Shown here piece by piece: positions 1 to 64,000 of a DNA stretch of 64,000 nt. A program made the translations under genes and the position numbers. The DNA is taken from positions 2,356,001 through 2,420,000 of the forward strand of contig NZ_CP107532.1 of the NCBI RefSeq assembly GCF_025813715.1. The letters are read 5' to 3'. This stretch comes from Methylobacterium sp. FF17. GTDB taxonomy: Bacteria > Pseudomonadota > Alphaproteobacteria > Rhizobiales > Beijerinckiaceae. How positions within the stretch are numbered: position 1 is the stretch's first letter; each line of letters opens with the position of its first letter. Below the pieces are notes generated by a model that was not told where the DNA came from, did not search any database, and saw only the letters and a list, made by a program, of their open reading frames with translations.

Positions 1-227
1 GCGTAGGCGATGGTGGCTTCCTTGAAGAAGGGTTCGGCGGAGGAGGCGACGAGGTCGGCGATGTTGCCGTGGCGCGCCGCCTGGACCCAGCCGATCAGGA
101 TACCGCCGTCGAGGAGGCAGAGTTCGGCGATGAAGTCCCGGATCGCCGTGGCGAAGACACGCTCGGCGTCGGCAAGGATGCCGGCTCCGGGTGCGAATTC
201 CGTCGCAGGAAACGCCTCGGTCATCAT
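1..227 (-). CDS. Hypothetical flagellar-locus protein, partial (N-terminal 75 residues)
   Basis: Only the N-terminal part is present; the gene runs off the left edge. The start is ATGATG, and the second ATG overlaps the flhB stop (ATGATGA), so translation is probably coupled to flhB. The visible residues (MMTEAFPATEF, then AERVFATAIRDFIAELCLLDGG and SSAEPFFKEATIAYA) show no signal peptide, membrane helix or known motif and look like a helical cytoplasmic protein. Rhizobial flagellar operons often carry a small unnamed gene at this place after flhB. A flagellar assembly or switch accessory role is inference from context only. Confidence 0.6.
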   Translation of the reverse strand, partial: MMTEAFPATEFAPGAGILADAERVFATAIRDFIAELCLLDGGILIGWVQAARHGNIADLVASSAEPFFKEATIAY

Positions 228-1285
228 CGGGCCTTCGAGAACAGGAAGAACAGGATCTGAGCCACTGCGCTGTAGAACTCCGCCGGAATCATCTGGTCCA
301 CCTCGACACTGTCGTACAGGGACCTTGCGAGAGGCTTGTCTTCCACGACAGCGATGCCGTTCGCCTCGGCGATTTCTCGGATGCGCAGGGCCACGAGGTC
401 CTTGCCCTTGGCCATGACCAGGGGGGCGGGCTGCTCGTCGCGGGCGTAGCGCAGGGCGATGGCGTAGTGCGTGGGGTTCGCGATCACCACCGTGGCCTGC
501 TTGACGTTGGCGAGCATGCGCTTGCGCGAGCGGTCCTGCGCCAGCGAGCGCAGGCGGCTCTTCACCAGGGGATCGCCCTCGGTCTGCTTGTGCTCGTCCT
601 TGAGGTCCTGCTTCGACATGCGCAGGGAGCGCTGCCAGCGCATGCGCGACCAGACGAGGTCGGCCGCCACGATGACGATCGTGGCGATGCACACGACCGA
701 GATGAGCCGGACCGAGACGGTCAGGATGAGATCCGGGATCTGGCTCGGGTCGGCGAACATGGCACTCACGGCTTTGCCGCCCTCCGAGCGCAGGAGTAGC
801 AGGGCGATGAGACTGACACTTAAAAATTTAAGGAGCGATTTCAGGAACTCGACCTGACCCGCCTTTCCGAAGATCCGTCCCCAGCCCGCCGCCGGCGAGA
901 TGCGCGACCATTGCGGGCGGATCCGCTCGCCGACGAGGCTCGGCACGTTCTGGATCAGGGACGCGACGAGCCCGCAGCCCCCGATGATCAGCACGATGGG
1001 GATGAGGAAGCGCGCGGCCGCCATCGCGGTCGCTTCGAGGAGGCGCGCCACATCCTGGTTGTTCTCCAGGGCGAAATCGCGGGGATGGTCGAGGAAGGGC
1101 GCGAGCGCCTGGAGCAGGGGGGCGACCCCGTCCCGGACCACGAAGCTGAGGGCGATCAGCAGCCCGAGGATCGAGGCGAAGACCGGCGCCTCGCGGGAGA
1201 ACGGCACGTTGCCCTTGTCGAGGGCCTCGCGGATCTTCCGCTCGGTGGCGTCTTCGGTCTTGCTCTCCTGGTCTTCGTCGGACAT
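224..1285 (-). CDS. flhB: Flagellar export gate protein FlhB
   Basis: FlhB is the inner-membrane component of the flagellar type III export gate that switches substrate from rod/hook to filament proteins. The 353-residue length is normal for the family. The charged N-terminus (MSDEDQESKTEDATERKI) is typical, followed by hydrophobic segments over roughly residues 35-210 and a cytoplasmic C-domain. The autocleavage motif NPTH begins at about residue 270 (IANPTHYAIALRY). It lies 27 bp after fliG and overlaps the next gene by 4 bp, so it is part of the motA-to-flhB operon. Confidence 0.96.
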   Translation of the reverse strand: MSDEDQESKTEDATERKIREALDKGNVPFSREAPVFASILGLLIALSFVVRDGVAPLLQALAPFLDHPRDFALENNQDVARLLEATAMAAARFLIPIVLIIGGCGLVASLIQNVPSLVGERIRPQWSRISPAAGWGRIFGKAGQVEFLKSLLKFLSVSLIALLLLRSEGGKAVSAMFADPSQIPDLILTVSVRLISVVCIATIVIVAADLVWSRMRWQRSLRMSKQDLKDEHKQTEGDPLVKSRLRSLAQDRSRKRMLANVKQATVVIANPTHYAIALRYARDEQPAPLVMAKGKDLVALRIREIAEANGIAVVEDKPLARSLYDSVEVDQMIPAEFYSAVAQILFFLFSKAR

Positions 1286-1312
1286 CGCAGCATCAAGCCG
1301 GCCACGGTGGCG

Positions 1313-2350
1313 CTAGCGCACCAGGGCTTCGGCCTCGCCCCCGCCGTTGATCTCGATGTCGCCGCGCCCCGCCATCTCCAGGGCGAGGTCGGTGATGCTG
1401 CGGCGCGCCTCGGTCACGTCCTTCTGGGCCGCCGGCTCGCCGCCGTTCAGTTCGTGCTCCACCATGCGGCGTACACGGGCCGAGAGCGCCCCGAGGATGA
1501 CCCCCCGGAACTCCGCCTCGGTGCCCTTCAGCGCCAGGATCAGGCGGTCGTTGGGCACGGCGTCGAACAGGGTGGTGCGGGCGCGCGGCGCCAGCTTGAC
1601 GATGTCGTCGAAGGTGAAGAGCAGCCCCTTGAGGATCTCCACCGATTTCGGGCGCGATTCGGAGAGGCTGGAGAGCACCTCGTCGATCTGGGTCCGCTCC
1701 ATCTTGTTGATGATGTCGGCCATTTTGGCATGGGTGTCGGCCCCGGCGTTGCGGGCGCCGTTGGCGAGCAGGTCCTCGTGCAGGGCCTGCTCGATGATCG
1801 CGATCACCGCCTCGCCCACCGGCTTGAAGCTCAGCATCCGCCGCATCACCGTGTTGCGGGTGGGCTGGGGCAGGTGGGACATCACCTTGGCCGCCGCCGC
1901 CGGCTTCAGGCGCGACAGGATCAGGGCCGCCGTCTGGGGGTGTTCCTTGACGACGTAGCTCGCGATCACCGATTCGCCGACCTCGGACATGCGCTCCCAG
2001 ACCGAGCGCGTGGCGCCGCCCCGCGCGTCGGCGAGCATCTCGGCGACCTGATCCGCCGGGAGCAGCCCGGAGAACAGCTTCTCCACCTCGGAGGCGGTGC
2101 CGACGAGGCGGCCGTCGGCGGCGAATTCGTGGGAGAACATCTCGACGATGTCGTCGAGCTGGCCCGCGCTCACGGTGCCGAGCTGCGTGGCCGAGCGGGT
2201 GATGCGCTTGATCTCATCCGGCTCGAAATACTTCAGCAGGCGGCCGGCGGCGGGCTTGCCCATGGCCAGCAGCAGGGTCGCGACCTCGTCCACCGGCTTG
2301 AGGGACCGGTGGGGGCCTGGAGCCCGGAGGGGGATCGGCACGCTCGCCAC
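1313..2350 (-). CDS. fliG: Flagellar motor switch protein FliG
   Basis: FliG is the rotor protein that contacts the stator and couples torque to the C-ring. At 345 residues it has the usual length. The N-domain has the EVATLLLAMGKPAAGRLLKYF helix pair, the middle part holds HPQTAALILSRLKPAAAAKV (the HPQ region that binds FliM), and the C-domain has the charged torque helix around DDIVKLAPRARTTLF and PNDRLILALKG. It sits between fliN and flhB in the order usual for Rhizobiales. The fliN stop lies only 10 bp upstream of its start. Confidence 0.96.
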   Translation of the reverse strand: MASVPIPLRAPGPHRSLKPVDEVATLLLAMGKPAAGRLLKYFEPDEIKRITRSATQLGTVSAGQLDDIVEMFSHEFAADGRLVGTASEVEKLFSGLLPADQVAEMLADARGGATRSVWERMSEVGESVIASYVVKEHPQTAALILSRLKPAAAAKVMSHLPQPTRNTVMRRMLSFKPVGEAVIAIIEQALHEDLLANGARNAGADTHAKMADIINKMERTQIDEVLSSLSESRPKSVEILKGLLFTFDDIVKLAPRARTTLFDAVPNDRLILALKGTEAEFRGVILGALSARVRRMVEHELNGGEPAAQKDVTEARRSITDLALEMAGRGDIEINGGGEAEALVR

Positions 2351-2360
2351 GCCGGGGTCC

Positions 2361-2753
2361 TCAGCCGTTCTGGCCGGCGTCGGCCGGGCCGACGATCTCG
2401 GTCAGCGAGACTCCGAAGCGCGAATTGTCCTCCTCCACCACCACGATCTCGCCGCGCGCCACCACCCGGCCGTTCACGGTGACGTCCACGGGCTCGCCGA
2501 CCCGGTGGTCGAGGGGCACGATGGCGCCGCGCCCGAGCTTCATCAGGTTCGCCACCGGCATCGTCGCCGAACCCAGGACCACCTGGATCAGGACGGGGAT
2601 GCGCAGGATCGAATCGAGGTTGCGGCCGTCGCCGATCCGCGCGTCGGGCGACGCCGCCTCGGGGGCCGAAGCGGCGGCCGAGACGGTCGGGAAGACCGGC
2701 GGGGCAGCGGAGGACGCGAGGTCCGCATCGTCGAAGGGGCTGTTGCTCATCAT
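2361..2753 (-). CDS. fliN: Flagellar motor switch protein FliN
   Basis: FliN forms the base of the C-ring with FliM and binds CheY and the export apparatus. The 130-residue protein has a variable Ala/Pro-rich N-terminus (about residues 1-55) and then the conserved SpoA domain: ILRIPVLIQVVLGSATMPV, LMKLGRGAIVPLD and GEIVVVEEDNSRFGVSL. It starts at ATG 2753. A gap of 118 bp without an evident gene separates it from the upstream 99-residue gene, so a separate promoter there is possible. Confidence 0.95.
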   Translation of the reverse strand: MMSNSPFDDADLASSAAPPVFPTVSAAASAPEAASPDARIGDGRNLDSILRIPVLIQVVLGSATMPVANLMKLGRGAIVPLDHRVGEPVDVTVNGRVVARGEIVVVEEDNSRFGVSLTEIVGPADAGQNG

Positions 2754-2871
2754 CCGCTCGTGAGGGGCTGCGATCGAACGTCGGGGGAGGGATTCGGCCG
2801 TCAGCGGAAAGGGGAAGGATCGGGGAAACGCGGTCGCGGCGCAAGCGGATCAGCGCCGTTCGGCTGACCCC

Positions 2872-3171
2872 TCACCGCACGTGGCGCTCGTGTGTGGCGA
2901 CAAGATCGCGCCGGCTGGCCTCCAGCTCCGCGAGGGTCTGGCGCGCCTCGCCGATGCGCTGGTCGAGGGCCTCCAGGATCTCGCGGCCCTCGGTGCTGAA
3001 GCTGCGCACCGCGTCGCCCGCCTGGGTGAGCGCGTGGCCGGACCGGGTGAGGATGCGGCCGTACTCGGCCTGGGTCCGGTCGAGGCGCTTCAGCTTGAGG
3101 TACATCGGCACCACGCAGGCGCTCGTGCCCACGAGGGCCAGGAGGAGGATGGTGTCAGCCCACGGCGTCAT
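2872..3171 (-). CDS. Small membrane-anchored coiled-coil protein of the flagellar operon
   Basis: This 99-residue protein has one N-terminal hydrophobic segment (residues 6-25, DTILLLALVGTSACVVPMYL) followed by a charged helix rich in Ala, Glu, Gln and Arg that should form a coiled coil. Its start overlaps the end of fliM by 17 bp, so it is translated with fliM. Alphaproteobacterial flagellar operons commonly hold a similar anchored coiled-coil gene between fliM and fliN (I recall the name DUF6468 but cannot verify it). A role in motor or stator assembly is inference. Confidence 0.8.
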   Translation of the reverse strand: MTPWADTILLLALVGTSACVVPMYLKLKRLDRTQAEYGRILTRSGHALTQAGDAVRSFSTEGREILEALDQRIGEARQTLAELEASRRDLVATHERHVR

Positions 3172-4087
3172 CGCCCGCGCCTTCCTTACCCGGAGTGATG
3201 GCTTCGTCGACGCGCAGGACGTAGGAGCCCTGCGCCTGCCCCATATGGCACCAGAACAGCGGCCTGTCGTTGCCCTCGAGCTTCACCCGCGTCGCGGGCG
3301 TCGCGTCGAGGCCGATGACCTGGCCGACCTTGAGGCCGGCGATCTCGCCCAGGGTCAGGGTGCGTTCCTCGAGCACCGCCCGGAGGGTGACCTGCGCCTT
3401 CTGCACCTCGGTGGCGATCTGCTGCGTCCAGGCCGGGTCGCGGGCGGCGGAATCGCCGGTCAGCACCTTGGCGAGGGCGGGGCGCATCGGGTTGAGGACG
3501 GATTGGGGCAGGATCAGGAAGAGTTCGCCGCCGCGATTGAGGGCCTGGATCGAGAACTTGGCCTCGACGGCCTTGTTGCTGCGGCCGCCGATTACGGCGA
3601 ATTCCATGCGGGTCTCGGTGCGCTCCAGCCGGAACGGCGTCGCGGAGACCAGGGAGAACGAGGATTCCAGGGCCTTGCCGACCTGTTCGAGGATGGTCTG
3701 GGCGAGGCGGATCTCCAGGGCCGAGAAGGCGCGCTCGTCCTCCACCGGCGGCTCGGCTCCGTCGGCGCCGAACAGGGCCTCCACCATGGTGAAGAGGAAG
3801 TCCCGGTCGAGGCCCACCAGGATGTGGCTGTCCCATTCGGGGGCGTGGAAGATGCCCGCCACCGCGTTGCCCTCGTAGGCGTCGAGCATCTCGCCGAAGC
3901 GACCGCTCGCGAAGCCGTTGAACGCAAAGTAGACCGGTGAGGAGACGAGCGGCTTCAGGTTGTCCGAGCAGCCCGAGGTGAGCCGGTCGAACACCACGTT
4001 CAGCATCGGCATGCGGTCGAGGGAGAGCCCCCCGGCCTCGATCAGGCGGGCGCGGATGTCGGCGGCGTTGCCGGTGGACGCGTCCAT
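3155..4087 (-). CDS. fliM: Flagellar motor switch protein FliM
   Basis: FliM links FliG to FliN in the C-ring and is the main CheY-P receptor. The protein has 310 residues. The middle CheC-like domain includes GRFGEMLDAYEGNAVAGIFHAPEW and the C-terminal SpoA domain includes VTLRAVLEERTLTLGEIAGLKVGQVIGLD. The N-terminus is short and divergent, as in rhizobial FliM, and I see no clear EIDALL-type CheY-binding peptide. It follows motA after 2 bp and overlaps the next gene by 17 bp. Confidence 0.93.
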   Translation of the reverse strand: MDASTGNAADIRARLIEAGGLSLDRMPMLNVVFDRLTSGCSDNLKPLVSSPVYFAFNGFASGRFGEMLDAYEGNAVAGIFHAPEWDSHILVGLDRDFLFTMVEALFGADGAEPPVEDERAFSALEIRLAQTILEQVGKALESSFSLVSATPFRLERTETRMEFAVIGGRSNKAVEAKFSIQALNRGGELFLILPQSVLNPMRPALAKVLTGDSAARDPAWTQQIATEVQKAQVTLRAVLEERTLTLGEIAGLKVGQVIGLDATPATRVKLEGNDRPLFWCHMGQAQGSYVLRVDEAITPGKEGAGDDAVG

Positions 4088-4089
4088 GC

Positions 4090-4962
4090 TCAGGCGGCCT
4101 CCCTCTGCGCGCCGCCGTTCACGGTGGCGTTCTCGACCTCGTCGATGGTGGGCCGGTCGGCGAGCGAGATGCCCTTGCGGCCATACTCGACGGCGATCTG
4201 CGGCACCGCCCCGCTCATGTAGGCGATCAGGGTCTGCTTGACGACGACGTAGACGTGGTTCTGCTTCTCGCGGACCGCCTTGATCTTGATCGCGAAGGGG
4301 GCGAGCACGCCGTAGGACATGAACACCCCGAAGAAGGTGCCCACCAGCGCCGCGCCGATGAGGCCGCCGAGGATCTGGGGCGACTGGTCGAGGGCGCCCA
4401 TGGCCTTCACGATGCCGAGCACCGCCGCCACGATGCCGAGCGCCGGCATCGCCTCGGCCACGGTGGTGACCGCCGCGTAGGGCTTGAGCCGGTCCTTGCG
4501 GTAGCCCGAGATCTCCTCCTCCATCAGGGCCTCGATCTCGTGCGCGCGGGCGTTGCCGATCAGGATGAGCCGGGCGTAGTCGCAGATGAACAGGACGAGG
4601 TCGGCATCCTTGGCCACGTCCGGATAGGCCTTGAAGATCTCGGAATTGGCCGGGTCGTCGAGGTGCGGCTCGACCTCGTTGCGGGGCTTCGTCTTCAACT
4701 CGCGCACGAGGGCGTGCAGCAGGCCGAGCAGGGCGAGGTAGTCCTTGCGCTTGGGCACCTTGCCGGTGAGCGCGTCCATGCTCGCCTTACCGGAATCCAC
4801 CACCGTCTTCATCGTGTTGGCCATGATGAAGCCGCCGGCTCCCATGCCCCCGATGATGACGAATTCCCACGGTTGCCAGAGCACGACGAGGTGGCCGCCC
4901 ATGGCGACGAAGCCGCCGAGCATGCAGGCGATTGCGATGACGAGGCCGATGAGAACGCCCAA
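4090..4962 (-). CDS. motA: Flagellar stator protein MotA
   Basis: MotA forms with MotB the proton-driven stator of the flagellar motor in the inner membrane. At 290 residues it has the family length. It starts with a hydrophobic helix (MGVLIGLVIAIACMLGGFVAMGG), has the cytoplasmic loop with the charged stretch RELKTKPRNEVEPHLDDP, and two further helices around VVAAVLGIVKAMGALDQSP and ALVGTFFGVFMSYGVLAPFA. It is the first gene of the operon. The 148 bp between it and the divergent gene at 5111 should hold the operon promoter. motB is not in the window. Confidence 0.96.
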   Translation of the reverse strand: MGVLIGLVIAIACMLGGFVAMGGHLVVLWQPWEFVIIGGMGAGGFIMANTMKTVVDSGKASMDALTGKVPKRKDYLALLGLLHALVRELKTKPRNEVEPHLDDPANSEIFKAYPDVAKDADLVLFICDYARLILIGNARAHEIEALMEEEISGYRKDRLKPYAAVTTVAEAMPALGIVAAVLGIVKAMGALDQSPQILGGLIGAALVGTFFGVFMSYGVLAPFAIKIKAVREKQNHVYVVVKQTLIAYMSGAVPQIAVEYGRKGISLADRPTIDEVENATVNGGAQREAA

Positions 4963-5110
4963 GGCTCGACGCCTCCGCTGGGGACAGAATGGATCGTTGT
5001 GGCGGACCTAAGCCGGGAGGCTTGCGCGGGGCTGGATCGCTCTTTCGCCCCGCCGCGCGTTGACGCGCAGGGAGCCCGCGCGGCGCGGGCCCGACCCCAT
5101 GAGGAGCCAC

Positions 5111-5335
5111 ATGAGCAGCAGCGCGACATCGGGCAACCAGCACCAATCGAGCAACGAGCACGAGCCCGCCACCGTCAACGTCTCCGAGCCCTGGACCCTG
5201 GCCTACTGGGCGCGCCGCTTCGAGGTGCCGAGCGAGGACGTGCAGGCGGCGGTGGAGGTCGTGGGCCACGAGCCCGCGCGGGTGGCCGCCCATCTCGGCC
5301 GGCCCTGGCCGTTCGAGGGCAGCGGCATCGTCTGA
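5111..5335 (+). CDS. DUF3606-like small protein
   Basis: A protein of 74 residues. The ATG at 5111 is chosen because GAGGAG lies 6 bp upstream; an in-frame upstream extension lacks a ribosome binding site. After a polar N-terminus (SSSATSGNQHQSSNEHE) comes a compact segment EPWTLAYWARRFEVPSEDVQ with VEVVGHEPARVAAHL. The pattern of Trp-acidic helix followed by AV..VG....V..HL resembles DUF3606 proteins, which are small and of unknown function. It is convergent with dut, with only 7 bp between the stops. Confidence 0.7.
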   Translation: MSSSATSGNQHQSSNEHEPATVNVSEPWTLAYWARRFEVPSEDVQAAVEVVGHEPARVAAHLGRPWPFEGSGIV

Positions 5336-5342
5336 GCGCGCC

Positions 5343-5843
5343 TCAGCGCCGCCCCGTGGAGCCGAAGCCGCCGCTGCCGCGCCCGCCGGGCGCCTCGACG
5401 GCCTGGTCCTCGGTTCGTGGCGCCTCGGCGGCCTTCACCGTCAGGGTCGGCCGCGTCACCCGGGTGAAGACGAGCTGGGCGATGCGGTCGCCGGGCTCGA
5501 TCCGGATGCCGGCCCCGCCGGGGTTGCGGTTCCAGGCCGAGATCAGCAGCGGTCCCGCGTAGTCGGCGTCGATCACTCCCGTGCCGTTGCCGAGGACGAG
5601 GCCCTCGCGATGGCCGAGACCGGAGCGCGGGAAGATCAGCCCGCACCAGGCCGGATCGCCGATCGCCAGGGTGAAGCCCGCCGGAATCAGGGCCGGCGGC
5701 CCCTGCGGCGGCAGGTCCAGTGCCGCGTCGAGGCAGGCGTGCAGGTCGAGTCCGGCGGCGTCCGCCGAGCCCCAGCGGGGAAAGCCCCAGCCGGCGAGGC
5801 GGGCATCGAGCAGACGGATCTCGACGGAGAGGTCGCGGCTCAC
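5343..5843 (-). CDS. dut: Deoxyuridine 5'-triphosphate nucleotidohydrolase (dUTPase)
   Basis: It hydrolyses dUTP to dUMP and pyrophosphate, which keeps uracil out of DNA and feeds dTMP synthesis. All trimeric dUTPase motifs are visible: ADAAGLDLHA (motif 1), PRSGLGHREGL (motif 2), GNGTGVIDADYAGPL with the catalytic Asp (motif 3), RIEPGDRIAQLVF (motif 4) and the Gly-rich C-terminal arm GRGSGGFGSTGRR (motif 5). The GTG start at 5843 overlaps the stop of the upstream gene as GTGA and gives 166 residues. A much longer in-frame upstream extension has no coding character. Confidence 0.93.
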   Translation of the reverse strand: MSRDLSVEIRLLDARLAGWGFPRWGSADAAGLDLHACLDAALDLPPQGPPALIPAGFTLAIGDPAWCGLIFPRSGLGHREGLVLGNGTGVIDADYAGPLLISAWNRNPGGAGIRIEPGDRIAQLVFTRVTRPTLTVKAAEAPRTEDQAVEAPGGRGSGGFGSTGRR

Positions 5844-6727
5844 GCGCCTCGCGCCGCGATGGCGTCGGCGAGCGCCACGGTCCGTCCGGCCTCGACCGCG
5901 TGCAGGCGCTCCACCATCTTCCCGTCGAGGGCGATGACGCCGCGCGCCCGGTTCTCCGGCTCGGCGAAGGCGGCCAGGATGCGCCGGGCCCAGGCGACTT
6001 CGTCCGGGCTCGGGCCGAAGGCCGCGTTGGCCGGGCCGATCTGGTCCGGATGGATCAGCATCTTGCCGTCGAAGCCGCAATCGCGCCCCTGCGCGCACTC
6101 GCCTGCGAATCCCTCCGCATCGCGAAAATCGTTGTAGATGCCGTCGATCACGTCGATCTCGTAGGCCCGCGCCGCCGCGATCACGCTCATCAGCCAGGGC
6201 ATCAGGGCCGGGCGGCCCGGCACCCCGAGGCGCAGGCGGCTGGCCTTGGCGAGATCGTTCGGCCCGACCATGAGGCAGGCGAGCCGCGTGTCCACGTCGC
6301 GGGCCGAACTCGCGATCTCGGCCAGATGCAGGATCGCCATCGGGCTCTCGATCATCGCCCAGGTCCGGGTCCGGTCGGGCGCGCCGAGGCGGCGCAGGCG
6401 CGAGCCCACCGCCACCAGGGCGTCCGGCCCCGTCACCTTCGGCACCACGATGGCATCCGGGCCGGCCGGCGCGATGGCGGCGAGGTCCGCCTCGCCGTAG
6501 GGCGTGTCGAGGGCGTTGATGCGCACCAGCACCTCGCGCGGGCCGAAGCCCCCTTCCGCGACCGCGCGGGCGACGGCCTCGCGGGTCGCGGCCCGGGTCT
6601 CCGGCGCCACGCCGTCCTCGAGGTCGATCATCACGACGTCGGCCGGCAGGGTGCGGGCCTTCTCCAGGAGCCTGGGATTGGAGCCCGGCATGGCGAGGAC
6701 GCTGCGGCGGGGGCGGATCTCGGTCAT
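5840..6727 (-). CDS. HpcH/HpaI aldolase / CitE-like acyl-CoA lyase
   Basis: The 295-residue protein belongs to the CitE/malyl-CoA lyase TIM-barrel family that cleaves or hydrolyses beta-hydroxyacyl-CoA thioesters with Mg2+. Visible signatures are RRSVLAMPGSNPRLLEKA, the acidic motif VVMIDLEDGVAP, an Arg in VLVRINALDT, AMIESPMAI with the metal-binding Glu, VGPNDLA and FDGKMLIHPDQI. The start MTEIRPRR at 6727 gives the normal N-terminus. It is translationally coupled to dut by a GTGA overlap. Substrate (malyl-, citramalyl- or another CoA ester) cannot be told from sequence alone. It is shorter than typical methylotroph malyl-CoA lyase. Confidence 0.85.
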   Translation of the reverse strand: MTEIRPRRSVLAMPGSNPRLLEKARTLPADVVMIDLEDGVAPETRAATREAVARAVAEGGFGPREVLVRINALDTPYGEADLAAIAPAGPDAIVVPKVTGPDALVAVGSRLRRLGAPDRTRTWAMIESPMAILHLAEIASSARDVDTRLACLMVGPNDLAKASRLRLGVPGRPALMPWLMSVIAAARAYEIDVIDGIYNDFRDAEGFAGECAQGRDCGFDGKMLIHPDQIGPANAAFGPSPDEVAWARRILAAFAEPENRARGVIALDGKMVERLHAVEAGRTVALADAIAARGA

Positions 6728-6963
6728 GGCGCATCCCTTGGCGTCGGTTCGAGGATCGAGCCCCGGGGGAGGCCGGACCCGGCGGCGATGTCGGCAGGGG
6801 CGATGCCCCGGCCCACGACGACTCACATCCCCAGAGCCCGGCGATAGCGCCCCGGGTTTGCGGATTCAAGGCGGCGGGGCCCGCCCGCGGCCGCTCCGGA
6901 TCGGCGCGCCCCGTCCCCGGGAAACTGCGCAGATCGCGGTGCGCCCACCGACGGCCCCGGCGG

Positions 6964-6992
6964 ATGTCATCGAACTGTCGCGCAATCGTCAT
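6964..6992 (+). promoter_or_regulatory. Pho box (PhoB operator) upstream of pstS
   Basis: Three 7-bp direct repeats, ATGTCAT (6964), CTGTCGC (6975) and TCGTCAT (6986), recur with an exact 11-bp period. This matches the PhoB box (CTGTCAT, 4-bp spacer, CTGTCAT) with one extra half-site. It is 95 bp upstream of the pstS start in a 359-bp non-coding stretch. PhoB encoded at 11939 would activate this operon under phosphate starvation. Confidence 0.8.
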
Positions 6993-7086
6993 ACCGCCTT
7001 GCCTGAACCGGACGTATGGCGCGGTGCACAACGGAGGGCGGGCTCAACCCCGGCCTCTCGCGCACGCTCCTCCAGGAGACCAGCAC

Positions 7087-8124
7087 ATGAAGTTCACCAC
7101 CCTCGCTGCCCTCGTAGGCCTCGGCCTCGCCACCCTCGCGCCCGCCCAGGCGGCCGACATCACCGGCGCCGGCGCGACCTTCCCGTTCCCGGTCTATTCG
7201 AAGTGGGCCGAAGCCTACCGCAAGGACAGCGGCATGGGCCTCAACTACCAGTCGATCGGTTCGGGCGGCGGCATCAAGCAGATCCAGGCCAAGACCGTCG
7301 ATTTCGGCGCCACCGACGCGCCGCTGAAGGGCCCCGCCCTCGAGAAGGACGGCCTCGTCCAGTTCCCGACCGTCATGGGCGGCGTCGTCACCGTGGTGAA
7401 CATCCCGGGCGTCGAGCCGGGCAAGCTGAAGCTGACCGGTGAGATCATCGCCGAGATCTATGCCGGCAAGATCGCCAAGTGGTCGGACGCCAAGATCGCC
7501 AAGCTGAACGAGGGCCTGAAGCTCCCCGAGGCGAACATCACCCCGGTCTACCGCTCGGACGCCTCCGGCACGACCAACATCTTCACCACCTACCTCTCGC
7601 AGGCCTCCGAGGCCTGGAAGAAGGAATTCGGCGCCGCCACCACGGTGAGCTGGCCGGTCGGCCAGGGCGGCAAGGGCAACGAGGGCGTGACCGCCACCGT
7701 CAAGCAGGTCCCGAACGCCATCGGCTACGTCGAGTCGGCCTACGCCAAGCAGAACAAGCTCAGCCACACCCTGATCCAGAACAAGGCCGGCAAGTTCCCG
7801 CAGCCCGACGACAAGGCCTTCCAGGCCGCCGCCGCCAGCGCCGACTGGAAGTCAGCCCCGGGCTTCGGCATCTCCCTGACCGACCAGGCCGGTGACGATG
7901 CCTGGCCGATCACCGCCGCCACCTTCATCCTGGTCCACAAGGACCCGGCCGACCCGGCCAAGACCGCCGACGTGCTGAAGTTCTTCAACTGGGCCTACAA
8001 GAACGGCGACAAGCTCGCCATCGACCTCGACTACGTGCCGCTGCCCGACGCCGTCGTCGGCCAGATCCACGACGCGTGGAAGGAGATCAAGGGCAAGGAC
8101 GGCAAGCCCGTCTTCAACATGTGA
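7087..8124 (+). CDS. pstS: Phosphate ABC transporter, periplasmic substrate-binding protein PstS
   Basis: It captures phosphate in the periplasm for the PstCAB importer. The start at 7087 has AGGAG upstream and gives 345 residues with a Sec signal peptide (MKFTTLAALVGLGLATLAPAQA, cleavage about residue 22). Phosphate-binding motifs are visible: ITGAGATFPFPVY at the mature N-terminus, SIGSGGGIKQI, DFGATDAPLK and YRSDASGTTNIFT. It is the first gene of the pst operon, directly behind the Pho box, and is followed by two GC-rich hairpins before pstC. Confidence 0.97.
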   Translation: MKFTTLAALVGLGLATLAPAQAADITGAGATFPFPVYSKWAEAYRKDSGMGLNYQSIGSGGGIKQIQAKTVDFGATDAPLKGPALEKDGLVQFPTVMGGVVTVVNIPGVEPGKLKLTGEIIAEIYAGKIAKWSDAKIAKLNEGLKLPEANITPVYRSDASGTTNIFTTYLSQASEAWKKEFGAATTVSWPVGQGGKGNEGVTATVKQVPNAIGYVESAYAKQNKLSHTLIQNKAGKFPQPDDKAFQAAAASADWKSAPGFGISLTDQAGDDAWPITAATFILVHKDPADPAKTADVLKFFNWAYKNGDKLAIDLDYVPLPDAVVGQIHDAWKEIKGKDGKPVFNM

Positions 8125-8132
8125 GCCCGACC

Positions 8133-8154
8133 CTCGCGGGCTCCGGCCCGCGAG
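8133..8154 (+). terminator. pstS-pstC intergenic hairpin 1
   Basis: A perfect 9-bp stem (CTCGCGGGC / GCCCGCGAG) with a 4-base loop, starting 8 bp after the pstS stop. No T-run follows, so it may act as an mRNA processing or 3'-end stabilising element that raises pstS over the membrane genes rather than as a full terminator. Confidence 0.55.
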
Positions 8155-8198
8155 CCCGGGGACGAGCCATCGCGTTCCCGCGCGACCGAAACGAACGG

Positions 8199-8220
8199 GC
8201 CCGGCGCCGATCCGCCGGGC
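8199..8220 (+). terminator. pstS-pstC intergenic hairpin 2
   Basis: A second perfect stem of 8 bp (GCCCGGCG / CGCCGGGC) with a 6-base loop lies 88 bp before pstC. It is not followed by a T-run. Together with hairpin 1 it makes partial termination or RNA processing between pstS and pstC plausible. Confidence 0.45.
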
Positions 8221-8308
8221 TCTACCCCTGGCAGCGACCCGGCGATCCCCTCTCGCGTCGATGATCGGCGCGCGCTAGGACGCCGCACGGTGAAGAGAAG
8301 ACATTCGG

Positions 8309-9283
8309 ATGGCCGCCTTGACTGATCAGATCGCCCTGACGCGCGACGGCGCCTCGGCCCGCAAGAAGCCCGGCGGCCTCGGCGACAGCCTGTTCCGCGC
8401 GGCCTCCTACGGCTCGGCGCTCCTGGTGCTGCTGGTGCTCGCCGGCATCCTGGCCTCCATCGCCTACGGCGCCTGGCCGGCCTTCAACGAGTTCGGCTTC
8501 GGCTTCATCACCTCCAGCGCCTGGAACATCGGGCAGGAGCAGTACGGGGCCTTCGTCGCCATCGTCGGCACCCTGGCCTCCGCCTTCCTCGCCCTGCTGA
8601 TCGGCGTGCCGCTCTCGCTCGGCATCGCGGTCTACCTGACGCAGCTCTGCCCCGGCTGGGCGCGCAAGCCCGTCTCGATGACCATCGAGCTCCTCGCCTC
8701 GGTGCCGAGCATCATCTACGGCATGTGGGGCCTGTTCGTGTTCGCGCCGCTCTTCGCCCGCTTCGTGCAGGTGCCGGTCTCGAACGTGGTCGAGGGCATG
8801 CCCATCGTCGGCACCCTGTTCTACGCCCGCGTCCCCTCGGGCGTCGGCATCCTCACCGCCGGCATCATCCTCGCGATCATGATCGTGCCCTTCGTGGCCT
8901 CGATCACCCGCGACATGCTGGACCAGATCCCCACCGTGCTGCGCGAGAGCGCCTACGGCATCGGCTGCACCACCTGGGAGGTCGTGCGCCACGTGCTCGT
9001 GCCCCAGGCCTCGGTCTCGATCATCGGCGCGATCATGCTCGGCCTCGGCCGCGCGCTCGGCGAGACCATGGCGGTGACCTTCGTGATCGGCAACGCCAAC
9101 CGGCTCTCCGGCTCGGTCTTCGATCCGGGCTCCACCATCGCCTCCCGCATCGCCAACGAATTCAACGAAGCCGACGGCCTGCAGCTGAACTCCCTGATGG
9201 CGCTGGGCTGCATCCTCTTCGTCATCACCTTCTTCGTCCTGATCATCGCCCGCATCCTCACCCGCCGCGCCAAGGTCGCCTGA
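8309..9283 (+). CDS. pstC: Phosphate ABC transporter permease PstC
   Basis: One of the two inner-membrane channel subunits of the phosphate importer, 324 residues. The first helix is [27 protein letters not shown], and the BPD transporter domain contains [29 protein letters not shown] and the EAA-type loop [23 protein letters not shown] that contacts the ATPase PstB. It follows pstS in the operon and precedes pstA by 35 bp. Confidence 0.96.
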
Positions 9284-9318
9284 GACCTCCCCCTCACCGA
9301 GACGTCAGGAACCGCATC

Positions 9319-10212
9319 ATGGACGCCGCCAACCCCATCGCCACCACCGCCGCCCCGGCCCATGTCAGCCGGGTCCGGTCCGGCCGCCGCATCGCCGACC
9401 GCACCCTCATCCTGGCGAGCACCCTCGCCACCCTGATCGGCATCGTCGTGCTCGGCTCGATCCTGTTCATGCTGGTGGTCGAGGGCGTGAAGGGCTTCTC
9501 GCCCCTGCTGTTCACCGAGCCGACCCCGGGCCCCGGCTCCGAGGGCGGCGGCATCGCCAACGCGATCCTCGGCAGCCTCGTGCTGACCTTCCTCGGCATC
9601 ATGGTGGCGACGCCCGTCGGCGTGATGGCCGGCACGTTCCTGGCCGAGTACGGCCGCAACTCGAAGCTCGCCGACGTCATCCGCTTCCTCAACGACATCC
9701 TGCTCTCGGCGCCCTCCATCCTCATCGGCCTGTTCGTCTACACCCTGATGGTGCGCCCGATGGGGACCTATTCGGGCTGGGCCGGCGCGGTGGCGCTCGC
9801 GATCATCGCCACCCCGGTCATCGTGCGCACCACCGAGGACATGCTGCGCCTCGTGCCCTCGACCCTGCGCGAGGCCGGCGCGGCGCTCGGCGCGCCCCCC
9901 TCCATCGTCATCAAGAGCATCACCTGGCGCGGCGCCAGCGCCGGCATCGTCACCGGCATCATCCTGGCGCTCGCCCGCATCGCCGGCGAGACCGCGCCCC
10001 TGCTGTTCACCGCGCTCAACAACAACAGCTGGTTCCGCGCCGACCTCATGGGCGGCATCCCGAACCTTCCGGTGATGATCTACCAGTTCGCGCTCTCGCC
10101 CTACCCGAACTGGCAGCAGCTCGCCTGGGCCGGCGCCCTCCTCATCACCATCACGATCCTCGCCCTGTCGGTCGTGGCCCGCTTCGTCATCAAGACCGAT
10201 CGGTCGCGCTGA
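9319..10212 (+). CDS. pstA: Phosphate ABC transporter permease PstA
   Basis: The second channel subunit of the phosphate importer, 297 residues from ATG 9319. It shows the initial helix [26 protein letters not shown], the [10 protein letters not shown] and [17 protein letters not shown] segments and the coupling loop [27 protein letters not shown]. An in-frame upstream stretch overlaps pstC and is not coding. It forms the membrane pore with PstC. Confidence 0.96.
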
Positions 10213-10267
10213 CCCTCAGCGCGCCGCCTTGCCCTCTCCCATCTTCGATCGACAGGATGCCGAACCG

Positions 10268-11086
10268 ATGAACGCCGCCCCCGCGATCACCCAAGCGCAG
10301 CTCACCGGACGCCACAAGGCCGACGAGAATTCCCCGGTCCGCATCGCCGTCAGGGACCTGAACTTCTACTACGGCAGCTTCCACGGCCTGAAGTCGGTCA
10401 ACCTCAACTTCCACGATCGCCAGGTCACGGCGCTGATCGGCCCGTCGGGCTGCGGGAAGTCGACCCTTCTGCGCACCTTCAACCGGATCTACAGCCTCTA
10501 TCCGGAGCAGCGCGCGGAAGGCGAGATCCTCCTCGACGGCCAGAACGTCCTCGATGCCAAGGTCGACCTGAACGAGTTGCGCTCGCGTATCGGCATGGTG
10601 TTCCAGAAGCCGACGCCCTTCCCGATGTCGATCTACGACAACGTCGCCTTCGGCCTGCGCCTCTACGAGAAGCTGCCCAAGGCCGACCTCGACGTCCGCG
10701 TCGAGGAATCCCTGCGCAAGGCCGCCCTCTGGGACGAGGTCAAGGACAAGCTCAAGCAGTCCGGCATGGGCCTGTCCGGCGGTCAGCAGCAGCGCCTCTG
10801 CATCGCCCGCACCGTGGCCCAGCGCCCCGAGGTCATCCTGTTCGACGAGCCGACCTCGGCCCTCGACCCGATCTCGACGGGCCGCATCGAGGAGCTGATC
10901 GAGCAGTTGCGCTCCGAATTCACGATCGTCATCGTGACGCACAACATGCAGCAGGCCGCGCGCATCTCGCAGTTCACCGCCTTCATGTATCTCGGCGAAC
11001 TCGTGGAGTTCGGCCCGACCACGCGCATCTTCATGAACCCGGAGAAGCGCCAGACCCAGGACTACATCACCGGCCGGTTCGGCTGA
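10268..11086 (+). CDS. pstB: Phosphate ABC transporter ATP-binding protein PstB
   Basis: The ATPase of the phosphate importer, 272 residues from ATG 10268 with AGGA upstream. It contains Walker A (GPSGCGKST), the Q-loop in [18 protein letters not shown], the signature LSGGQQQR and Walker [14 protein letters not shown], followed by the switch His in [11 protein letters not shown]. PstB with PhoU also relays phosphate status to PhoR/PhoB. A TTG at 10229 could extend it by 13 residues but has no better ribosome site. Confidence 0.97.
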
Positions 11087-11185
11087 TCCACGGCGGCCCG
11101 TGGCGGACCTTTCCCCGGTCCGCGCCCGACCCCATCGCCCTGGCGGCCCCCGGACAGGCGGGCCCGATCGCGGAGTGCGACCCCC

Positions 11186-11911
11186 ATGTCCGACCACATC
11201 GTCAAGTCCTACGACACGGACCTTGAAAATCTGCGCCGCTCGATCTCCGAGATGGGCGGCATCGCCGAGAAGATGATGGCGGAAGCGAGCCAGGCCCTGG
11301 TGCGCCGGGACGCCGTCCTCGCCCAGGCGGTGATCGGCGCCGACGTGCGCCTCGATATCCTCCAGCGCGAGATCGAGGAGCGGGCGATCCTGCTCATCGC
11401 CCGGCGCCAGCCCCTGGCGATCGACCTGCGCGAGACGGTCACGGCCATCCGCGTCTCGAACGACATCGAGCGCATCGGCGATCTCGCCAAGAACATCGCC
11501 AAGCGCGTGGTGGCGATCGCCGACCAGATCCAGCCGCAGAAGATCGTCATCGGCGTCCAGCACATGAGCGACCTGGTGCAGGAGCAGCTCAAGGACGTGC
11601 TCGACGCCTATGCGGGCCGCGACACCAAGGCGGCGCTCGACGTGTGGGAGCGGGACGACGCCATCGACGCGCTCTACAACTCGCTGTTCCGCGAGCTCCT
11701 GACCTACATGATGGAGGATCCGCGCAACATCTCGTTCTGCACGCACCTCCTGTTCGTGGCCAAGAACATCGAGCGCATCGGCGACCACACCACCAACATC
11801 GCCGAGACGATCCACTACCTCGTCACCGGCGAGAACCTGCTGGCGGAGCGGGAGCGTCCGAAGAACGACGCCTCCAACTACGCGACGGTGGAGATGCCCG
11901 GCGCGGTCTGA
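11186..11911 (+). CDS. phoU: Phosphate signalling complex protein PhoU
   Basis: PhoU shuts off PhoR signalling and Pst uptake when phosphate is plentiful. The 241-residue protein shows the two symmetric three-helix bundles. Metal-binding motifs are visible in each repeat: AIRVSNDIERIGDLAKNIAKR and LLFVAKNIERIGDHTTNIAE. It lies 99 bp after pstB and 27 bp before phoB. Confidence 0.97.
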   Translation: MSDHIVKSYDTDLENLRRSISEMGGIAEKMMAEASQALVRRDAVLAQAVIGADVRLDILQREIEERAILLIARRQPLAIDLRETVTAIRVSNDIERIGDLAKNIAKRVVAIADQIQPQKIVIGVQHMSDLVQEQLKDVLDAYAGRDTKAALDVWERDDAIDALYNSLFRELLTYMMEDPRNISFCTHLLFVAKNIERIGDHTTNIAETIHYLVTGENLLAERERPKNDASNYATVEMPGAV

Positions 11912-11938
11912 GGATCGCGCCGCACGGAAAGCACACGG

Positions 11939-12637
11939 ATGAGTACGCGTATCCTGATCGTCGAGGACGAGGAGGCCCTGACCCTCCTCCTCCGCTACAA
12001 CCTCGAGGCCGAGGGCTTCATCGTCGACTCGGCCGCGCGGGGCGACGAGGCCGACCTGCGCCTGCAGGAGCAGGTGCCCGACCTCGTCCTCCTCGACTGG
12101 ATGCTGCCGGCCCTCTCCGGCATCGAACTGTGCCGGCGCATCCGGGCGCGGCGCGAGACCGAGCGCCTGCCGGTGATCATGCTCACCGCCCGGGGCGAGG
12201 AGGGCGACCGCATCCGGGGCCTCGGCACGGGGGCGGACGACTACATCGTCAAGCCGTTCTCGGTGCCGGAACTGCTCGCCCGCGTGCGCGCGCTGCTGCG
12301 CCGGGCGAAGCCCGCGCACGTGGCCAACCTGCTGGTGGCGGGCGACATCGAGCTCGACCGGGTCAGCCACCGCATCCGTCGCGAGGGCCGGGAGATCCAT
12401 CTCGGACCCACCGAGTTCAAGCTCCTCGAATTCCTGATGCAGAGCCCCGGCCGGGTCTTCTCCCGCGAGCAACTCCTCGACGGGGTCTGGGGCCACGACG
12501 TCTACATCGACGAACGCACCGTGGACGTCCATGTGGGCCGCCTGCGCAAGGCGCTGAACCGCCCGCGCCAGAGCGACCCGATCCGCACCGTACGCGGCTC
12601 GGGCTACTCCTTCGACGAGATGTTCGAGGGGGAGTAG
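11939..12637 (+). CDS. phoB: Phosphate regulon response regulator PhoB
   Basis: An OmpR/PhoB-type activator of phosphate starvation genes. The receiver domain (about residues 1-120) has the acidic pair EDEEAL, the phospho-acceptor Asp in VLLDWMLP, the Thr in MLTARGEEGD and the Lys in YIVKPFSVPELLARVRALLRR. The winged helix domain (about 130-230) includes LGPTEFKLLEFLMQSPGRVFSREQLLDGVWG and DERTVDVHVGRLRKAL. At 232 residues it is full length. The cognate kinase phoR is not in this operon, unlike in many rhizobia where it starts it. Confidence 0.95.
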   Translation: MSTRILIVEDEEALTLLLRYNLEAEGFIVDSAARGDEADLRLQEQVPDLVLLDWMLPALSGIELCRRIRARRETERLPVIMLTARGEEGDRIRGLGTGADDYIVKPFSVPELLARVRALLRRAKPAHVANLLVAGDIELDRVSHRIRREGREIHLGPTEFKLLEFLMQSPGRVFSREQLLDGVWGHDVYIDERTVDVHVGRLRKALNRPRQSDPIRTVRGSGYSFDEMFEGE

Positions 12638-12726
12638 GCGGCAACATTTCCGGCTGGCGTTGACCCCCGCGGCCGGACCCTGATCCCGCGTGCGCGGAAA
12701 AAGTCCGGCATCGGGCCCGTCCGCGT

Positions 12727-13530
12727 TCAGACGATGCTGCGCACCGTGCCGCCATCGACCCGCAGGGCCGCGCCGCTGGTGGCGCTGGCGGCCGGGCTGC
12801 AGACGTAGGCCACCATGCTGGCCACCTCCTCGACGGTGGCGAGCCGCCCGATCAGCGAGGTCGGGCGGTGTTCGGCCACGAAGGCCCGGCCCGCCGCGTC
12901 GAGATCGACCTCGCCGCCTCCCGATGCCGGCGCCATGCTCCGCATGAAATCGGCGACGCCCTCCGAGAGGGTCGGCCCGGGCAGGACGCTGTTCACGGTG
13001 ACGCCGCTGCCCGCGACCGTCTCGGCGAGGCCGCGCGCGACGGCGAGTTGGGCCGTCTTCGTCATGCCGTAATGCACCATCTCCACCGGGATGTTCACGC
13101 CCGATTCGCTGGAGATGAAGACCACGCGGCCCCAGCCGCGCTGGACCATGCCGGGCGTATAGGCACGCGACAGGCGCACCCCGCTCATCACGTTGGTCTC
13201 GAAGAAGCGGTGCCAATCCTCGTCCGGGATCTCGAAGAAGGGTTTCGGCTCGAAGATGCCCGTGTTGTTCACCAGGATGTCGATGTCCGGCAGGCCCGCG
13301 ACCACGCGGGCGGTGCCGTCCGGGTTGGCCACGTCGCCCGGCGCGCCGATGAAGCCCGCATGGCCCGTCTCGCGCTTGAGGCGGTCGATGGCGTCGCGGA
13401 CCCGGTCCTGCGTGCGCCCGTTGATCGCCACGGTGGCGCCCATCTCTGCGAGCGCCCTCGCGATGGCGTAGCCGATGCCGCCCGTGGAGCCGGTGACGAG
13501 GGCGCGCCGGCCCGACAGGTCGATGTTCAT
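12727..13530 (-). CDS. SDR family NAD(P)-dependent oxidoreductase
   Basis: A classical short-chain dehydrogenase of 267 residues. The Rossmann motif GSTGGIGYAIA lies near residue 14 and NNTG near residue 90. The catalytic Ser is in VVFISSESG and the YxxxK motif is YGMTK. The start MNIDLSGRRAL at 13530 is preferred because the in-frame upstream part is Arg-rich and non-coding in character. A long C-terminal insertion (SMAPASGGGEVDLDAAGRAF) sits in the substrate lid. The substrate is unknown. It is the last gene before the divergent phoB unit. Confidence 0.88.
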   Translation of the reverse strand: MNIDLSGRRALVTGSTGGIGYAIARALAEMGATVAINGRTQDRVRDAIDRLKRETGHAGFIGAPGDVANPDGTARVVAGLPDIDILVNNTGIFEPKPFFEIPDEDWHRFFETNVMSGVRLSRAYTPGMVQRGWGRVVFISSESGVNIPVEMVHYGMTKTAQLAVARGLAETVAGSGVTVNSVLPGPTLSEGVADFMRSMAPASGGGEVDLDAAGRAFVAEHRPTSLIGRLATVEEVASMVAYVCSPAASATSGAALRVDGGTVRSIV

Positions 13531-13629
13531 GGACTCGTCCTCGCGTGGGAATTGCCGGGTCAACGCCCGGCGCGACCGTTGGTGCGATCGGCGGTCATGC
13601 CTCCGGCGCAAAGCCTGCGCGCTCCGCCG

Positions 13630-15024
13630 TCACCCCTCCGGCTGGCGCCGCAGCACGCTCGCCACCGCGCCGAAGGCGGCGAGCCCCACGGCGCACCACA
13701 GGGTGGCGGAGACCGGCCCGGCGGGGGGCGCCCCCTGGTGCAGGCCGAAGATCACCGCCACCAGGGCGGCCCCGAAGGACTGGCCGGTGAGGCGGGCGGT
13801 CGATTGCATGCCGCTCGCCCCGCCGCTGCGGTCGCGGGGCGCGCTCGTGATGATGACCTTGTTGTTGGGGGATTGGAACAGACCGAAGCCGAGGCCGCAC
13901 AGGGTCAGGCGCCAGCCGATGTCGAGGTGCGAGGCGCCCTCCGGCAACAGCGCGATGGCGGCGAGCCCCGTGGCCATCAGGGCGAGGCCGAGGCCGCCGA
14001 GCAGCCCCGGCGCGTAGCGGTCGGCGAGGCGCCCCGAGATCGGCGCCGTCAGCGCGATGGCGATGGGCCAGGGCGTCATCAGGAAGCCGGTCTGCGTCTC
14101 GGAGAGGCGCAGCACGTCCTGGAAATAGAAGGGCAGGGCGACGTAGGCCATCATCTGCGCTCCGAACGCGGCGATGGAGGTCGCCATCGAGAGGGCGAAG
14201 GCGGGAATCCGCAGGAGGTCCACGGGCAGGAGCGGGCGGGCGAGACGCGTCTGCGTCCAGACGAAGACCGTGCCGACGGCGAGCGCCGCGCCGATCTCCG
14301 CCAGCGCCAGGCCCCGCGTGGCCGGATCGCCGAGGCCGTCGACGCCGATGATGAGGAGGCCGAAGGTCAGGGCGTTGAGGAGCGCGCTGCGGACATCGAA
14401 GCGGCCCCCGCTCCGGGGCGTCACCGGCAGGGTGCGCGCGCCGACCGTCAGGGCGATGAGCCCCACGGGCAGGTTGACGAGGAACAGCCAGGGCCAGCTC
14501 GCCACGGAGAGGATGCCGGCCGCCACCGTCGGCCCGGCCGCCGAGGCCATCGCCACCACCAGGGCGACGTTGCCGACCCCCCGCCCGATCAGCCGGTGCG
14601 GGTAGATGAAGCGCACCAGCGCGATGTTGACGCTCATGACGCCGGCGGCGCCCAGTCCCTGCGCGATCCGCGCGGCCACCAGCCAGTCGAGGGAGGGCGC
14701 GACGGCGCAGGCCAGGGACGCCAGCGTGAACAGGACCAGACCCGTGAGGTAGACCCGGCGATAGCCCAGGATGTCCCCGAGCGAGGCCAGCGGCAGCAGG
14801 GAGGCGGTCACGGCGATCTGGAAGCTGTTGGTCACGAAGATCGCGGCCGAGGGCTCCACCCCCAGATCCTTGGCCATGACCGGCAGGGCCACGTTGACGA
14901 TGGCCCCGTCGAGCACCGCCATGGTCATGGCGAGCCCGATCGCCAGCAGCGCCAGCATGCGCTCCCGCACCGGCAATCCGTCCATCGCGGGTGGCGGGAC
15001 GGGCTTCGGGGAATCGTCGGTCAT
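13630..15024 (-). CDS. MFS transporter, DHA2 (14-helix) drug exporter-like
   Basis: An inner-membrane proton-coupled exporter of the major facilitator superfamily, 464 residues with about 14 hydrophobic segments. Family marks are the motif D-like start LDGAIVNVALPVMAKDL, motif A-like LASLGDILGYRRVYLTG, motif C-like AAGPTVAAGIL and a loop GRLADRYAPGLLGG in the second half. The start MTDDSPKPVPPP at 15024 gives a short cytoplasmic N-terminus. The gene diverges from the hydrolase at 15169. The substrate is not predictable; no periplasmic adaptor gene is adjacent. Confidence 0.88.
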   Translation of the reverse strand: MTDDSPKPVPPPAMDGLPVRERMLALLAIGLAMTMAVLDGAIVNVALPVMAKDLGVEPSAAIFVTNSFQIAVTASLLPLASLGDILGYRRVYLTGLVLFTLASLACAVAPSLDWLVAARIAQGLGAAGVMSVNIALVRFIYPHRLIGRGVGNVALVVAMASAAGPTVAAGILSVASWPWLFLVNLPVGLIALTVGARTLPVTPRSGGRFDVRSALLNALTFGLLIIGVDGLGDPATRGLALAEIGAALAVGTVFVWTQTRLARPLLPVDLLRIPAFALSMATSIAAFGAQMMAYVALPFYFQDVLRLSETQTGFLMTPWPIAIALTAPISGRLADRYAPGLLGGLGLALMATGLAAIALLPEGASHLDIGWRLTLCGLGFGLFQSPNNKVIITSAPRDRSGGASGMQSTARLTGQSFGAALVAVIFGLHQGAPPAGPVSATLWCAVGLAAFGAVASVLRRQPEG

Positions 15025-15168
15025 GCATGGACCCCTGGGACGCCGCCGCGTGTTTCGCAAGGGATGCGGGTCTCGCAGGTGTCCTATGTCACCTCGCGCC
15101 CGTCGCCGCGCGCTAAACCCTGCGGACCCTTCTCGCGCGCGCGTCGCGCCTCGTCGCCAGGATCGCCC

Positions 15169-16212
15169 ATGATCGGATCTCGTATGACCGGATTGCCCGC
15201 CGCGCTCGTTCGCCTGTCCGTCCTGCTCCTGGCCGCCCAGATGTCGCTCGCGCCCCTCGCCGCCCGCGCGGCGGACGACACCACGCCGCTCGGCATCGGT
15301 CTCGAGGGCTTCGCCTACCCGTATCCGGTCCGGTTCCTCGAGCGGACCCGCGACGGCGAGCGCCAGCGGCTCGCCTACATGGACGTGCCGGCGCAGGGGC
15401 AGCCCAACGGGCGCAGCGTGCTGCTCCTGCACGGGCGCAACTTTCCGGCGAGCTACTGGCAACCGGTGATCCAGGCGCTCGCGGGCGCCGGATACCGCGT
15501 GGTGGCCCCCGACCAGCTCGGCTTCGGCAAGTCGTCGAAGCCCGTGAGCCCGTTCAGCTTCGACACCATGGCGGCCGACACCGTGGCGCTCCTCGACGCC
15601 CTCGGCCTGCCCCGCGTCGACGTGGTGGCGCATTCCATGGGCGGCATGCTCGCGGTGCGCCTGACCCGCAACGCGCCGACCCGCGTCAACAGCCTCGTCC
15701 TCGAAGCGCCGATCGGCCTGGAGGATTACCGCTTCACGGTGCCGCCGGTCCCCGACGCGACCCTGCTGCGCCTGGAGGGCGATGCCACGGCCGAGTCCTA
15801 TCGCCGCCAGCTGATGACGAGCTATTCGCTCTCGCTGCCGGCCTCGGCCATCGAGCCCTTCGTGTCCCTGCGCGAGCGGGTGAAGGGCTCGGGCGAGTAC
15901 CCGCGCTGGCTCCAGTCCTTCGTCAATTCCTACCAAATCATCTGGGGCCAGCCCGTGGTGCACGAGATCCCGCTGATCGCGGTGCCGACGCTGTTCGTCA
16001 TGGGCGAGAACGACCACAACGCTCCCGGCAAGCCCTTCGCGCCGGAGGCCCTGCGCGCCGGCATGGGCCGCAACGCGGAGCACGCGCGGGCGCTGGCGGC
16101 GCGGATGCCGAATGCCCGCGCCGAGGTGCTGCCCGGCATCGGCCATCTCGTCCACATGGAGGCGACGGACCGCTTCAACGGGCTGACCCTCGAATTCCTC
16201 AACGGCCATTGA
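15169..16212 (+). CDS. Secreted alpha/beta hydrolase
   Basis: A 347-residue serine hydrolase with an N-terminal signal sequence (LVRLSVLLLAAQMSLAPLAARA, cleavage near residue 35), so it probably acts in the periplasm. The nucleophile elbow is AHSMGGM, the oxyanion region is LLLHGRNFPASYW, the acid is in VMGENDHNAPG and the base is His in GIGHLVHME. An alternative start at 15184 would shorten the N-terminus. The substrate is unknown. It is followed 25 bp later by a dehydrogenase that may share its transcript. Confidence 0.87.
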   Translation: MIGSRMTGLPAALVRLSVLLLAAQMSLAPLAARAADDTTPLGIGLEGFAYPYPVRFLERTRDGERQRLAYMDVPAQGQPNGRSVLLLHGRNFPASYWQPVIQALAGAGYRVVAPDQLGFGKSSKPVSPFSFDTMAADTVALLDALGLPRVDVVAHSMGGMLAVRLTRNAPTRVNSLVLEAPIGLEDYRFTVPPVPDATLLRLEGDATAESYRRQLMTSYSLSLPASAIEPFVSLRERVKGSGEYPRWLQSFVNSYQIIWGQPVVHEIPLIAVPTLFVMGENDHNAPGKPFAPEALRAGMGRNAEHARALAARMPNARAEVLPGIGHLVHMEATDRFNGLTLEFLNGH

Positions 16213-16237
16213 GCGCCGCGCGAAGACAGGAGCGGAT

Positions 16238-17134
16238 ATGCAGGCGGACAGGATGGATGTGGGTGTGATCGGCCTCGGCCGGATGGGACGCGGCATGGCG
16301 GCGAGCCTGGTGCGCGCCGGGCACCGGGTGCGGGTCTGGAACCGCTCGCCCGGCGCGGCCGAGGGGCTCGCGGGCGCGATCCCGGTGGCCGAGGCCGCCG
16401 AGGCCTTCGCCGGGGATGCGGCGATCACCATGCTGGCCGACGACGCGGCCCTGCGCGCGGTGATCGTCGAGGGCGGCCTCCTCGACAAGGCCGATCGCCC
16501 GGGGCTCCATCTCTCGATGAGCACGATCTCGGTCGCTCTGGCCGGTGAGCTCGCGGCCATCCATTCCCGGGCCGGCGTGCCGTACATCGCCGCGCCCGTC
16601 TTCGGGCGGCCCGACGTCGCCGAAGCGGGCGCGCTCAACATCGTGGCGGCGGGCGATCCCGAGGGCATGGCCCGGGCCCGGCCGCTCTTCGAGGCCATGG
16701 GTTCCCGGACTTGGCCGTTCGGCGACGCGCCGCAGCGGGCCAACGCGGTCAAGCTCGCGGGCAACTTCATGCTGGTCTCGGCCATCGAGGCCATGGGCGA
16801 GGCGGCGGCCTTCGCCGAGGGGCACGGCGTGTCGGGGGCCGACCTCCTCGACCTCCTCACCAACACCCTGTTCGCCAGCCCGGTCTACAAGAACTACGGC
16901 GCCCTGATCGCGGCGCAACGCTACGAGCCGCCGGGGTTCAACCTCAAGCTCGGCGCCAAGGATATCGGTCTGGCGCTCGCGGCGGCCGAATCAGCGGGCG
17001 TGCCGATGCCGTTCGCCGAGGTTCTGCGCGACAACCTCGTCGCGGCGATGGGCCAGGGCGACGCCGACAAGGACCTCGCAGCCCTGGCCGAAGTGGCCCG
17101 ACGCGCCGGCGGGCCGCGAAGCCCTACCGGTTGA
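16238..17134 (+). CDS. NAD(P)-dependent beta-hydroxyacid dehydrogenase (3-hydroxyisobutyrate dehydrogenase-like)
   Basis: The protein of 298 residues has the family layout: N-terminal Rossmann fold with GVIGLGRMGRGMA, a substrate site replaced as MSTISVALAGEL (DxSTxxP-like region in the family), GAPVFGRP-like AAPVFGRPDVAEAGAL, and the catalytic Lys in NAVKLAGNFMLVSAIEAMGEA. The helical C-domain contains NLKLGAKDIGLALAAAE. MDVGVIGLG at 16253 is an alternative start. It could act on 3-hydroxyisobutyrate, glyoxylate/succinic semialdehyde or similar. It overlaps the convergent gene by 11 bp. Confidence 0.87.
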   Translation: MQADRMDVGVIGLGRMGRGMAASLVRAGHRVRVWNRSPGAAEGLAGAIPVAEAAEAFAGDAAITMLADDAALRAVIVEGGLLDKADRPGLHLSMSTISVALAGELAAIHSRAGVPYIAAPVFGRPDVAEAGALNIVAAGDPEGMARARPLFEAMGSRTWPFGDAPQRANAVKLAGNFMLVSAIEAMGEAAAFAEGHGVSGADLLDLLTNTLFASPVYKNYGALIAAQRYEPPGFNLKLGAKDIGLALAAAESAGVPMPFAEVLRDNLVAAMGQGDADKDLAALAEVARRAGGPRSPTG

Positions 17135-17483
17135 ACAGGAACAGCGAGACGCCGACCACCACCGGCACCATCGCGGCGAGCCCGATGAAGAGCGGCATGA
17201 TCCAGCGGTTGTGCCCCTCCGGCTTCGCGGCCTCCCGCACCTTGGGCGGCGCGGCCTCGGTCTTCCGGGCCAGGGCGATGCGCTCGTGGGAGGGGGCGTT
17301 GCCGGCCGCCTCGTCGTCGGTGCCGAGCTGCGACAGGCCGGTGTCGTAGTGGGAGATCTTGTCGCCGGTGCGCCCGCTGTCGATGTCCGCCTTCAGCATC
17401 GCGGTGGTCGGCTTGTCGGAGTCCGGCGGAGGCTTCACCGCGAGGTTGGCCGGGGCGGGCGGAGTTTCGGATCGCAGTGCCAT
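17124..17483 (-). CDS. Small protein with C-terminal membrane anchor
   Basis: A 119-residue unknown starting at ATG 17483 behind GAGGAGG. The first 95 residues are polar and Pro/Ala/Asp-rich. One hydrophobic helix lies at the C-terminus (IMPLFIGLAAMVPVVVGVSLFLF), ending in NR, so it is a tail-anchored type protein. It is first in the region of small proteins running to 21999. No family recognised. Confidence 0.75.
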   Translation of the reverse strand: MALRSETPPAPANLAVKPPPDSDKPTTAMLKADIDSGRTGDKISHYDTGLSQLGTDDEAAGNAPSHERIALARKTEAAPPKVREAAKPEGHNRWIMPLFIGLAAMVPVVVGVSLFLFNR

Positions 17484-17601
17484 CGGGGCCTCCTCGCATC
17501 TGTGGCGCACCAACGCGTCATCCGTCCGGGTGTTCGCCGACGCCGCACGACCGGGCTGCCATGACGCAGCCCGGCCGCACGTTACGCCCGGACTGTAGGG
17601 C

Positions 17602-17883
17602 TCAGCGGCCGCCGCTGCTGCCGCCCGCGCTGCCGTTCGGGATGGCCCGCTCCGGCAGGTTGGCGTTGCCGCCGGCCGCCGAGTTCGTGGTGGCGGTGTC
17701 GGCGCCGGTGGCGCCACGGGCGATCACCAGGTCGGAATCGTTGCCCGTGGTGTTGGGCTGCTGCTGGATGATGGTCCCGCTGCGGGGGCCGCTGCCCGGG
17801 ACGGGCACGGACTGGGCCCAGGCCGGCAGGCCGGCGGCGGTCAGGAGAAGTGCAGACGCGAGAAAGGGCTTCATGTGCTTCAT
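17602..17883 (-). CDS. Small secreted Gly/Asn-rich protein
   Basis: A 93-residue unknown with a clear signal peptide (MKHMKPFLASALLLTAAGLPAWA, cleavage before QS). The mature part is low complexity, rich in Gly, Asn, Ser, Thr and Pro (TTGNDSDLVIARGATGADTATTNS) and without Cys. ATG 17874 is an equally possible start. An EcfG-like promoter lies just upstream (17916-17940), suggesting stress induction. Function unknown. Confidence 0.7.
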   Translation of the reverse strand: MKHMKPFLASALLLTAAGLPAWAQSVPVPGSGPRSGTIIQQQPNTTGNDSDLVIARGATGADTATTNSAAGGNANLPERAIPNGSAGGSSGGR

Positions 17884-17915
17884 GATGGTCTCCGTATTGT
17901 CGGGTATACGGAGAG

Positions 17916-17940
17916 AACCGGAGTGCAGGGCCCGCGTTCC
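17916..17940 (-). promoter_or_regulatory. EcfG-like stress promoter upstream of 17602-17883
   Basis: On the minus strand the sequence reads GGAAC, 16 bp, GGTT. The alphaproteobacterial general stress sigma factor EcfG recognises GGAAC, 16-17 bp, CGTT. The -10-like element is 33 bp from the start codon. One mismatch in the -10. Methylobacterium uses the PhyR-NepR-EcfG system, so the match is biologically sensible, but it is a motif match only. Confidence 0.5.
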
Positions 17941-18009
17941 GAAGTCTTTCGGTCGCACGGGGCTTCGTCCTTAATCGTACGATGATGAATTCGTTCGGGT
18001 TTCGCGGCC

Positions 18010-18035
18010 GGAACAGGCGTCGAAGAACCGGGGTT
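18010..18035 (+). promoter_or_regulatory. EcfG-like stress promoter upstream of 18073
   Basis: GGAAC (18010) is followed after exactly 17 bp by GGTT (18032), close to the EcfG consensus GGAAC, 16-17 bp, CGTT. It is 37 bp upstream of the start of the zinc-ribbon gene, the same geometry as the divergent element at 17916-17940. Confidence 0.5.
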
Positions 18036-18072
18036 CGCCTGTCGTCAGGGAACGACGATTCAGGAGCGACCG

Positions 18073-18267
18073 ATGACCCAGGGACACCCGAGCGATCGCA
18101 ACGCCGCGACGCCCCCCGCGAAGCCCGGTGACGAGGCGACGCCCGGCGCCCCCGGGACGGGCGAGAACGTCTGCCGGGCCTGCGAGGGCCGGGGCACCGT
18201 GGAAGCCGGGACCTGTCCGGAATGCCAGGGCACCGGGATCGTCACCAGCGGCATCGGCGGCGGGTAG
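18073..18267 (+). CDS. Small DnaJ-type zinc-ribbon protein
   Basis: A protein of 64 residues with CAGGAG upstream. After a disordered N-terminus it has two CxxC motifs in the pattern CRACEGRGTV and CPECQGTGIV, that is, the CxxCxGxG repeats of the DnaJ zinc-finger domain, 11 residues apart. It has no J domain. It could bind one zinc ion and act as a small chaperone-like or redox protein, which is inference. It sits behind an EcfG-like promoter. Confidence 0.75.
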   Translation: MTQGHPSDRNAATPPAKPGDEATPGAPGTGENVCRACEGRGTVEAGTCPECQGTGIVTSGIGGG

Positions 18268-18276
18268 GGGCGGGCC

Positions 18277-18414
18277 CTATTGCGGGGGAAGCGCCGCGGG
18301 GATGCTCACGAAGTAGATCGTGTAGGCGATCAACGCCGCGACGAGCAGGCCGCCCATGATCAGGCCGTAGCGGTTGGTGCGGACCGGGCTGGGCTTGTGG
18401 TCGATGGGTGGCAC
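18277..18414 (-). CDS. Small single-helix membrane protein (45 aa)
   Basis: GTG start at 18414 behind GAGGAG. The product starts VPPIDHKPSPVRTNRYG and continues into one strong transmembrane helix (LIMGGLLVAALIAYTIYFVSI) with a short tail ALPPQ. The codon pattern and ribosome site support a real gene despite its size. Function unknown. Confidence 0.65.
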   Translation of the reverse strand: MPPIDHKPSPVRTNRYGLIMGGLLVAALIAYTIYFVSIPAALPPQ

Positions 18415-18468
18415 GACGGGACGACTCCTCGGTTGTCCTGGGGATCGGCGGCGGTGGGACGAGGCCGG

Positions 18469-18627
18469 CTAATGGGTCAGCGCGGTCAGGCCGACCGCGA
18501 GCACCGCGCCGACGACGGCGAGCCCCAGCAGCGTGACGCTGCTGACCTGATCGACCCGGTCGACGGTCTGGCCATGATCGTGGGACGGGGCCGGATCCGG
18601 GTTCAGAACCTGCGTCGTGGTTTCCAT
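18469..18627 (-). CDS. Small single-helix membrane protein (52 aa)
   Basis: The ATG at 18627 has AGAGGAT upstream. The product has a polar N-terminus (METTTQVLNPDPAPSHDHG) and one C-terminal helix (VTLLGLAVVGAVLAVGLTAL), ending TH. It is one of several tiny membrane proteins in this island. Function unknown. Confidence 0.65.
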   Translation of the reverse strand: METTTQVLNPDPAPSHDHGQTVDRVDQVSSVTLLGLAVVGAVLAVGLTALTH

Positions 18628-18675
18628 TCGGTGATCCTCTGCCGGGTGATGTTTCGCGAAGGGTGTTCCGGGGCG

Positions 18676-18700
18676 CGACGATCCCGTGACGGAATCGTCG
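18676..18700. terminator. 25-bp near-perfect palindrome
   Basis: CGACGAT and ATCGTCG flank an inner CCGT-g-ACGG, so the whole 25 bp can fold into one long stem. It begins 15 bp beyond the stop of the minus-strand gene 18716-19036 and is the likely transcript end of that gene. No T-run follows on either strand, so an operator is an alternative reading. Confidence 0.45.
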
Positions 18701-18715
18701 TGCCGGTCGGTCAGG

Positions 18716-19036
18716 TCAGTCCTTGGTCTGGCTGGCGAGGCTGCTCTCGGCTCCGGAGAGGTCGGTCTTCGGGCTCGCCAAGCCCGTGGTGTTGCCCGAG
18801 ACGCCGGATTCGATCGCGTCGGGGTCGATCTCGCGATTGCCGGCGTGGTCCTGGTACTGCTCGGTCTGGACCATCTTGCTGTCGAGGCCGCGCTCGTCGT
18901 TGTGACGGGACTTGTCGCGGTTGCTCAGCACCATGTTCTCTTCCAGGATGCCGTCGGGCAGGTCCGTCATCGCACCGGTCCCGGTGCCCTTGCCCTGGGC
19001 GGCGGAGCCCATCTTGTGGCGGTCGGCATTGGCCAT
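18716..19036 (-). CDS. Hydrophilic hypothetical protein (106 aa)
   Basis: The start ATG 19036 has AGGGAG upstream. The 106-residue product is very polar, with many Asp, Glu, Asn, Ser and Gly and no hydrophobic segment (for example EENMVLSNRDKSRHNDERGLD). Such composition is seen in desiccation and general-stress proteins. It has no recognised family. It lies between tiny membrane proteins and two disordered proteins on the same strand. Confidence 0.7.
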   Translation of the reverse strand: MANADRHKMGSAAQGKGTGTGAMTDLPDGILEENMVLSNRDKSRHNDERGLDSKMVQTEQYQDHAGNREIDPDAIESGVSGNTTGLASPKTDLSGAESSLASQTKD

Positions 19037-19072
19037 TCTGGCTCTCCCTCGGATGGCTGGAACCCGCCCGCG

Positions 19073-19291
19073 TCAGTGCGAGCGGTCGGCGGATTTGCCG
19101 GCGGCGTCGTGCGTGTGGTGACGGTCGCGCTCGCCGCCGCCGCCGGAGACGTGCGACTTCGAGTCGTTGGTGGGGCTGCCGGGCGTCGGGCCGGAATGCG
19201 CCTCCACCTGCGGCTTCGAGGCGTCCTGATGACTGCTGCCGGGGCCGCCGTGGTGACGGTCGGCGGCCGGCGTCTTCTTCGAGGTGCTCAT
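19073..19291 (-). CDS. Disordered His/Ser-rich hypothetical protein (72 aa)
   Basis: A fully hydrophilic product with eleven His residues (ADRHHGGPGSSHQD, GERDRHHTHDAAGKSADRSH), so metal binding is conceivable but unproven. Its ATG overlaps the stop of the preceding gene (TAATG), so the two are translated together. Confidence 0.65.
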   Translation of the reverse strand: MSTSKKTPAADRHHGGPGSSHQDASKPQVEAHSGPTPGSPTNDSKSHVSGGGGERDRHHTHDAAGKSADRSH

Positions 19292-19473
19292 TAGCGATCC
19301 TGCTGATAGCCCTGGTGCGTGGTGTTCACCTTGGAATTGCCGGCCTGCCCGACCTTGTCGGGATTCTGGGTCTGGGACCCCTTCGCGCCCGTGGCGACCG
19401 GCGTCTCCGGCGCGCTGCCGGGGCCCTTGTCGGACTGGTTGGCCGGAGGAACGGGCGGTGGCTTCGCCGTCAT
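19291..19473 (-). CDS. Disordered hypothetical protein (60 aa)
   Basis: The ATG at 19473 has AGGAG 6 bp upstream. The product is Pro, Gln, Gly and Lys-rich (MTAKPPPVPPANQSDKGPGS, ending NTTHQGYQQDR) with no fold signature. Its stop overlaps the start of the 72-residue gene. A possible weak EcfG-like element (GGAAC, 16 bp, GATT on the minus strand, 19511-19535) lies upstream. Confidence 0.65.
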   Translation of the reverse strand: MTAKPPPVPPANQSDKGPGSAPETPVATGAKGSQTQNPDKVGQAGNSKVNTTHQGYQQDR

Positions 19474-19563
19474 GCGGGGCTCCTGTCGCTGTTGGTGTAT
19501 CGCAGGTATCAATCGCGCCCGGCGAAAGCTGTTCCGCCGGCGGGAGTGTTTGTCGCGGCGAGG

Positions 19564-19743
19564 CTATAGCTTGCGAATTCTGTCCTCGATACGTTTGGCC
19601 TCAGCCTCGTCGACCTGGACGGGTTGGCCGCTATCGTCGGGAATACCTTCGCCGGTCTGTGCGATGGTGGTGTCGCGCGGCCGGGAATTCGGTCCGGTGG
19701 AATCCGGCTTCTCCGGGGGCGGTTCGGCGGGTTCGCGTGGCAT
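19564..19743 (-). CDS. Small acidic hypothetical protein (59 aa)
   Basis: Start ATG 19743 with a strong GGAAGGAG site. The product is Pro/Glu-rich at first (MPREPAEPPPEKPDSTGP) and ends in a short charged helix (VDEAEAKRIEDRIRKL). This frame is preferred over an overlapping longer minus-strand frame (19509-19775), which lacks a ribosome site and has an Arg/Pro-rich non-coding look. Function unknown. Confidence 0.65.
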   Translation of the reverse strand: MPREPAEPPPEKPDSTGPNSRPRDTTIAQTGEGIPDDSGQPVQVDEAEAKRIEDRIRKL

Positions 19744-19828
19744 GGGGGCTCCTTCCTGGGCTCCTGTCTGGGCATCGCCGCCGACGTGGAGGCCGGTTCG
19801 GCGTAGCGCCTCTGAAGAACGATCGGCG

Positions 19829-20200
19829 CTAGTGCCGATGCGCGCTCCTGAGGGTGGCGTCGCGAGGCGCGTCGCGGTCGCTCGCCGCGATGAGGGCGAG
19901 TTCGGCGAGCCCCAGGGCCGCGAGCAGGAGGCGGTCCCGGGCCGGCTCGTCCTGGAGGAGGGCGGCCGCCCCGACGAAGGTGAGGGCGCCCACCGCGTCG
20001 CAGGCGAGATGCGTGCGCATGCCGAGGGCCGGGACGAGGCCGCCCTCGTAGCGGGTGAGCAGCGTGTAGCCGTAGTGCCAGACCGGGCCCACCCGCATGA
20101 TCCGCCGCGTGGCCCGGCCGCGCCGTGGCGCGAGCGAGAGGGCGGCGATGCCCGCCGGAAACAGGTAGTCGGTCAGGGCGTGCAGGCGGGTGGGGATCAT
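19829..20200 (-). CDS. Small integral membrane protein (123 aa)
   Basis: Starting at ATG 20200, the protein begins MIPTRLHALTDYLFPAGIAALSLAPRRGR and then shows hydrophobic segments around residues 10-25, 75-90 and 95-110. The motif LHALTDYLFPAG recalls small SPW-type membrane proteins common in Methylobacterium and Rhizobiales, but I cannot confirm the family. A longer in-frame upstream extension overlaps the next gene and is not coding. Function unknown. Confidence 0.7.
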   Translation of the reverse strand: MIPTRLHALTDYLFPAGIAALSLAPRRGRATRRIMRVGPVWHYGYTLLTRYEGGLVPALGMRTHLACDAVGALTFVGAAALLQDEPARDRLLLAALGLAELALIAASDRDAPRDATLRSAHRH

Positions 20201-20216
20201 CGCGGGCAACCTCGTG

Positions 20217-20558
20217 TCAGGACGCGGCCTTCGGCGTCGGGCTCGGATCGGAGATGTGGCGCAGGTTCTCGGCCGGGGTCTCGGCTTCCGTCGCCTCGAC
20301 GCTGGCGATGCTGCCGCCGCCGGTGGAATCGAGGCGCTGGAAGTCCGAGGCGACCCGGGCGGTCTCGGCCTGCCAGCTCGGGTCCGATTCGAGCTCGCGC
20401 TGCAGGGTCTCGGGCCGGCCCACGTCGCGGGCCTCGTCCTGGCCGAAATCCTGGCCGTTCCGGTCGGTGTAGGGATCGAAGTCGCGCAGGTTCGGGCGCT
20501 TCGTCCCGGCCGCCTCGGCGCGGGGCTGATCGGGTTGGGGCTTGTCGGTCTCGTCCAT
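20217..20558 (-). CDS. Hydrophilic hypothetical protein (113 aa)
   Basis: Starts at ATG 20558 with GGAG upstream. It is polar and acidic (KRPNLRDFDPYTDRNGQDFG, EARDVGRPETLQRELESDP) and has no membrane segment or Cys. It lies 16 bp upstream of the membrane protein gene and probably shares a transcript with it. Not recognised. Confidence 0.7.
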   Translation of the reverse strand: MDETDKPQPDQPRAEAAGTKRPNLRDFDPYTDRNGQDFGQDEARDVGRPETLQRELESDPSWQAETARVASDFQRLDSTGGGSIASVEATEAETPAENLRHISDPSPTPKAAS

Positions 20559-20614
20559 GGTCGCTCCCGCATGGTTTCGGAGGATCAGGAGATCACAGGA
20601 TCAAGGGATGTGCC

Positions 20615-21475
20615 TCAGATGATGGGCTTGCCGCCCGTCACCGCGATGGTCGCGCCGGAGACGTAGCTCGATTCCGGGCTCGCCAGCATGACGTAGACGG
20701 GGGCGAGCTCGCAGGGCTGGCCGGGGCGCTGCATCGGCACCTGCGAGCCGAAGCTCCGGACCTTCTCCATCGGCATGGTGGAGGGGATCAGCGGGGTCCA
20801 GACCGGGCCGGGCGCCACGCAGTTCACACGGATCTCGCGCTCCGCCAGCATCTGGGCGAGCCCCCCGGTGAAGTTCTGGATCGCCCCCTTGGTGGTGGCA
20901 TAGGCCAGGAGTTGCGGGCTCGGGGTGTCGGCGTTCACCGAGGTGGTGTTGATGATGGCGGCGCCCGGCTTCATGTGCGGCAGGGCGGCCTTCACGAGGT
21001 AGAACATCGCGTGGATGTTGGTGGCGAAGGTGACCTCCCACTCCTCGTCCGAGATGTCCTCCGGCTTCGCGAAGGTCTTCTGGTGCGCGGCGTTGTTGAC
21101 GAGCACGTCCACCTTGCCGAACGCGGAGACCGCTTGGTCGATGATCGCCCGGCAATGCTTGGCGTCCTTGATGTCGCCCGGCACCGGCACGGCCGTGCGG
21201 CCGGCCTCCTCCACGAGGCGGCAGGTCTCCTTGGCGTCCTCGTGCTCGTCGTAGTAGCTCACCAGCACGTCGGCCCCCTCGCGGGCGAAGGCCAGGGCGA
21301 CCGCCCGGCCGATGCCGCTGTCGGCGCCGGTGATCACCGCCTTGCGCCCGGTCAGGCGCCCCGAGCCGCGATAATGCGCCTCGCCGTAATCCGGGCGCGG
21401 ATCCATGTCGGCGTCGCGGGCCGGGGGCGTGAGCTGGCGCTGCCGGTCGAAGGGCGGCTTGGGGAAATCCGTCAT
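20615..21475 (-). CDS. SDR family oxidoreductase (YghA/glucose-dehydrogenase-like)
   Basis: A 286-residue short-chain dehydrogenase with the long N-terminal arm of the YghA/GsiB-type group (RQRQLTPPARDADMDPRPDYGEAHYRGSGRL). It has the cofactor motif TGADSGIGRA, NNAA, the Ser in INTTSVNAD, the YATTK catalytic pair and a C-terminus ending VTGGKPII. In many bacteria these enzymes are part of the general stress regulon and are thought to detoxify or reduce sugars or aldehydes; that role is inference here. It fits the stress-type island around it. Confidence 0.9.
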   Translation of the reverse strand: MTDFPKPPFDRQRQLTPPARDADMDPRPDYGEAHYRGSGRLTGRKAVITGADSGIGRAVALAFAREGADVLVSYYDEHEDAKETCRLVEEAGRTAVPVPGDIKDAKHCRAIIDQAVSAFGKVDVLVNNAAHQKTFAKPEDISDEEWEVTFATNIHAMFYLVKAALPHMKPGAAIINTTSVNADTPSPQLLAYATTKGAIQNFTGGLAQMLAEREIRVNCVAPGPVWTPLIPSTMPMEKVRSFGSQVPMQRPGQPCELAPVYVMLASPESSYVSGATIAVTGGKPII

Positions 21476-21549
21476 CGCGGCGGGTCCTCATGAGATCGAG
21501 TGCGGGATGGGGGCGTGGCGCGGACGCGTCCGGGCGTCCGGCCCAGGTG

Positions 21550-21999
21550 TCAGGGCGTCCTGCTCAGGGTCAGGGTGCCTTGGAAAGGCGCGCTCTGCTT
21601 CGAGACGCTGGTGCAGCCGTAGGGATACTGCCCCTCGGCCAGCGTCCGGATGCGAAGCATGCCCTTGCCGTTCTGCTTGATAAGGTAGCCGTCGTTGCTG
21701 GCCACGTGGACGAGGTCGCCGTCATGGTGAAGCACGTGCCGGTTCTCGAACTGGCGCGGCGCCGTCAGGGTGACCTGGTTCCTGGTGGTGTTGTGGATCG
21801 TGAGTTCGACGTTGCTGTCGGCGGGCAGGCGCAGGTCCGCCGGCGAACATCGGACGGCGCCGTCCGCCTCTTCCACCGTCAGGGCGACGGGGGGCAGCGC
21901 GTCGGCGTTCCGGGGCGCGCCCGTGGGTTTTTCCTCGGCCATGGCCGGGCCGAGGAGCAGGAGGCCGAGAAGGACGAAACGGGGCAGCATGGGTGGCAT
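21550..21999 (-). CDS. Secreted cupredoxin-like protein without the usual copper ligands
   Basis: A 149-residue protein with a signal peptide (MLPRFVLLGLLLLGPAMA). The mature part has beta-rich cupredoxin features: NVELTIHNTTRNQVTLTAPRQF and a C-terminal YPYGCTSVSKQSAPFQGTLTL. In type-1 copper proteins the last motif is Y-x-C-x2-H-x3/4-M-x-G. Here Cys is kept but the His and Met positions are not, so copper binding in the normal mode is doubtful. ATG 21999 or the second Met at 21990 may be the start. Transcribed alone or with the SDR gene. Confidence 0.7.
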   Translation of the reverse strand: MPPMLPRFVLLGLLLLGPAMAEEKPTGAPRNADALPPVALTVEEADGAVRCSPADLRLPADSNVELTIHNTTRNQVTLTAPRQFENRHVLHHDGDLVHVASNDGYLIKQNGKGMLRIRTLAEGQYPYGCTSVSKQSAPFQGTLTLSRTP

Positions 22000-22471
22000 G
22001 GAGGGCAGGTCCGGAATCGTTCGGTCTGGGATCGACCGCGACGGCGCAGGGCAAGGCTCCCGACGAAGCCGTCCGGCGCATCACGGTCGCAAAGGTGTCG
22101 GCTCTGACACGACAACCGGGCCCGGATGGGTTTGTTTCGAGATCCTTCGGAACGACGCTCCCGGATCCGCCCGAGGGCGGGACAATACGCTCAAGCTCTT
22201 CGGGCGGTGCCATGTGGAGGACGAAGAGGACTTGGCCGACGAGGGCTTGGCAGGCGAGGACTTGGCAGTGGCACGCGGTGTTTCGCGCGCGCCCGGCCGT
22301 CGTGACGGCACCGGTTTGCCAAAGGGCGTCGGCAAGGCCGATTCCGCAGGCCGCGCCGCGTTATTCCCGAGGTTGCATTGCCTTGCGGATGGCCCTTGGG
22401 ACGTGCAGGAACGGCTCTGGTCCCGCTCATGCTTCCCGGCAGCCGGGACGGGCACGGAGGATCGAGGCGGC
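22000..22471. other. 472-bp intergenic region without a supported gene
   Basis: Open frames on both strands here lack ribosome sites and known motifs. The stretch has a less regular base pattern than its neighbours, with short internal repeats such as GAGGACTTGGC near 22224 and 22258. It must contain the promoters of the cupredoxin-like gene (minus) and of the GntR gene (plus). Nothing more specific can be seen. Confidence 0.5.
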
Positions 22472-23242
22472 ATGCGGGGCGAGAACGCGGGAGGCGGGGA
22501 ATCGCGGCCGGCCGGCGCCGGCCGGGAGGGTGCGCAGGACGGGATCGCGCGGGAGACCCGGGACCGGGTCGGCGCCATCTGCCGCTCGCTGCGCCGGGCG
22601 ATCGTCGAGCAGGCGATCCGCCCTGGAGACCGCCTGCCGGAGGATGCGCTGGGCGAGCGCTTCGGCGTCAGCCGCACCATCGCGCGTCAGGCGCTCGGGC
22701 AGCTCGCCGGAGAGGGGCTGGTGGAGCTGCGGCGCAACCGCATCGCCGTGGTGGCGACCCCGAGCTGGGACGAGGCGCGCGACACCTTCGATGTCCGCAT
22801 CAGCCTGGAGCGGCTGGTGGTCGCCCGCCTGGCCGGACGCCTCACGCAGGCGCAGCAGGCGGAACTCGCGGCCCATATCGCGCGGGAGGAGGCGGCCCGG
22901 GGCGGCTCCGAGGCGGCCTCGATCCGGCTCGCCACCGAGTTCCACCTGCTCCTGGCGCAGATGACCGGCAGCCCCGTGCTGGAGCGCTACGTGGCCGAAC
23001 TCGGCTATCGCTGCGCCCTGGTGCTCTCGCTCTACAGCCGGCCCCATTCGGCCGAATGCGGCGTCAGCGAGCACCGCGCCCTGGTGGCGGCCCTGGTCGC
23101 GGGAGACGCCGAGCGCGCGGTCGCGTTGATGGACCATCACCTCGACGCGGTGGCCGAGCGCGCCCGCATCGTCGCGGCCCCGCCCCGCGAGCGCGACCTC
23201 GGGCGGCTGCTCGCCCCCTATGTCGAGGCCGCCGAGGGCTGA
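22472..23242 (+). CDS. GntR family regulator, FadR (FCD) subfamily
   Basis: A ligand-responsive DNA-binding regulator of 256 residues. The N-terminal winged helix includes DRLPEDALGERFGVSRTIARQALGQLAGEGLVEL (about residues 52-86). The C-terminal all-helical FCD domain keeps the metal/ligand His positions in EFHLLLAQMTGSP, SEHRALVAAL and LMDHHL. It is next to a SnoaL-like gene and an ABC importer, whose shared promoter region carries an inverted repeat (23713-23739) that could be its operator. The ligand is probably the transported compound or a product of it (inference). Confidence 0.88.
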   Translation: MRGENAGGGESRPAGAGREGAQDGIARETRDRVGAICRSLRRAIVEQAIRPGDRLPEDALGERFGVSRTIARQALGQLAGEGLVELRRNRIAVVATPSWDEARDTFDVRISLERLVVARLAGRLTQAQQAELAAHIAREEAARGGSEAASIRLATEFHLLLAQMTGSPVLERYVAELGYRCALVLSLYSRPHSAECGVSEHRALVAALVAGDAERAVALMDHHLDAVAERARIVAAPPRERDLGRLLAPYVEAAEG

Positions 23243-23249
23243 CGACCGC

Positions 23250-23666
23250 TCAGGTGTTGAGGTCGTGCCGGCTCAGGATGCGCTCGGCGCTGTCGTTCCA
23301 GACCTCCATGGTCACGATCAGGCCGTCGCGCACCGTGAAGCGGTCGACGTAGCGGTTGCCCTCGAAGGGCGTCCCGTCTGGCCAGGCGCCGTAGAGGGTG
23401 CCGAGGCTGTAGACCGTGGTGACCCCGTCCCCGGGCACCACGTCGAGGCGCTCCATCCGCTTCTTCACCCAGGCATAGCGACCCGCGTTGAAGGCCGTGA
23501 CCTCGCGCGGATGCGCGAAGCGGCGCCCGCCGGTGAACACGATGGTGATGCCCGGCGCCATGTAGGTGGCCGCCCGCTCCGGGTCCGGCACCATCGAGGC
23601 TTCGAGATAGGCGGTGACGTTGGCCGCGTCGCGGGCGGTGGTGTCGGTGGGCGTGGCAGCAGTCAT
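23250..23666 (-). CDS. SnoaL-like / NTF2-fold protein
   Basis: A 138-residue protein starting MTAATPTDTTARDAANVTAYLEASM. The alpha+beta-barrel pattern of the SnoaL_2 type is visible: MVPDPERAATYMAPGITIVFTGG, then GTPFEGNRYVDRFTVRDGLIVTMEVWNDSAERI. Family members are isomerases, hydratases or ligand-binding proteins. It is convergent with the GntR gene and divergent from the ABC importer, so it may act on the imported compound. Long in-frame upstream sequence is excluded since it crosses the operator region. Confidence 0.8.
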   Translation of the reverse strand: MTAATPTDTTARDAANVTAYLEASMVPDPERAATYMAPGITIVFTGGRRFAHPREVTAFNAGRYAWVKKRMERLDVVPGDGVTTVYSLGTLYGAWPDGTPFEGNRYVDRFTVRDGLIVTMEVWNDSAERILSRHDLNT

Positions 23667-23712
23667 GGGCGGGACTCCGTGGGACCAGGGTTCACTGCCG
23701 CAAAGGCGCGGC

Positions 23713-23739
23713 AAGTGCATGCAACAAGTGTATGCACTT
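23713..23739. promoter_or_regulatory. Inverted repeat, candidate GntR operator
   Basis: AAGTGCAT (23713) and ATGCACTT (23732) are exact reverse complements separated by 11 bp. The right part also contains the smaller palindrome-like AAGTG-TATG-CACTT (23726-23739), and AAGTGcATGCA / AAGTGtATGCA form direct repeats 13 bp apart. The site is between the divergent SnoaL-like and ABC binding-protein genes, beside a FadR-type regulator gene. Assignment to that regulator is inference. Confidence 0.55.
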
Positions 23740-23857
23740 TGGCGCATCGGCAGGCAGTGCAGGCCGGGTGCGCGGAATTCCGTCAGCAATTTCAAGGCCG
23801 AAGCGGCTGGCACGGGCATTGCGCGAGTCAGCGCAGATCCGCCGCCGGAGAGACCCC

Positions 23858-25045
23858 ATGCCCACCCGCGTCCTGCCGCCACTCACCCGCCGCCTCGCCC
23901 TGGGCGCCTGCCTGCTCCTCGGCCTGCCGCTGGCGGACCCGGCCCGCGCCGCGGAGCCGATCCGGATCGGCCTCGTCACGGCGCTGAGCGGACAGTCGGC
24001 GAAATCCGGCGAGGCGATCTCGCGGGGCATCGGCCTCGCGATCGACGAGATCAATGCCGGGGGCGGCGTCCTCGGGCGGCCCCTCGAACTCGTGGCGCGC
24101 GACGACGAGGCCAACCCGTCGAAGGGCGTGCTCGCCGCCCGCGAACTCATCCAGCGCGTCGGCGTCGTCGCCCTGGTGGGCGGGCTCGACACGCCGGTCT
24201 CCATGGCGCTGGTGCCCATCGCCAACCAGATGAAGGTGCCGTTCCTCGGGCCCTGGGCCGCCGGCACCGGCATCACCCGCAACGGGGCCGCCGACAACTA
24301 CGCGTTCCGGGTCTCGGCGGTCGACGCCCTCGTGGACGAGGCTCTGGTGGCCTACGCGGTGAAGACCCACGGGGCGAAGAAGCCGGGGATGATCCTCGTC
24401 AACAACGCCTGGGGCGAGTCGAACCAGCAGGGCCTCACGGCGGCCTTGAAGAGCGCCGGCCTGCCCGCCGCCGGCATCGAGAAGTACGAGGCCGCCGACC
24501 TCGACATGGTGCCCCAGCTCACCCGCCTGCGGGAGGCCGGCGCCGACACCCTGTTCCTCGTGGGCAATGTCGGCCCCTCGGCCCAGGTGGTGAAATCCCT
24601 CGACCGGATGGGCTGGAGCGTGCCCGTGGTTTCGCATTGGGGCCCGGCGGGCGGACGCTTCGACGAGCTCGCCAGCCCGGGCGCGGCCCGGGTCCACTTC
24701 ATCCAGACCTTCACCTTCGCGGGCAACACGAGCCCGAAGGCGCTCGCCGTCCTCGACGCGCTCAAGGCGAAGTACCCGGCCATCAAGTCCATGGCCGACG
24801 TGACCCCGGCGGTCGGCATCGCCAACGCCTACGACGCCACGCACCTGCTGGCGCTGGCGATCAAGGCCGCCGGTTCCACCAACGGGCCGGAAGTGCGCGA
24901 CGGCTTCTACAAGGTCGCGACCTATCCGGGCCTGATCAAGACCTACGACGCGCCCTTCGCGCCGGGCCGGCACGACGCCCTGGGGCCGCAGGACTACGTC
25001 TTCACCCGCTTCCAGAACGGCGAGATCGTCGCCGTGGCGAACTGA
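23858..25045 (+). CDS. ABC transporter substrate-binding protein, branched-chain amino acid (LivJ/LivK) type
   Basis: A 395-residue periplasmic binding protein. The start at 23858 has GGAGAG upstream. The signal peptide is Arg-rich (PPLTRRLALGACLLLGLPLADPARA), and the mature part begins EPIRIGLVTALSGQSAKSG, which is the hallmark of Peripla_BP_6 proteins. It is the first gene of a livH-livMGF operon, followed by livH after 10 bp. Proteins of this type bind amino acids, amides, urea or aromatic acids, so the substrate is open. Confidence 0.9.
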   Translation: MPTRVLPPLTRRLALGACLLLGLPLADPARAAEPIRIGLVTALSGQSAKSGEAISRGIGLAIDEINAGGGVLGRPLELVARDDEANPSKGVLAARELIQRVGVVALVGGLDTPVSMALVPIANQMKVPFLGPWAAGTGITRNGAADNYAFRVSAVDALVDEALVAYAVKTHGAKKPGMILVNNAWGESNQQGLTAALKSAGLPAAGIEKYEAADLDMVPQLTRLREAGADTLFLVGNVGPSAQVVKSLDRMGWSVPVVSHWGPAGGRFDELASPGAARVHFIQTFTFAGNTSPKALAVLDALKAKYPAIKSMADVTPAVGIANAYDATHLLALAIKAAGSTNGPEVRDGFYKVATYPGLIKTYDAPFAPGRHDALGPQDYVFTRFQNGEIVAVAN

Positions 25046-25055
25046 AGGCGTCGCG

Positions 25056-25925
25056 ATGCTCACCGGCACCCTCATCACCGGCCTCGGCCTCGGCAGCATG
25101 TACGGGCTGGTGGCGCTCGGCTTCCACATCACCTTCGCGGTCTCGGGCACCGTGAACTTCGCGCAGGGCAGCGCCGTCACCCTCGGGGCGGTGCTGGGCT
25201 ACGCCCTCGGCGTCACCCTCGGCTGGCCGATGCCGGTGGCGATTCTCGGCGCGCTCACCGGTTGCGCGCTCCTCGGCCTCGTCGTCGAGCGCCTGCTGGT
25301 GCGCCCCTTCGTGGAGAAGGGCTCCGATGCCTGGCTGCTCGCCACCGTGGCGGGCGGCATCGTCCTCGACAACGCGATGCTGTTCACCTTCGGGAAGGAG
25401 CCGCGCAGCCTGCCCTCCGCGCTCGCGGTGAAGCCCATCGAGATCCTGGGCACCGGCATCTACCCGCTCCAGCTCCTCATCCCCGTGGTGGGGCTCGGCG
25501 TGGCGATCGCGATCCGGACCCTGTTCCGGCGCACCGACCTCGGCCGGGTGCTGCTGGCCGTGGCGCAGAACGCGGATTCCGCCCGGCTGATGGGCATCGA
25601 TGTCCGCCGCACGGTGGCCTACGCCTTCGCGCTCTCGGCCCTGCTCGCGGGGGCGGCGGGCCTCCTCATCGCGCCGCTCTTCTCGGTCTCGGCCGAGATG
25701 GGGGCCCTGTTCGGGATCAAGGCCTTCGCGGTGGCGATCCTCGGCGGCATCGGCTCGGCCACGGGCGTGGTGCTGGCCGGCCTGCTCTACGGCGTCCTGG
25801 AGGCCGGCGTCACCGCGACCCTCGGCTCCACCTACACGCAGCTCGTCGTGTTCTCGGTCATCATCCTGGCGCTGGCCCTGCGGCCGGACGGGCTGCTCGG
25901 CCGCGCCGCGATCAACAAGGTCTGA
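25056..25925 (+). CDS. ABC transporter permease, LivH type
   Basis: A 289-residue inner-membrane permease. Family marks are the N-terminal LITGLGLGSMYGLVALGFHI, VSGTVNFAQGSAVTLGAVLGY, and the ATPase-coupling region NADSARLMGIDVRRTVAYAFALSALLAGAAGLL, followed by FGIKAFAVAILGGIGSATG. It pairs with the permease half of the next gene, whose ATG lies 6 bp after its stop. Confidence 0.92.
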   Translation: MLTGTLITGLGLGSMYGLVALGFHITFAVSGTVNFAQGSAVTLGAVLGYALGVTLGWPMPVAILGALTGCALLGLVVERLLVRPFVEKGSDAWLLATVAGGIVLDNAMLFTFGKEPRSLPSALAVKPIEILGTGIYPLQLLIPVVGLGVAIAIRTLFRRTDLGRVLLAVAQNADSARLMGIDVRRTVAYAFALSALLAGAAGLLIAPLFSVSAEMGALFGIKAFAVAILGGIGSATGVVLAGLLYGVLEAGVTATLGSTYTQLVVFSVIILALALRPDGLLGRAAINKV

Positions 25926-25931
25926 CGCCCG

Positions 25932-28381
<2,450 letters not shown>

Positions 28382-28400
<19 letters not shown>

Positions 28401-29008
28401 TCGCCGTCCGGCTCGGGAGCGCCCTCGCGCAAAACCGCTTCGGCGAGCGCGCGGGCCTGCCCCCAGCGCCGCCACTCGCGCCTTGCATCCGACAGGGCCC
28501 GGTGCTCGGGGGCGGGATCGTCCTTCGCCTCCTGGCGCAGGGCCGTCATCAGCCGGCCCGCGACCGCGTCGCGCCGCTCCGGCGCCAGCCCGCCGGCCGT
28601 CAGGACGTCGAGGATGACCCGGCGCTGCGCATCCGCCGTCGCCTTCAGGCGCAGGGCGTGCCGGGGCAGGCCGCCCGCGCGCAGGAGCCGGCTCAGCCAG
28701 CGGCCGTCCCAGGAGGGCGCCGAGGCGTAGAGCCCAACCTCGCGCAGGGTCGTGAGCATGTGCAGGGCCACCCAGTCGTGCGGCACGCCCTCCCGGACGA
28801 GGCGCTCGCGCGGGATGCCGTGGACCGCCTCGGCGCCCGGCGCCCAGTCGGTCCAGGCGGGGGCCGGCCGGATCAGGAAGCTCTCGCCGGTGCCGTCCGC
28901 CAGCACCCACGCGACCTCGACCGGGTAGCTGGCCTTGCCGAGGGACGAGGCCTCGAAGTCGAGGAAGGCGACGCGGCTCACCGGCACGCGCTCGGACGGA
29001 CGCAGCAC
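28382..29008 (-). CDS. DnaQ-like 3'-5' exonuclease (DEDDh fold)
   Basis: A protein of about 208 residues with the exonuclease I motif FLDFEASSLG (Asp and Glu) close to the N-terminus, VHGIPRERL as in exonuclease II neighbourhoods, and the DEDDh-type exonuclease III motif EHRALSDARRE. It resembles small stand-alone ribonuclease T/DnaQ-type proteins that trim nucleic acid 3' ends. The start is uncertain: GTG 29008 gives 208 residues and GTG 28981 gives VSRVAFLDFE. Its 3' end overlaps the ABC gene. Confidence 0.75.
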
Positions 29009-29151
29009 AGGTCGAAACTCATCACGGGTCGGAACTCATGGCGTCTGGCCGGGGGCGGCGTCTGTGGGAAACCGCGGTGCGAACGCACCGGCCGGCAACC
29101 AACGGCCCCACCGTCGAGTTCCGGCTTCGACGGACCAGCGAAGGATCACGG

Positions 29152-30192
29152 GTGAGCGACGCAACACCGATCTCCCTGCCCAGGCGCGGGGAGCGCACCG
29201 GGATCATCCGGACTCCCTTCCCGGCCCGATGGGCCGCCGCCGCCCCATCCCTCCCGCTCGCTCTTGCCGCGCCGCATCCCGGATTCTGGGCCCTGGCGCT
29301 GGCGATCGCCCTCCTCGACGCCGTCTGGCTGGCGCGGGCCGGCATCGCCCTGGCCCCGTTCGGGTTCGCGGTCTCGGCCGGCCTCGTGGCGGTCCTGCTG
29401 GGGCTCGCCGTGCTGTTCGGGCCCGTGAAGTCGGAGCCGAGCCTGCGGGCCATGGCGCTCGCGAGCGCGGCGCTGATCGCGATCACCCTGCCCATCGCGG
29501 TGCTGCACTACCTCACCGCCACCTGGGCCCTGCCGCTGGCCGATGCGCGGCTCGCCGGCATCGAGGCCGCCCTCGGCTTCGACTGGCCCGGCTATCTGCG
29601 GTTCCTGGAGGCGCATCCGGATCTCGCCCGGGGGCTGGCGCTCGCCTATCACACGAGCGGGCCGCAGGTCGGCCTCGTGGTGATCGTGCTCGCCGCCACG
29701 CGCCGCCTCGGCCGCCTCTGGGCCTTCGTTCGGATGTTCGGCGTCTTGCTCCTCGCGGTGGTGGGCATCGCCGCCCTGGTGCCGGCGGCCGGGCCCTTCG
29801 CGCATTACGGCGTGACGGCCTTCGCGCCGGGATCCCTCGAGACGATGGGCGCCCTCTGGCACCTCGACGCCCTGGAGCACCTGCGGGCTGGGACGCTGCG
29901 CACCCTGGCGCTCGGCGACATCCGGGGGCTCGTGACCTTCCCGTCCTTCCACGTCTGTCTCGCGGCCCTGACCGCCTGGGCCCTGGCGCCGGTCCCCGTC
30001 CTCGGCCCCCTGGTCATCGCCCTCAACGCCCTCGTCATGGTCGCGACCCTGGGGGCGGGGGGGCATTACCTGCCCGACCTCCTTGCGGGCGGTGCCCTCT
30101 CGCTCCTCGTCATCGGCGGACGCGACGTCCTGCGGCGCCGCGCCCGGCGCTCCGCTGAACTGCCCGCGCGCGCCCCGCGTTACCCTGTGTGA
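29152..30192 (+). CDS. PAP2-superfamily membrane protein (inositol phosphorylceramide synthase/phosphatase-like)
   Basis: A multi-spanning membrane protein, 346 residues from GTG 29152, which has AAGGA upstream; an ATG at 29038 would add 38 Arg-rich residues. The C-terminal half carries the PAP2 catalytic pattern: FPSFHVCLA (the PSxH motif) and GGHYLPDLLAGG (HxxxD motif), with hydrophobic helices between. Such proteins act on lipid phosphates or transfer phospho-headgroups at the membrane. The exact substrate is unknown. Confidence 0.8.
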   Translation: MSDATPISLPRRGERTGIIRTPFPARWAAAAPSLPLALAAPHPGFWALALAIALLDAVWLARAGIALAPFGFAVSAGLVAVLLGLAVLFGPVKSEPSLRAMALASAALIAITLPIAVLHYLTATWALPLADARLAGIEAALGFDWPGYLRFLEAHPDLARGLALAYHTSGPQVGLVVIVLAATRRLGRLWAFVRMFGVLLLAVVGIAALVPAAGPFAHYGVTAFAPGSLETMGALWHLDALEHLRAGTLRTLALGDIRGLVTFPSFHVCLAALTAWALAPVPVLGPLVIALNALVMVATLGAGGHYLPDLLAGGALSLLVIGGRDVLRRRARRSAELPARAPRYPV

Positions 30193-30258
30193 AACGCCCG
30201 GCCCCGCGACGCGACCGCCGGTGCCGTCCGATTCCCGCCCGACCGGAGAGGATCGCCC

Positions 30259-30627
30259 ATGCGCGTCCCGACGCTCGCCCTGATCGCCGCCCTCGTCTGC
30301 GTCGGCGCGCCGCTGCCCGCCACCGCGCAGAGCACCGGCTTCGTCACCGGCTTCCCGGGCAAGGACCCGGCCGGCGACGACGAAATCGGCTGGGGCCCGG
30401 CCTACCGGCCCGAGACCAGCTTCTCACAGCCCGGCACGCCGCCGACCCCGGGGGATTTCGCGGGCGCGGCCGCCCGCGCCCGCACGGGTCGCGGTTCCTA
30501 CGATGCGGTTCAGGGCGGCGGCCTGCGCGGCGCCCGCTACGCGCCGGAAGCCGGGAGGGACGCCGCACCCCGTCACCCCCGGCGCCCGGCCCGCCACCAT
30601 GCCCGGCATCCGGATCGTCACCGCTGA
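30259..30627 (+). CDS. Small secreted hypothetical protein
   Basis: The product is 122 residues with a signal peptide ([23 protein letters not shown], cleavage before QSTGF). The mature part is Gly, Pro and Arg-rich, and the C-terminal 30 residues are mostly Arg, His and Pro ([18 protein letters not shown]). GGAGAGG precedes the ATG. No family recognised. The basic tail may be coding or may reflect an extended frame in GC-rich DNA. Confidence 0.55.
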
Positions 30628-30763
30628 CGCGCCCGTCCGTTCGGATCGCCCCGATACGTTGCCCCCACATGCGTTGCCCCCACATGCGTTGTCACTTGGC
30701 GCTCCGCACCCCAGGTCGTGTGCCGAGGCGCCCGCCGCGCACCACACCGGATCACCCCCGTCG

Positions 30764-32254
30764 ATGACAGCCGCCATCCCCTTCGCCATTCCCTTCACGA
30801 ACACCTATGCGCGCCTGCCGGAGCGGTTCTTCGCGCCCGTCGCGCCGACGCCGGTGGCCGCGCCCCGGCTCATCCGCGTGAACCGCGATCTCGCCGGACT
30901 GCTCGGGATCGACCCCGACTGGCTCGCCGGTCCGGAGGGCGTCGCGGTGCTGGCGGGCAACGGGGTGCCCGAGGGCGCCGAGCCCCTGGCGATGGCCTAT
31001 GCGGGGCACCAGTTCGGCAACCGCGTGCCCCAGCTCGGCGACGGCCGCGCGATCCTGCTCGGCGAGGTGATCGGCCGCGACGGGCTGCGCCGCGACATCC
31101 AGCTCAAGGGCTCCGGGCCGACGCCGTTCTCGCGGCGCGGCGACGGGCGCGCGGCCCTCGGCCCGGTCCTGCGCGAATACGCGGTCAGCGAGGCCATGGC
31201 GGCGCTCGGCATCCCCACCACCCGGGCGCTCGCGGCGGTGCTCACCGGCGAGACCGTCCAGCGCGAGACCGCCTTGCCCGGCGGCGTCCTGGCCCGGGTC
31301 GCCTCCAGCCACATCCGCGTCGGCACCTTCCAGTTCTTCGCCATGCGGGGCGATGTCGACGGCGTGCGCGCGCTGGCCGACCACGTCATCGGCCGGCACG
31401 ACCCGGACCTCGCCCAGGCCGAGAACCCCTATCGCGCGCTCCTCACGCGGGTGATCGAGCGGCAGGCGGACCTCGTGGCGCGCTGGCTCCTCGTCGGCTT
31501 CATCCACGGGGTGATGAACACCGACAATTGCGCGGTGTCCGGCGAGACGATCGATTTCGGCCCCTGCGCCTTCCTCGACGCCTACGACCCGGCCGCCGTG
31601 TTCAGCGCCATCGACGAGAACGGCCGCTACGCCTACGGCAACCAGCCGGGCATCCTGCACTGGAACCTGACCCGCTTCGCCGAGGCCCTGCTGCCCCTGC
31701 TCGCACCCGAGACGGAGGACGGCATCGCGGTGGCGCAGGACCTCCTGGCCGCCTTCGGGCCGCGCTTCGAGGCGGCCTATTACGGGGGCCTGCGGGCGAA
31801 ACTCGGCCTCGCCACGGTGCGGGACGAGGACTTGGAGCTTGCCGGCGCCCTGCTGCAGGCGATGAGCGCGAACCGCGCCGACTTCACCCTGACCTTCCGC
31901 CGGCTCGGCGACGCGGCGCTGGGCCCGGAGGGCGACGCCGCCCTGCGCGCCCTCTTCGCGGACCCGGCGGCCTACGATGCCTGGGCGACGCGCTGGCGCG
32001 CGCGCCTCGCCGCCGAACCCATGGATCCGGCCGCCCGCCGCGCCGCGATGAACGGCGTGAACCCGGCCTTCATCCCGCGCAACCACCGGGTCGAGGCCGT
32101 GATCGAGGCGGCGATCGCGCGGGACGACTTCGCGCCGTTCCACGAACTCGTGACGGTGCTGGCCCGGCCCTACGACGACCAGCCGGCCTTCGCCGCCTAT
32201 GCCGAGCCGCCGCAGGCGCATGAGCGCGTCCTGCGCACCTTCTGCGGCACCTGA
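30764..32254 (+). CDS. selO: Protein adenylyltransferase SelO (YdiU family)
   Basis: SelO is a pseudokinase-fold enzyme that transfers AMP from ATP to Ser, Thr or Tyr of target proteins, linked to redox stress in known cases. The 496-residue protein has the typical features: [42 protein letters not shown] with the ATP-site Lys, [44 protein letters not shown] with the catalytic Asn/Asp, and [15 protein letters not shown] 30764 yields the canonical N-terminus ([14 protein letters not shown]). The C-terminal redox Cys of some homologues appears in LRTFCGT. Confidence 0.93.
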
Positions 32255-32276
32255 GGCCCGCCATGCGGGCGAAGCG

Positions 32277-32702
32277 GTGACCGGCGACGCGGAGCGGCCG
32301 GCACGCGGGTGGCGCCTCGCGGCCATCCTGGCGCTCGCCGGACTCTTCGCGGGGCTGGCCCTGCTGTTCGTCCGGGCGCCGTCCGCCGGGGCGGTCCTCT
32401 TCGGGCTGCCCGCGCCGGAGGGCGGGGCGCTCGCCTATGTTCAGGCCATCGGGTTCCGCGACGGCGCGCTCGCGCTGGCCCTGGCGGGCCTCGGCTGGCG
32501 CGCGCCCCGCTCCGCCGTCGCCCTGGTCCTGCGGGTCGGCCTCGTCATTCCGGCCTGCGACTTCGCCCTCGTGGCCCTGTCGGGCCCTGTGGCCTGGCCC
32601 CTCGCGCTCCACCTCGCCAGCGGCCGCGTGCTCCTCGGGCTGTCGCTCTGGCTGAGCTCCCCGGCGGGCGGCCGCGAACCGGGCGCGCGGCCCGGAGGTT
32701 GA
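32277..32702 (+). CDS. DUF4267-like integral membrane protein
   Basis: A 141-residue protein from GTG 32277 with four hydrophobic segments (for example LAAILALAGLFAGLALLFV and ALALALAGLGW). The signature AYVQAIGFRDGALALAL matches the YxxxxGxRD pattern of DUF4267 membrane proteins, whose function is unknown. It begins 22 bp after the selO stop and probably shares its transcript. A longer start within the selO end is possible but has no ribosome site. Confidence 0.7.
   Translation: MTGDAERPARGWRLAAILALAGLFAGLALLFVRAPSAGAVLFGLPAPEGGALAYVQAIGFRDGALALALAGLGWRAPRSAVALVLRVGLVIPACDFALVALSGPVAWPLALHLASGRVLLGLSLWLSSPAGGREPGARPGG
32675..32700 (+). promoter_or_regulatory. Weak EcfG-like promoter upstream of 32727
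   Basis: CGAAC, 17 bp, GGTT lies at the end of the DUF4267-like gene and 26 bp before the start of a small hydrophilic gene. It differs from GGAAC...CGTT at two bases. Listed because the downstream gene resembles the stress-type proteins at 18716-20558. Confidence 0.3.
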
Positions 32703-32726
32703 TCATTCGATAATGGAGATCAGCCC

Positions 32727-33044
32727 ATGGCCGTCACGCATGAGACTCCCCCCGCTTCCCGGGCGAACGCTGCATCCGGGGCGAAGACAGCCGGCGCGGG
32801 CGGGCTCGCGACCGGCCCGCGCGACACGGTGAGCGGCGCGGTGCAGGAAACCCCCACTGAGCCGATGGAGCGGCCCGGCACCGAGAATGCCGAGGACGCC
32901 CGCAAGACCGAGGATACGGAGAGCACCATCGACGGGCCGCGCCTGACGCCGCAAGGGCGCACCGGAGAGGATGCCTCGGGCGAGGACGAGACCGACCCCA
33001 TGGGCGGCGCGAAGACCGGGCAGGTCGACCCGGCGGAAGGTTGA
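32727..33044 (+). CDS. Hydrophilic disordered hypothetical protein (105 aa)
   Basis: ATG 32727 has GGAG upstream. The protein is rich in Thr, Glu, Asp, Gly and Pro with no hydrophobic segment (TEPMERPGTENAEDARKTED, TGEDASGEDETDPMGG). It resembles in composition the small stress-type proteins at 18716-20558. No family recognised. Confidence 0.65.
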   Translation: MAVTHETPPASRANAASGAKTAGAGGLATGPRDTVSGAVQETPTEPMERPGTENAEDARKTEDTESTIDGPRLTPQGRTGEDASGEDETDPMGGAKTGQVDPAEG

Positions 33045-33137
33045 GGACGCGGCCCGCCCGGCGGACCCCAGGCGGACCGCCGCGATCGCGCTTTGCAAAC
33101 GTACTGGTATATCGTATTCCTAAGAGGAGGTCGGGTC

Positions 33138-33344
33138 ATGCCAGCAGGTGCATCGATGAGCCAGACAGTAAAACCGGATCGTCCGATCTGGCCGCCCGTT
33201 CCCGAGACCATCGTCCCGCCCGACACCAAGCGCACCAAATCCGAGGACGCGACCGAGGATTCCCGGCGCTCCGAGCACCCGGTCGCGGAGAACGCGGCCG
33301 GCAAAGCGCTGAGCTTCGAGGGATTCGGATCCTTCGCGGGCTGA
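33138..33344 (+). CDS. Small hydrophilic hypothetical protein (68 aa)
   Basis: The ATG at 33138 is chosen for the strong AAGAGGAGG site just upstream; an in-frame ATG at 33093 has none. The product is polar with a Pro/Thr-rich centre (RPIWPPVPETIVPPDTKRTK) and ends GKALSFEGFGSFAG. Unknown function, same style as the preceding gene. Confidence 0.65.
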   Translation: MPAGASMSQTVKPDRPIWPPVPETIVPPDTKRTKSEDATEDSRRSEHPVAENAAGKALSFEGFGSFAG

Positions 33345-33654
33345 GGATGCTCCCGGCCCGTGCGTGGTCGGCAACAGGTTTCGATCCCTGTCGGCGTGCT
33401 CAAGTCATCCTGCAGGTATCGGTTCACACGACGAACACCCGGTGCGGGGTTGGGAATCCGCTCCCTACGTGTGTCGATCGCAGCTTTCCGTGTGGGCTCC
33501 GTGCTCTGGCCTCGAGCTTCATCGCAGCCGATGAGGGACTCGGGGCATCGTCGGCTGACGATTGCAGGCGCGCAGTCCCCCTTCGTGGCTTGGCGCGACG
33601 GCGAGGCGCTTCCGGTGGCGCAGCACCCGGACGGTCCCGCGGCCGCGCCCGGCC
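33345..33654. other. 310-bp intergenic region without a supported gene
   Basis: Convergent gap between a small plus-strand gene and the adenylate cyclase gene. Base composition is less GC-rich than around it. I see no ribosome site or conserved protein. A short T-arm-like hairpin at 33374-33391 (stem ACAGG/CCTGT) is present but no tRNA can be built around it. Confidence 0.45.
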
Positions 33655-35001
33655 TCACGGCATCAGGAACGGCGGTGGCCCGGCCGGTGCCGCGGCCATC
33701 GCGGGGTCGGCCTCGTCGTCCCAGGTCACCGCGTACAGGGTCAGGTCGCGGGTGTCGCGGCATTCCGAGGGCGGCATGCCGTCGAGGCGGAGGCCGGAGC
33801 GGATGCCCGGGCTGAGGAGGTGGATCACCGCATCGGAGGCCGCGAGCGTCAGGTTCGCGGCCTTGGCCCGGGCCTCGATCCGGGCGAGGCGGTTCATCGG
33901 GGTGCCCAGCACGGTGAACTCGGCCCGGTGGCCGTCATCGAAGACGCCGACCAGAACCTCGCCGGCATGCAGCGCCAGGGTGATCCGCAATTGCGGACGG
34001 CCCTCGCCGCGCCGCTCGGCATTCAGGACGGCGAGCCGGTCCCGGATGGTTCGGGCGCAGGCGAGGGCGGCGTGCGCCTGTGCCTGCGGGCGCCCGACGA
34101 TGAACTGCGCCAGGATGCCGTCGCCCACGTACTTGTCGACGATCCCGCCCTGCGCGGTGACGGCGACATGGGTCAGGGCGCGCACGTCGAGCAGCGCCCG
34201 CACCACCTCCTCCTGGGAATGCTCCCGCGAGAAGGCCGAGAATCCCCGCAGGTCGAGGCCGAGCAGGCAGGCGTGGCGCGACTGCACCGTGCCGAGGCCG
34301 CCGGCCTCAGCGAGTTCGCCCGCCACCCGGTCCGGCACGAAGCGCGCGAGGCGCGTGCGCTCCCCTTCGATCCGCAGCGCCGTGGTCACCGCCGACCGCA
34401 GGCGCCGGACCCCGTCGATGACCACGAGGCCCGCGGCCAGGAAGGTGAGGAGGCCCGGCACCTCCTCCTCGAGGGTCACGTGGGGGCCGAGCAGGGCACT
34501 GTCCGGGTCGAGGTAGGCGAGCAGGATGGTGCCGCCCCAGCCCAGGCTCACCAGGCCGGCGAACGCGGCCGTGTGCCAGGCCCGCATGCTCAGGCCGGTC
34601 TGGAGCAGCAGTAGGAAGGCCGGCAGGCGGCTCACCGCCGCCGCGGTCTCCTCCGTCGTCACCGCGCCGAGGAGCATGTGCTCGACCAGCAGGAACAGCG
34701 CGACGCCCGCGTTGAGCAGGGTCGCGGCCCAGGCCAGCCACTCCGTCAGCCGCTCGGTGCCGCCCCGCTGCGCGGAGCGCCAGTCGGCGAGCCCGAGGCC
34801 GAGGGAGACGAGGGCGTAGATTCCGAGCCCGACCCAGTGGTGGGCGGAGTGGTTCGAGCCGTCGTAGCCCTGGGCCGTGACGAGCAGCACCAGGACGATG
34901 AGCAGGTGCAGGAGCAGGGACCGGCGCCCCGACGCCTTCTGCAGGTGGCGCAGGAGGGCGGGATCCTCCCCGTTCGCGGGGCGGCGCGAGGGCAGGCGCA
35001 T
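33655..35001 (-). CDS. Membrane-bound class III adenylate/guanylate cyclase
   Basis: A 448-residue protein with about six N-terminal hydrophobic segments (residues 28-215) and a C-terminal cyclase domain. Catalytic features are present: metal Asp in LGLDLRGFSAFS and in VDKYVGDGILAQF, and the transition-state Asn/Arg in GTPMNRLARIEARA. The substrate-selecting Asp is Thr (EFTVLGT), which is seen in class IIIb adenylate cyclases. It should make cAMP in response to a membrane or ligand signal (inference). ATG 35001 is the first in a convincing membrane domain. Confidence 0.87.
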   Translation of the reverse strand: MRLPSRRPANGEDPALLRHLQKASGRRSLLLHLLIVLVLLVTAQGYDGSNHSAHHWVGLGIYALVSLGLGLADWRSAQRGGTERLTEWLAWAATLLNAGVALFLLVEHMLLGAVTTEETAAAVSRLPAFLLLLQTGLSMRAWHTAAFAGLVSLGWGGTILLAYLDPDSALLGPHVTLEEEVPGLLTFLAAGLVVIDGVRRLRSAVTTALRIEGERTRLARFVPDRVAGELAEAGGLGTVQSRHACLLGLDLRGFSAFSREHSQEEVVRALLDVRALTHVAVTAQGGIVDKYVGDGILAQFIVGRPQAQAHAALACARTIRDRLAVLNAERRGEGRPQLRITLALHAGEVLVGVFDDGHRAEFTVLGTPMNRLARIEARAKAANLTLAASDAVIHLLSPGIRSGLRLDGMPPSECRDTRDLTLYAVTWDDEADPAMAAAPAGPPPFLMP

Positions 35002-35099
35002 GACGGGGGCGATCGGTGTGTGGGGCGGCTGCGCGTGCCGGCGGCGACCGGCGCGCCTGCGCGACGCGATCCCGCGCGGCGGACGCGGTCCGGCCGCCG

Positions 35100-35585
35100 T
35101 CAGAGCGCGCCTTCGCGGATGGCGCCGGGATCGGCGAGCGCGTGCAGCAGGCGCGCGGCGCTGTGGGCGAAGCGCAGGGTCACGGCCTTGCGGCGGGCGC
35201 CGCTCAGGGCATGGTCGGCCGGGTCGCGCAGGATCGCGGCGCCGAAGGCGTCGGCGACGATGAGGCCGGCATCCTCCGGGGTCAGGGTGGTGGAGAGCGT
35301 CTCGGGAATCGCGAAGTAGAAGCGGTCGCAGTAGTCGCGGTAATCCGGCCATTTCCGGTCGGCCCGGAAATCCGCCACGCTCGACTTGATCTCCACGATG
35401 GTCAGGCGCCCGGCCGGGCAGAGGGCGATGACGTCCGCCCGCCGGCCGTTGGCCAGGGAGAATTCCGGGATCGTGACGTGCCCGAGTTCGGCAAACAGCC
35501 GCCGGACGCCGCGCTGGATCTGGAGCGCCGTGGCCGACTGGCGCCGGTCGGGGGGCAGGATGACGTTCGCGAGGGCTGCTGACAT
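35100..35585 (-). CDS. mmcB: MmcB family DNA repair protein
   Basis: A 161-residue protein of the MmcB group, described in Caulobacter as an SOS-linked DNA repair factor. It has a PD-(D/E)xK nuclease-like core: GRRADVIALCPAGRLTIVEIKSS with the Asp and ExK residues, then DFRADRKWPDYRDYCDRFYFAIP. Length and order match the family. It is transcribed toward the cyclase gene, 98 bp away. A LexA box was not found upstream by eye. Confidence 0.87.
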   Translation of the reverse strand: MSAALANVILPPDRRQSATALQIQRGVRRLFAELGHVTIPEFSLANGRRADVIALCPAGRLTIVEIKSSVADFRADRKWPDYRDYCDRFYFAIPETLSTTLTPEDAGLIVADAFGAAILRDPADHALSGARRKAVTLRFAHSAARLLHALADPGAIREGAL

Positions 35586-35716
35586 ACGGCTCTGATGGGT
35601 CGCGGATTCTGTCCCGAATCGAGATCGCGCCCACCAAATCAGCCGCCGCCGGCCTTGTCACCTGCGACCCCTTGGTCACCTGCGACCCCTTGCGCGCGTC
35701 CGGCGACGCGCCCGGC

Positions 35717-36238
35717 TCAACCCTTGAAGTAGCTCAGGATCCCGGCCCCCGGCGCCAGCATCAGGAAGGCCCAGGCCAGGGCCGAGGTCACGTTGGCGAT
35801 CTGGAACGGCAGCCGCTTGACCCCGAACACCCCGGCGATCAGCGGCACCACGGCCCGGGCGGGCCCGATGAAGCGGCCGATCACGATGCCGCCGGCCCCC
35901 CACTTGCGGCAGAAGTCCTCCGCGCGGGCGACGAGGGTGGGGTAGCGCCGCATCGGCCACATCTGCTTGGCGCCGTCCTTGTAGTGGTGCCCGAACTCGT
36001 AGGAGAGCCAGTCGCCCAGCGCCGCGCCGAGGGCGCCGGCCAGCATCACCGGCCAGAACGGGATGCCGACCGCCCCCATCATGGCGCCGATGCCGAGGAG
36101 CAGGAAGGTCGCCGGCACCAGGAGCGACAGGAAGGCCAGGGATTCGCAGAAGGCGAGCACGCCGACGATGAGCGGCGTCCAGCCCTGGTTCGCTTCCACG
36201 AAGGCGAGGGTGCTGGCGCGGAGGGCGTCGAAATCCAT
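35717..36238 (-). CDS. DedA family inner-membrane protein
   Basis: DedA proteins are flippase-like membrane proteins for undecaprenyl phosphate or phospholipids. The 173-residue protein has the family motifs: LAFCESLAFLSLLVPATFLLLG, GAALGAALGDWLSYEFGHHY, the segment CRKWGAGGIVIGRFIGPARAVVPLIAGVFGV with conserved Arg residues, and a C-terminal helix. Length is slightly short but complete. Confidence 0.9.
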   Translation of the reverse strand: MDFDALRASTLAFVEANQGWTPLIVGVLAFCESLAFLSLLVPATFLLLGIGAMMGAVGIPFWPVMLAGALGAALGDWLSYEFGHHYKDGAKQMWPMRRYPTLVARAEDFCRKWGAGGIVIGRFIGPARAVVPLIAGVFGVKRLPFQIANVTSALAWAFLMLAPGAGILSYFKG

Positions 36239-36434
36239 CGGTCTCGCTCGTCGGGTCGGGAGGACCCGCTGTGGCCGAGGCCGGGCGCCAGGGCAAGCGG
36301 GTCGGGCGGGGCAGGGTGCTTAGAGCCGGGTGCTTAGAGCCGGATGCTTGGGACAGGGTGCTCGCGACCGGGAAACTGGGTTATGGGCCTTGCGCGAGAG
36401 ATCCTTCGCCGCGCGGCACCGAGGAGAATCCGGC

Positions 36435-37283
36435 TTGAACATCCTCTCGATCCAGTCGCACGTGGCCTACGGCCATGTCGGTAACGCTTCGGCGGTGTTT
36501 CCGATGCAGCGCCTCGGGGTCGAGGTCTGGCCGATCCACACCGTCCAGTTCTCCAACCACACCGGCTACGGCGCCTGGCGGGGCCGGGTCTTCGACGGCC
36601 CCGCGATCGAGGACCTCGTCGCCGGCATCGCGGAGCGCGGCGTGCTCGGGCTCTGCGACGGGGTGCTGTCGGGCTACATGGGCTCGGCGGATATCGGCAC
36701 CGCGATCGTGCGGGCGGTGGCCACCGTGCGCGGCCTCAACCCGGACGTGCTCTATGCCTGCGACCCCGTGATGGGCGACACCGGCCGGGGCATCTACGTG
36801 CGCCCCGGCATCCCCGAATTCATGCGCGACCAGGCGGTGCCGGCGGCCGACATCGTGACGCCGAACCAGTTCGAGCTGAACCACCTGTCGGGGCTGCCCA
36901 CCGGCACCCTGGCGGAGGCGCGGCGCGCGGTCGCCGCCGTGCAGGCGCTCGGCCCCCGCGTCGTCCTCGTCACCTCGCTGATCACCGACGACACCCCCGC
37001 CGACGCCCTCGACCTCCTGGCGGGGGAGGGCGGCCAGTTCTGGCGCCTGCGCACGCCCCGCCTGCACCTCGACGTGAACGGGGCCGGGGACGCCATCGCG
37101 GCGCTCTTCCTCGTGCATTACGCCCGCACTCGGTCGGCGGCCCTGGCGCTCGGCATGGCCGGGGCCTCGGTCTACGGGCTCCTGCGCCGCACGGCGGAGG
37201 CCGGCTCGCGCGAGATCCTCACCGTGGCCGCGCAGGACGAGTTCGTGGCGCCGAGCGAGACCTTCCCGGTGGAGACGGTCTGA
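36435..37283 (+). CDS. pdxY: Pyridoxal kinase PdxY
   Basis: It phosphorylates pyridoxal to pyridoxal 5'-phosphate in vitamin B6 salvage. The best start is TTG 36435, with GAGGAG upstream, giving 282 residues and the canonical N-terminus NILSIQSHVAYGHVGNASAVFP. Family motifs include VQFSNHTGYGAWRG, DPVMGDTGRGIYV, TPNQFELNHLSG and the anion hole/catalytic Asp in DVNGAGDAIAALF. The upstream in-frame sequence lacks any homology-like pattern. Confidence 0.92.
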   Translation: MNILSIQSHVAYGHVGNASAVFPMQRLGVEVWPIHTVQFSNHTGYGAWRGRVFDGPAIEDLVAGIAERGVLGLCDGVLSGYMGSADIGTAIVRAVATVRGLNPDVLYACDPVMGDTGRGIYVRPGIPEFMRDQAVPAADIVTPNQFELNHLSGLPTGTLAEARRAVAAVQALGPRVVLVTSLITDDTPADALDLLAGEGGQFWRLRTPRLHLDVNGAGDAIAALFLVHYARTRSAALALGMAGASVYGLLRRTAEAGSREILTVAAQDEFVAPSETFPVETV

Positions 37284-37368
37284 GACCCGACCGCGACGGG
37301 CCGGACCCCGGCGCGGGGCCCGACCTGATATAAGCGCCCGACCCGACGCAACCCCGGAGACCCCGCCC

Positions 37369-38265
37369 ATGCCGCGCCGCTTCGTGACCCTCGACGTGTT
37401 CACCGACACCGCGCTCACCGGCAACCCGCTCGCGGTGGTGCTCGATGCCGAGGGCCTCGACACGCCCGCGATGCAGGCGCTCGCCGCCGAGTTCAACCTG
37501 TCCGAGACGGTGTTCGTGCTGCCCCCCGAGGTGCCGCGCCACCGGGCCCGCCTGCGCATCTTCACCCCCGTCGCCGAACTGCCCTTCGCCGGCCATCCCA
37601 CCCTCGGCACCGCCGTGCTCCTCGCCCTGCAGGACGGGAAGGCGGCGCTGACCGACGCGGTGGCCTTCGGCCTGGAGACCACCCTCGGGACGCTGGCCTG
37701 CGTGGTCGAGCCCGGCGACGGGCGCGGCACCGGGCGCTTCAAGATGCCGGTCCTGCCGGAATATCTCGGCGCGGGGCCCGAGGCGGAGGCGCTGGCCGCC
37801 GCCCTGGGGCTCGATCCCGCCGAGATCGGCTTCGGACGCCACGTCCCGAGCCGGCACGGGGCGGGCCCGCGCTTCCTGTTCGTGCCGGTCGCGAGCCGCG
37901 AGGCCCTGGACCGGGCCCGCGTGGCCCCGGCCGCCCTCGACGCCCTGGGCGATCCGGCCGCCCTCTACTGCTATGCGCCGGACCCGGAGGGGCTCGGGCA
38001 CCGCTACCAGGCCCGGATGTTCGCGCCCCATCTCGGCGTGGCCGAGGATCCGGCGACCGGTTCAGCGGCGGCGGCCTTCTCGGGCGTGATGATGCAGTTC
38101 GAGCCCCTCGGCGACGGCGAGCACGACATCGTCCTGCGCCAGGGCGTCGCGATGGGCCGCCCGAGCACCCTCGGCGTGCAGCTCTGCATCGAGGCGGGCG
38201 TCCTGCGCTCCGTGGAGATCAGCGGCGGCGCCGTCCTGGTCAGCGAGGGACGCCTGCTTGTCTGA
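37369..38265 (+). CDS. PhzF family isomerase/epimerase-like protein
   Basis: A 298-residue protein with the two-domain diaminopimelate-epimerase fold of PhzF proteins. Motifs are FVTLDVFTDTALTGNPLAVVLDA, the catalytic Glu at residue 46 in NLSETVF, ELPFAGHPTLGTA and the second-half mirror AEDPATGSAAAAFSGVM. Its substrate outside phenazine producers is unknown. The end overlaps the Nudix gene by 8 bp, so both are probably translated together. Confidence 0.91.
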   Translation: MPRRFVTLDVFTDTALTGNPLAVVLDAEGLDTPAMQALAAEFNLSETVFVLPPEVPRHRARLRIFTPVAELPFAGHPTLGTAVLLALQDGKAALTDAVAFGLETTLGTLACVVEPGDGRGTGRFKMPVLPEYLGAGPEAEALAAALGLDPAEIGFGRHVPSRHGAGPRFLFVPVASREALDRARVAPAALDALGDPAALYCYAPDPEGLGHRYQARMFAPHLGVAEDPATGSAAAAFSGVMMQFEPLGDGEHDIVLRQGVAMGRPSTLGVQLCIEAGVLRSVEISGGAVLVSEGRLLV

Positions 38266-38974
38266 GGCGTTCACGCAGACGCCGCTGCGGCGCCTCGACG
38301 CCCGCCGCGTCGCCTATGACTGGCCCTGGGCCCGGGACAACCGCACGGCCATTGCGGAGAACTGGGCCCGCCGCCGCGCCGCCGCGCCCGCGATGTTCGA
38401 CGGGCGCGTCCTCCTGGCCGGGGCCTGCCGCGTCGCGGCGGGGGCCTGCGCGATCGACCTGTTCGAGACCGCCTATTCGAGCCTGATCGCCTTCCGGGAT
38501 GCCGGCTCGCCCGACCCCGCGGTGGCCAACGCCTTCGCGGCCGTGGTGCCGTGGACGGCGGACGGCGCCGCCATCCTGGGGATCATGGGGGGCCACACCG
38601 CCAATGCGGGCCAGGCCTATTTCCCCTGCGGCACGCCCGATCTGAGCGACGTGCGCCCGGACGGCGCGGTCGACCTCGCCGGCAGCGCGCTGCGGGAATT
38701 CCACGAGGAGACCGGCATCCGGCTGCCCCCCGACGGGCCGGAGGGATGGGTGCTGGTGAGCGGCCAGAGCCAGCGCGCCTTCCTGCGCCCCGTCCGCCTG
38801 CCCGAGGACAGCGCGACGCTGCTCGCCCGCATGGAAGCGCATCGCCGGGCGGAGAGCGCCCCGGAGCTCGCGGGCTTCCTGGCGGCGCGGGGACCGGACG
38901 ACATCGACCCCGCGCGGATGCCCGGCTTCGTCTGCGCCTACCTCGCGCGCGCCTTCGCGGGCGCCTACGGGTAG
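38258..38974 (+). CDS. Nudix hydrolase
   Basis: A 238-residue protein from TTG 38258, which overlaps the phzF-like stop. The Nudix box is seen as GSALREFHEETGI (about residues 145-157), which keeps REx2EExG with its metal-binding Glu residues. The first Glu of the classic Gx5E half is Val here. The N-terminal ~90 residues are an additional domain. It is expected to hydrolyse a nucleoside diphosphate derivative or a CoA-like substrate; which one is unknown. Its 3' end overlaps the convergent lipoprotein gene by 10 bp. Confidence 0.82.
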   Translation: MSEAFTQTPLRRLDARRVAYDWPWARDNRTAIAENWARRRAAAPAMFDGRVLLAGACRVAAGACAIDLFETAYSSLIAFRDAGSPDPAVANAFAAVVPWTADGAAILGIMGGHTANAGQAYFPCGTPDLSDVRPDGAVDLAGSALREFHEETGIRLPPDGPEGWVLVSGQSQRAFLRPVRLPEDSATLLARMEAHRRAESAPELAGFLAARGPDDIDPARMPGFVCAYLARAFAGAYG

Positions 38975-39306
38975 CCGTAGCGGGCTTTGGCCGCCGCGAG
39001 CAGGCCGAGCGCCTCGCGCTCGCGCCCGCCCTGGCAGGCGGCGGCGGCGTTGCGCAGGTCCGCGCCGAAGCGCTCGCCCACGGGCGCGTTCAGGTTGCCG
39101 GTGGCGACGTCGCTGTCGACCACGGCCTGGGTGCGCGCGATGGCGGGCCCGCAGCCGGTGCCCTGCGGCAGCGGGGCGAGGACCGGCGCGGCGGCGACGG
39201 GTGCCACGGGCGGCGCCGACGCGTGCGGCTTGCAGGCGCCGAGGGACGCGGCGGCGAGGAGGGCGGCGACGGCGAGGCTGACGCGGGACACGGGGGCTCC
39301 TGACAT
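38965..39306 (-). CDS. Small lipoprotein
   Basis: A 113-residue protein from ATG 39306 with a lipoprotein signal (SLAVAALLAAASLGAC, lipobox LGAC). The mature part is Pro/Ala-rich at first and then has two more Cys residues in GTGCGPAIARTQ and AAAACQGGRE, which may form a disulphide. It ends in a helix (ALGLLAAAKARYGYP). The pattern is like small alphaproteobacterial outer-membrane lipoproteins of unknown function. Confidence 0.75.
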   Translation of the reverse strand: MSGAPVSRVSLAVAALLAAASLGACKPHASAPPVAPVAAAPVLAPLPQGTGCGPAIARTQAVVDSDVATGNLNAPVGERFGADLRNAAAACQGGREREALGLLAAAKARYGYP

Positions 39307-39415
39307 CACGACGTGCCGAATGAACGGCACAGCTTGGTCCGGACTGGTTCTGGCCCGCGCCGCGCGGCGGGTCAATCGGAGCGCGGGACCGGAGGCCGGA
39401 CCGGCGGTGGAGGGC

Positions 39416-40270
39416 GGCGCCTTACTTCGGACGTTGAGGCGCTTTTGGCGATCTGGTTCGTGGGAACTCGGGAGCGGCGTGCCGGCACCCCCACCCTGAC
39501 CCTCCCCGCAAGGGGGAGGGGACGCCGTTGTGGTTCGAGCGCCGTATAGCGCCAGCCTTCACATTCGCACCTGAGCAGGAAAACCGATCGCACGAGCGCA
39601 AGCCTACACAGGTCCAGCACCGCTCTCCTCCCCCTTGCGGGGAGGAGGCGGAGGTGGGGGTGCCGGCGCCTTACTTCGGACGTTGAGGCGCTTTTGGCGA
39701 TCTGGTTCGTGGGAACTCGGGAGCGGCGTGCCGGCACCCCCACCCTGGCCCTCCCCGCAAGGGGGAGGGGAGGCCGTTGTGGTTCGAACTCGGGACATCG
39801 CTCGCCTTCACAACCGCGCTCGGGCAGAAGAGGCCGATCGCACGAGCGCAAGCCTACACAAGTCCAGCGCCGCTCTCCTCCCCCTTGCGGGGAGGAGCCG
39901 GAGGTGGGGGTGCCGGCGCCTTACTTCGGAAGCTATGGCACCCTTGGCGATCCGGTTTGCGGAAACTCACAACCGGCGTGCCGGCACCCCCACCCTGACC
40001 CTCCCCGCAAGGGGGAGGGGAAGCCGTTGTGGTTCGAACGCGGGACATCGCTCGCCTTCACAGCCGCGCTCGGGGCAGGGAAACCGATCGCACGAGCGCA
40101 AGCCTACAAAGGTCCAGCACCGCTCTCCTCCCCCTTGCGGGGAGGAGCCGGAGGTGGGGGTGCCGGCGTCCTACTTCGGAAGTTAAGGCACCCTTGGCGA
40201 TCCGGTTTGCGGAAACGCACAACCGGCGTGCCGGCACCCCCACCCTGACCCTCCCCCCAAGGGGGAGGGA
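39416..40270. repeat. Tandem repeat, 3.4 copies of a 249-250 bp unit with palindromic arms
   Basis: Units start near 39416, 39665, 39915 and 40165 (the last truncated). Each holds a left arm (GCCGGCACCCCCACCCTGAC then CCTCCCCGCAAGGGGGAGG), a spacer of about 130 bp ending CGATCGCACGAGCGCAAG, and a right arm that is the near-perfect reverse complement. Each arm also has its own CCTCCCC...GGGGAGG stem. Units 1-2 and units 3-4 share different versions of the segment after TTACTTCGG. Open frames inside are by-products. It resembles a REP/MITE-type non-coding element that was amplified in tandem. Confidence 0.85.
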
Positions 40271-40389
40271 ACTCGGTGGCGCTTCATGACCGAACCGGAT
40301 TTGTCGTCATCCCCGCGTTCCGCCGGAAGGCTCAGGAAGCCGGAGCCATCGCGAGCCCCGACCCGAGGTCGGAGCCCGCCAGCCCGGTC

Positions 40390-40875
40390 CTACTGCGCCT
40401 TGTCGGCGATCGCCTTGAGGCCGGATTCGTAGATGCCCGAGATCGCATCGACCGCCACGGCGTCCGGCTGGCCCTTGGCCTTGAAGCTGCCGCGCCAGCT
40501 CACCGTGGCGCCCGTGCCCTTCGGCGCGACCGAGAGCGTCGAGGTGTAGTCGCTCACCGGCAGCGGGCCGGAGACGATGGCGTAGGTGTAGGACAGGGCC
40601 TTGTCGTCGCGGGCGGCCTGCGCCTCCACGAGGGTGCCGCCGCCCTTGAGGCCGAGGGTGCGCAGGGGCTTGCCCCCTTCCAGCGACGGGGTGCAGGTCG
40701 CGATGGCCGGGTGCCACTGCCCGATGCCGCAGAAATCGCCGATCGTCGCCCAGACCTTGGCCGGCGGCGCCGCGACGTCGATGGACTTGGCGGCTTCGAG
40801 GGCGAGACCCGGCGCCGTGCCGGCGAGAAGGGCGAGGGTCGGCAGGGTGAGGGTGCGCGAGAACATCCGCAGCAT
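40390..40875 (-). CDS. Secreted SRPBCC (START/Bet v1-like) protein
   Basis: A 161-residue protein from ATG 40875 with AAGGAA upstream. It has a signal peptide (FSRTLTLPTLALLAGTAPGLALE). The polyketide-cyclase/SRPBCC pattern is visible: SIDVAAPPAKVWATIGDFCGIGQWHPAIATCTPS, a middle beta region SYTYAIVSGPLPVSDYTSTL and the C-terminal helix ISGIYESGLKAIADKAQ. Such proteins bind small hydrophobic ligands; the ligand is unknown. It faces away from the leuA leader. Confidence 0.82.
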   Translation of the reverse strand: MLRMFSRTLTLPTLALLAGTAPGLALEAAKSIDVAAPPAKVWATIGDFCGIGQWHPAIATCTPSLEGGKPLRTLGLKGGGTLVEAQAARDDKALSYTYAIVSGPLPVSDYTSTLSVAPKGTGATVSWRGSFKAKGQPDAVAVDAISGIYESGLKAIADKAQ

Positions 40876-41071
40876 GGTGGGGTTCCTTCCAGATTTTTTC
40901 TTGAGGTCAGCGGACGAAATCCGCAGCCGGACCGTGTGGGTCACGCAACCAAGCTAGGCGGCCAGGCGTGCACGGCAATGCGCGGGGCCGACACAATGCG
41001 ATCCCGATCGCGGACGGTGGCGCGAAAGCTTGTCAAGCCGCCCCCCAGGGTCTAGGACAACCGCCTTCGCA

Positions 41072-41224
41072 ATGGTCCGCGCGCCGCATCGACGCGCCCT
41101 TGCCCCTCGGGAGAGACGAGCCTTGGCCAGCGCCGGCTCCACGCGCCGCTCCGCCGACACCGCTTCCGCGGTCGCCCGGTCGCGCGTGTCCCTTGCCGCC
41201 CTGCTCCTCCTTAGCCGCCCCTGA
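41072..41224 (+). CDS. Candidate leuA leader peptide ending in Leu-Leu-Leu-Leu
   Basis: A short frame of 50 residues whose last codons are CTG CTC CTC CTT (ALLLLSRP, then stop). A run of four Leu codons just before the stop, immediately overlapped by a strong hairpin and located 142 bp before leuA, is the layout of a leucine attenuator. The start is unsure: ATG 41072 gives an Arg/Ala-rich product and GTG 41186 gives a 12-residue peptide VSLAALLLLSRP. Neither has a good ribosome site. Confidence 0.55.
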   Translation: MVRAPHRRALAPRERRALASAGSTRRSADTASAVARSRVSLAALLLLSRP

Positions 41225-41260
41225 GGGCCGTCCGGGCGCGTGCGCCTGGGCTCTCAGGGG
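41218..41260 (+). promoter_or_regulatory. Strong RNA hairpin of the putative leuA attenuator
   Basis: CCCCTGAGGGCC (41218) pairs with GGCTCTCAGGGG (41249) over 12 positions including one G-T pair, and the loop folds again (GGCGC-gt-GCGCC). The left arm contains the stop codon of the Leu-rich leader, so a ribosome at the stop would block the stem. Only a short T-run (GTGCATTTCG) follows, so it may be terminator or anti-terminator. Confidence 0.6.
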
Positions 41261-41365
41261 GTGCATTTCGCGAGACCCGCCCCGGCACCCACGCGGCCGC
41301 GCGGGCCCCCTCGATTCCCAGGCGCCGCCTCCCGACCGGAGCCGCGCCGTGACAGGATCCCCGAC

Positions 41366-42931
<1,566 letters not shown>

Positions 42932-42947
42932 CCGAGAAAACTTCGCG

Positions 42948-42968
42948 CCGGGGGTGGACAACCCCCGG
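42948..42968 (+). terminator. Intrinsic terminator of leuA
   Basis: A perfect 8-bp stem CCGGGGGT / ACCCCCGG with a 5-base loop starts 16 bp after the leuA stop. It is followed by AGCCCTTTGCT, a weak T-run. No other gene lies before the tRNA. Confidence 0.7.
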
Positions 42969-43033
42969 AGCCCTTTGCTATCAGCCCCCTCGTCGCGGCG
43001 GACTTGGTGGCCGCAGCGACCGCCGCAAGGCGC

Positions 43034-43109
<76 letters not shown>

Positions 43110-43320
43110 AATCCTCCCAGAACGATCTTCGGACCTGACGAAGCATCGGGTCTCCGCTGGAGCCGGGCATCCCTGCCCCGTTCGCGGAACGGGTGACGAC
43201 ACCGCGATCCGACCGGTTCCACGAACGCTCCGTCGCGACCCTGTGAATGGTGGTCGCGAGACTTGTGGGGCCGGTGCGGATACAGCGCGCGCTTGTATTC
43301 TTCTCACGCGCGAGGCCGCC

Positions 43321-43560
43321 ATGCCGGTCACCCCACACCAGATCATGATCGGCCGAAAGCTGACCCGGCTGACGATCGGCGAGCTGAGCCGCAGCGCGGG
43401 CGTGAGTCCCGGCACCCTGAGCCGCGTCGAATCCGGTTTCTCGACCCAGAAGCTGACCCTGTACGTCCTTCGCAAGGCGCTCGAAGACGCGGGCGCGGAA
43501 TTCCTCTTAGACGGTCGTGTGACGATCCGGACCAGCAAGCTCGCGGACGCGACAGCTTAG
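43321..43560 (+). CDS. Small XRE-type helix-turn-helix regulator
   Basis: A 79-residue protein starting MPVTPHQIMIGRKLTRLTIGE. The helix-turn-helix is LTIGELSRSAGVSPGTLSRVESG, followed by a short domain TLYVLRKALEDAGAEFLLDG, as in small plasmid/phage-type or chromosomal Cro-like regulators. A GAGG sits before the ATG. It lies alone between tRNA-Lys and the GGDEF gene. Its target is unknown. Confidence 0.82.
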   Translation: MPVTPHQIMIGRKLTRLTIGELSRSAGVSPGTLSRVESGFSTQKLTLYVLRKALEDAGAEFLLDGRVTIRTSKLADATA

Positions 43561-43716
43561 CTTTTGTTGTGTTAAGACTGGTTCCAGAATACGGGCTGGT
43601 CTTCGCCAAAGGAATCTTAACCGCATCGTGGCATTCGACCCGCGAAGGCGCCGTCGTCCGGTCCGAGACACGCGACGTGGCTCGGTTGCCTCGGATTGGG
43701 TCGGAACAGGTTGTCG

Positions 43717-44856
43717 ATGCGCAACGATCCCAGGGTGTTCAGCCTCCCGCGCTGGCGTCCGATCCGCTGGCTCACCGATGCCGGCCCGGACGTTCCCCAG
43801 GAGATCCGTGCCGCCCTGATCCGCAGCCTGTACGGCACCCTGCCGATCTTCGCCGGGGGCGTGCTGAACACCCTCGCGGTCTCGACCCTCGTAGCCTACC
43901 GGATGCCCCGGCCGGAATTCCTGCTCTGGTGCGCCCTCGAATACACCATCTGCCTGGCGCGCTTCGTCGTGCTGATCGTCGCCCAGCGCGCCGCCGGCGA
44001 ACGCCGGCGCACCCCCACCGACCTCTACATCCTGCTCGGTCTCGCCTGGGCCGGCAGCGTCGGCTACGGCACCTTCATCAGCCTCGTCAGCGGGGATTGG
44101 GTGGTCGCGACCCTGGCCTGCCTCTCGGCCGCCGCGATGGTCGGCGGCATCTCGTTCCGGAACTTCGGCGCGCCCCGGCTCGCCGGCGCCATGATCGTCC
44201 TGACGCTCGGCTCCTGCTGCCTCGCCGCCCCCTTCACGGGCGAGCCGCTGCTGCTGATCACCTTCCTGCAGATCCCGTTCTACCTCGCCAGCATGAGCGT
44301 GGCCGGGTTCCGGCTGAACAAGATGCTGATCGCCACCATGCGGGCGGAACGCGAGAGCGCCTTCCGGGCCATGCATGACAGCCACACGGGCCTGCGCAAC
44401 CGCGCCGGGCTCGCGGAGGTCATCGCGGTGCGCAGCCATGGTCTCGCGGCGCTGCTCTACCTCGACCTCGACGGGTTCAAGGCGGTGAACGACACCCACG
44501 GCCACGGCATCGGGGACCGGCTGCTGCAGGCGGTGGCCGACCGCCTGCGCGCCGGAACGCGGGCGGGCGACGTGGTGGCCCGGCTCGGCGGCGACGAGTT
44601 CGTCATCGTGACCGATCTCCTCGCCCCCGCGGCCCTGACCGCGTTCAGCGCGACGCTGATGGGCGAGATCTCGGCGCCCTACGACCTCGGCCTCGAGCAT
44701 CCGGTGACGATCGGCGTCAGCATCGGCATCGCGCTCGCGCCCGAGCACGGCACCGACCTCGACAGCCTGCTCGGCGCCGCCGACGCGGCCCTCTACGAGG
44801 CGAAGGCACTGGGCAAATCGCGCGTCACCCTCGCGGCGCCGCGCAAGGTCGCCTGA
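43717..44856 (+). CDS. Membrane-bound diguanylate cyclase (GGDEF)
   Basis: The protein makes cyclic di-GMP. It has about 379 residues from ATG 43717. The first ~210 residues hold several hydrophobic helices (for example SLYGTLPIFAGGVLNTLAVSTLVAY and MIVLTLGSCCLAAPF) and act as a membrane sensor. The C-terminal domain has the active-site motif RLGGDEFVI, substrate residues in LYLDLDGFKAVNDTHGHGIGD and a product-inhibition I-site RAGD five residues before GGDEF. There is no EAL domain. The signal is unknown. Confidence 0.92.
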   Translation: MRNDPRVFSLPRWRPIRWLTDAGPDVPQEIRAALIRSLYGTLPIFAGGVLNTLAVSTLVAYRMPRPEFLLWCALEYTICLARFVVLIVAQRAAGERRRTPTDLYILLGLAWAGSVGYGTFISLVSGDWVVATLACLSAAAMVGGISFRNFGAPRLAGAMIVLTLGSCCLAAPFTGEPLLLITFLQIPFYLASMSVAGFRLNKMLIATMRAERESAFRAMHDSHTGLRNRAGLAEVIAVRSHGLAALLYLDLDGFKAVNDTHGHGIGDRLLQAVADRLRAGTRAGDVVARLGGDEFVIVTDLLAPAALTAFSATLMGEISAPYDLGLEHPVTIGVSIGIALAPEHGTDLDSLLGAADAALYEAKALGKSRVTLAAPRKVA

Positions 44857-44899
44857 GCGCGCGGGCAGGTCTATTCCCGGGCAAGTCTTCCCCGGGCGT

Positions 44900-45844
44900 C
44901 TATTCCCGCGCCAGGAGCCGCGCCGTGCGCTGCTGGCGCCGGAGGATCCCGCGCAGGTGGTCGATCGCCCCCGCCTGCATCCCTCGGAGCGCCTCCGGGT
45001 CCGTCTCCGCGTCCCGCCGCATCGAGACCGAGAACTCGAACCCGCCGGGCTCCGTGGCGGCGATCCGGTTCAGCACCATCGGGAAGAGTCCGAGCCGCGC
45101 GGCCGCCTCGAGGGCGTCGAGGAAGGCGAGGGGCGTGAACACCCAGCAGTGACAGCCCGGATAGGCCCCGGGGGCGAGGGCTTCGACGGCCTGGGCGTGC
45201 GCCCGGGTCAGCGCGGCGTCGCCGCAGAGGCGGGGCGCCTCCGCCGGGTCCGCCTCCTCCCAGATCCGCTCGGGGTCGATGGCCAGCGCCTGGTGGGTGT
45301 GGGCGAAGATCTGGCGCGGGCTCGGGCGGGTGTAGGCGAGGAGGTCCGCCTCCACCAGTTCGGCGAGGGTGCTGTCGGGCCGGCCCGCATCGAACATGAA
45401 GCGGCGGTCGGGCAGCGTGAGGTTGAGCACGCCTCCGGGCCGCAGGGCCCCGTGGATGCCGCGGAACCAGCCGAGCAGGTTGGGCACGTACTGCGCCACC
45501 TGGGCGGCGATGGCGAAGTCGAAGCCCTGGCGCCCGAGCCCTTCCACCAGCGAGCCCGAGCCCGTCCAGGCGTGGTCGATCGGCACCGCACCCGGCCGGT
45601 CCGCCCCGGCCCCGAGAGCGTGGTCGACGTACAGGACCCGGATGCCCTCGGGGAGGGCGGTCGGGTTGTCCGCCGGCCCGAATTCGAGGCCCTGCGCCTC
45701 CGGCAGGGGGATGTCGTGCGTGAGCCGGGCCAGACGCCGGTCCGTGGAACGGCGCGCCAGGAAGGCGTCCAGCGACAGGGACCCGGAATGCATGCCGTGC
45801 TTCGCCTCGATCCGGAAGGCAGGGGATTCGGACACGGAAATCAT
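44900..45844 (-). CDS. Class I SAM-dependent methyltransferase
   Basis: A 314-residue protein with a methyltransferase core. Motif I is seen as GLEFGPADNPTALP, the acidic motif II as VLYVDHALGAG, a motif IV-like region as FDFAIAAQVAQYVPNLLGWFRGIHGALRPGGVLNLTLPD. The long insertion FMFDAGRPDSTLAELVEADL and C-terminal helices resemble methyltransferases of surface polysaccharide clusters. Being just downstream of gmd on the same strand supports a role in sugar or glycan modification (inference). Confidence 0.8.
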   Translation of the reverse strand: MISVSESPAFRIEAKHGMHSGSLSLDAFLARRSTDRRLARLTHDIPLPEAQGLEFGPADNPTALPEGIRVLYVDHALGAGADRPGAVPIDHAWTGSGSLVEGLGRQGFDFAIAAQVAQYVPNLLGWFRGIHGALRPGGVLNLTLPDRRFMFDAGRPDSTLAELVEADLLAYTRPSPRQIFAHTHQALAIDPERIWEEADPAEAPRLCGDAALTRAHAQAVEALAPGAYPGCHCWVFTPLAFLDALEAAARLGLFPMVLNRIAATEPGGFEFSVSMRRDAETDPEALRGMQAGAIDHLRGILRRQQRTARLLARE

Positions 45845-45928
45845 GCCGGACCGTGCCGGCTCCGACCAGGCGGCGGGGCCGGTGAGACGCGATACAGGCC
45901 GGACGGGCCCCGGCAGCCGCGCACCGGT

Positions 45929-47008
45929 TCAGGCGGGCGTGCTGTTCCGGTGCCAGTCCGCGCCCTGGCTGTGGACCGAGGCGCGATCCGCTTCCACCAT
46001 CTCGCGCACGAGTTCGTCGAACGGGATCGTGTGGCTCCAGCCGAGCTTCGTCCGGGCCTTGCTCGGATCGCCGAGGAGAAGGTCGACCTCGGTCGGGCGG
46101 AAGTAGCGCCCGTCGATGCGCACGAGGACGTCGCCGGTGCGCGCGTCGTACCCCTCTTCCGCGACGCCGGTGCCCCGCCAGGCGATGGTCCGGCCGGTCA
46201 GGGCGAAGCTCTTCTCCACGAACTCGCGCACGGAATGCAGTTCGCCGGTGGCGAGGACGTAATCGTCGCCCGCGTCCTGCTGCAGGATGCGCCACATCCC
46301 CTCGACGTAATCCCGCGCATGGCCCCAGTCGCGCTTGGCGTCGAGGTTTCCGAGGAAGAGCGTGTCCTGGAGCCCGGCCTCGATGGCGGCCACCGCCCGC
46401 GTGATCTTGCGGGTCACGAAGGTCTCGCCGCGGTTGGGGCTCTCGTGGTTGAACAGGATGCCGTTGGAGGCATGCATGCCGTAGGCTTCGCGGTAGTTCA
46501 CCGTGATCCAGTAGGCGTAGAGCTTGGCGACGCCGTAGGGGCTGCGCGGATAGAACGGCGTGTTCTCGGTCTGCGGGGTCTCCCGGACCTTGCCGTAGAG
46601 TTCGGAGGTCGAGGCCTGGTAGAACCGCGCACGGTCGGTCAGCTTCAGGATGCGGATCGCCTCGAGGATCCGCAGCGTCCCCATCGCGTCCGAGTTCGCG
46701 GTGTATTCCGGCGTCTCGAAGCTGACCTGGACGTGGCTCTGCGCGCCCAGATTGTAGATCTCGTCGGGCGAGGTTTCCTGGATGATGCGGATGATGTTGG
46801 TCGAATCCGTCAGGTCGCCGTAGTGCAGGAAGAAGTTGTTCCCGTCGATATGCGGGTCGCGGTAGAGGTGATCCACCCGCCCGGTGTTGAAGGAGGAGGA
46901 GCGGCGCTTCACGCCGTGGACCTCGTAGCCCTTCTGCAGGAGCAACTCCGCGAGATAGCCGCCGTCCTGCCCGGTCACGCCGGTGATGAGCGCAATCTTC
47001 TTGGCCAT
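45929..47008 (-). CDS. gmd: GDP-mannose 4,6-dehydratase
   Basis: It converts GDP-mannose to GDP-4-keto-6-deoxymannose, the precursor of GDP-fucose, GDP-rhamnose or GDP-perosamine. The start [24 protein letters not shown] at 47008 gives 359 residues. Motifs are the NAD(P) site GVTGQDGGY, the catalytic Thr/Ser in [10 protein letters not shown], YxxxK in [15 protein letters not shown] and [17 protein letters not shown]. The next step enzyme (fcl, rmd or per) is not in the window. The methyltransferase gene follows it. Confidence 0.95.
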
Positions 47009-47376
47009 TCGCTGTCCCCCTCCGGCCGTCAAGGGGTCCCGCCGGGTTCCGGTCCGTCATCGGGCGGTCACGGGCGCGGACGGCTTTCCCCAGTCTCGAA
47101 GGCGGTTGTTACGGGCAAGCGCCTAACAGAGTTGTAACGGCTCCGGCGAAGTTGTCGCCGGGCACCGCTGACGGTCGAAGCCCGGGATTTCAGCCGTGCG
47201 AGGCTGTTCCCCCGCGAGCGGCTTTCGCCGGCACCGATCGGCCCCGGCCGGCGTTGGAGCCCCAGGGATGCGCGACGCGCCGGCCGCGCCCGGTTCGCGC
47301 AAGGGCCGATCCCCCGTATCCTGTCGGTTCGGGGATGGTCGGGCAATACCGGGTGTTCCCCGTCACGGAGATCCAC
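47009..47376. other. 368-bp intergenic region upstream of gmd
   Basis: No supported gene. The region has two direct repeats GTTGTTACGG (47105) and GTTGTAACGG (47131), 26 bp apart, about 100 bp upstream of the gmd start on its promoter side. They may be a regulator site. The rest is unremarkable GC-rich sequence that must also carry the promoter of the small gene at 47377. Confidence 0.4.
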
Positions 47377-47652
47377 ATGGCATTCAAGGCGAAATCCGCC
47401 TCCGAGACGAAGGCGGCCGAACTGGCCTCCGCCCTCATCCGCATCGCCGACCGGGGACAGGCGCCCCTGACCATCGGGGTGGACGACCTGCGGCAGGGCA
47501 ACCCTCGCCTGACCCCCCTGGCGATCGGCCAGATGTACCGCAAGCACCGCGACCTGCTGGAGGAGGCCCTGAGCGCGCGCGGCTACAGCCTCGTGGACTA
47601 CGCGGACCAGGGGCCGGGCCTCGGGATGGCCTTCGCGATCGACGCCGCCTGA
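47377..47652 (+). CDS. Conserved-looking small hypothetical protein (91 aa)
   Basis: ATG 47377 has GGAG upstream. The product (MAFKAKSASETKAAELASAL) has a helical N-part and the segment LTIGVDDLRQGNPRLTPLAIGQMYRKHRDLLEEALSARGYSLVDYAD. It is soluble, mixed-charge and not low complexity, so it looks like a folded protein. No family recognised. Confidence 0.65.
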   Translation: MAFKAKSASETKAAELASALIRIADRGQAPLTIGVDDLRQGNPRLTPLAIGQMYRKHRDLLEEALSARGYSLVDYADQGPGLGMAFAIDAA

Positions 47653-47679
47653 GCCGCAGCCGACGAGACGGAACGCCGA

Positions 47680-48366
47680 TCAGGCCTCCTCCCGAAAGAT
47701 CAGGTCGACCGCCTGCGCCACCACCGCCGGATCGTAGGCGTGGGGGCCGTCATACTCGATCGCCGCCACCGCGTAGCCGGCCTCGCGCAGTTGGGCCGCG
47801 TGGATCCGGGCGCTGCGCGCGATGGGGATCTGCTCGTCGCGGGTGCCGTGGGTGATGACGATGCGCGGGGCGCCCGATTGCAGGTGCACCGACAGGAACC
47901 CCGCCGACGAGACAAGGAGGTGGGTGGCGACGTGGCCGTTGGCCAGCCCGAGGGACAGGGTGTAGCTGCCCCCGTCGGAATGGCCGGCGAAGACGAGGCG
48001 GCCGGGATCGAGCAGGAAGCGGGTGCCGACCTCCGCCAGCGCCGCGTCGACGCGCTCGCGGTCGGGCCCGTGCCCGCCGATCACGAGGTCCCAGGTCGGG
48101 AACACCGATTGCGGCAGGAGGAGCAGGAAGCCCCGCGCCGCGGCGTGGTCCCGCAGCATGGGCAGGATCTTCTCCGCGCTGCCGCCGCCCCCGTGGAACA
48201 GCACCACCAGGGGGGTCGGCCGGCGCGGGTCGATGCCGTCCGGCACCAGCAGCAGGGCATCCCGCTCGGGCGCGAGCCCGAGGGGATGGAGGCCGGGCGG
48301 CAGCGGCGCCCGGGTGGGGAGACGGTGCGCGAAGGCGAGCCGCCCGGCGAGTTGCGGATTGATCAT
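47680..48366 (-). CDS. Esterase/phospholipase-type alpha/beta hydrolase
   Basis: The 228-residue serine hydrolase has the oxyanion region VVLFHGGGGSAEKIL, nucleophile elbow FAGHSDGGSYTLSL, the acid Asp in THGTRDEQIPI and His in YDGPHAYDP. The layout fits the PHB-depolymerase/LpqC or carboxylesterase group. No signal peptide is seen, so it is cytoplasmic. It precedes the SnoaL-like and OsmC genes on the same strand, separated by only 13 bp from the former. Confidence 0.85.
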   Translation of the reverse strand: MINPQLAGRLAFAHRLPTRAPLPPGLHPLGLAPERDALLLVPDGIDPRRPTPLVVLFHGGGGSAEKILPMLRDHAAARGFLLLLPQSVFPTWDLVIGGHGPDRERVDAALAEVGTRFLLDPGRLVFAGHSDGGSYTLSLGLANGHVATHLLVSSAGFLSVHLQSGAPRIVITHGTRDEQIPIARSARIHAAQLREAGYAVAAIEYDGPHAYDPAVVAQAVDLIFREEA

Positions 48367-48379
48367 GCGGGGAGCCGCC

Positions 48380-48751
48380 TCAATCCGCCTTGCCGGCGGT
48401 CGCCGGCTTGATCTTCAACTGGTCGATCAGCCAGCGCCAGCCGCCCCCCGCCTGGCGGCGCGCGGTCTCGGCCGAGATCGTGCCGTTGGGCAGGCGGGCG
48501 AAGGTCATGGCGAGGTCGCCGTTGCGGATCGCCGGCAAGGTCTCGGCGGCCGGAAACGCGGAGCGGCGCGCGAGCAGGTCCGTGTAGAACGCCCGGATCT
48601 CGGCGTGCCCCGTCGCCACCACCTTGCCGGCGGCCAGCACCGCATCCGGTTCGTAGAGCGCCACGAGGCCCTCCACGTCGCCCGCATTGGCGCGTTCGTT
48701 GAACAGGCGGGCGAGATCCTCGGGCTCCTCGGCGTGCACGGCTGTCGACAT
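48380..48751 (-). CDS. SnoaL-like / nuclear transport factor 2-fold protein
   Basis: A 123-residue protein starting MSTAVHAEEPEDLARLFNERANAGD with AAGGA upstream. It has the NTF2-like pattern GDVEGLVALYEPDAVLAAGKVVATGHAEIRAFYTDLLA and a C-terminal beta segment GGGWRWLIDQLKIKP. Members include ketosteroid isomerases and calcium/calmodulin-type association domains. It probably forms an operon with OsmC and the esterase. Confidence 0.8.
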   Translation of the reverse strand: MSTAVHAEEPEDLARLFNERANAGDVEGLVALYEPDAVLAAGKVVATGHAEIRAFYTDLLARRSAFPAAETLPAIRNGDLAMTFARLPNGTISAETARRQAGGGWRWLIDQLKIKPATAGKAD

Positions 48752-48795
48752 GGCGGAATCCTTTTCGGTTGGCGGGAGATGGATCGAGGTAGGGC

Positions 48796-49239
48796 TCAGG
48801 TCAGCAACGTGCCGGCCGCGTCGCGCACGGACACCGACACGGGGATGCCGGCCTGGACGCTCTCGGAGACGGTGCAGAAGCGCTGGAACTGCTCCAGCAC
48901 CCGGTCGATGCGCGGCACCGCCTCGGCGCTCGCCCCGAGGGTGATGCCCACCGTGATGCCGGTGATGCGCAGGCGGTTCTCGGCGTTGCGGGTGACCGCG
49001 CAGCGGGCCTCCGCCCGGAGGCCGCCGGCCTCCTGCTTGAACTTGGCCAGCGCGAAGACGAGGCTGGCGCACAGGCAATTGGCCACCGCGCTCACCAGCA
49101 ACTGTTCGGGGAACGGGCCCTCGCCGTTGCCGATCGGCGGGGCTTCATCGACGAGGAGCTGCGGCAGCACGCCCCCGAAATCGACCGCGAACCGGTAACC
49201 CTCGATCTGCGTGATCGTGATGCTCGGGCCCTCGCCCAT
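48796..49239 (-). CDS. OsmC family peroxiredoxin-like protein
   Basis: OsmC/Ohr-type proteins reduce organic hydroperoxides by two Cys residues. The 147-residue protein from ATG 49239 (AAGGGAG upstream) has both: Cys in VSAVANCLCASLVFALAKF and Cys in FQRFCTVSESVQAG. The first motif has an extra Cys two residues later. It is first in a three-gene unit with the SnoaL-like protein and esterase, which suggests peroxide or electrophile defence. Confidence 0.87.
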   Translation of the reverse strand: MGEGPSITITQIEGYRFAVDFGGVLPQLLVDEAPPIGNGEGPFPEQLLVSAVANCLCASLVFALAKFKQEAGGLRAEARCAVTRNAENRLRITGITVGITLGASAEAVPRIDRVLEQFQRFCTVSESVQAGIPVSVSVRDAAGTLLT

Positions 49240-49410
49240 GACGTCTCTCCCTTGTCGGCACCGGTCTTGTCGCGACCCGTCCGTTACTGATGGAACGTCC
49301 CGGGATCGGCCCCCGCTCCCGCGTCGCGTCTGACAATCCGTGGGCCCCGTCACCGGACCGGCCGGATCGGGACGCCGAGTCCGGCGGCCTCTGTTGACAC
49401 CCCCGGATCG

Positions 49411-49429
49411 TTGGCATACCAAATACCAA
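49411..49429. promoter_or_regulatory. Inverted repeat, candidate oxalate-regulon operator (site 1)
   Basis: TTGGCAT, 5 bp, ATACCAA forms a 7+7 inverted repeat with one mismatch. The same repeat with identical spacing is at 57292-57310 (upstream of oxlT) and in weaker form at 57758-57776. It is in the 388-bp gap upstream of the PAS-frc genes. Such sites are typical for GntR-type regulators, but no regulator gene is adjacent. Confidence 0.6.
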
Positions 49430-49577
49430 CGACGGAAGCAGAGAAAAAGCAAGTCGCCCAGCAAGTCGTTCGGGAAGTCATCGAGCCCGCTCATCGCGGT
49501 TCTGCGGCTTTCCCGAAAGCAAGTCCTCACGACGCTACCGGGCAGGGAGAGCCTGACGGTAAACAGAGGAGCGTTCC

Positions 49578-49631
49578 ATGCCACTCCAACCCATCAGCCG
49601 TTCGCGACGTCTCGGTCCCTGCGTACCGTGA
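49578..49631 (+). CDS. Short upstream ORF coupled to the PAS gene
   Basis: A 17-codon frame (MPLQPISRSRRLGPCVP) with a strong AGAGGAG site at the correct distance. Its TGA overlaps the GTG of the PAS gene (GTGA). The PAS gene has no ribosome site of its own, so this frame may load ribosomes for it by termination-reinitiation. A sequence error joining the two frames cannot be excluded. Confidence 0.45.
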   Translation: MPLQPISRSRRLGPCVP

Positions 49632-50110
49632 GGTCCGCCGGGGAGGGGCAGGTCGAGGGCCAGGGCCCGCAGGGCGCGACCTCGGCTCCCGAGATCGATC
49701 ACGCGGGACTGATCGCGGCGGCGGGCGACGCCATCGTGGTCTCCGATCCGGACGGCGCGATCACCCTCTGGAATCCGGCCGCCACGCGCATCTTCGGCTA
49801 CGCGGCGGAGGAGGCGCTCGGCCAGTCCCTCGACATCATCACGCCGGAGCGCCAGCGCCGCCGCCACTGGGACGGCTACGCCAAGACGATGCGGACGGGG
49901 GTGACCAAGTACGGCGCCGACGTCCTGCGGGTGCCGGCCATCCACAAGGACGGCCACGCCCTCTCCATCGCCTTCACGGTCGCGCTGCTGCACGGCCCCG
50001 ACGACCAGGTCACGGGCATCGCCGCGATCATCCGCGACGAGACCCAGCGCTGGAACGACGAGCGCGACCTGCGCCGGCGCCTCACCGAACTCGAATCCCG
50101 CGTCGCCTGA
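49628..50110 (+). CDS. PAS-domain sensor protein (stand-alone)
   Basis: A 160-residue protein from GTG 49628. A single PAS domain covers about residues 30-145: DHAGLIAAAGDAIVVSDPDGAITLWNPAATRIFGYAAEEALGQSLDIITPE, then TVALLHGPDDQVTGIAAIIRDET. There is no kinase, GGDEF or DNA-binding domain. The C-terminus is a charged helix (DERDLRRRLTELESRVA) suited to protein contacts. It is 120 bp before frc and shares its orientation and the upstream operator, so it may modulate oxalate use by redox or ligand sensing (inference). Confidence 0.75.
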   Translation: MRSAGEGQVEGQGPQGATSAPEIDHAGLIAAAGDAIVVSDPDGAITLWNPAATRIFGYAAEEALGQSLDIITPERQRRRHWDGYAKTMRTGVTKYGADVLRVPAIHKDGHALSIAFTVALLHGPDDQVTGIAAIIRDETQRWNDERDLRRRLTELESRVA

Positions 50111-50230
50111 GGGCGGCGCGTCGGACCCCGGCCAAGCCCAAGAACCCGGATCGACCGGGCAGACGTCACATCCCCCAAACAGACGTCACATCCCCAAGAA
50201 ACATCGCAACACGACAGGGAGAACGCCACG

Positions 50231-51481
50231 ATGACCAAGCCGCTCGAGGGTACCAAGATCATCGATTTCACCCACGTCCAGGCGGGGCCGGCCTGCACGC
50301 AGCTGCTGGCCTGGTTCGGCGCCGACGTGATCAAGGTCGAGCGCCCCGGCGCCGGCGACGTGACGCGCACCCAGCTCCGCCACGTGGAGGATGCGGACGC
50401 GCTCTACTTCACGATGCTTAACTCCAACAAGCGTTCGCTGACGCTGGACACCAAGACCCCCGAGGGCAAGGAAGTCCTGGAGACCCTGATCAAGCAATCC
50501 GACGTCATGGTCGAGAATTTCGGCCCCGGCGCTCTCGACCGCATGGGCTTCTCCTGGGCCCGCATCCAGGAACTGAACCCGGGCATGATCCTCGCCTCGG
50601 TGAAGGGCTTCTCGGACGGCCACCATTACGAGGACCTGAAGGTCTACGAGAACGTCGCTCAGTGCGCGGGCGGCGCCGCCTCGACCACCGGTTTCTGGGA
50701 CGGCCCGCCCACCGTCAGCGCCGCCGCCCTCGGTGACTCGAACACCGGCATGCACCTCGCCATCGGCATCCTCACGGCGCTCCACCAGAAGAACAAGACC
50801 GGCAAGGGCCAGAAGGTCGCCGTCTCCATGCAGGATTCGGTGCTCAATCTCTGCCGCGTGAAGCTGCGCGACCAGCAGCGCCTCGACGCGCTCGGCTACC
50901 TCGAGGAATACCCCCAGTACCCGCACGGCGAGTTCTCGGACGTGGTGCCGCGCGGCGGCAACGCGGGCGGCGGCGGCCAGCCGGGCTGGGTGCTGAAGTG
51001 CAAGGGCTGGGAGACCGACCCGAACGCCTACATCTACTTCACGATCCAGGGCCATGCCTGGGCCCCGATCTGCAAGGCGATCGGCCGCGAGGAGTGGATC
51101 GACGATCCGGCCTACAACACGGCGCGGGCCCGCCAGGACAAGATCATGGACATCTTCGGCACCATCGAGGAGTGGCTCGCCGACAAGACCAAGTTCGAGG
51201 CCGTCGACATCCTGCGCAAGTTCGACATCCCGTGCTCGCCGGTGCTGTCGATGAAGGAACTCTCCGTCGATCCGTCCCTGCGCGCCAGCGGCACCATCGT
51301 CGAGGTCCAGCACCCGAAGCTCGGCTCGTACCTGACGGTGGGAAGCCCGATCAAGTTCTCCGACATGCCGGTCGAGGTGAAGGCCTCGCCGCTCCTCGGC
51401 GAGCACACCGACGAAGTCCTGCTCGACCTCGGCTACACCCAGCAGCAGATCGAGCAGCTGCACCAGTCCCGCGCCGTCTGA
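50231..51481 (+). CDS. frc: Formyl-CoA:oxalate CoA-transferase (copy 1)
   Basis: Frc moves CoA from formyl-CoA to oxalate, giving oxalyl-CoA and formate. The 416-residue protein matches class III CoA-transferases. It begins [25 protein letters not shown], and the catalytic Asp is D169 in [10 protein letters not shown], the same number as in the Oxalobacter enzyme. The Gly-rich loop [11 protein letters not shown] is present. It is followed by a 10-bp perfect hairpin, so the PAS-frc unit ends here. A second copy is at 61126. Confidence 0.95.
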
Positions 51482-51516
51482 GGCGGACGCGGCGCCGGGA
51501 GCGCCCGACGAACACC

Positions 51517-51540
51517 ACGGCGCGCCGCGAGGCGCGCCGT
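51517..51540 (+). terminator. Terminator hairpin after frc copy 1
   Basis: A perfect 10-bp stem ACGGCGCGCC / GGCGCGCCGT with loop GCGA, 36 bp after the stop, followed by CTCTCGTTC. A GC-rich terminator with a weak T-rich tail. Confidence 0.7.
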
Positions 51541-51641
51541 CTCTCGTTCAAGGGGACCGGGCCCGCGCGGTGGGGGCTTGCCCGGACGGCGTCCGGTGAG
51601 GCAGGCGCGGTCCCGGTCTCGAAGGTGAGGTCGACCCTCCG

Positions 51642-52868
51642 ATGCGATTTGCCCTGCGCACCCTGATCCCCGAAGCCGCGCCCCTCAGCCTGCGCGAGCG
51701 CCTGCGCGCGGCCGGCGGGGCGCTCGTCGGCATCCTCGCCACGGGGCTGGTCTGCCGCGCGGCGCTGGGGCCCGAGACCGCCCTGCCGATCCTGATCGCC
51801 CCGATGGGGGCCTCGGCGGTGCTGCTGTTCGCGGTGCCGGCGAGCCCCCTGGCCCAGCCCTGGTCGATCGTCGGCGGCAACGCGGTGGCGGCCCTCGTCG
51901 GCGTCACCGCCGCGCTGCTGGTGCCCAACCCCTACGTCGCCGCCGCGCTCGCCATCAGCGTCGCCATCGCGCTGATGATGGCTTTGCGCTGCCTGCACCC
52001 GCCGAGCGGCGCCGTGGCGCTGACGGCGGTGCTCGGCGGCGCCCCGATCCGCGAGCTCGGCTACGGCTTCGCCCTGTGGCCGGTGGCGGCGAACTCGCTG
52101 CTGCTGCTGGCGGTGGCGCTGCTGTTCAACAACCTGACGGGGCGGGCCTACCCGCACGTCCTGCCGAAGGCGCCGGCCGGCCACGGCACCGGCGACCCGG
52201 CGCCGTCCGCGCGGGCCGGCATCACCGCCTCCGACCTCGACGCGGTGCTCAAGGATTTCGACCAGGTCCTCGACGTGCGCCGCTCCGACCTCGAGGCGAT
52301 CGTGCTGCAGGCGCAGATCCACTCCTACCGGCGCCGCACCGGCCAGGCGACCTGCGCGGAGATCATGTCCCGCGACGTCATCGCCATCGGCCCCGAGGCG
52401 CCCCTGCACGAGGCCCTCGACCTCCTGCGGCGCCACCACATCAAGGCCCTGCCGGTCACCGACGAGGGCGCGCGGGTGCTCGGCATCGTCACCCAGACCG
52501 ACCTCCTCGACAAGACGCGCTGGGATCAGGCCGGGCCGCGCCTCGGCCCGCGCCGCCGCCTCAGCCTGACGCTCAGCCGGGGCCGCGCCCCGCATGGCTG
52601 CGTGGAGGACATCATGACGGCGCCCGTGATCAGCGCGCGCCCCGACACCCCCATCGCCGACCTCGTGCTCTGGATGTCGGATGCGGGCCTGCACCACCTG
52701 CCCGTGGTGGGGCCGGACGAGCGCCTCGTCGGCATCGTCTCGCAGACGGACCTCGTGGCCGAACTCCTCGCCGATGCCGCCGAGCGCCACCGGCCCGCCG
52801 GCGATGCGAAGCGGGATTCGGGGATCCACCCGGTGGGGCGGCAACCCGCGACGCCTCTGCCGGTCTGA
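51642..52868 (+). CDS. HPP family membrane protein with C-terminal CBS domain pair
   Basis: A 408-residue protein. The first ~175 residues are the HPP membrane domain with four helices and the family signature RCLHPPSGAVALTAVLG. The C-terminal half has two CBS motifs: EIMSRDVIAIGPEAPLHEALDLLRRHHIKALPVTDE and DIMTAPVISARPDTPIADLVLWMSDAGLHHLPVVG. HPP proteins include plastid nitrite carriers, and CBS pairs sense adenine nucleotides. It is directly downstream of frc, so an anion-transport role is possible (inference). Confidence 0.88.
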   Translation: MRFALRTLIPEAAPLSLRERLRAAGGALVGILATGLVCRAALGPETALPILIAPMGASAVLLFAVPASPLAQPWSIVGGNAVAALVGVTAALLVPNPYVAAALAISVAIALMMALRCLHPPSGAVALTAVLGGAPIRELGYGFALWPVAANSLLLLAVALLFNNLTGRAYPHVLPKAPAGHGTGDPAPSARAGITASDLDAVLKDFDQVLDVRRSDLEAIVLQAQIHSYRRRTGQATCAEIMSRDVIAIGPEAPLHEALDLLRRHHIKALPVTDEGARVLGIVTQTDLLDKTRWDQAGPRLGPRRRLSLTLSRGRAPHGCVEDIMTAPVISARPDTPIADLVLWMSDAGLHHLPVVGPDERLVGIVSQTDLVAELLADAAERHRPAGDAKRDSGIHPVGRQPATPLPV

Positions 52869-53171
52869 TCCCGGAAGGCTCTCGCCGCCCCGCCTTTCCG
52901 GGAACCCGCGGGTCCCCTCTCCTTCGGGCGGAGGACAGGGTGAGGGACGTGGCCTCTCCGGGGATGGACGATCCCTCACCCCGAACCTCACCCGAAGAGG
53001 AGGGAGCCCCGCGTCGGGCGTCTCGGCCTTGCGAACCCGTCAACCGAACGCCGCATGAGGCCGCCGCGTCGGCGCCCGGAGGCATGCGGGGCGCTCAAGG
53101 CCGGGTGGCGTCCGGCCAGTTCGCGTGAACCGAAGCCGGGCTCCGGCGGTATCCGCCGCGAAGGAGTCCGC
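52869..53171. repeat. Intergenic region with a long palindromic repeat element (52914-53004)
   Basis: The arms are CCCTCTCCTTCGGGCGGAGG...AGGGTGAGGGA and TCCCTCACCC...ACCCGAAGAGGAGGG, separated by about 25 bp (52948-52971). They pair imperfectly over about 30 bp and resemble intergenic REP/BIME-type elements. The element is distinct in sequence from the 250-bp array at 39416-40270 but of the same style. No gene is supported in the region. Confidence 0.6.
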
Positions 53172-53216
53172 ATGAGCACCGAGACATGATGAGCACCGAG
53201 ACATGAGCACCGAGAC
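53172..53216 (+). repeat. Three direct copies of a start-codon segment
   Basis: ATGAGCACCGAGAC occurs at 53172, 53189 and 53203. The first two copies meet TGA after five codons; the third opens the EthD-like gene. Each TGA overlaps the next ATG (ATGA), so ribosomes loaded at AAGGAG (53161) at the first copy would need to reinitiate. It looks like a recent slipped duplication of the 5' end. Confidence 0.75.
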
Positions 53217-54228
53217 CAACCGCCGCGACGGAGCCGACCTCTCTCGCTCGGACCTGCTGCAGCGTCCGCCGCACGGCCGCCTCGTCGGCGCGACGACGAA
53301 GCCCCTGATCGTGACGCCGACCTTCGTCTCGCGCACCGACGCGACCCCGGAGGCGGTGCGCCCGCACGATGCGGGCTCGGGCGTGAACCGCTCCGGCGCC
53401 GAGGTCGCCCATCCGGACCGGCACCCGAGCGCCCTGGCCCTGGAGCCGGACCCGAACCGCGCCTTCGAGCATTTCGACGAATACTGGCGCAAGGTGCACG
53501 GCCCGAAATTCGCCTATGCGGAGCCCGGCGCCGCCAACGACGCGGTGCTGCGCTACGACCAGCTCCACCGGATCGCCTCCGGCCCGTCCTCGGCCTTCCG
53601 GCCGCCCTACCGGGCCATGGTGGACGGGAGCGGCCGCCTCGTCGGCGACCCCGCCGCCCGCGTGCCGGCCTATCGCCGCCCGCGCTGGGATGGCCTCGCC
53701 TACATCGCCTACGGGTCCGAAACCGAGATCACGGCGGTGCTCGGTCAGGAGCAGTACGCCAGGCGCATCATCGCCGACGAGCAGGTCGCCTTCCGGATGG
53801 TGACGCGCGAAGTCGCCCGGGAATACATCATCATCCCGAGCGAGCGGCACCGCGACCCGGTCAGCCTCGTCAAGATCCACCGCCGGCGCCCGGACCTGAC
53901 GCGCGCCGCGTTCCAGGAACGCTGGCTCGGGGTCCATGCCGACCTCGTGGCCGGCAAGGCGGCGAGCGCGGCCTATGTCCGGCGCTACGCCCAGCTCCAC
54001 CCCTTCGGATCGACCCAGGACGATCCCGAAGGCTCCCGGATCGACGGCATCTCGGTCCTGTCCTTCGCTTCCCTGAACGACGTCGAGGATTACCTGATCA
54101 CGCCCGACCACGCGGCCATCGAGGCGGACGAGGCGGACTTCACCGATCCGGCCGCCTCGGAGTTCTGGACGGCGGTGACCTACGCCGTGATCAACCGCCT
54201 GATGCCGGAACTTGCGACCGAGCGCTGA
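53203..54228 (+). CDS. Protein with two EthD-like domains
   Basis: A 341-residue protein. Two dimeric alpha+beta-barrel (EthD) segments can be seen: EHFDEYWRKVHGPKFAYAEPG with RYDQLHRI, and RAAFQERWLGVHADLVAG with YVRRYAQLHPFG. The central part and N-terminal 65 residues are extra. EthD-like proteins are small oxygenase or accessory domains with unclear chemistry. The gene starts at the third of three tandem ATGAGCACCGAGAC copies. It is in the oxalate region, but a link to it is not shown. Confidence 0.8.
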   Translation: MSTETNRRDGADLSRSDLLQRPPHGRLVGATTKPLIVTPTFVSRTDATPEAVRPHDAGSGVNRSGAEVAHPDRHPSALALEPDPNRAFEHFDEYWRKVHGPKFAYAEPGAANDAVLRYDQLHRIASGPSSAFRPPYRAMVDGSGRLVGDPAARVPAYRRPRWDGLAYIAYGSETEITAVLGQEQYARRIIADEQVAFRMVTREVAREYIIIPSERHRDPVSLVKIHRRRPDLTRAAFQERWLGVHADLVAGKAASAAYVRRYAQLHPFGSTQDDPEGSRIDGISVLSFASLNDVEDYLITPDHAAIEADEADFTDPAASEFWTAVTYAVINRLMPELATER

Positions 54229-54298
54229 CGCCGCCTCCGCCCGCCCGCGGGACGGAGCGGCGTCGCTCGGGCCGCGCGGCCGGGGCTGGTGAACCGCC

Positions 54299-55243
54299 TC
54301 AGGGTTGGACGGTGAAGCGCTGGCTGTATTCGACGGGGCCGTCGTTATGGCTCACGTCGACCCGGTACAGGCCCGGGGGCCAGCCCGCATCGGGCTTGCT
54401 CAGGCTGGACGAGACGGTGGGACTCGCCCCCAGCGGGATCGAGGTGGTGGCGATCGTGTAATTCGCCGGTGCGCCGTCCGCCTTCTCGGCGATCCAGGCC
54501 GTCGTCAGGCTGTCGCCGGTCTTGACCGCGCGGACCGCCAGAGCCAGCAGGATCTTGGGCGTGGTGCGGGCGAAGACCGTCTGGGGCGGGACGTCGCCGT
54601 CGCCCGGGAAGGTCATGGCCTTCGCGACATGGGCCGAATCCGACGGTGACGGGGCCGAGCCCGCGAAGGCCACCGACGCCGCGGCGGCCGCCATCGGCGC
54701 GGCCGCGGCGGGCACCGGCGCGACCGGCGACGGAGCCGCGGCGACGGGCGCCCTGGCCGGCGCGCTGTCGCAGCGGCGCAGCGACTCGTAGGCCTCGGGG
54801 AACCCGGCGAGCTTGAAGTCCGCGTCGGCGCCGTCGAGCTTGAGCACCATGATCTTGGCGGCCAGGAGGTTCGGCACGATGGTGTCGGGCAGGAGCGCCG
54901 TCAGGCTCTGGCCGTCGCCCGTCCAGGCCGATTTCGCGATGACGACCTTCTTGTCGAGGACGAACGGCACCCGGAGCTTCTCGTCCTTGTCCCAGGTCCA
55001 GTGCTCGTAGACGAAGCTCAGGAGGGCCTGGTCCCCCGCCAGCGCGAAGATCAGGGCGTTCACGGCGTCGTCGTCGTCGGGGTCCTTGTAGGACTTGCTC
55101 ATCAGGCAGACCGGCCCCTTCGTGCCGGGCGCCGTGCGCTCGATCTCCCAGCCCTTGACCGTCTCGAACGGGGTCTCGCCCGCCGCCCGCGCGGGGCCGG
55201 CGAGCAGGAGGGCCAGGGCCGTCACGGTGGCGATGCGTCTCAT
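54299..55243 (-). CDS. Secreted two-part hypothetical protein
   Basis: A 314-residue protein with signal peptide (MRRIATVTALALLLAGPARA) and GGAGGA upstream. The N-terminal domain (about 30-160) contains GWEIERTAPGTKGPVCLMSKSYKDPDDDDAVNALIF and one further Cys (LRRCDSA). A low-complexity Ala/Pro linker (about 160-200) leads to a beta-rich C-domain ending WPPGLYRVDVSHNDGPVEYSQRF. It is probably periplasmic or surface-exposed. Not recognised. Confidence 0.7.
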   Translation of the reverse strand: MRRIATVTALALLLAGPARAAGETPFETVKGWEIERTAPGTKGPVCLMSKSYKDPDDDDAVNALIFALAGDQALLSFVYEHWTWDKDEKLRVPFVLDKKVVIAKSAWTGDGQSLTALLPDTIVPNLLAAKIMVLKLDGADADFKLAGFPEAYESLRRCDSAPARAPVAAAPSPVAPVPAAAAPMAAAAASVAFAGSAPSPSDSAHVAKAMTFPGDGDVPPQTVFARTTPKILLALAVRAVKTGDSLTTAWIAEKADGAPANYTIATTSIPLGASPTVSSSLSKPDAGWPPGLYRVDVSHNDGPVEYSQRFTVQP

Positions 55244-55325
55244 GGTGTCCTCCGGGCGACGGGGGCGTCGCCATGGCCATCGACCTGCGCGGCCGACAGG
55301 AGCGCGGAGGCAGTGCGGACGAAGC

Positions 55326-55733
55326 TTAGCGGCCAAGTTCCGAATATAGCCAGGACGCGGCGGGGCCCTCTTCGAAGATCGGTAAACAATCCCTCGCTGC
55401 GGCGGAGGGTGAGGACCCGCGGGGATTCCCGGCGCGCAGGCCCGTCCGATCCGCCGGTGCCTGCGCCGCGCAGGGCAGCCGTGGGCCCGCGATCCCATCC
55501 TCCGCCCGGTCTCCCGCCAGCGCCTCGAACGGCAACCAGCCGGTGAACGGATCGAGCGCCGCGGGATCGGCCGACCGGTACCAGCGCCAGACCTGATGCG
55601 CCGCGTTCGGCGCGTACCAGCGCCCGCGCCGTCCCTCCGCCAGGATGGGGCCGAGGGTAAGATGGTTGAGCCAGATCCGCGCTACCGTCTCCGGGGCGGT
55701 GGACATCGGGTGCCAGGGGGCGGTGGGCGGCAT
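55326..55733 (-). CDS. Hypothetical protein (135 aa)
   Basis: An unrecognised 135-residue protein. The first 75 residues look folded and Trp-rich (WLNHLTLGPILAEGRRGRWYAP, HQVWRWYRSADPAALDPFTGWLPFEAL). The last 60 are Ala/Pro/Arg-rich and may be poorly conserved. Start may be ATG 55733 or the internal Met at 55706. It lies between the secreted protein gene and oxlT, all on the minus strand. Confidence 0.5.
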   Translation of the reverse strand: MPPTAPWHPMSTAPETVARIWLNHLTLGPILAEGRRGRWYAPNAAHQVWRWYRSADPAALDPFTGWLPFEALAGDRAEDGIAGPRLPCAAQAPADRTGLRAGNPRGSSPSAAARDCLPIFEEGPAASWLYSELGR

Positions 55734-55805
55734 CGAGCATCTCCGGTGCGACGGGCGGGGCTTCGACGTGTAGAGCGGGGCTTCGAGGCGTGAGCCCGGC
55801 TCCGA

Positions 55806-55847
55806 AAACGGGCGCGGGGGCCTGGACGTGGTGTCCGGCCCCCGCGC
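55806..55847 (-). terminator. Intrinsic terminator of oxlT
   Basis: An 11-bp perfect stem GCGCGGGGGCC / GGCCCCCGCGC with an additional inner GGAC/GTCC stem. On the minus strand it is followed by CCGTTTTCGG. It lies 33 bp past the oxlT stop and marks the end of that transcript. Confidence 0.8.
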
Positions 55848-55879
55848 GTCGTGGCGACGGTGATCCCGTCAGTCCGGCC

Positions 55880-57196
55880 TCACGCCACGGCGACGCGGGG
55901 GGCGGGCTTCGTCTCGTCGGAGACGGCGAGCGCCTGGGCGACGACCCGCTTGCGCCAGGGCTTCAGCACCGCGATGGCGAGCAGCGAGGCCAGCACGTTG
56001 GCGCCGGCCGCCACCAGGAACACGCCGTCCCAGCTGTTGGTGGCCTGCTGGAGATAGTTCGCCACCGGCACGAGGAGGGCCGCCGTGCCCTTGGCGGTGT
56101 AGAGCAGGCCCGCATTGGTGGCGGCGAACTTGGTGCCGAAGGTGTCCGTGCAGGTCGAGGGGAAGAGGGAGTAGATCTCGCCCCAGGCGAAGAACACGAA
56201 CCCGGACAGAAGCACGAACCACAGCGGGTCATGACCCCAGAGGTAGAGCATGTAGATGCCGAAACCTTCCATGGCAAAGGCGATGAACATGGTGTTCTCG
56301 CGGCCGATCTTGTCCGAGACCCAGCCGAAGAACGGACGCGTCAAGCCGTTGAGCACGCGGTCGATGGTGGCCGCGAAGGTGATCGCCACCATGGTGATGC
56401 CCATGATCGTGACCGGGACCTTGTCGACGCCGATGTCGGAGGCGATGGGCTTGAGGTTGGCGGTGATCATCAGGCCGCCGGCGCCGACGATGACGAACAT
56501 GAAGTACATCAGCCAGAAGATCGGCTGGCGGGCGACCTCGCCGGGGGTGTAGTTGCGCCGGGTCTGGATGATGTTGGCATTCGCCACGACTTCCGGAACC
56601 TGGCCCTTCTTCGGCGAGGTGAAGAAGAACGCCAGCGCGCAGACGACGATGCCCTGGCCGATGCCGAAGTTGAAGAACGCAGCCTGGAAGCCGTGATCGG
56701 CGATCATCCACTGGATCGGGGCGACGGTCAGCGCCGAGCCCGCGCCGAAGCCGGCGGCGATGATGCCGGCGGCCAGACCCCGCTTGTCGGGGAACCACTT
56801 CAGGGCCGAACCCACGCAGGTGCCGTAGACCGCGCCCGCGCCGATGCCGGCGACGACCTGGCCGAGATAGAACATGTTCAGCGAGGTGGCGTAGGAGTTG
56901 ATGACCCAGCCGATGCCGCAGAGCAGGCCGCCGAACAGCACCACGACGCGCGGGCCGTACTTGTCCACGAACCAGCCCTCGACCGGCACCAGCCAGGTCT
57001 CGAACAGCACGAACAGGGTGAAGGCCCACTGGATGGCGGCGCGGTCGAAGCCGAACTTCTTCTGGATGTCGGGGACGAAGAACGTCCAGCCGTATTGCAG
57101 GTTGGCGATCATCACCATGCAGATGACGCCGATGACGAGCTGTCCCCATCGATAACCGTCGGAGACGGGTTGGCTCGCAGTCTCTACCCTGGACAT
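55880..57196 (-). CDS. oxlT: Oxalate/formate antiporter (MFS)
   Basis: OxlT exchanges external oxalate for internal formate across the inner membrane. The 438-residue protein has 12 predicted helices and starts behind GGAGGA. Substrate-site residues known from the Oxalobacter protein appear conserved: Arg in GLTRPFFGWVSDKIGREN and Lys in YTAKGTAALLVPVANYL. The motif WFPDKRGLAAGIIAAGFGAGSAL is typical of the OFA family. It has its own terminator and its own operator-like repeat 96 bp upstream. Confidence 0.92.
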   Translation of the reverse strand: MSRVETASQPVSDGYRWGQLVIGVICMVMIANLQYGWTFFVPDIQKKFGFDRAAIQWAFTLFVLFETWLVPVEGWFVDKYGPRVVVLFGGLLCGIGWVINSYATSLNMFYLGQVVAGIGAGAVYGTCVGSALKWFPDKRGLAAGIIAAGFGAGSALTVAPIQWMIADHGFQAAFFNFGIGQGIVVCALAFFFTSPKKGQVPEVVANANIIQTRRNYTPGEVARQPIFWLMYFMFVIVGAGGLMITANLKPIASDIGVDKVPVTIMGITMVAITFAATIDRVLNGLTRPFFGWVSDKIGRENTMFIAFAMEGFGIYMLYLWGHDPLWFVLLSGFVFFAWGEIYSLFPSTCTDTFGTKFAATNAGLLYTAKGTAALLVPVANYLQQATNSWDGVFLVAAGANVLASLLAIAVLKPWRKRVVAQALAVSDETKPAPRVAVA

Positions 57197-57291
57197 GGCA
57201 TTCCTCCGGAAAGCTTGGTTGAAACGTGGGACGCGCGCGGTTCTTCGTCCGTCTTCGCGTCAAGGCCGTGTGTGCCGAACGTGACGTCGGC

Positions 57292-57310
57292 TTGGTATGT
57301 GGAATACCAG
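57292..57310. promoter_or_regulatory. Inverted repeat, candidate oxalate-regulon operator (site 2)
   Basis: TTGGTAT, 5 bp, ATACCAG: six of seven positions pair perfectly (TGGTAT / ATACCA). Spacing and sequence match site 1 at 49411-49429. It lies 96 bp upstream of the oxlT start codon. Confidence 0.65.
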
Positions 57311-57757
57311 GGTCTCTCGCGACGCGGCACCCGTCAAGAGTAGGATTTCGGGAATTCGATGCCGCGCCGCAGCAAAACTGCGGGATTCATCACATTCGTC
57401 GGGACTTTCGAAGCTTTTCGAGGGGCGCGCGCAGTAGAGATCACGGGATCGCCGCCGGTGATAGTCGTGCGGGAAACGGCCGGGATCGCCGCGCCGCGCA
57501 GGCGGTCGGATCGCGCAAAATGCATGATCCTGCATCCTCTTAAGGCGGCCCGTACAAGGGAGCTTCCGGGGACTCGACCGGGCCGATCGGCCCTGTCCGG
57601 GACCGTTTCGGGGTGCAATGCAGCAGGAAATTTCCTTCGACGGGCGGGTTTCGACGTTTGGTCCCGAAGCGTTCGAAGGCGCCGCAGGATTGGCTGCCAA
57701 CAAATCGTCGACTCTGTCAGGCGCGGCGGCAGGATATTTCAGATCGCCGGTTGACGG

Positions 57758-57776
57758 TTGAAATTCTGTATACCAG
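57758..57776. promoter_or_regulatory. Degenerate operator-like repeat (site 3)
   Basis: TTGAAAT, 5 bp, ATACCAG. The right half equals that of site 2 and the left half has two mismatches to TTGGYAT. It is 43 bp upstream of the CBS-domain gene. A weak third member of the set. Confidence 0.4.
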
Positions 57777-57818
57777 TGTCGCTGCAACAAGAATTCATGG
57801 GTTCGGAGGGGCCGCGCC

Positions 57819-58262
57819 ATGCCCGAAGGCCAGCAAGCGCGCAGCGATGGCGCGCGTGTGCGAACGATCCGCATGCATCATTCGGTGCGCGATGCCATTC
57901 GGATTCTGTCGCAGCCGGATGTTGATGCCGTGATCGTCGTGGACGGGGAGCGCGACGACAGCGGCGGCTTCATCGGAATCCTGACGGAGCGCGAGATCTT
58001 CCGTGCGATGGCCGATCAGGGACTGGATGTCCTCGACCATCTCGTCTGGACGTTGACCACGGGCGAATTCGCCTCCGTGGACATCCAGGCGACGCCCGCC
58101 GACCGCCTGCAGGCCTTCTGCGCGCACAAGGTCAACCACCTGGCGATCATGGACGGCCTCTGCCTGCATGCGGTCGAGAGCATCTGGGACTGTGTCGCGC
58201 AAGGTTCAGGCGGGGCGATGTCGAGCGGAGCGCCGGTGGACGAAGCTTACGGTCGGTCTTGA
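57819..58262 (+). CDS. CBS-domain signalling protein (147 aa)
   Basis: A 147-residue protein with GGAGGGG upstream. Two CBS motifs fill most of it: VRTIRMHHSVRDAIRILSQPDVDAVIVVDG...FIGILTEREIFRAMADQG and FASVDIQATPADRLQAFCAHKVNHLAIMDG. CBS pairs bind AMP, ATP, NADH or SAM. No other domain is present, so it should act on a partner protein. It is the first plus-strand gene of the right part of the oxalate region. Confidence 0.85.
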   Translation: MPEGQQARSDGARVRTIRMHHSVRDAIRILSQPDVDAVIVVDGERDDSGGFIGILTEREIFRAMADQGLDVLDHLVWTLTTGEFASVDIQATPADRLQAFCAHKVNHLAIMDGLCLHAVESIWDCVAQGSGGAMSSGAPVDEAYGRS

Positions 58263-58510
58263 GCGCTGCAACGCAGAATTGCGACGGGTTTCCCTGATCA
58301 TCTCTCAGGTGGCGGGTGCGTCGTCTCTGCAAGGCTCCGGATCATGCACTGCAAAAAGCGGCGTTCGGCGCGCAAATACTTTTGCGTCTGGGTTTATCTT
58401 GACCCCATGCGACATGGAATACACTTTCAATCGGTGTCCTCGGCGCTTCCCGGCGCGGCGGGCCCCGCGGCCCCGCAGCGGCCGGTTCTGACAGGAAGGA
58501 AACGGGACTG

Positions 58511-58795
58511 ATGCGTTATCTGGCGATCCTCGACTGCCCCGTGACCTTCAGCGGCGAGAACAGCTACGGGATGACCAGCGTCGACATGTGCCCGTCCGCC
58601 GGGATCACGCGCGGCCTCATCAGCCGCCACGTGAAGGTGGTCGACGGCCGCCTGATCGCGGTCTGCATCTGGACGAGCGAGTTCTGCAGCCGGGTGTTCT
58701 TCGACACGGCCTGGTACGAAAAGGCCGGCGAACTCTGGGGCGACCAGTACCAGCTCCGGCTCGAGGCCATCGACGAAGAGACCCAGGCGGCCTGA
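58511..58795 (+). CDS. Conserved-looking hypothetical protein (94 aa)
   Basis: The ATG 58511 has AGGAAA upstream. The product starts MRYLAILDCPVTFSGENSYG, has three Cys residues and an aromatic-rich C-terminal half (CSRVFFDTAWYEKAGELWG). The size and pattern could fit a small dimeric alpha+beta barrel, but I do not recognise the family. It ends 28 bp before the P-loop gene and probably forms an operon with it. Confidence 0.7.
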   Translation: MRYLAILDCPVTFSGENSYGMTSVDMCPSAGITRGLISRHVKVVDGRLIAVCIWTSEFCSRVFFDTAWYEKAGELWGDQYQLRLEAIDEETQAA

Positions 58796-58823
58796 ACACC
58801 AAACCTGGTGGGGAGCAAGGCGC

Positions 58824-60659
58824 ATGCCGAATCGCGCCGGGTCGCTCCCGCCGGACCCGGACGATGCCGCGCCTTACGGCCCCTGGAACCCTGGAATCGA
58901 GTCGAGCCTGCCCCGGGCGATCCTGCCGCTCGCCACGGTGTTCCGGCCCGAGAACGTCGAGACCTCCCTCGCCGACGCGTTCGAGATGAGCGACGTCAGC
59001 GGCCTGCCGCTGACCCACCTCGTGCGCTTCCGGGCCGGTCGCCTCGTCATCCACGAGGTCCTGATCCGGGTGATGGCGGATCTGTCCGTCCCGGTGGGGC
59101 AGACCTACGGCGACCTCGGCGTGAACTTTCGCGCGATCGTCTCGGCGATCCTGCGGGGTGAGATTGCTACACAGGCCCTGCCGCTTGATGCACGTCTGGC
59201 GGTCCTCCGCGCGCATACTGATGCACTCTTGGAAACCGAGATTTCCGCGATGCTCGGGGAGGGCGCGCGCGGCGAGGCCCCGTCCCGACGCCGGGGTTGG
59301 GCGGCGCTCTTTCGACGGGAAACGGTCCCCGGCCGGCACCCCACCGCATCTCTCGACCCGGAAACCCGCGCCGCACGGCACCTGGAGGATTGGGAGCAGC
59401 GAGCCGCCGCCTCGGGCGATCCCCGGGCCATCGCGGCCTGCGCCGCCCTGGGAAACGTGGTCGCGAGCCTGATCGGCCGGCGCGGATTCCTCGTTCGCGA
59501 CAAGGCTTTGCTGAAGCAGCTCGCGCTCACCCTGGTGTCGAACGGCTATGGCAGCCGCGTCCTCGGCGAGTTGATCGAGCCCTGGGTGCAGGCGGTGATC
59601 GAGCGCGAAGGTTTCGTGCGCCTCACCCCGCAGGCCTCCCCGGTCATCATGAACGTGAAGGGCTCGTCCGCCTCCGGCAAGAGCACGATCCGGCCGTATC
59701 AGCGTGCGCTGACGCAGGCGCTCGGGCTGGACTGGGCTGATTTTGCGCTTATCACACCGGATGTCTGGCGGAAATACCTGCTCGATTACAACAGCCTCGG
59801 CGACGCCTGGCGCTATGCCGGGCCGCTCACCGGGCACGAGGTCGAGATCATCGATCGAAAGCTCGACGGATACATGGCGCGCAAGGCCGATGCGGGGCGC
59901 ATTTCGCACCTGCTCATCGATCGCTTTCGGTTCGACAGCTTCGCGGTCAATCCCGGGACCGAACTCGGCAGCCAGCTCCTCACCCGCTTCGGACGCCAAG
60001 TCTACATGCAGTTCATGATCACCCCGCCGGACGCGACGGTGGAACGGGCCTGGAAACGCGGCGAACAGTTCGGCCGCTACAAGGCCGTGGAGGACCTCCT
60101 CGCCCACAACGTCGAAGCCTATACGGGCATGCCACGGCTGTTCTTCACCTGGGTTCTACGCACGGACAAGGAGGTCCACTTCGAGTTTCTCGACAACAGC
60201 GTGCCCGAGGGTGAGCGGCCGCGCACGATTGCTTTCGGCACGAATGGCGAAATGAACATCCTCGACGTGCGATTCCTGTTCGACATCGACCGCTACCGGG
60301 CCATCAACATCCAGGCTCGCGCTCCCGAGGAGGTCTATGCCGGCCTGCCGCCGCGGGACGCGCCGGGCGACATGCGCTTCCTGCGCGATTGCCTGCGCCG
60401 GATGACCACGATCCGCTTCGCCGATCACGCCACGGGACGGGTCCTCGCCCGGCTCGACCACGGTCGCCTGACCGGTCTCGAGGAGGACGCCGCAGCGATC
60501 CACGGGGTCCTCGCAGCCCTGGAATTGCTGCCGACGGCGCGGCCGGTCGCCACCTGCGGAGAGACCCTGTGCCAGCGTCAGGCCCGCACCCTCGGCGCCT
60601 GGGGGCAGGGCGGCAGGCAACGGATCCCCGTTGAGGCAGCACCGCGCCATTTCGCGTAA
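58824..60659 (+). CDS. Large P-loop kinase-like protein related to zeta-toxin/UDP-GlcNAc kinases
   Basis: A 611-residue protein of unknown function. The Walker A motif GSSASGKST is at residues 280-288. Next come ITPDVWRKYLLDY (310-322), GPLTGHEVEIIDRKLDGYM and LIDRFRFDSF. This order (P-loop, xDPDxxR-like motif, then a helix with HEV) resembles zeta-toxin-type and related small-molecule kinases, but the N-terminal 275 residues are unique. It has no membrane segment and no antitoxin-like neighbour. It is embedded between oxalate genes and follows the CBS and 94-residue genes. Confidence 0.72.
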   Translation: MPNRAGSLPPDPDDAAPYGPWNPGIESSLPRAILPLATVFRPENVETSLADAFEMSDVSGLPLTHLVRFRAGRLVIHEVLIRVMADLSVPVGQTYGDLGVNFRAIVSAILRGEIATQALPLDARLAVLRAHTDALLETEISAMLGEGARGEAPSRRRGWAALFRRETVPGRHPTASLDPETRAARHLEDWEQRAAASGDPRAIAACAALGNVVASLIGRRGFLVRDKALLKQLALTLVSNGYGSRVLGELIEPWVQAVIEREGFVRLTPQASPVIMNVKGSSASGKSTIRPYQRALTQALGLDWADFALITPDVWRKYLLDYNSLGDAWRYAGPLTGHEVEIIDRKLDGYMARKADAGRISHLLIDRFRFDSFAVNPGTELGSQLLTRFGRQVYMQFMITPPDATVERAWKRGEQFGRYKAVEDLLAHNVEAYTGMPRLFFTWVLRTDKEVHFEFLDNSVPEGERPRTIAFGTNGEMNILDVRFLFDIDRYRAINIQARAPEEVYAGLPPRDAPGDMRFLRDCLRRMTTIRFADHATGRVLARLDHGRLTGLEEDAAAIHGVLAALELLPTARPVATCGETLCQRQARTLGAWGQGGRQRIPVEAAPRHFA

Positions 60660-60854
60660 GCAACTCACTTTGTTGAGGTATCGACGCTAGGGTTTCCCAT
60701 CGCGGATGGGCCCGGCGGTGGCTCGGGCCGGTCCCCGGTCTGGTGTGCCAGCTTACAGCCATGCTTTCGGAACAGCCCTGATGGCTGGAATGTGATATAT
60801 CCAATCGCAGTGCAACATGGCACAACGGCACCGCACCATCCCGGGAGGCCCGCC

Positions 60855-61016
60855 ATGCTCGCAACCGTTCTCGTCTCGACCGTCAGCCTGATCGCCCTGC
60901 AGGTCATCCTCGTGGTCAAGCTGGCGGATTGGATGTCCCGGGCCACCGGCAAGGTCGAGGGCCGCAACCCGGTCGTGTCCGGCAGCGTCAACGGCCGCTT
61001 CGCGGGCATCGCCTGA
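60855..61016 (+). CDS. Single-helix membrane peptide (53 aa)
   Basis: The ATG at 60855 has GGGAGG upstream. The product is one hydrophobic helix (MLATVLVSTVSLIALQVILVVKL) followed by a polar tail ending NGRFAGIA. It lies between the P-loop gene and frc copy 2. Unknown function; it might modify a transporter such as OxlT, which is only a guess from size and place. Confidence 0.6.
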   Translation: MLATVLVSTVSLIALQVILVVKLADWMSRATGKVEGRNPVVSGSVNGRFAGIA

Positions 61017-61031
61017 AGCGCGACGACATTC

Positions 61032-61072
61032 CCATAAAAGAATGCGCAGTATCGAGGAAATCGATACCGCGC
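61032..61072 (-). terminator. Terminator of the oxc-frc unit
   Basis: The stem GCGCaGTATCG / CGATACcGCGC (one mismatch, 7-base loop) spans 61044-61072. On the minus strand it is followed by ATTCTTTTATGGG. It lies 53 bp after the frc copy 2 stop and marks the end of the minus-strand transcript. It may also stop plus-strand transcription from the small gene. Confidence 0.75.
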
Positions 61073-61125
61073 GAGGTGGGAGAAGAGACCTTAGGTGAAG
61101 TGTAACGGGTGGGTGAGCGCGCCTC

Positions 61126-62400
61126 CTATTCCGCCGCGATCTTCCGGACGCCCCCAATGGCTCCGGATTCCGCGATCCTGAGGCAGTCCGCGTCCGAGTA
61201 GCCGAGGACGGACCGCAGGATCTCGTCGGTGTGCTCTCCCAGCAGCGGCGACCGGGTGATCTCGGTCTCGCTCGCCGAGAGCCGGATGGGGTTGCCGACG
61301 GTCAGGTACTTGCCCCGCGTTGGGTGATCGACCTCCACCACCGTGCCGGATTTGCGCAAGGACTCGTCCTCGGCGATCTCCTTCATCGACAGGATCGGGC
61401 CGCACGGCACGTGCAGGGCGTTGAGGATCTCCATTGCCTCGAACTTGGTCTTCGACATCGTCCAGGATTCGATCCGGGTGAAGATCTCGTTGAGGTGGGG
61501 AAGACGGGCTTTCGGTGTCGCGTAGTCCGGGTGGGTCGCCCAGGCCGGCTCGCCGATCACGTCGCAGATCTGCGGCCAGACCGCGCCCTGCGTGATGAAG
61601 TAGATGTAGGCATTGGGATCGGTCTCCCAGCCCTTGCACTTCAGGATGCGGCCGGGCTGTCCGCCGCCGGAATCATTTCCGGCGCGCGGCACGGAATCGC
61701 CGAACGGAATACCTTCGCCGTACTGGCTGTACTCAGGCAGGGGGCCGCGCTCCAGGCGCTGCTGGTCGCGCAGCTTCACCCGGCAGAGATTGAGCACCCC
61801 GTCCTGCATGGCGCAGTCCACGCGCTGACCGAGGCCCGTCTGGGTCCGGTGGAAGAGGGCGGTCACGATGCCCAGCGCCAAGTGGAGGCCGGTGCCGGAA
61901 TCCCCGATCTGGGCGCCCGTCACCATGGGGATGTCGGTCCGGAAGCCCGTCGTCGAGGCCGCGCCGCCGACGCATTGCGCGACGTTCTCGTAAACCTTGC
62001 AGTTCTCGTAGGCGCCGGGGCCGAAGCCCTTCACGGAGGCCAGGATCATGCGCGGATTGGCGGCGTGGATCGCCTCCCAGGTCAGGCCCATCCGCGCCAG
62101 CGCGCCGGGCGCGAAGTTCTCGACCAGTACGTCGCACTCGTCGATCAGCCGCCAGAGCACCTCGATGCCCTTCGGGTTCTTGGTGTCGAGGGTGATCGAG
62201 CGCTTGTTGTGGTTCAGCATCGTGAAATAGAGGCTGTCCACGTCGGGAATGTCTTGCAGTTGCTGGCGCGTGGCATCGCCGACACCGGGCCGCTCGACCT
62301 TGATCACGTCGGCGCCGAACCAGGCCAGCAACTGGGTGCAGGTCGGGCCGGACTGGACGTGGGTGAAGTCGAGGATCTTGACGCCTTCGAGGGCTTTCAT
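61126..62400 (-). CDS. frc: Formyl-CoA:oxalate CoA-transferase (copy 2)
   Basis: A second class III CoA-transferase of 424 residues, clearly related to copy 1 at 50231 but divergent. The start ATG 62400 gives [25 protein letters not shown]; a GTG three codons upstream is possible. The catalytic Asp is in [10 protein letters not shown] (D167 here). Differences from copy 1 are a Gly-rich loop of [10 protein letters not shown] and a longer C-terminus. It is 113-122 bp behind oxc, the usual partner, so this is probably the main oxalate-degradation pair. Confidence 0.94.
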
Positions 62401-62522
62401 GGGGCTCACCCGGTTCTGGGGCGAAGGGGGCGACGGCCGTCTTCACGGCCGTCGCGTCCGACGTGAGCGGGGCGGGAGAGCGTCCCCGCGAGGGGAGGGG
62501 AGCCCGCGCCGGGTCCCTTGGG

Positions 62523-64000
62523 TCAGGCGGGCTTCTTGCGCACCGTGCTGGTCGGGTTCAGGCTGCCGATATTGCCGCTCTCGGTGCCGGCGGCGGGGTC
62601 GATCACCGCGTTGATCAGGGTCGGACGCCCTGAGTCCATCGCCGCGTTGACAGCCTGCGAGAGTTCGTCCGGCGTGGTGACGTTGACGCCGACGCCGCCG
62701 AAGGCCTCCATCATCTTGTCGTAGCGCGAGTCCTTCACGAAGACCGTGGTGCCGGGGTCGCGCCCGGTCGGGTCGATGTCGGTGCCGCGATAGATGCCGT
62801 TGTTGTTGAAGACCACGATGCAGACCGGCAGGTCGTACCGGCAGATCGTCTCCACCTCCATGCCGGAGAAGCCGAAGGCGCTGTCGCCCTCCACCGCCAG
62901 CACCGGCTTGCCGGTCTCGACGGCGGCCGCGACGGCGAAGCCCATGCCGATTCCCATGATGCCCCAGGTGCCGACATCGAGGCGCTTGCGGGGCTGGTAC
63001 ATGTCGATGATGCCACGGGCCAGATCGAGGGTGTTGGCGCCCTCGTTGACCAGGATCGCGTCCGGCCGCTCCTTGATGATGGTGCGCAAGGCCCCGAGCG
63101 CACCGTGGAAGTCCATCGGCGTCGAGTTCTTCTTGAGCTTCGACGCCATCTTGGCGAGGTTCTCCTCCTTCTTGGCGCTGATCGCGTCGGTCCAGGCGGC
63201 GGGCGGTGCCTGCCAGTTCTGGCCCATGCCATCGAGGAGGGCGGAGACGCAGGAGCCGATGTCGCCGACCACGGGGGCGACGATCTCGACGTTCGAATCC
63301 ATCTCCTTCGGCTCGATGTCGATCTGGATGAACTTCTTCGAGCCCGGGGCGCCCCAGGTCTTGCCCTTGCCGTGCGAAAGCAGCCAGTTCAGGCGCGCGC
63401 CGACCAGCAGGACGACGTCGGCTTCCTTCAGCACGAGCGAGCGCGCCGCGCCGGCGGACTGGGCATGTGTGTCGGGCAGGAGGCCCTTGGCCATGCTCAT
63501 CGGCACGTACGGGATGCCGCTGCGTTCGACGAGGTTCCGGATCTCCTCGTCGGCCTGGGCGTAGGCCGCGCCCTTGCCGAGTACGATGAGCGGCCGCTTG
63601 GCGCCCTTCAGCACATCGAGGGCGCGGGCGATGGCGCTGGGCGCCGGCAGCTGCGCCGGGGCGGCGTCGATCACCTTGACCAGGGACTTCGCACCGGCCT
63701 CGGCGTCCATGACCTGGCTGAATAGCTTGGCGGGGAGGTCGAGATAGACGCCGCCCGGGCGGCCCGACACGGCGGCGCGGATGGCGCGTGCCACCGCGAT
63801 GCCGATATCGGCGGCGTGCAGCACCCGGAAGGCGGCCTTGCACAGGGGCTTGGCGATGGCGAGCTGGTCCATCTCCTCGTAGTCGCCCTGCTGCAGGTCG
63901 ACGATCTCGCGCTCGGAGGAGCCCGAGATCAGGATCATCGGGAAGCAGTTGGTGGTGGCGTTGGCGAGCGCCGTGAGGCCGTTGAGGAAGCCGGGCGCGG
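62523..64000 (-). CDS. oxc: Oxalyl-CoA decarboxylase, partial (5' end beyond window)
   Basis: Oxc decarboxylates oxalyl-CoA to formyl-CoA and CO2 with thiamine diphosphate. The frame is open to the right edge and covers 491 C-terminal residues; about 80-90 N-terminal residues with the catalytic Glu are missing. Visible: [43 protein letters not shown], the TPP-binding [18 protein letters not shown] with NNNGIYRG, and the CoA-site region [13 protein letters not shown]. Internal Met 63938 is not the start. It is probably cotranscribed with frc copy 2. Confidence 0.95.

Follow-up and report, generated by a model that had tools for sequence, protein, structure and literature searches.

Several described GntR-type regulators offer points of comparison for the oxalate locus of Methylobacterium sp. 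FF17. In the FadR subfamily the operator has been defined as a TKGT/ACMA palindrome whose GT and AC stand 2-3 nt apart; additional half-boxes have been described at a distance of 7-12 nt from its centre (PMC4494728). The regulons of this subfamily with a 2-nt spacing (the UxuR, HypR and PrpR groups as presented in the same source) have the same helix-turn-helix (HTH) and FadR-type C-terminal domain, the same A/T-rich palindrome and the same divergent regulator and structural operon as the system reported here, which differs in its oxalate gene set and in that its conserved consensus includes, at a constant step of 7 bp, a third half-site. Escherichia coli NanR, a repressor with a (GGTATA)3 operator (PMC8012715), is likewise of the GntR type and has clustered half-sites with a GGTAT core; however, its repeats are direct and serve sialic acid genes, whereas here we find a palindrome with an added third copy, and the likeness is one of working rather than of membership. 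GlcR of Paracoccus denitrificans is an alphaproteobacterial GntR-family repressor of C2-acid (glycolate) metabolism (PMC11323563); it resembles the present system in family and C2-acid role, but controls glycolate oxidase. The PhnR-like GntR regulator of Burkholderia (TIGR03338) gives the best NCBIfam match to the regulator described below, yet its score of 120.2 bits falls far under the curated cut-off of 271.5 and we rejected membership of that family. Oxalate is a carbon source on plant leaves, the habitat of Methylobacterium (PMC13344952); among the matches listed in the open-licence literature, as judged by title and the start of the abstract, no regulator of its oxalate genes is described.

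The window is the whole stretch of DNA that was analysed, 64,000 nt of Methylobacterium sp. FF17 (GCF_025813715.1, NZ_CP107532.1 2,356,001-2,420,000, forward strand); window-equivalent coordinates continue its numbering past its end at 64,000. Its relevant features are:

49394..49399, + strand: candidate -35 hexamer TTGACA, 11 nt 5' of operator 1, with a putative promoter role
49411..49429, + strand: putative operator 1, TTGGCATACCAAATACCAA, ahead of the PAS-frc1 unit, made up of the 12-bp palindrome TTGGCATACCAA and a third half-site
49628..50110, + strand: protein with a PAS domain (Pfam PAS, 6e-14), of 160 aa in the chosen frame, with an uncertain start codon
50231..51481, + strand: frc1, formyl-CoA:oxalate CoA-transferase (TIGR03253, 720 bits, cut-off 504)
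55880..57196, - strand: oxlT, oxalate/formate antiporter (TIGR04259, 633 bits, cut-off 335)
57292..57310, unstranded: putative operator 2, TTGGTATGTGGAATACCAG, upstream of oxlT
57751..57756, + strand: candidate -35 hexamer TTGACG, 1 nt 5' of operator 3
57758..57776, + strand: putative operator 3, weaker, TTGAAATTCTGTATACCAG, upstream of the CBS, 94-aa and P-loop genes
57819..58262, + strand: CBS-domain protein, 147 aa (Pfam CBS, 4.5e-8)
58511..58795, + strand: 94-aa protein without a family match in Pfam or NCBIfam, whose orthologues sit between CBS and P-loop
58824..60659, + strand: P-loop protein, 611 aa, with only a sub-threshold match to Pfam Zeta_toxin (E 0.015)
60785..60803, + strand: weak operator-like site CTGGAATGTGATATATCCA, preceding the small TM gene; degenerate, like other P-loop-linked members
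60855..61016, + strand: 53-aa single-TM protein, member of an operator-linked small-protein family
61126..62409, - strand: frc2, downstream of oxc (TIGR03253, 701 bits, as L020:2127-3410)
62523..64000, - strand: oxc, oxalyl-CoA decarboxylase, cut by the window and running to window-equivalent 64301 (start codon by eye; TIGR03254, 1018 bits)
window-equivalent 64883-65572, divergent from oxc-frc2, ~0.9 kb past the window end: GntR/FCD regulator (gntR), from profile search

The repeated sites and the neighbouring regulator gene

An earlier note on this DNA had described three sites of shared sequence and exact spacing ahead of the PAS-frc unit, oxlT and the CBS genes. A sequence check found all three 19-mers, at 49411, 57292 and 57758, the latter two within one divergent intergenic stretch (57197-57818), and profile searches bore out the identities of the genes. 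When the window was scanned for TTGGTATN5ATACCAG with up to 3 mismatches, 7 matches were obtained against 0.31 expected, a count that was reached in 0 of 100 shuffles; they comprise 49411 and 57292 on both strands, 57758, and the weak matches at 33104 and 60785. A genome search recovered a fourth site at window-equivalent 64583-64601, 583 bp past the end of the window, where it separates oxc-frc2 from a divergent GntR/FCD gene. The central N5 of TTGGTAT-N5-ATACCAA, previously taken as free, holds a conserved TGG, so that the pattern was incomplete. When 80 distinct sites were oriented and compared, 99% had G in column 11 and 80% had T in column 9, percentages that are somewhat inflated because the orientation of a site was partly chosen by those columns. 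The consensus contains TGGTATRCCA, i.e. a TKGT/ACMA palindrome with a GT-AC spacing of 2 nt, and its inner two half-sites are inverted relative to each other, not arranged as the direct GGTATA repeat of the NanR type. The putative operator unit is a 12-bp FadR-type palindrome, TTGGTATRCCAR, with a third half-site 7 bp away. Counts were made with the 19-bp form, since the 12-mer by itself lacks genome-wide specificity: in the FF17 genome it occurs at 7 places, and its reversed control at 5.

Two of these 12-mer places (873878 and 4605278) are in the regions of oxlT paralogues and one is 2405411, while 252907, 1252026, 1420888 and 3301287 are not claimed. A site at 875626 looks real; it lies ~75 bp ahead of the matched portion of an oxlT paralogue. 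The stretch read upstream of the second paralogue (C1:1825933) showed no site on inspection by eye. Other own-genome matches are not claimed as operators: 4118554 is close to where the coding sequence of a PAS-like ORF starts, 5037416, 2518317 and 187992 fall inside called ORFs, 4351824 precedes a PQQ alcohol dehydrogenase by ~480 bp, and 2447626 is a further match.

It had also been held that no regulator gene lies beside the sites. This proved wrong, because the window edge hid the GntR/FCD gene that flanks the fourth site; the accompanying guess of a GntR-type regulator was right, the encoded protein being a GntR/FCD member of the FadR subfamily. It combines an N-terminal GntR winged HTH (PF00392, 1.1e-11, 44.6 bits, cut-off 27) with a C-terminal FCD ligand domain (PF07729, 2.6e-25, 89.7 bits, cut-off 24.3), and is the only regulator match in its own genome at E<=1e-60. 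In the HTH (positions 44-81), 30 of 38 positions are invariant across 55 orthologues of at least 60% identity. FCD metal sites have the residue motif D/N, H, H, H; the candidate residues N144, H148, H192 and H214 align by eye with the D, H, H, H of 3sxy/3fms, and H148 is invariant in 95 sequences. NanR (6on4, E 3e-8) is among its solved relatives.

Conservation across the genus and the order

Comparison of orthologous promoters, a check that had been suggested beforehand, recovered the repeat before PAS-frc, oxc/gntR, oxlT and CBS orthologues. Within the genus the regulator is present in 93 of 111 genomes and missing from 18; the refined motif (1 mismatch allowed) is present in 90/93 of the former versus 0/18 of the latter, with 3 matches to a backwards-pattern control in the 111, though P values of this co-occurrence overstate it because the genomes share ancestry and the 18 negatives may stem from a small number of losses. 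Two of the three regulator-bearing genomes without the motif (G077 and G084) are also without a confident oxc and without the PAS gene; the third (G092) has oxc and the regulator. oxlT is found in 93/111 genomes (E<=1e-120), the same 93 that have the regulator, the PAS gene in 91/111 (E<=1e-30) and the CBS gene in 46/111, every one of them regulator-positive.

In a sample of 249 genomes from the order (regulator homologues at E<=1e-55), the exact motif comes with a homologue in 26/27 genomes (22/23 outside the genus), with 0 matches to the control, and is absent in 39/65 genomes carrying a homologue. In the six pairs that were measured, the exact site is 36-136 bp ahead of the point at which the match to the homologue starts. 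In Ancylobacter and its kin the site precedes GntR2-oxc-frc2-(PAS)-frc1 in 13/13 loci.

Across 55 loci with 92 sites, none falls within 363,232 recognised coding bases and 85 lie at most 400 bp upstream of oxalate-cluster genes. The best site upstream of PAS orthologues has at most 2 mismatches in 28/30 regions and at most 3 in 30/30, the corresponding figures for oxlT being 15/29 and 20/29, while among the 290-300 shuffles made for each gene class none comes within 2 mismatches of the 19-mer and 0-1% come within 3. Operator 3 has 4 mismatches in 8/9 of the nearest CBS relatives, and more distant ones have stronger versions, e.g. TTGACAACAGGTATTCTGTATACCAG, 58-95 bp before CBS. Upstream regions without a 19-mer site at up to 3 mismatches number 31/59 for oxc, 46/101 for GntR, 39/92 for oxlT, 10/32 for CBS, 6/38 for PAS, 46/55 for frc2 and 15/15 for oxlT4-like genes, where the denominators include distant paralogues and second operon genes.

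Proposed mechanism and its alternatives

These sites are very probably the operators of one FadR-subfamily (FCD) GntR regulator, a predicted carboxylate-responsive repressor encoded divergently from oxc-frc2. The single-regulator reading is based on the shared motif, the conserved places and the co-occurrence with the regulator gene; its binding, its ligand and repression rather than activation we infer from DNA alone. A regulator dimer would bind the 12-bp palindrome, and the third half-site of the operator might either take a second dimer or stabilise the first one. In the promoters of oxc and CBS it begins right after a TTGACA-like -35 hexamer, a placement in which the bound protein would keep RNA polymerase out. 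The inducer would be oxalate or a close product (oxalyl-CoA, formyl-CoA, glyoxylate), which would bind in the FCD pocket and cause release of the DNA, thereby turning on uptake (oxlT), activation (frc1, frc2) and decarboxylation (oxc) along with the accessory PAS, CBS and small TM protein genes. As a site sits in the oxc/gntR divergon, the arrangement suggests that the regulator may also control its own gene.

The same regulator might instead act on the same operators as an activator, or as repressor or activator depending on the promoter, with a farther-upstream site recruiting RNA polymerase. The sites lie 60-238 bp before PAS and mostly 109-268 bp before oxlT, mostly without an adjoining TTGAC (4/32 for PAS and 0/53 for oxlT; 18/55 for GntR and 4/9 for frc2), and GlcC is presented as an activating member of the FadR subfamily (PMC11323563). 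We nevertheless consider this reading unlikely: TTGAC occurs within 16 nt 5' of the site in 27/28 oxc and 18/22 CBS cases, against a background of 182/7840 (2.3%), and a regulator there would cover the promoter; moreover, NanR (PMC8012715) and Paracoccus GlcR (PMC11323563) are repressors. Rather less probable again is that another member of the FadR subfamily occupies the sites, or that several paralogues of overlapping specificity do so, the oxc-linked regulator being just one of them. A second homologue does exist in some genomes; its identity is mostly 47-60%, reaching 72 and 74% in G025, and it sometimes adjoins PAS-frc or oxc. The basic HTH is common to all groups; however, the FF17 genome has a single match, its gene flanking a site, and the sites track the oxc-linked regulator through genus and order. 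That the repeat is a promoter or RNA element held in common, or a mobile sequence, might account for the location of the sites at promoters and for a second element, GTGCGGTGC..ATAT, shared by the small-TM copies; it is very improbable given the FadR-type symmetry, the divergence among promoter classes of the sequence beyond the 19 bp, and the absence of the motif from both the 18 regulator-less genomes and the coding bases of the 55 loci. Chance likeness among the AT-rich promoters of a GC-rich genome, with which the poor specificity of the 12-mer would agree, has a negligible likelihood, being refuted by the orthologue comparison, with conservation across families and shuffles that fail to reach 2 mismatches.

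Accessory genes and a family of small membrane proteins

The proposal that the uncharacterised genes belong to an oxalate regulon, which would be that of the predicted repressor, stood in part. The P-loop gene, whose relatives carry the source labels 'hypothetical' or 'zeta toxin family protein', is associated with oxalate genes, being present in 85/93 regulator-positive versus 0/18 regulator-negative genomes of the genus, and CBS orthologues are fronted by sites (a CBS-proximal site with at most 3 mismatches in 10/19 CBS-containing loci); the site ahead of CBS in FF17 (operator 3), however, is weak. Of 11 P-loop loci without CBS, 8 are without an upstream site within ~1.45 kb and the other 3 have only the divergent oxlT site; with no own site in these loci, control of P-loop by a site of its own outside the CBS clade is not supported. 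That the P-loop gene may be under the control of a site is thus a weakly supported proposal.

Additional sites precede the genes of a dispersed family of single-TM proteins, 49-71 aa long, with the pattern M[IL]AL..LAA..ANxxLVVxxADRLTPK...NEN..AA, none of the 15 members scanned having a Pfam match. Within the genus they are present only in regulator-bearing genomes, and their copies share more than the operator, namely the second element mentioned above. The small TM gene is absent at 9/24 sites tested (L274, L277, L289, L290, L149, L150, L152, L021 and L022). We lean slightly towards the view that the oxalate regulator also controls this family, whose members might work in the membrane as partners dedicated to oxalate/formate exchange or to the alkaline, low-energy condition that comes with growth on oxalate. 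The predicted operator link to this uncatalogued family is new.

Together, a named gene, a precise putative operator and a gene list are provided, all of which could be tested with one deletion strain, along with a predicted set of oxalate-responsive promoters. They would tie a series of unknown genes, encoding the PAS, CBS, 94-aa, P-loop and small TM proteins, to the use of oxalate.

Anatomy of the predicted operator and the adjoining regulator gene

The repeat sites at 49411, 57292 and 57758 of the window, ahead of PAS-frc1, oxlT and the CBS/94-aa/P-loop genes respectively, are present in the sequence at the positions reported in the earlier note, and its neighbouring gene identities are likewise correct, with frc and oxlT scoring far above the NCBIfam curated equivalog cut-offs. 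The second and third sites share the intergenic stretch that separates the divergent oxlT and CBS genes. Seven motif matches occur in the window, counting both strands of two palindromic sites, a number reached in none of 100 shuffles. A site with two mismatches (CTGGTATATCGTATTCCTA, 33104-33122, + strand) lies directly 5' of the ribosome-binding site of a short ORF and could be due to chance. Downstream of frc1, window 51642-52868 encodes an HPP transmembrane protein with two CBS domains, a homologue of which adjoins frc1 in seven of 20 regions compared (L149, L150, L151, L153, L156, L162 and L164); at L155:7763-9009 an frc1 copy is matched as two overlapping pieces in a frameshift-like fashion (gene or sequencing).

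A search of the whole FF17 genome (coordinates prefixed C1) revealed a further site at C1:2420583, 583 bp past the window and identical to the 49411 site at 18 of 19 bases. Two divergent genes flank it, each with its start codon about 280 bp away, in the fetched stretch L020:

L020:5302, start codon (read by eye) of oxc, followed by frc2; both extend back into the window
L020:5884, start of the divergent gene, whose 230-aa product is of the GntR type and carries an FCD domain

Hence, the earlier statement that no regulator gene lies beside the sites does not hold; this site was missed because it falls beyond the window end.

The consensus from 80 distinct oriented sites is YTGGTAT-N-TGGTATRCCAR, with columns 7, 11, 13, 14 and 16 being 99-100% conserved (among these only column 11 lay outside the scored bases). 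Its inner part is a 12-bp palindrome containing GT-AT-AC, a spacing listed for several FadR-subfamily groups in the accessible part of PMC4494728; the outer half-site falls within the range of 7-12 nt from the centre at which extra boxes are reported in that same part. Given the inner palindrome and the outer half-site, the 19-mer first described as an inverted repeat with an N5 spacer represents the two outer members of a predicted operator with three half-sites: that pair is real, but the inner palindrome had been overlooked. A precedent for binding by more than one dimer is NanR, which does so on GGTATA half-sites repeated at short distance (PMC8012715).

Conservation of the sites and co-occurrence with the regulator

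We scanned distinct 600-bp upstream regions from relatives with 14 scored bases, the loci being the best matches per search and hence biased to close relatives. The best site had at most two mismatches ahead of the regulator in 22/30 regions, CBS in 20/30 (a count that takes in oxlT-proximal sites, the two genes having one intergenic stretch in common), PAS in 28/30 and oxlT in 15/29; at three mismatches these rose to 27, 25, 30 and 20, respectively. Shuffled regions (290-300 per class) yielded none at two mismatches and 0-1% at three. The CBS-proximal site itself has four mismatches in eight of the nine relatives nearest FF17.

Across 55 larger loci (20 picked from 17 genomes and 35 from a named-genome scan, near-identical loci kept) there were 92 sites with at most two mismatches: 85 lie no more than 400 bp 5' of oxalate-cluster genes and none inside recognised coding sequence, here 363,232 bases matching 13 reference proteins. 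A looser count, admitting three mismatches within 450 bp upstream and including paralogues and operon-internal genes, placed sites ahead of PAS in 32/38, CBS in 22/32, oxlT in 53/92, GntR in 55/101, oxc in 28/59, frc2 in 9/55 and oxlT4-like genes in 0/15 cases; the FF17 oxlT4 has the bare 12-mer CTGGTATACCAA upstream. Outside the genus, the site precedes GntR2-oxc-frc2-(PAS)-frc1 in all 13 loci (11 Ancylobacter, Bosea sp. 117 and a Xanthobacteraceae MAG; regulator identity 62-65%).

FF17 has four oxlT-like genes (C1:2411883, 1825933, 874295 and 4605420), three with the operator or its 12-mer core upstream; by eye, no upstream site was seen for C1:1825933. At C1:4351824 (L022:6825), TTGGTATTTTGAATTCCAA lies ~480 bp upstream of a PQQ methanol/ethanol-type dehydrogenase gene, which is followed by a methanol-metabolism cytochrome gene.

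The regulator occurs in 93 of 111 genus genomes (E<=1e-60), the same 93 that carry OxlT (E<=1e-120). PAS is found in 91 (E<=1e-30), oxc in 90 at scores exceeding its curated cut-off, plus a G108 copy split over two contigs, the P-loop gene in 85 (E<=1e-30) and the CBS gene in 46 (E<=1e-10); at these thresholds none of the five has a counted match in the 18 regulator-negative genomes. With one mismatch allowed, the refined motif YTGGTATNTGGNATRCCAR is present in 90 genomes, every one regulator-positive, and absent from the regulator-positive G077, G084 and G092, the first two of which are also without a confident oxc and a PAS gene; read backwards, it gave three matches over the 111. At the level of the order, 249 genomes were sampled evenly: 65 of them encode a regulator homologue (E<=1e-55), and the exact motif occurs in 27, of which 26 also have the homologue (22/23 outside the genus); the backwards control had no match. 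The homologue's matched start was 36-136 bp downstream of the exact site in the six pairs measured. Fisher tests of motif versus regulator gave 6e-18 (genus) and 2e-16 (order), values that overstate the association as relatedness is ignored.

Uncharacterised genes and small membrane proteins

The proposal that the uncharacterised genes belong to an oxalate regulon fares unevenly. In its favor, the CBS and P-loop genes are confined within the genus to regulator-bearing genomes. Against it, none of the 11 P-loop loci lacking CBS has a site of its own (eight have no upstream site and three only the divergent oxlT site); the other 19 of the 30 loci have CBS, ten with a CBS-proximal site at three mismatches or fewer. 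In FF17, the P-loop gene may be co-transcribed with the CBS and 94-aa genes; the intergenic distances, about 250 and 30 bp, would accommodate a further promoter. P-loop relatives are labelled in their sources as hypothetical or 'zeta toxin family protein'.

Twenty further operator copies in relatives were chosen among the matches listed, and 16 examined (L280, L282, L283 and L288 were left out, two for a site inside a called ORF). In 12 of the 16, a start codon 68-111 bp downstream of the site's first base opens a reading frame for a 50-70-aa protein with a single hydrophobic span. FF17 has three such small single-TM genes:

C1:873666-873821 (locus L026)
C1:4607377-4607541 (locus L024)
window 60855-61016

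Two of these adjoin oxlT paralogues; in L026 and L024 the stretch from oxlT to the operator also encodes another small membrane protein (..FA.LY.S.LGLVL..; in L024 as judged by eye).

A profile of 15 members, none with a Pfam match, was operator-blind but built mostly from operator-found members; it matches 82 genus genomes (E<=1e-4), namely 82/93 regulator-positive and 0/18 others. The 30 matches fetched comprised seven already known, one duplicate and 22 new members. Fifteen of the 22 have a site within three mismatches of the refined motif (nine within two), as against 0/440 single-base shuffles, at 74-88 bp and all in one orientation. Five of the remaining seven belong to the P-loop-linked (MLAT/MLGT) subfamily, which has a degenerate site form, and three of the seven known members have no site within three mismatches. 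Among seven members, differences amount to 0.11 at the first codon position, 0.08 at the second and 0.30 at the third, the pattern expected if selection acts on the encoded protein. Between operator and start codon there is another conserved element, GTGCGGTGCGATATAG..ATCGCAACGCAAC (e.g. L275, L278, L281, L285), and L149 (~4926-5105), L150 (~14316-14480) and L151 (~15393-15611) each have an additional small ORF (..LA.L.EAFG..) close to the operator.

Promoter arrangement and possible modes of regulation

In an alignment with solved FCD regulators, residues N144, H148, H192 and H214 of the regulator fall opposite D, H, H and H, respectively, positions which we take to be those of the FCD metal site. 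The 16 nt 5' of the operator contain TTGAC at oxc (27/28) and CBS (18/22), against a background of 182/7840 random positions, with oxlT (0/53) and PAS (4/32) at the other extreme and GntR (18/55) and frc2 (4/9) intermediate. Given these differing frequencies, the regulator's mode may differ by promoter; a protein bound at the oxc and CBS operators, next to TTGAC, would block RNA polymerase. Carboxylic acids are among the effectors bound by FadR-subfamily proteins (PMC4494728). On these grounds we propose that the regulator is a repressor relieved by oxalate or oxalyl-CoA, both ligand and sign being inferred.

Among the open-licence papers listed by our searches, most of them as titles and abstract openings, we found none on a Methylobacterium oxalate-gene regulator. 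The accessible part of PMC13344952 concerns oxalate growth, an oxalate/formate antiporter and a pH rise; its regulator is CstR, a single-domain response regulator, unlike the GntR protein here. The word 'regulator' is absent from the main text of PMC12927642. The comparison of genomes supports well the prediction of a GntR/FadR-subfamily regulon, an ordinary kind of system; it has identified the regulator gene, refined the operator and added small membrane proteins that are new as a set and lend themselves to sharp tests.
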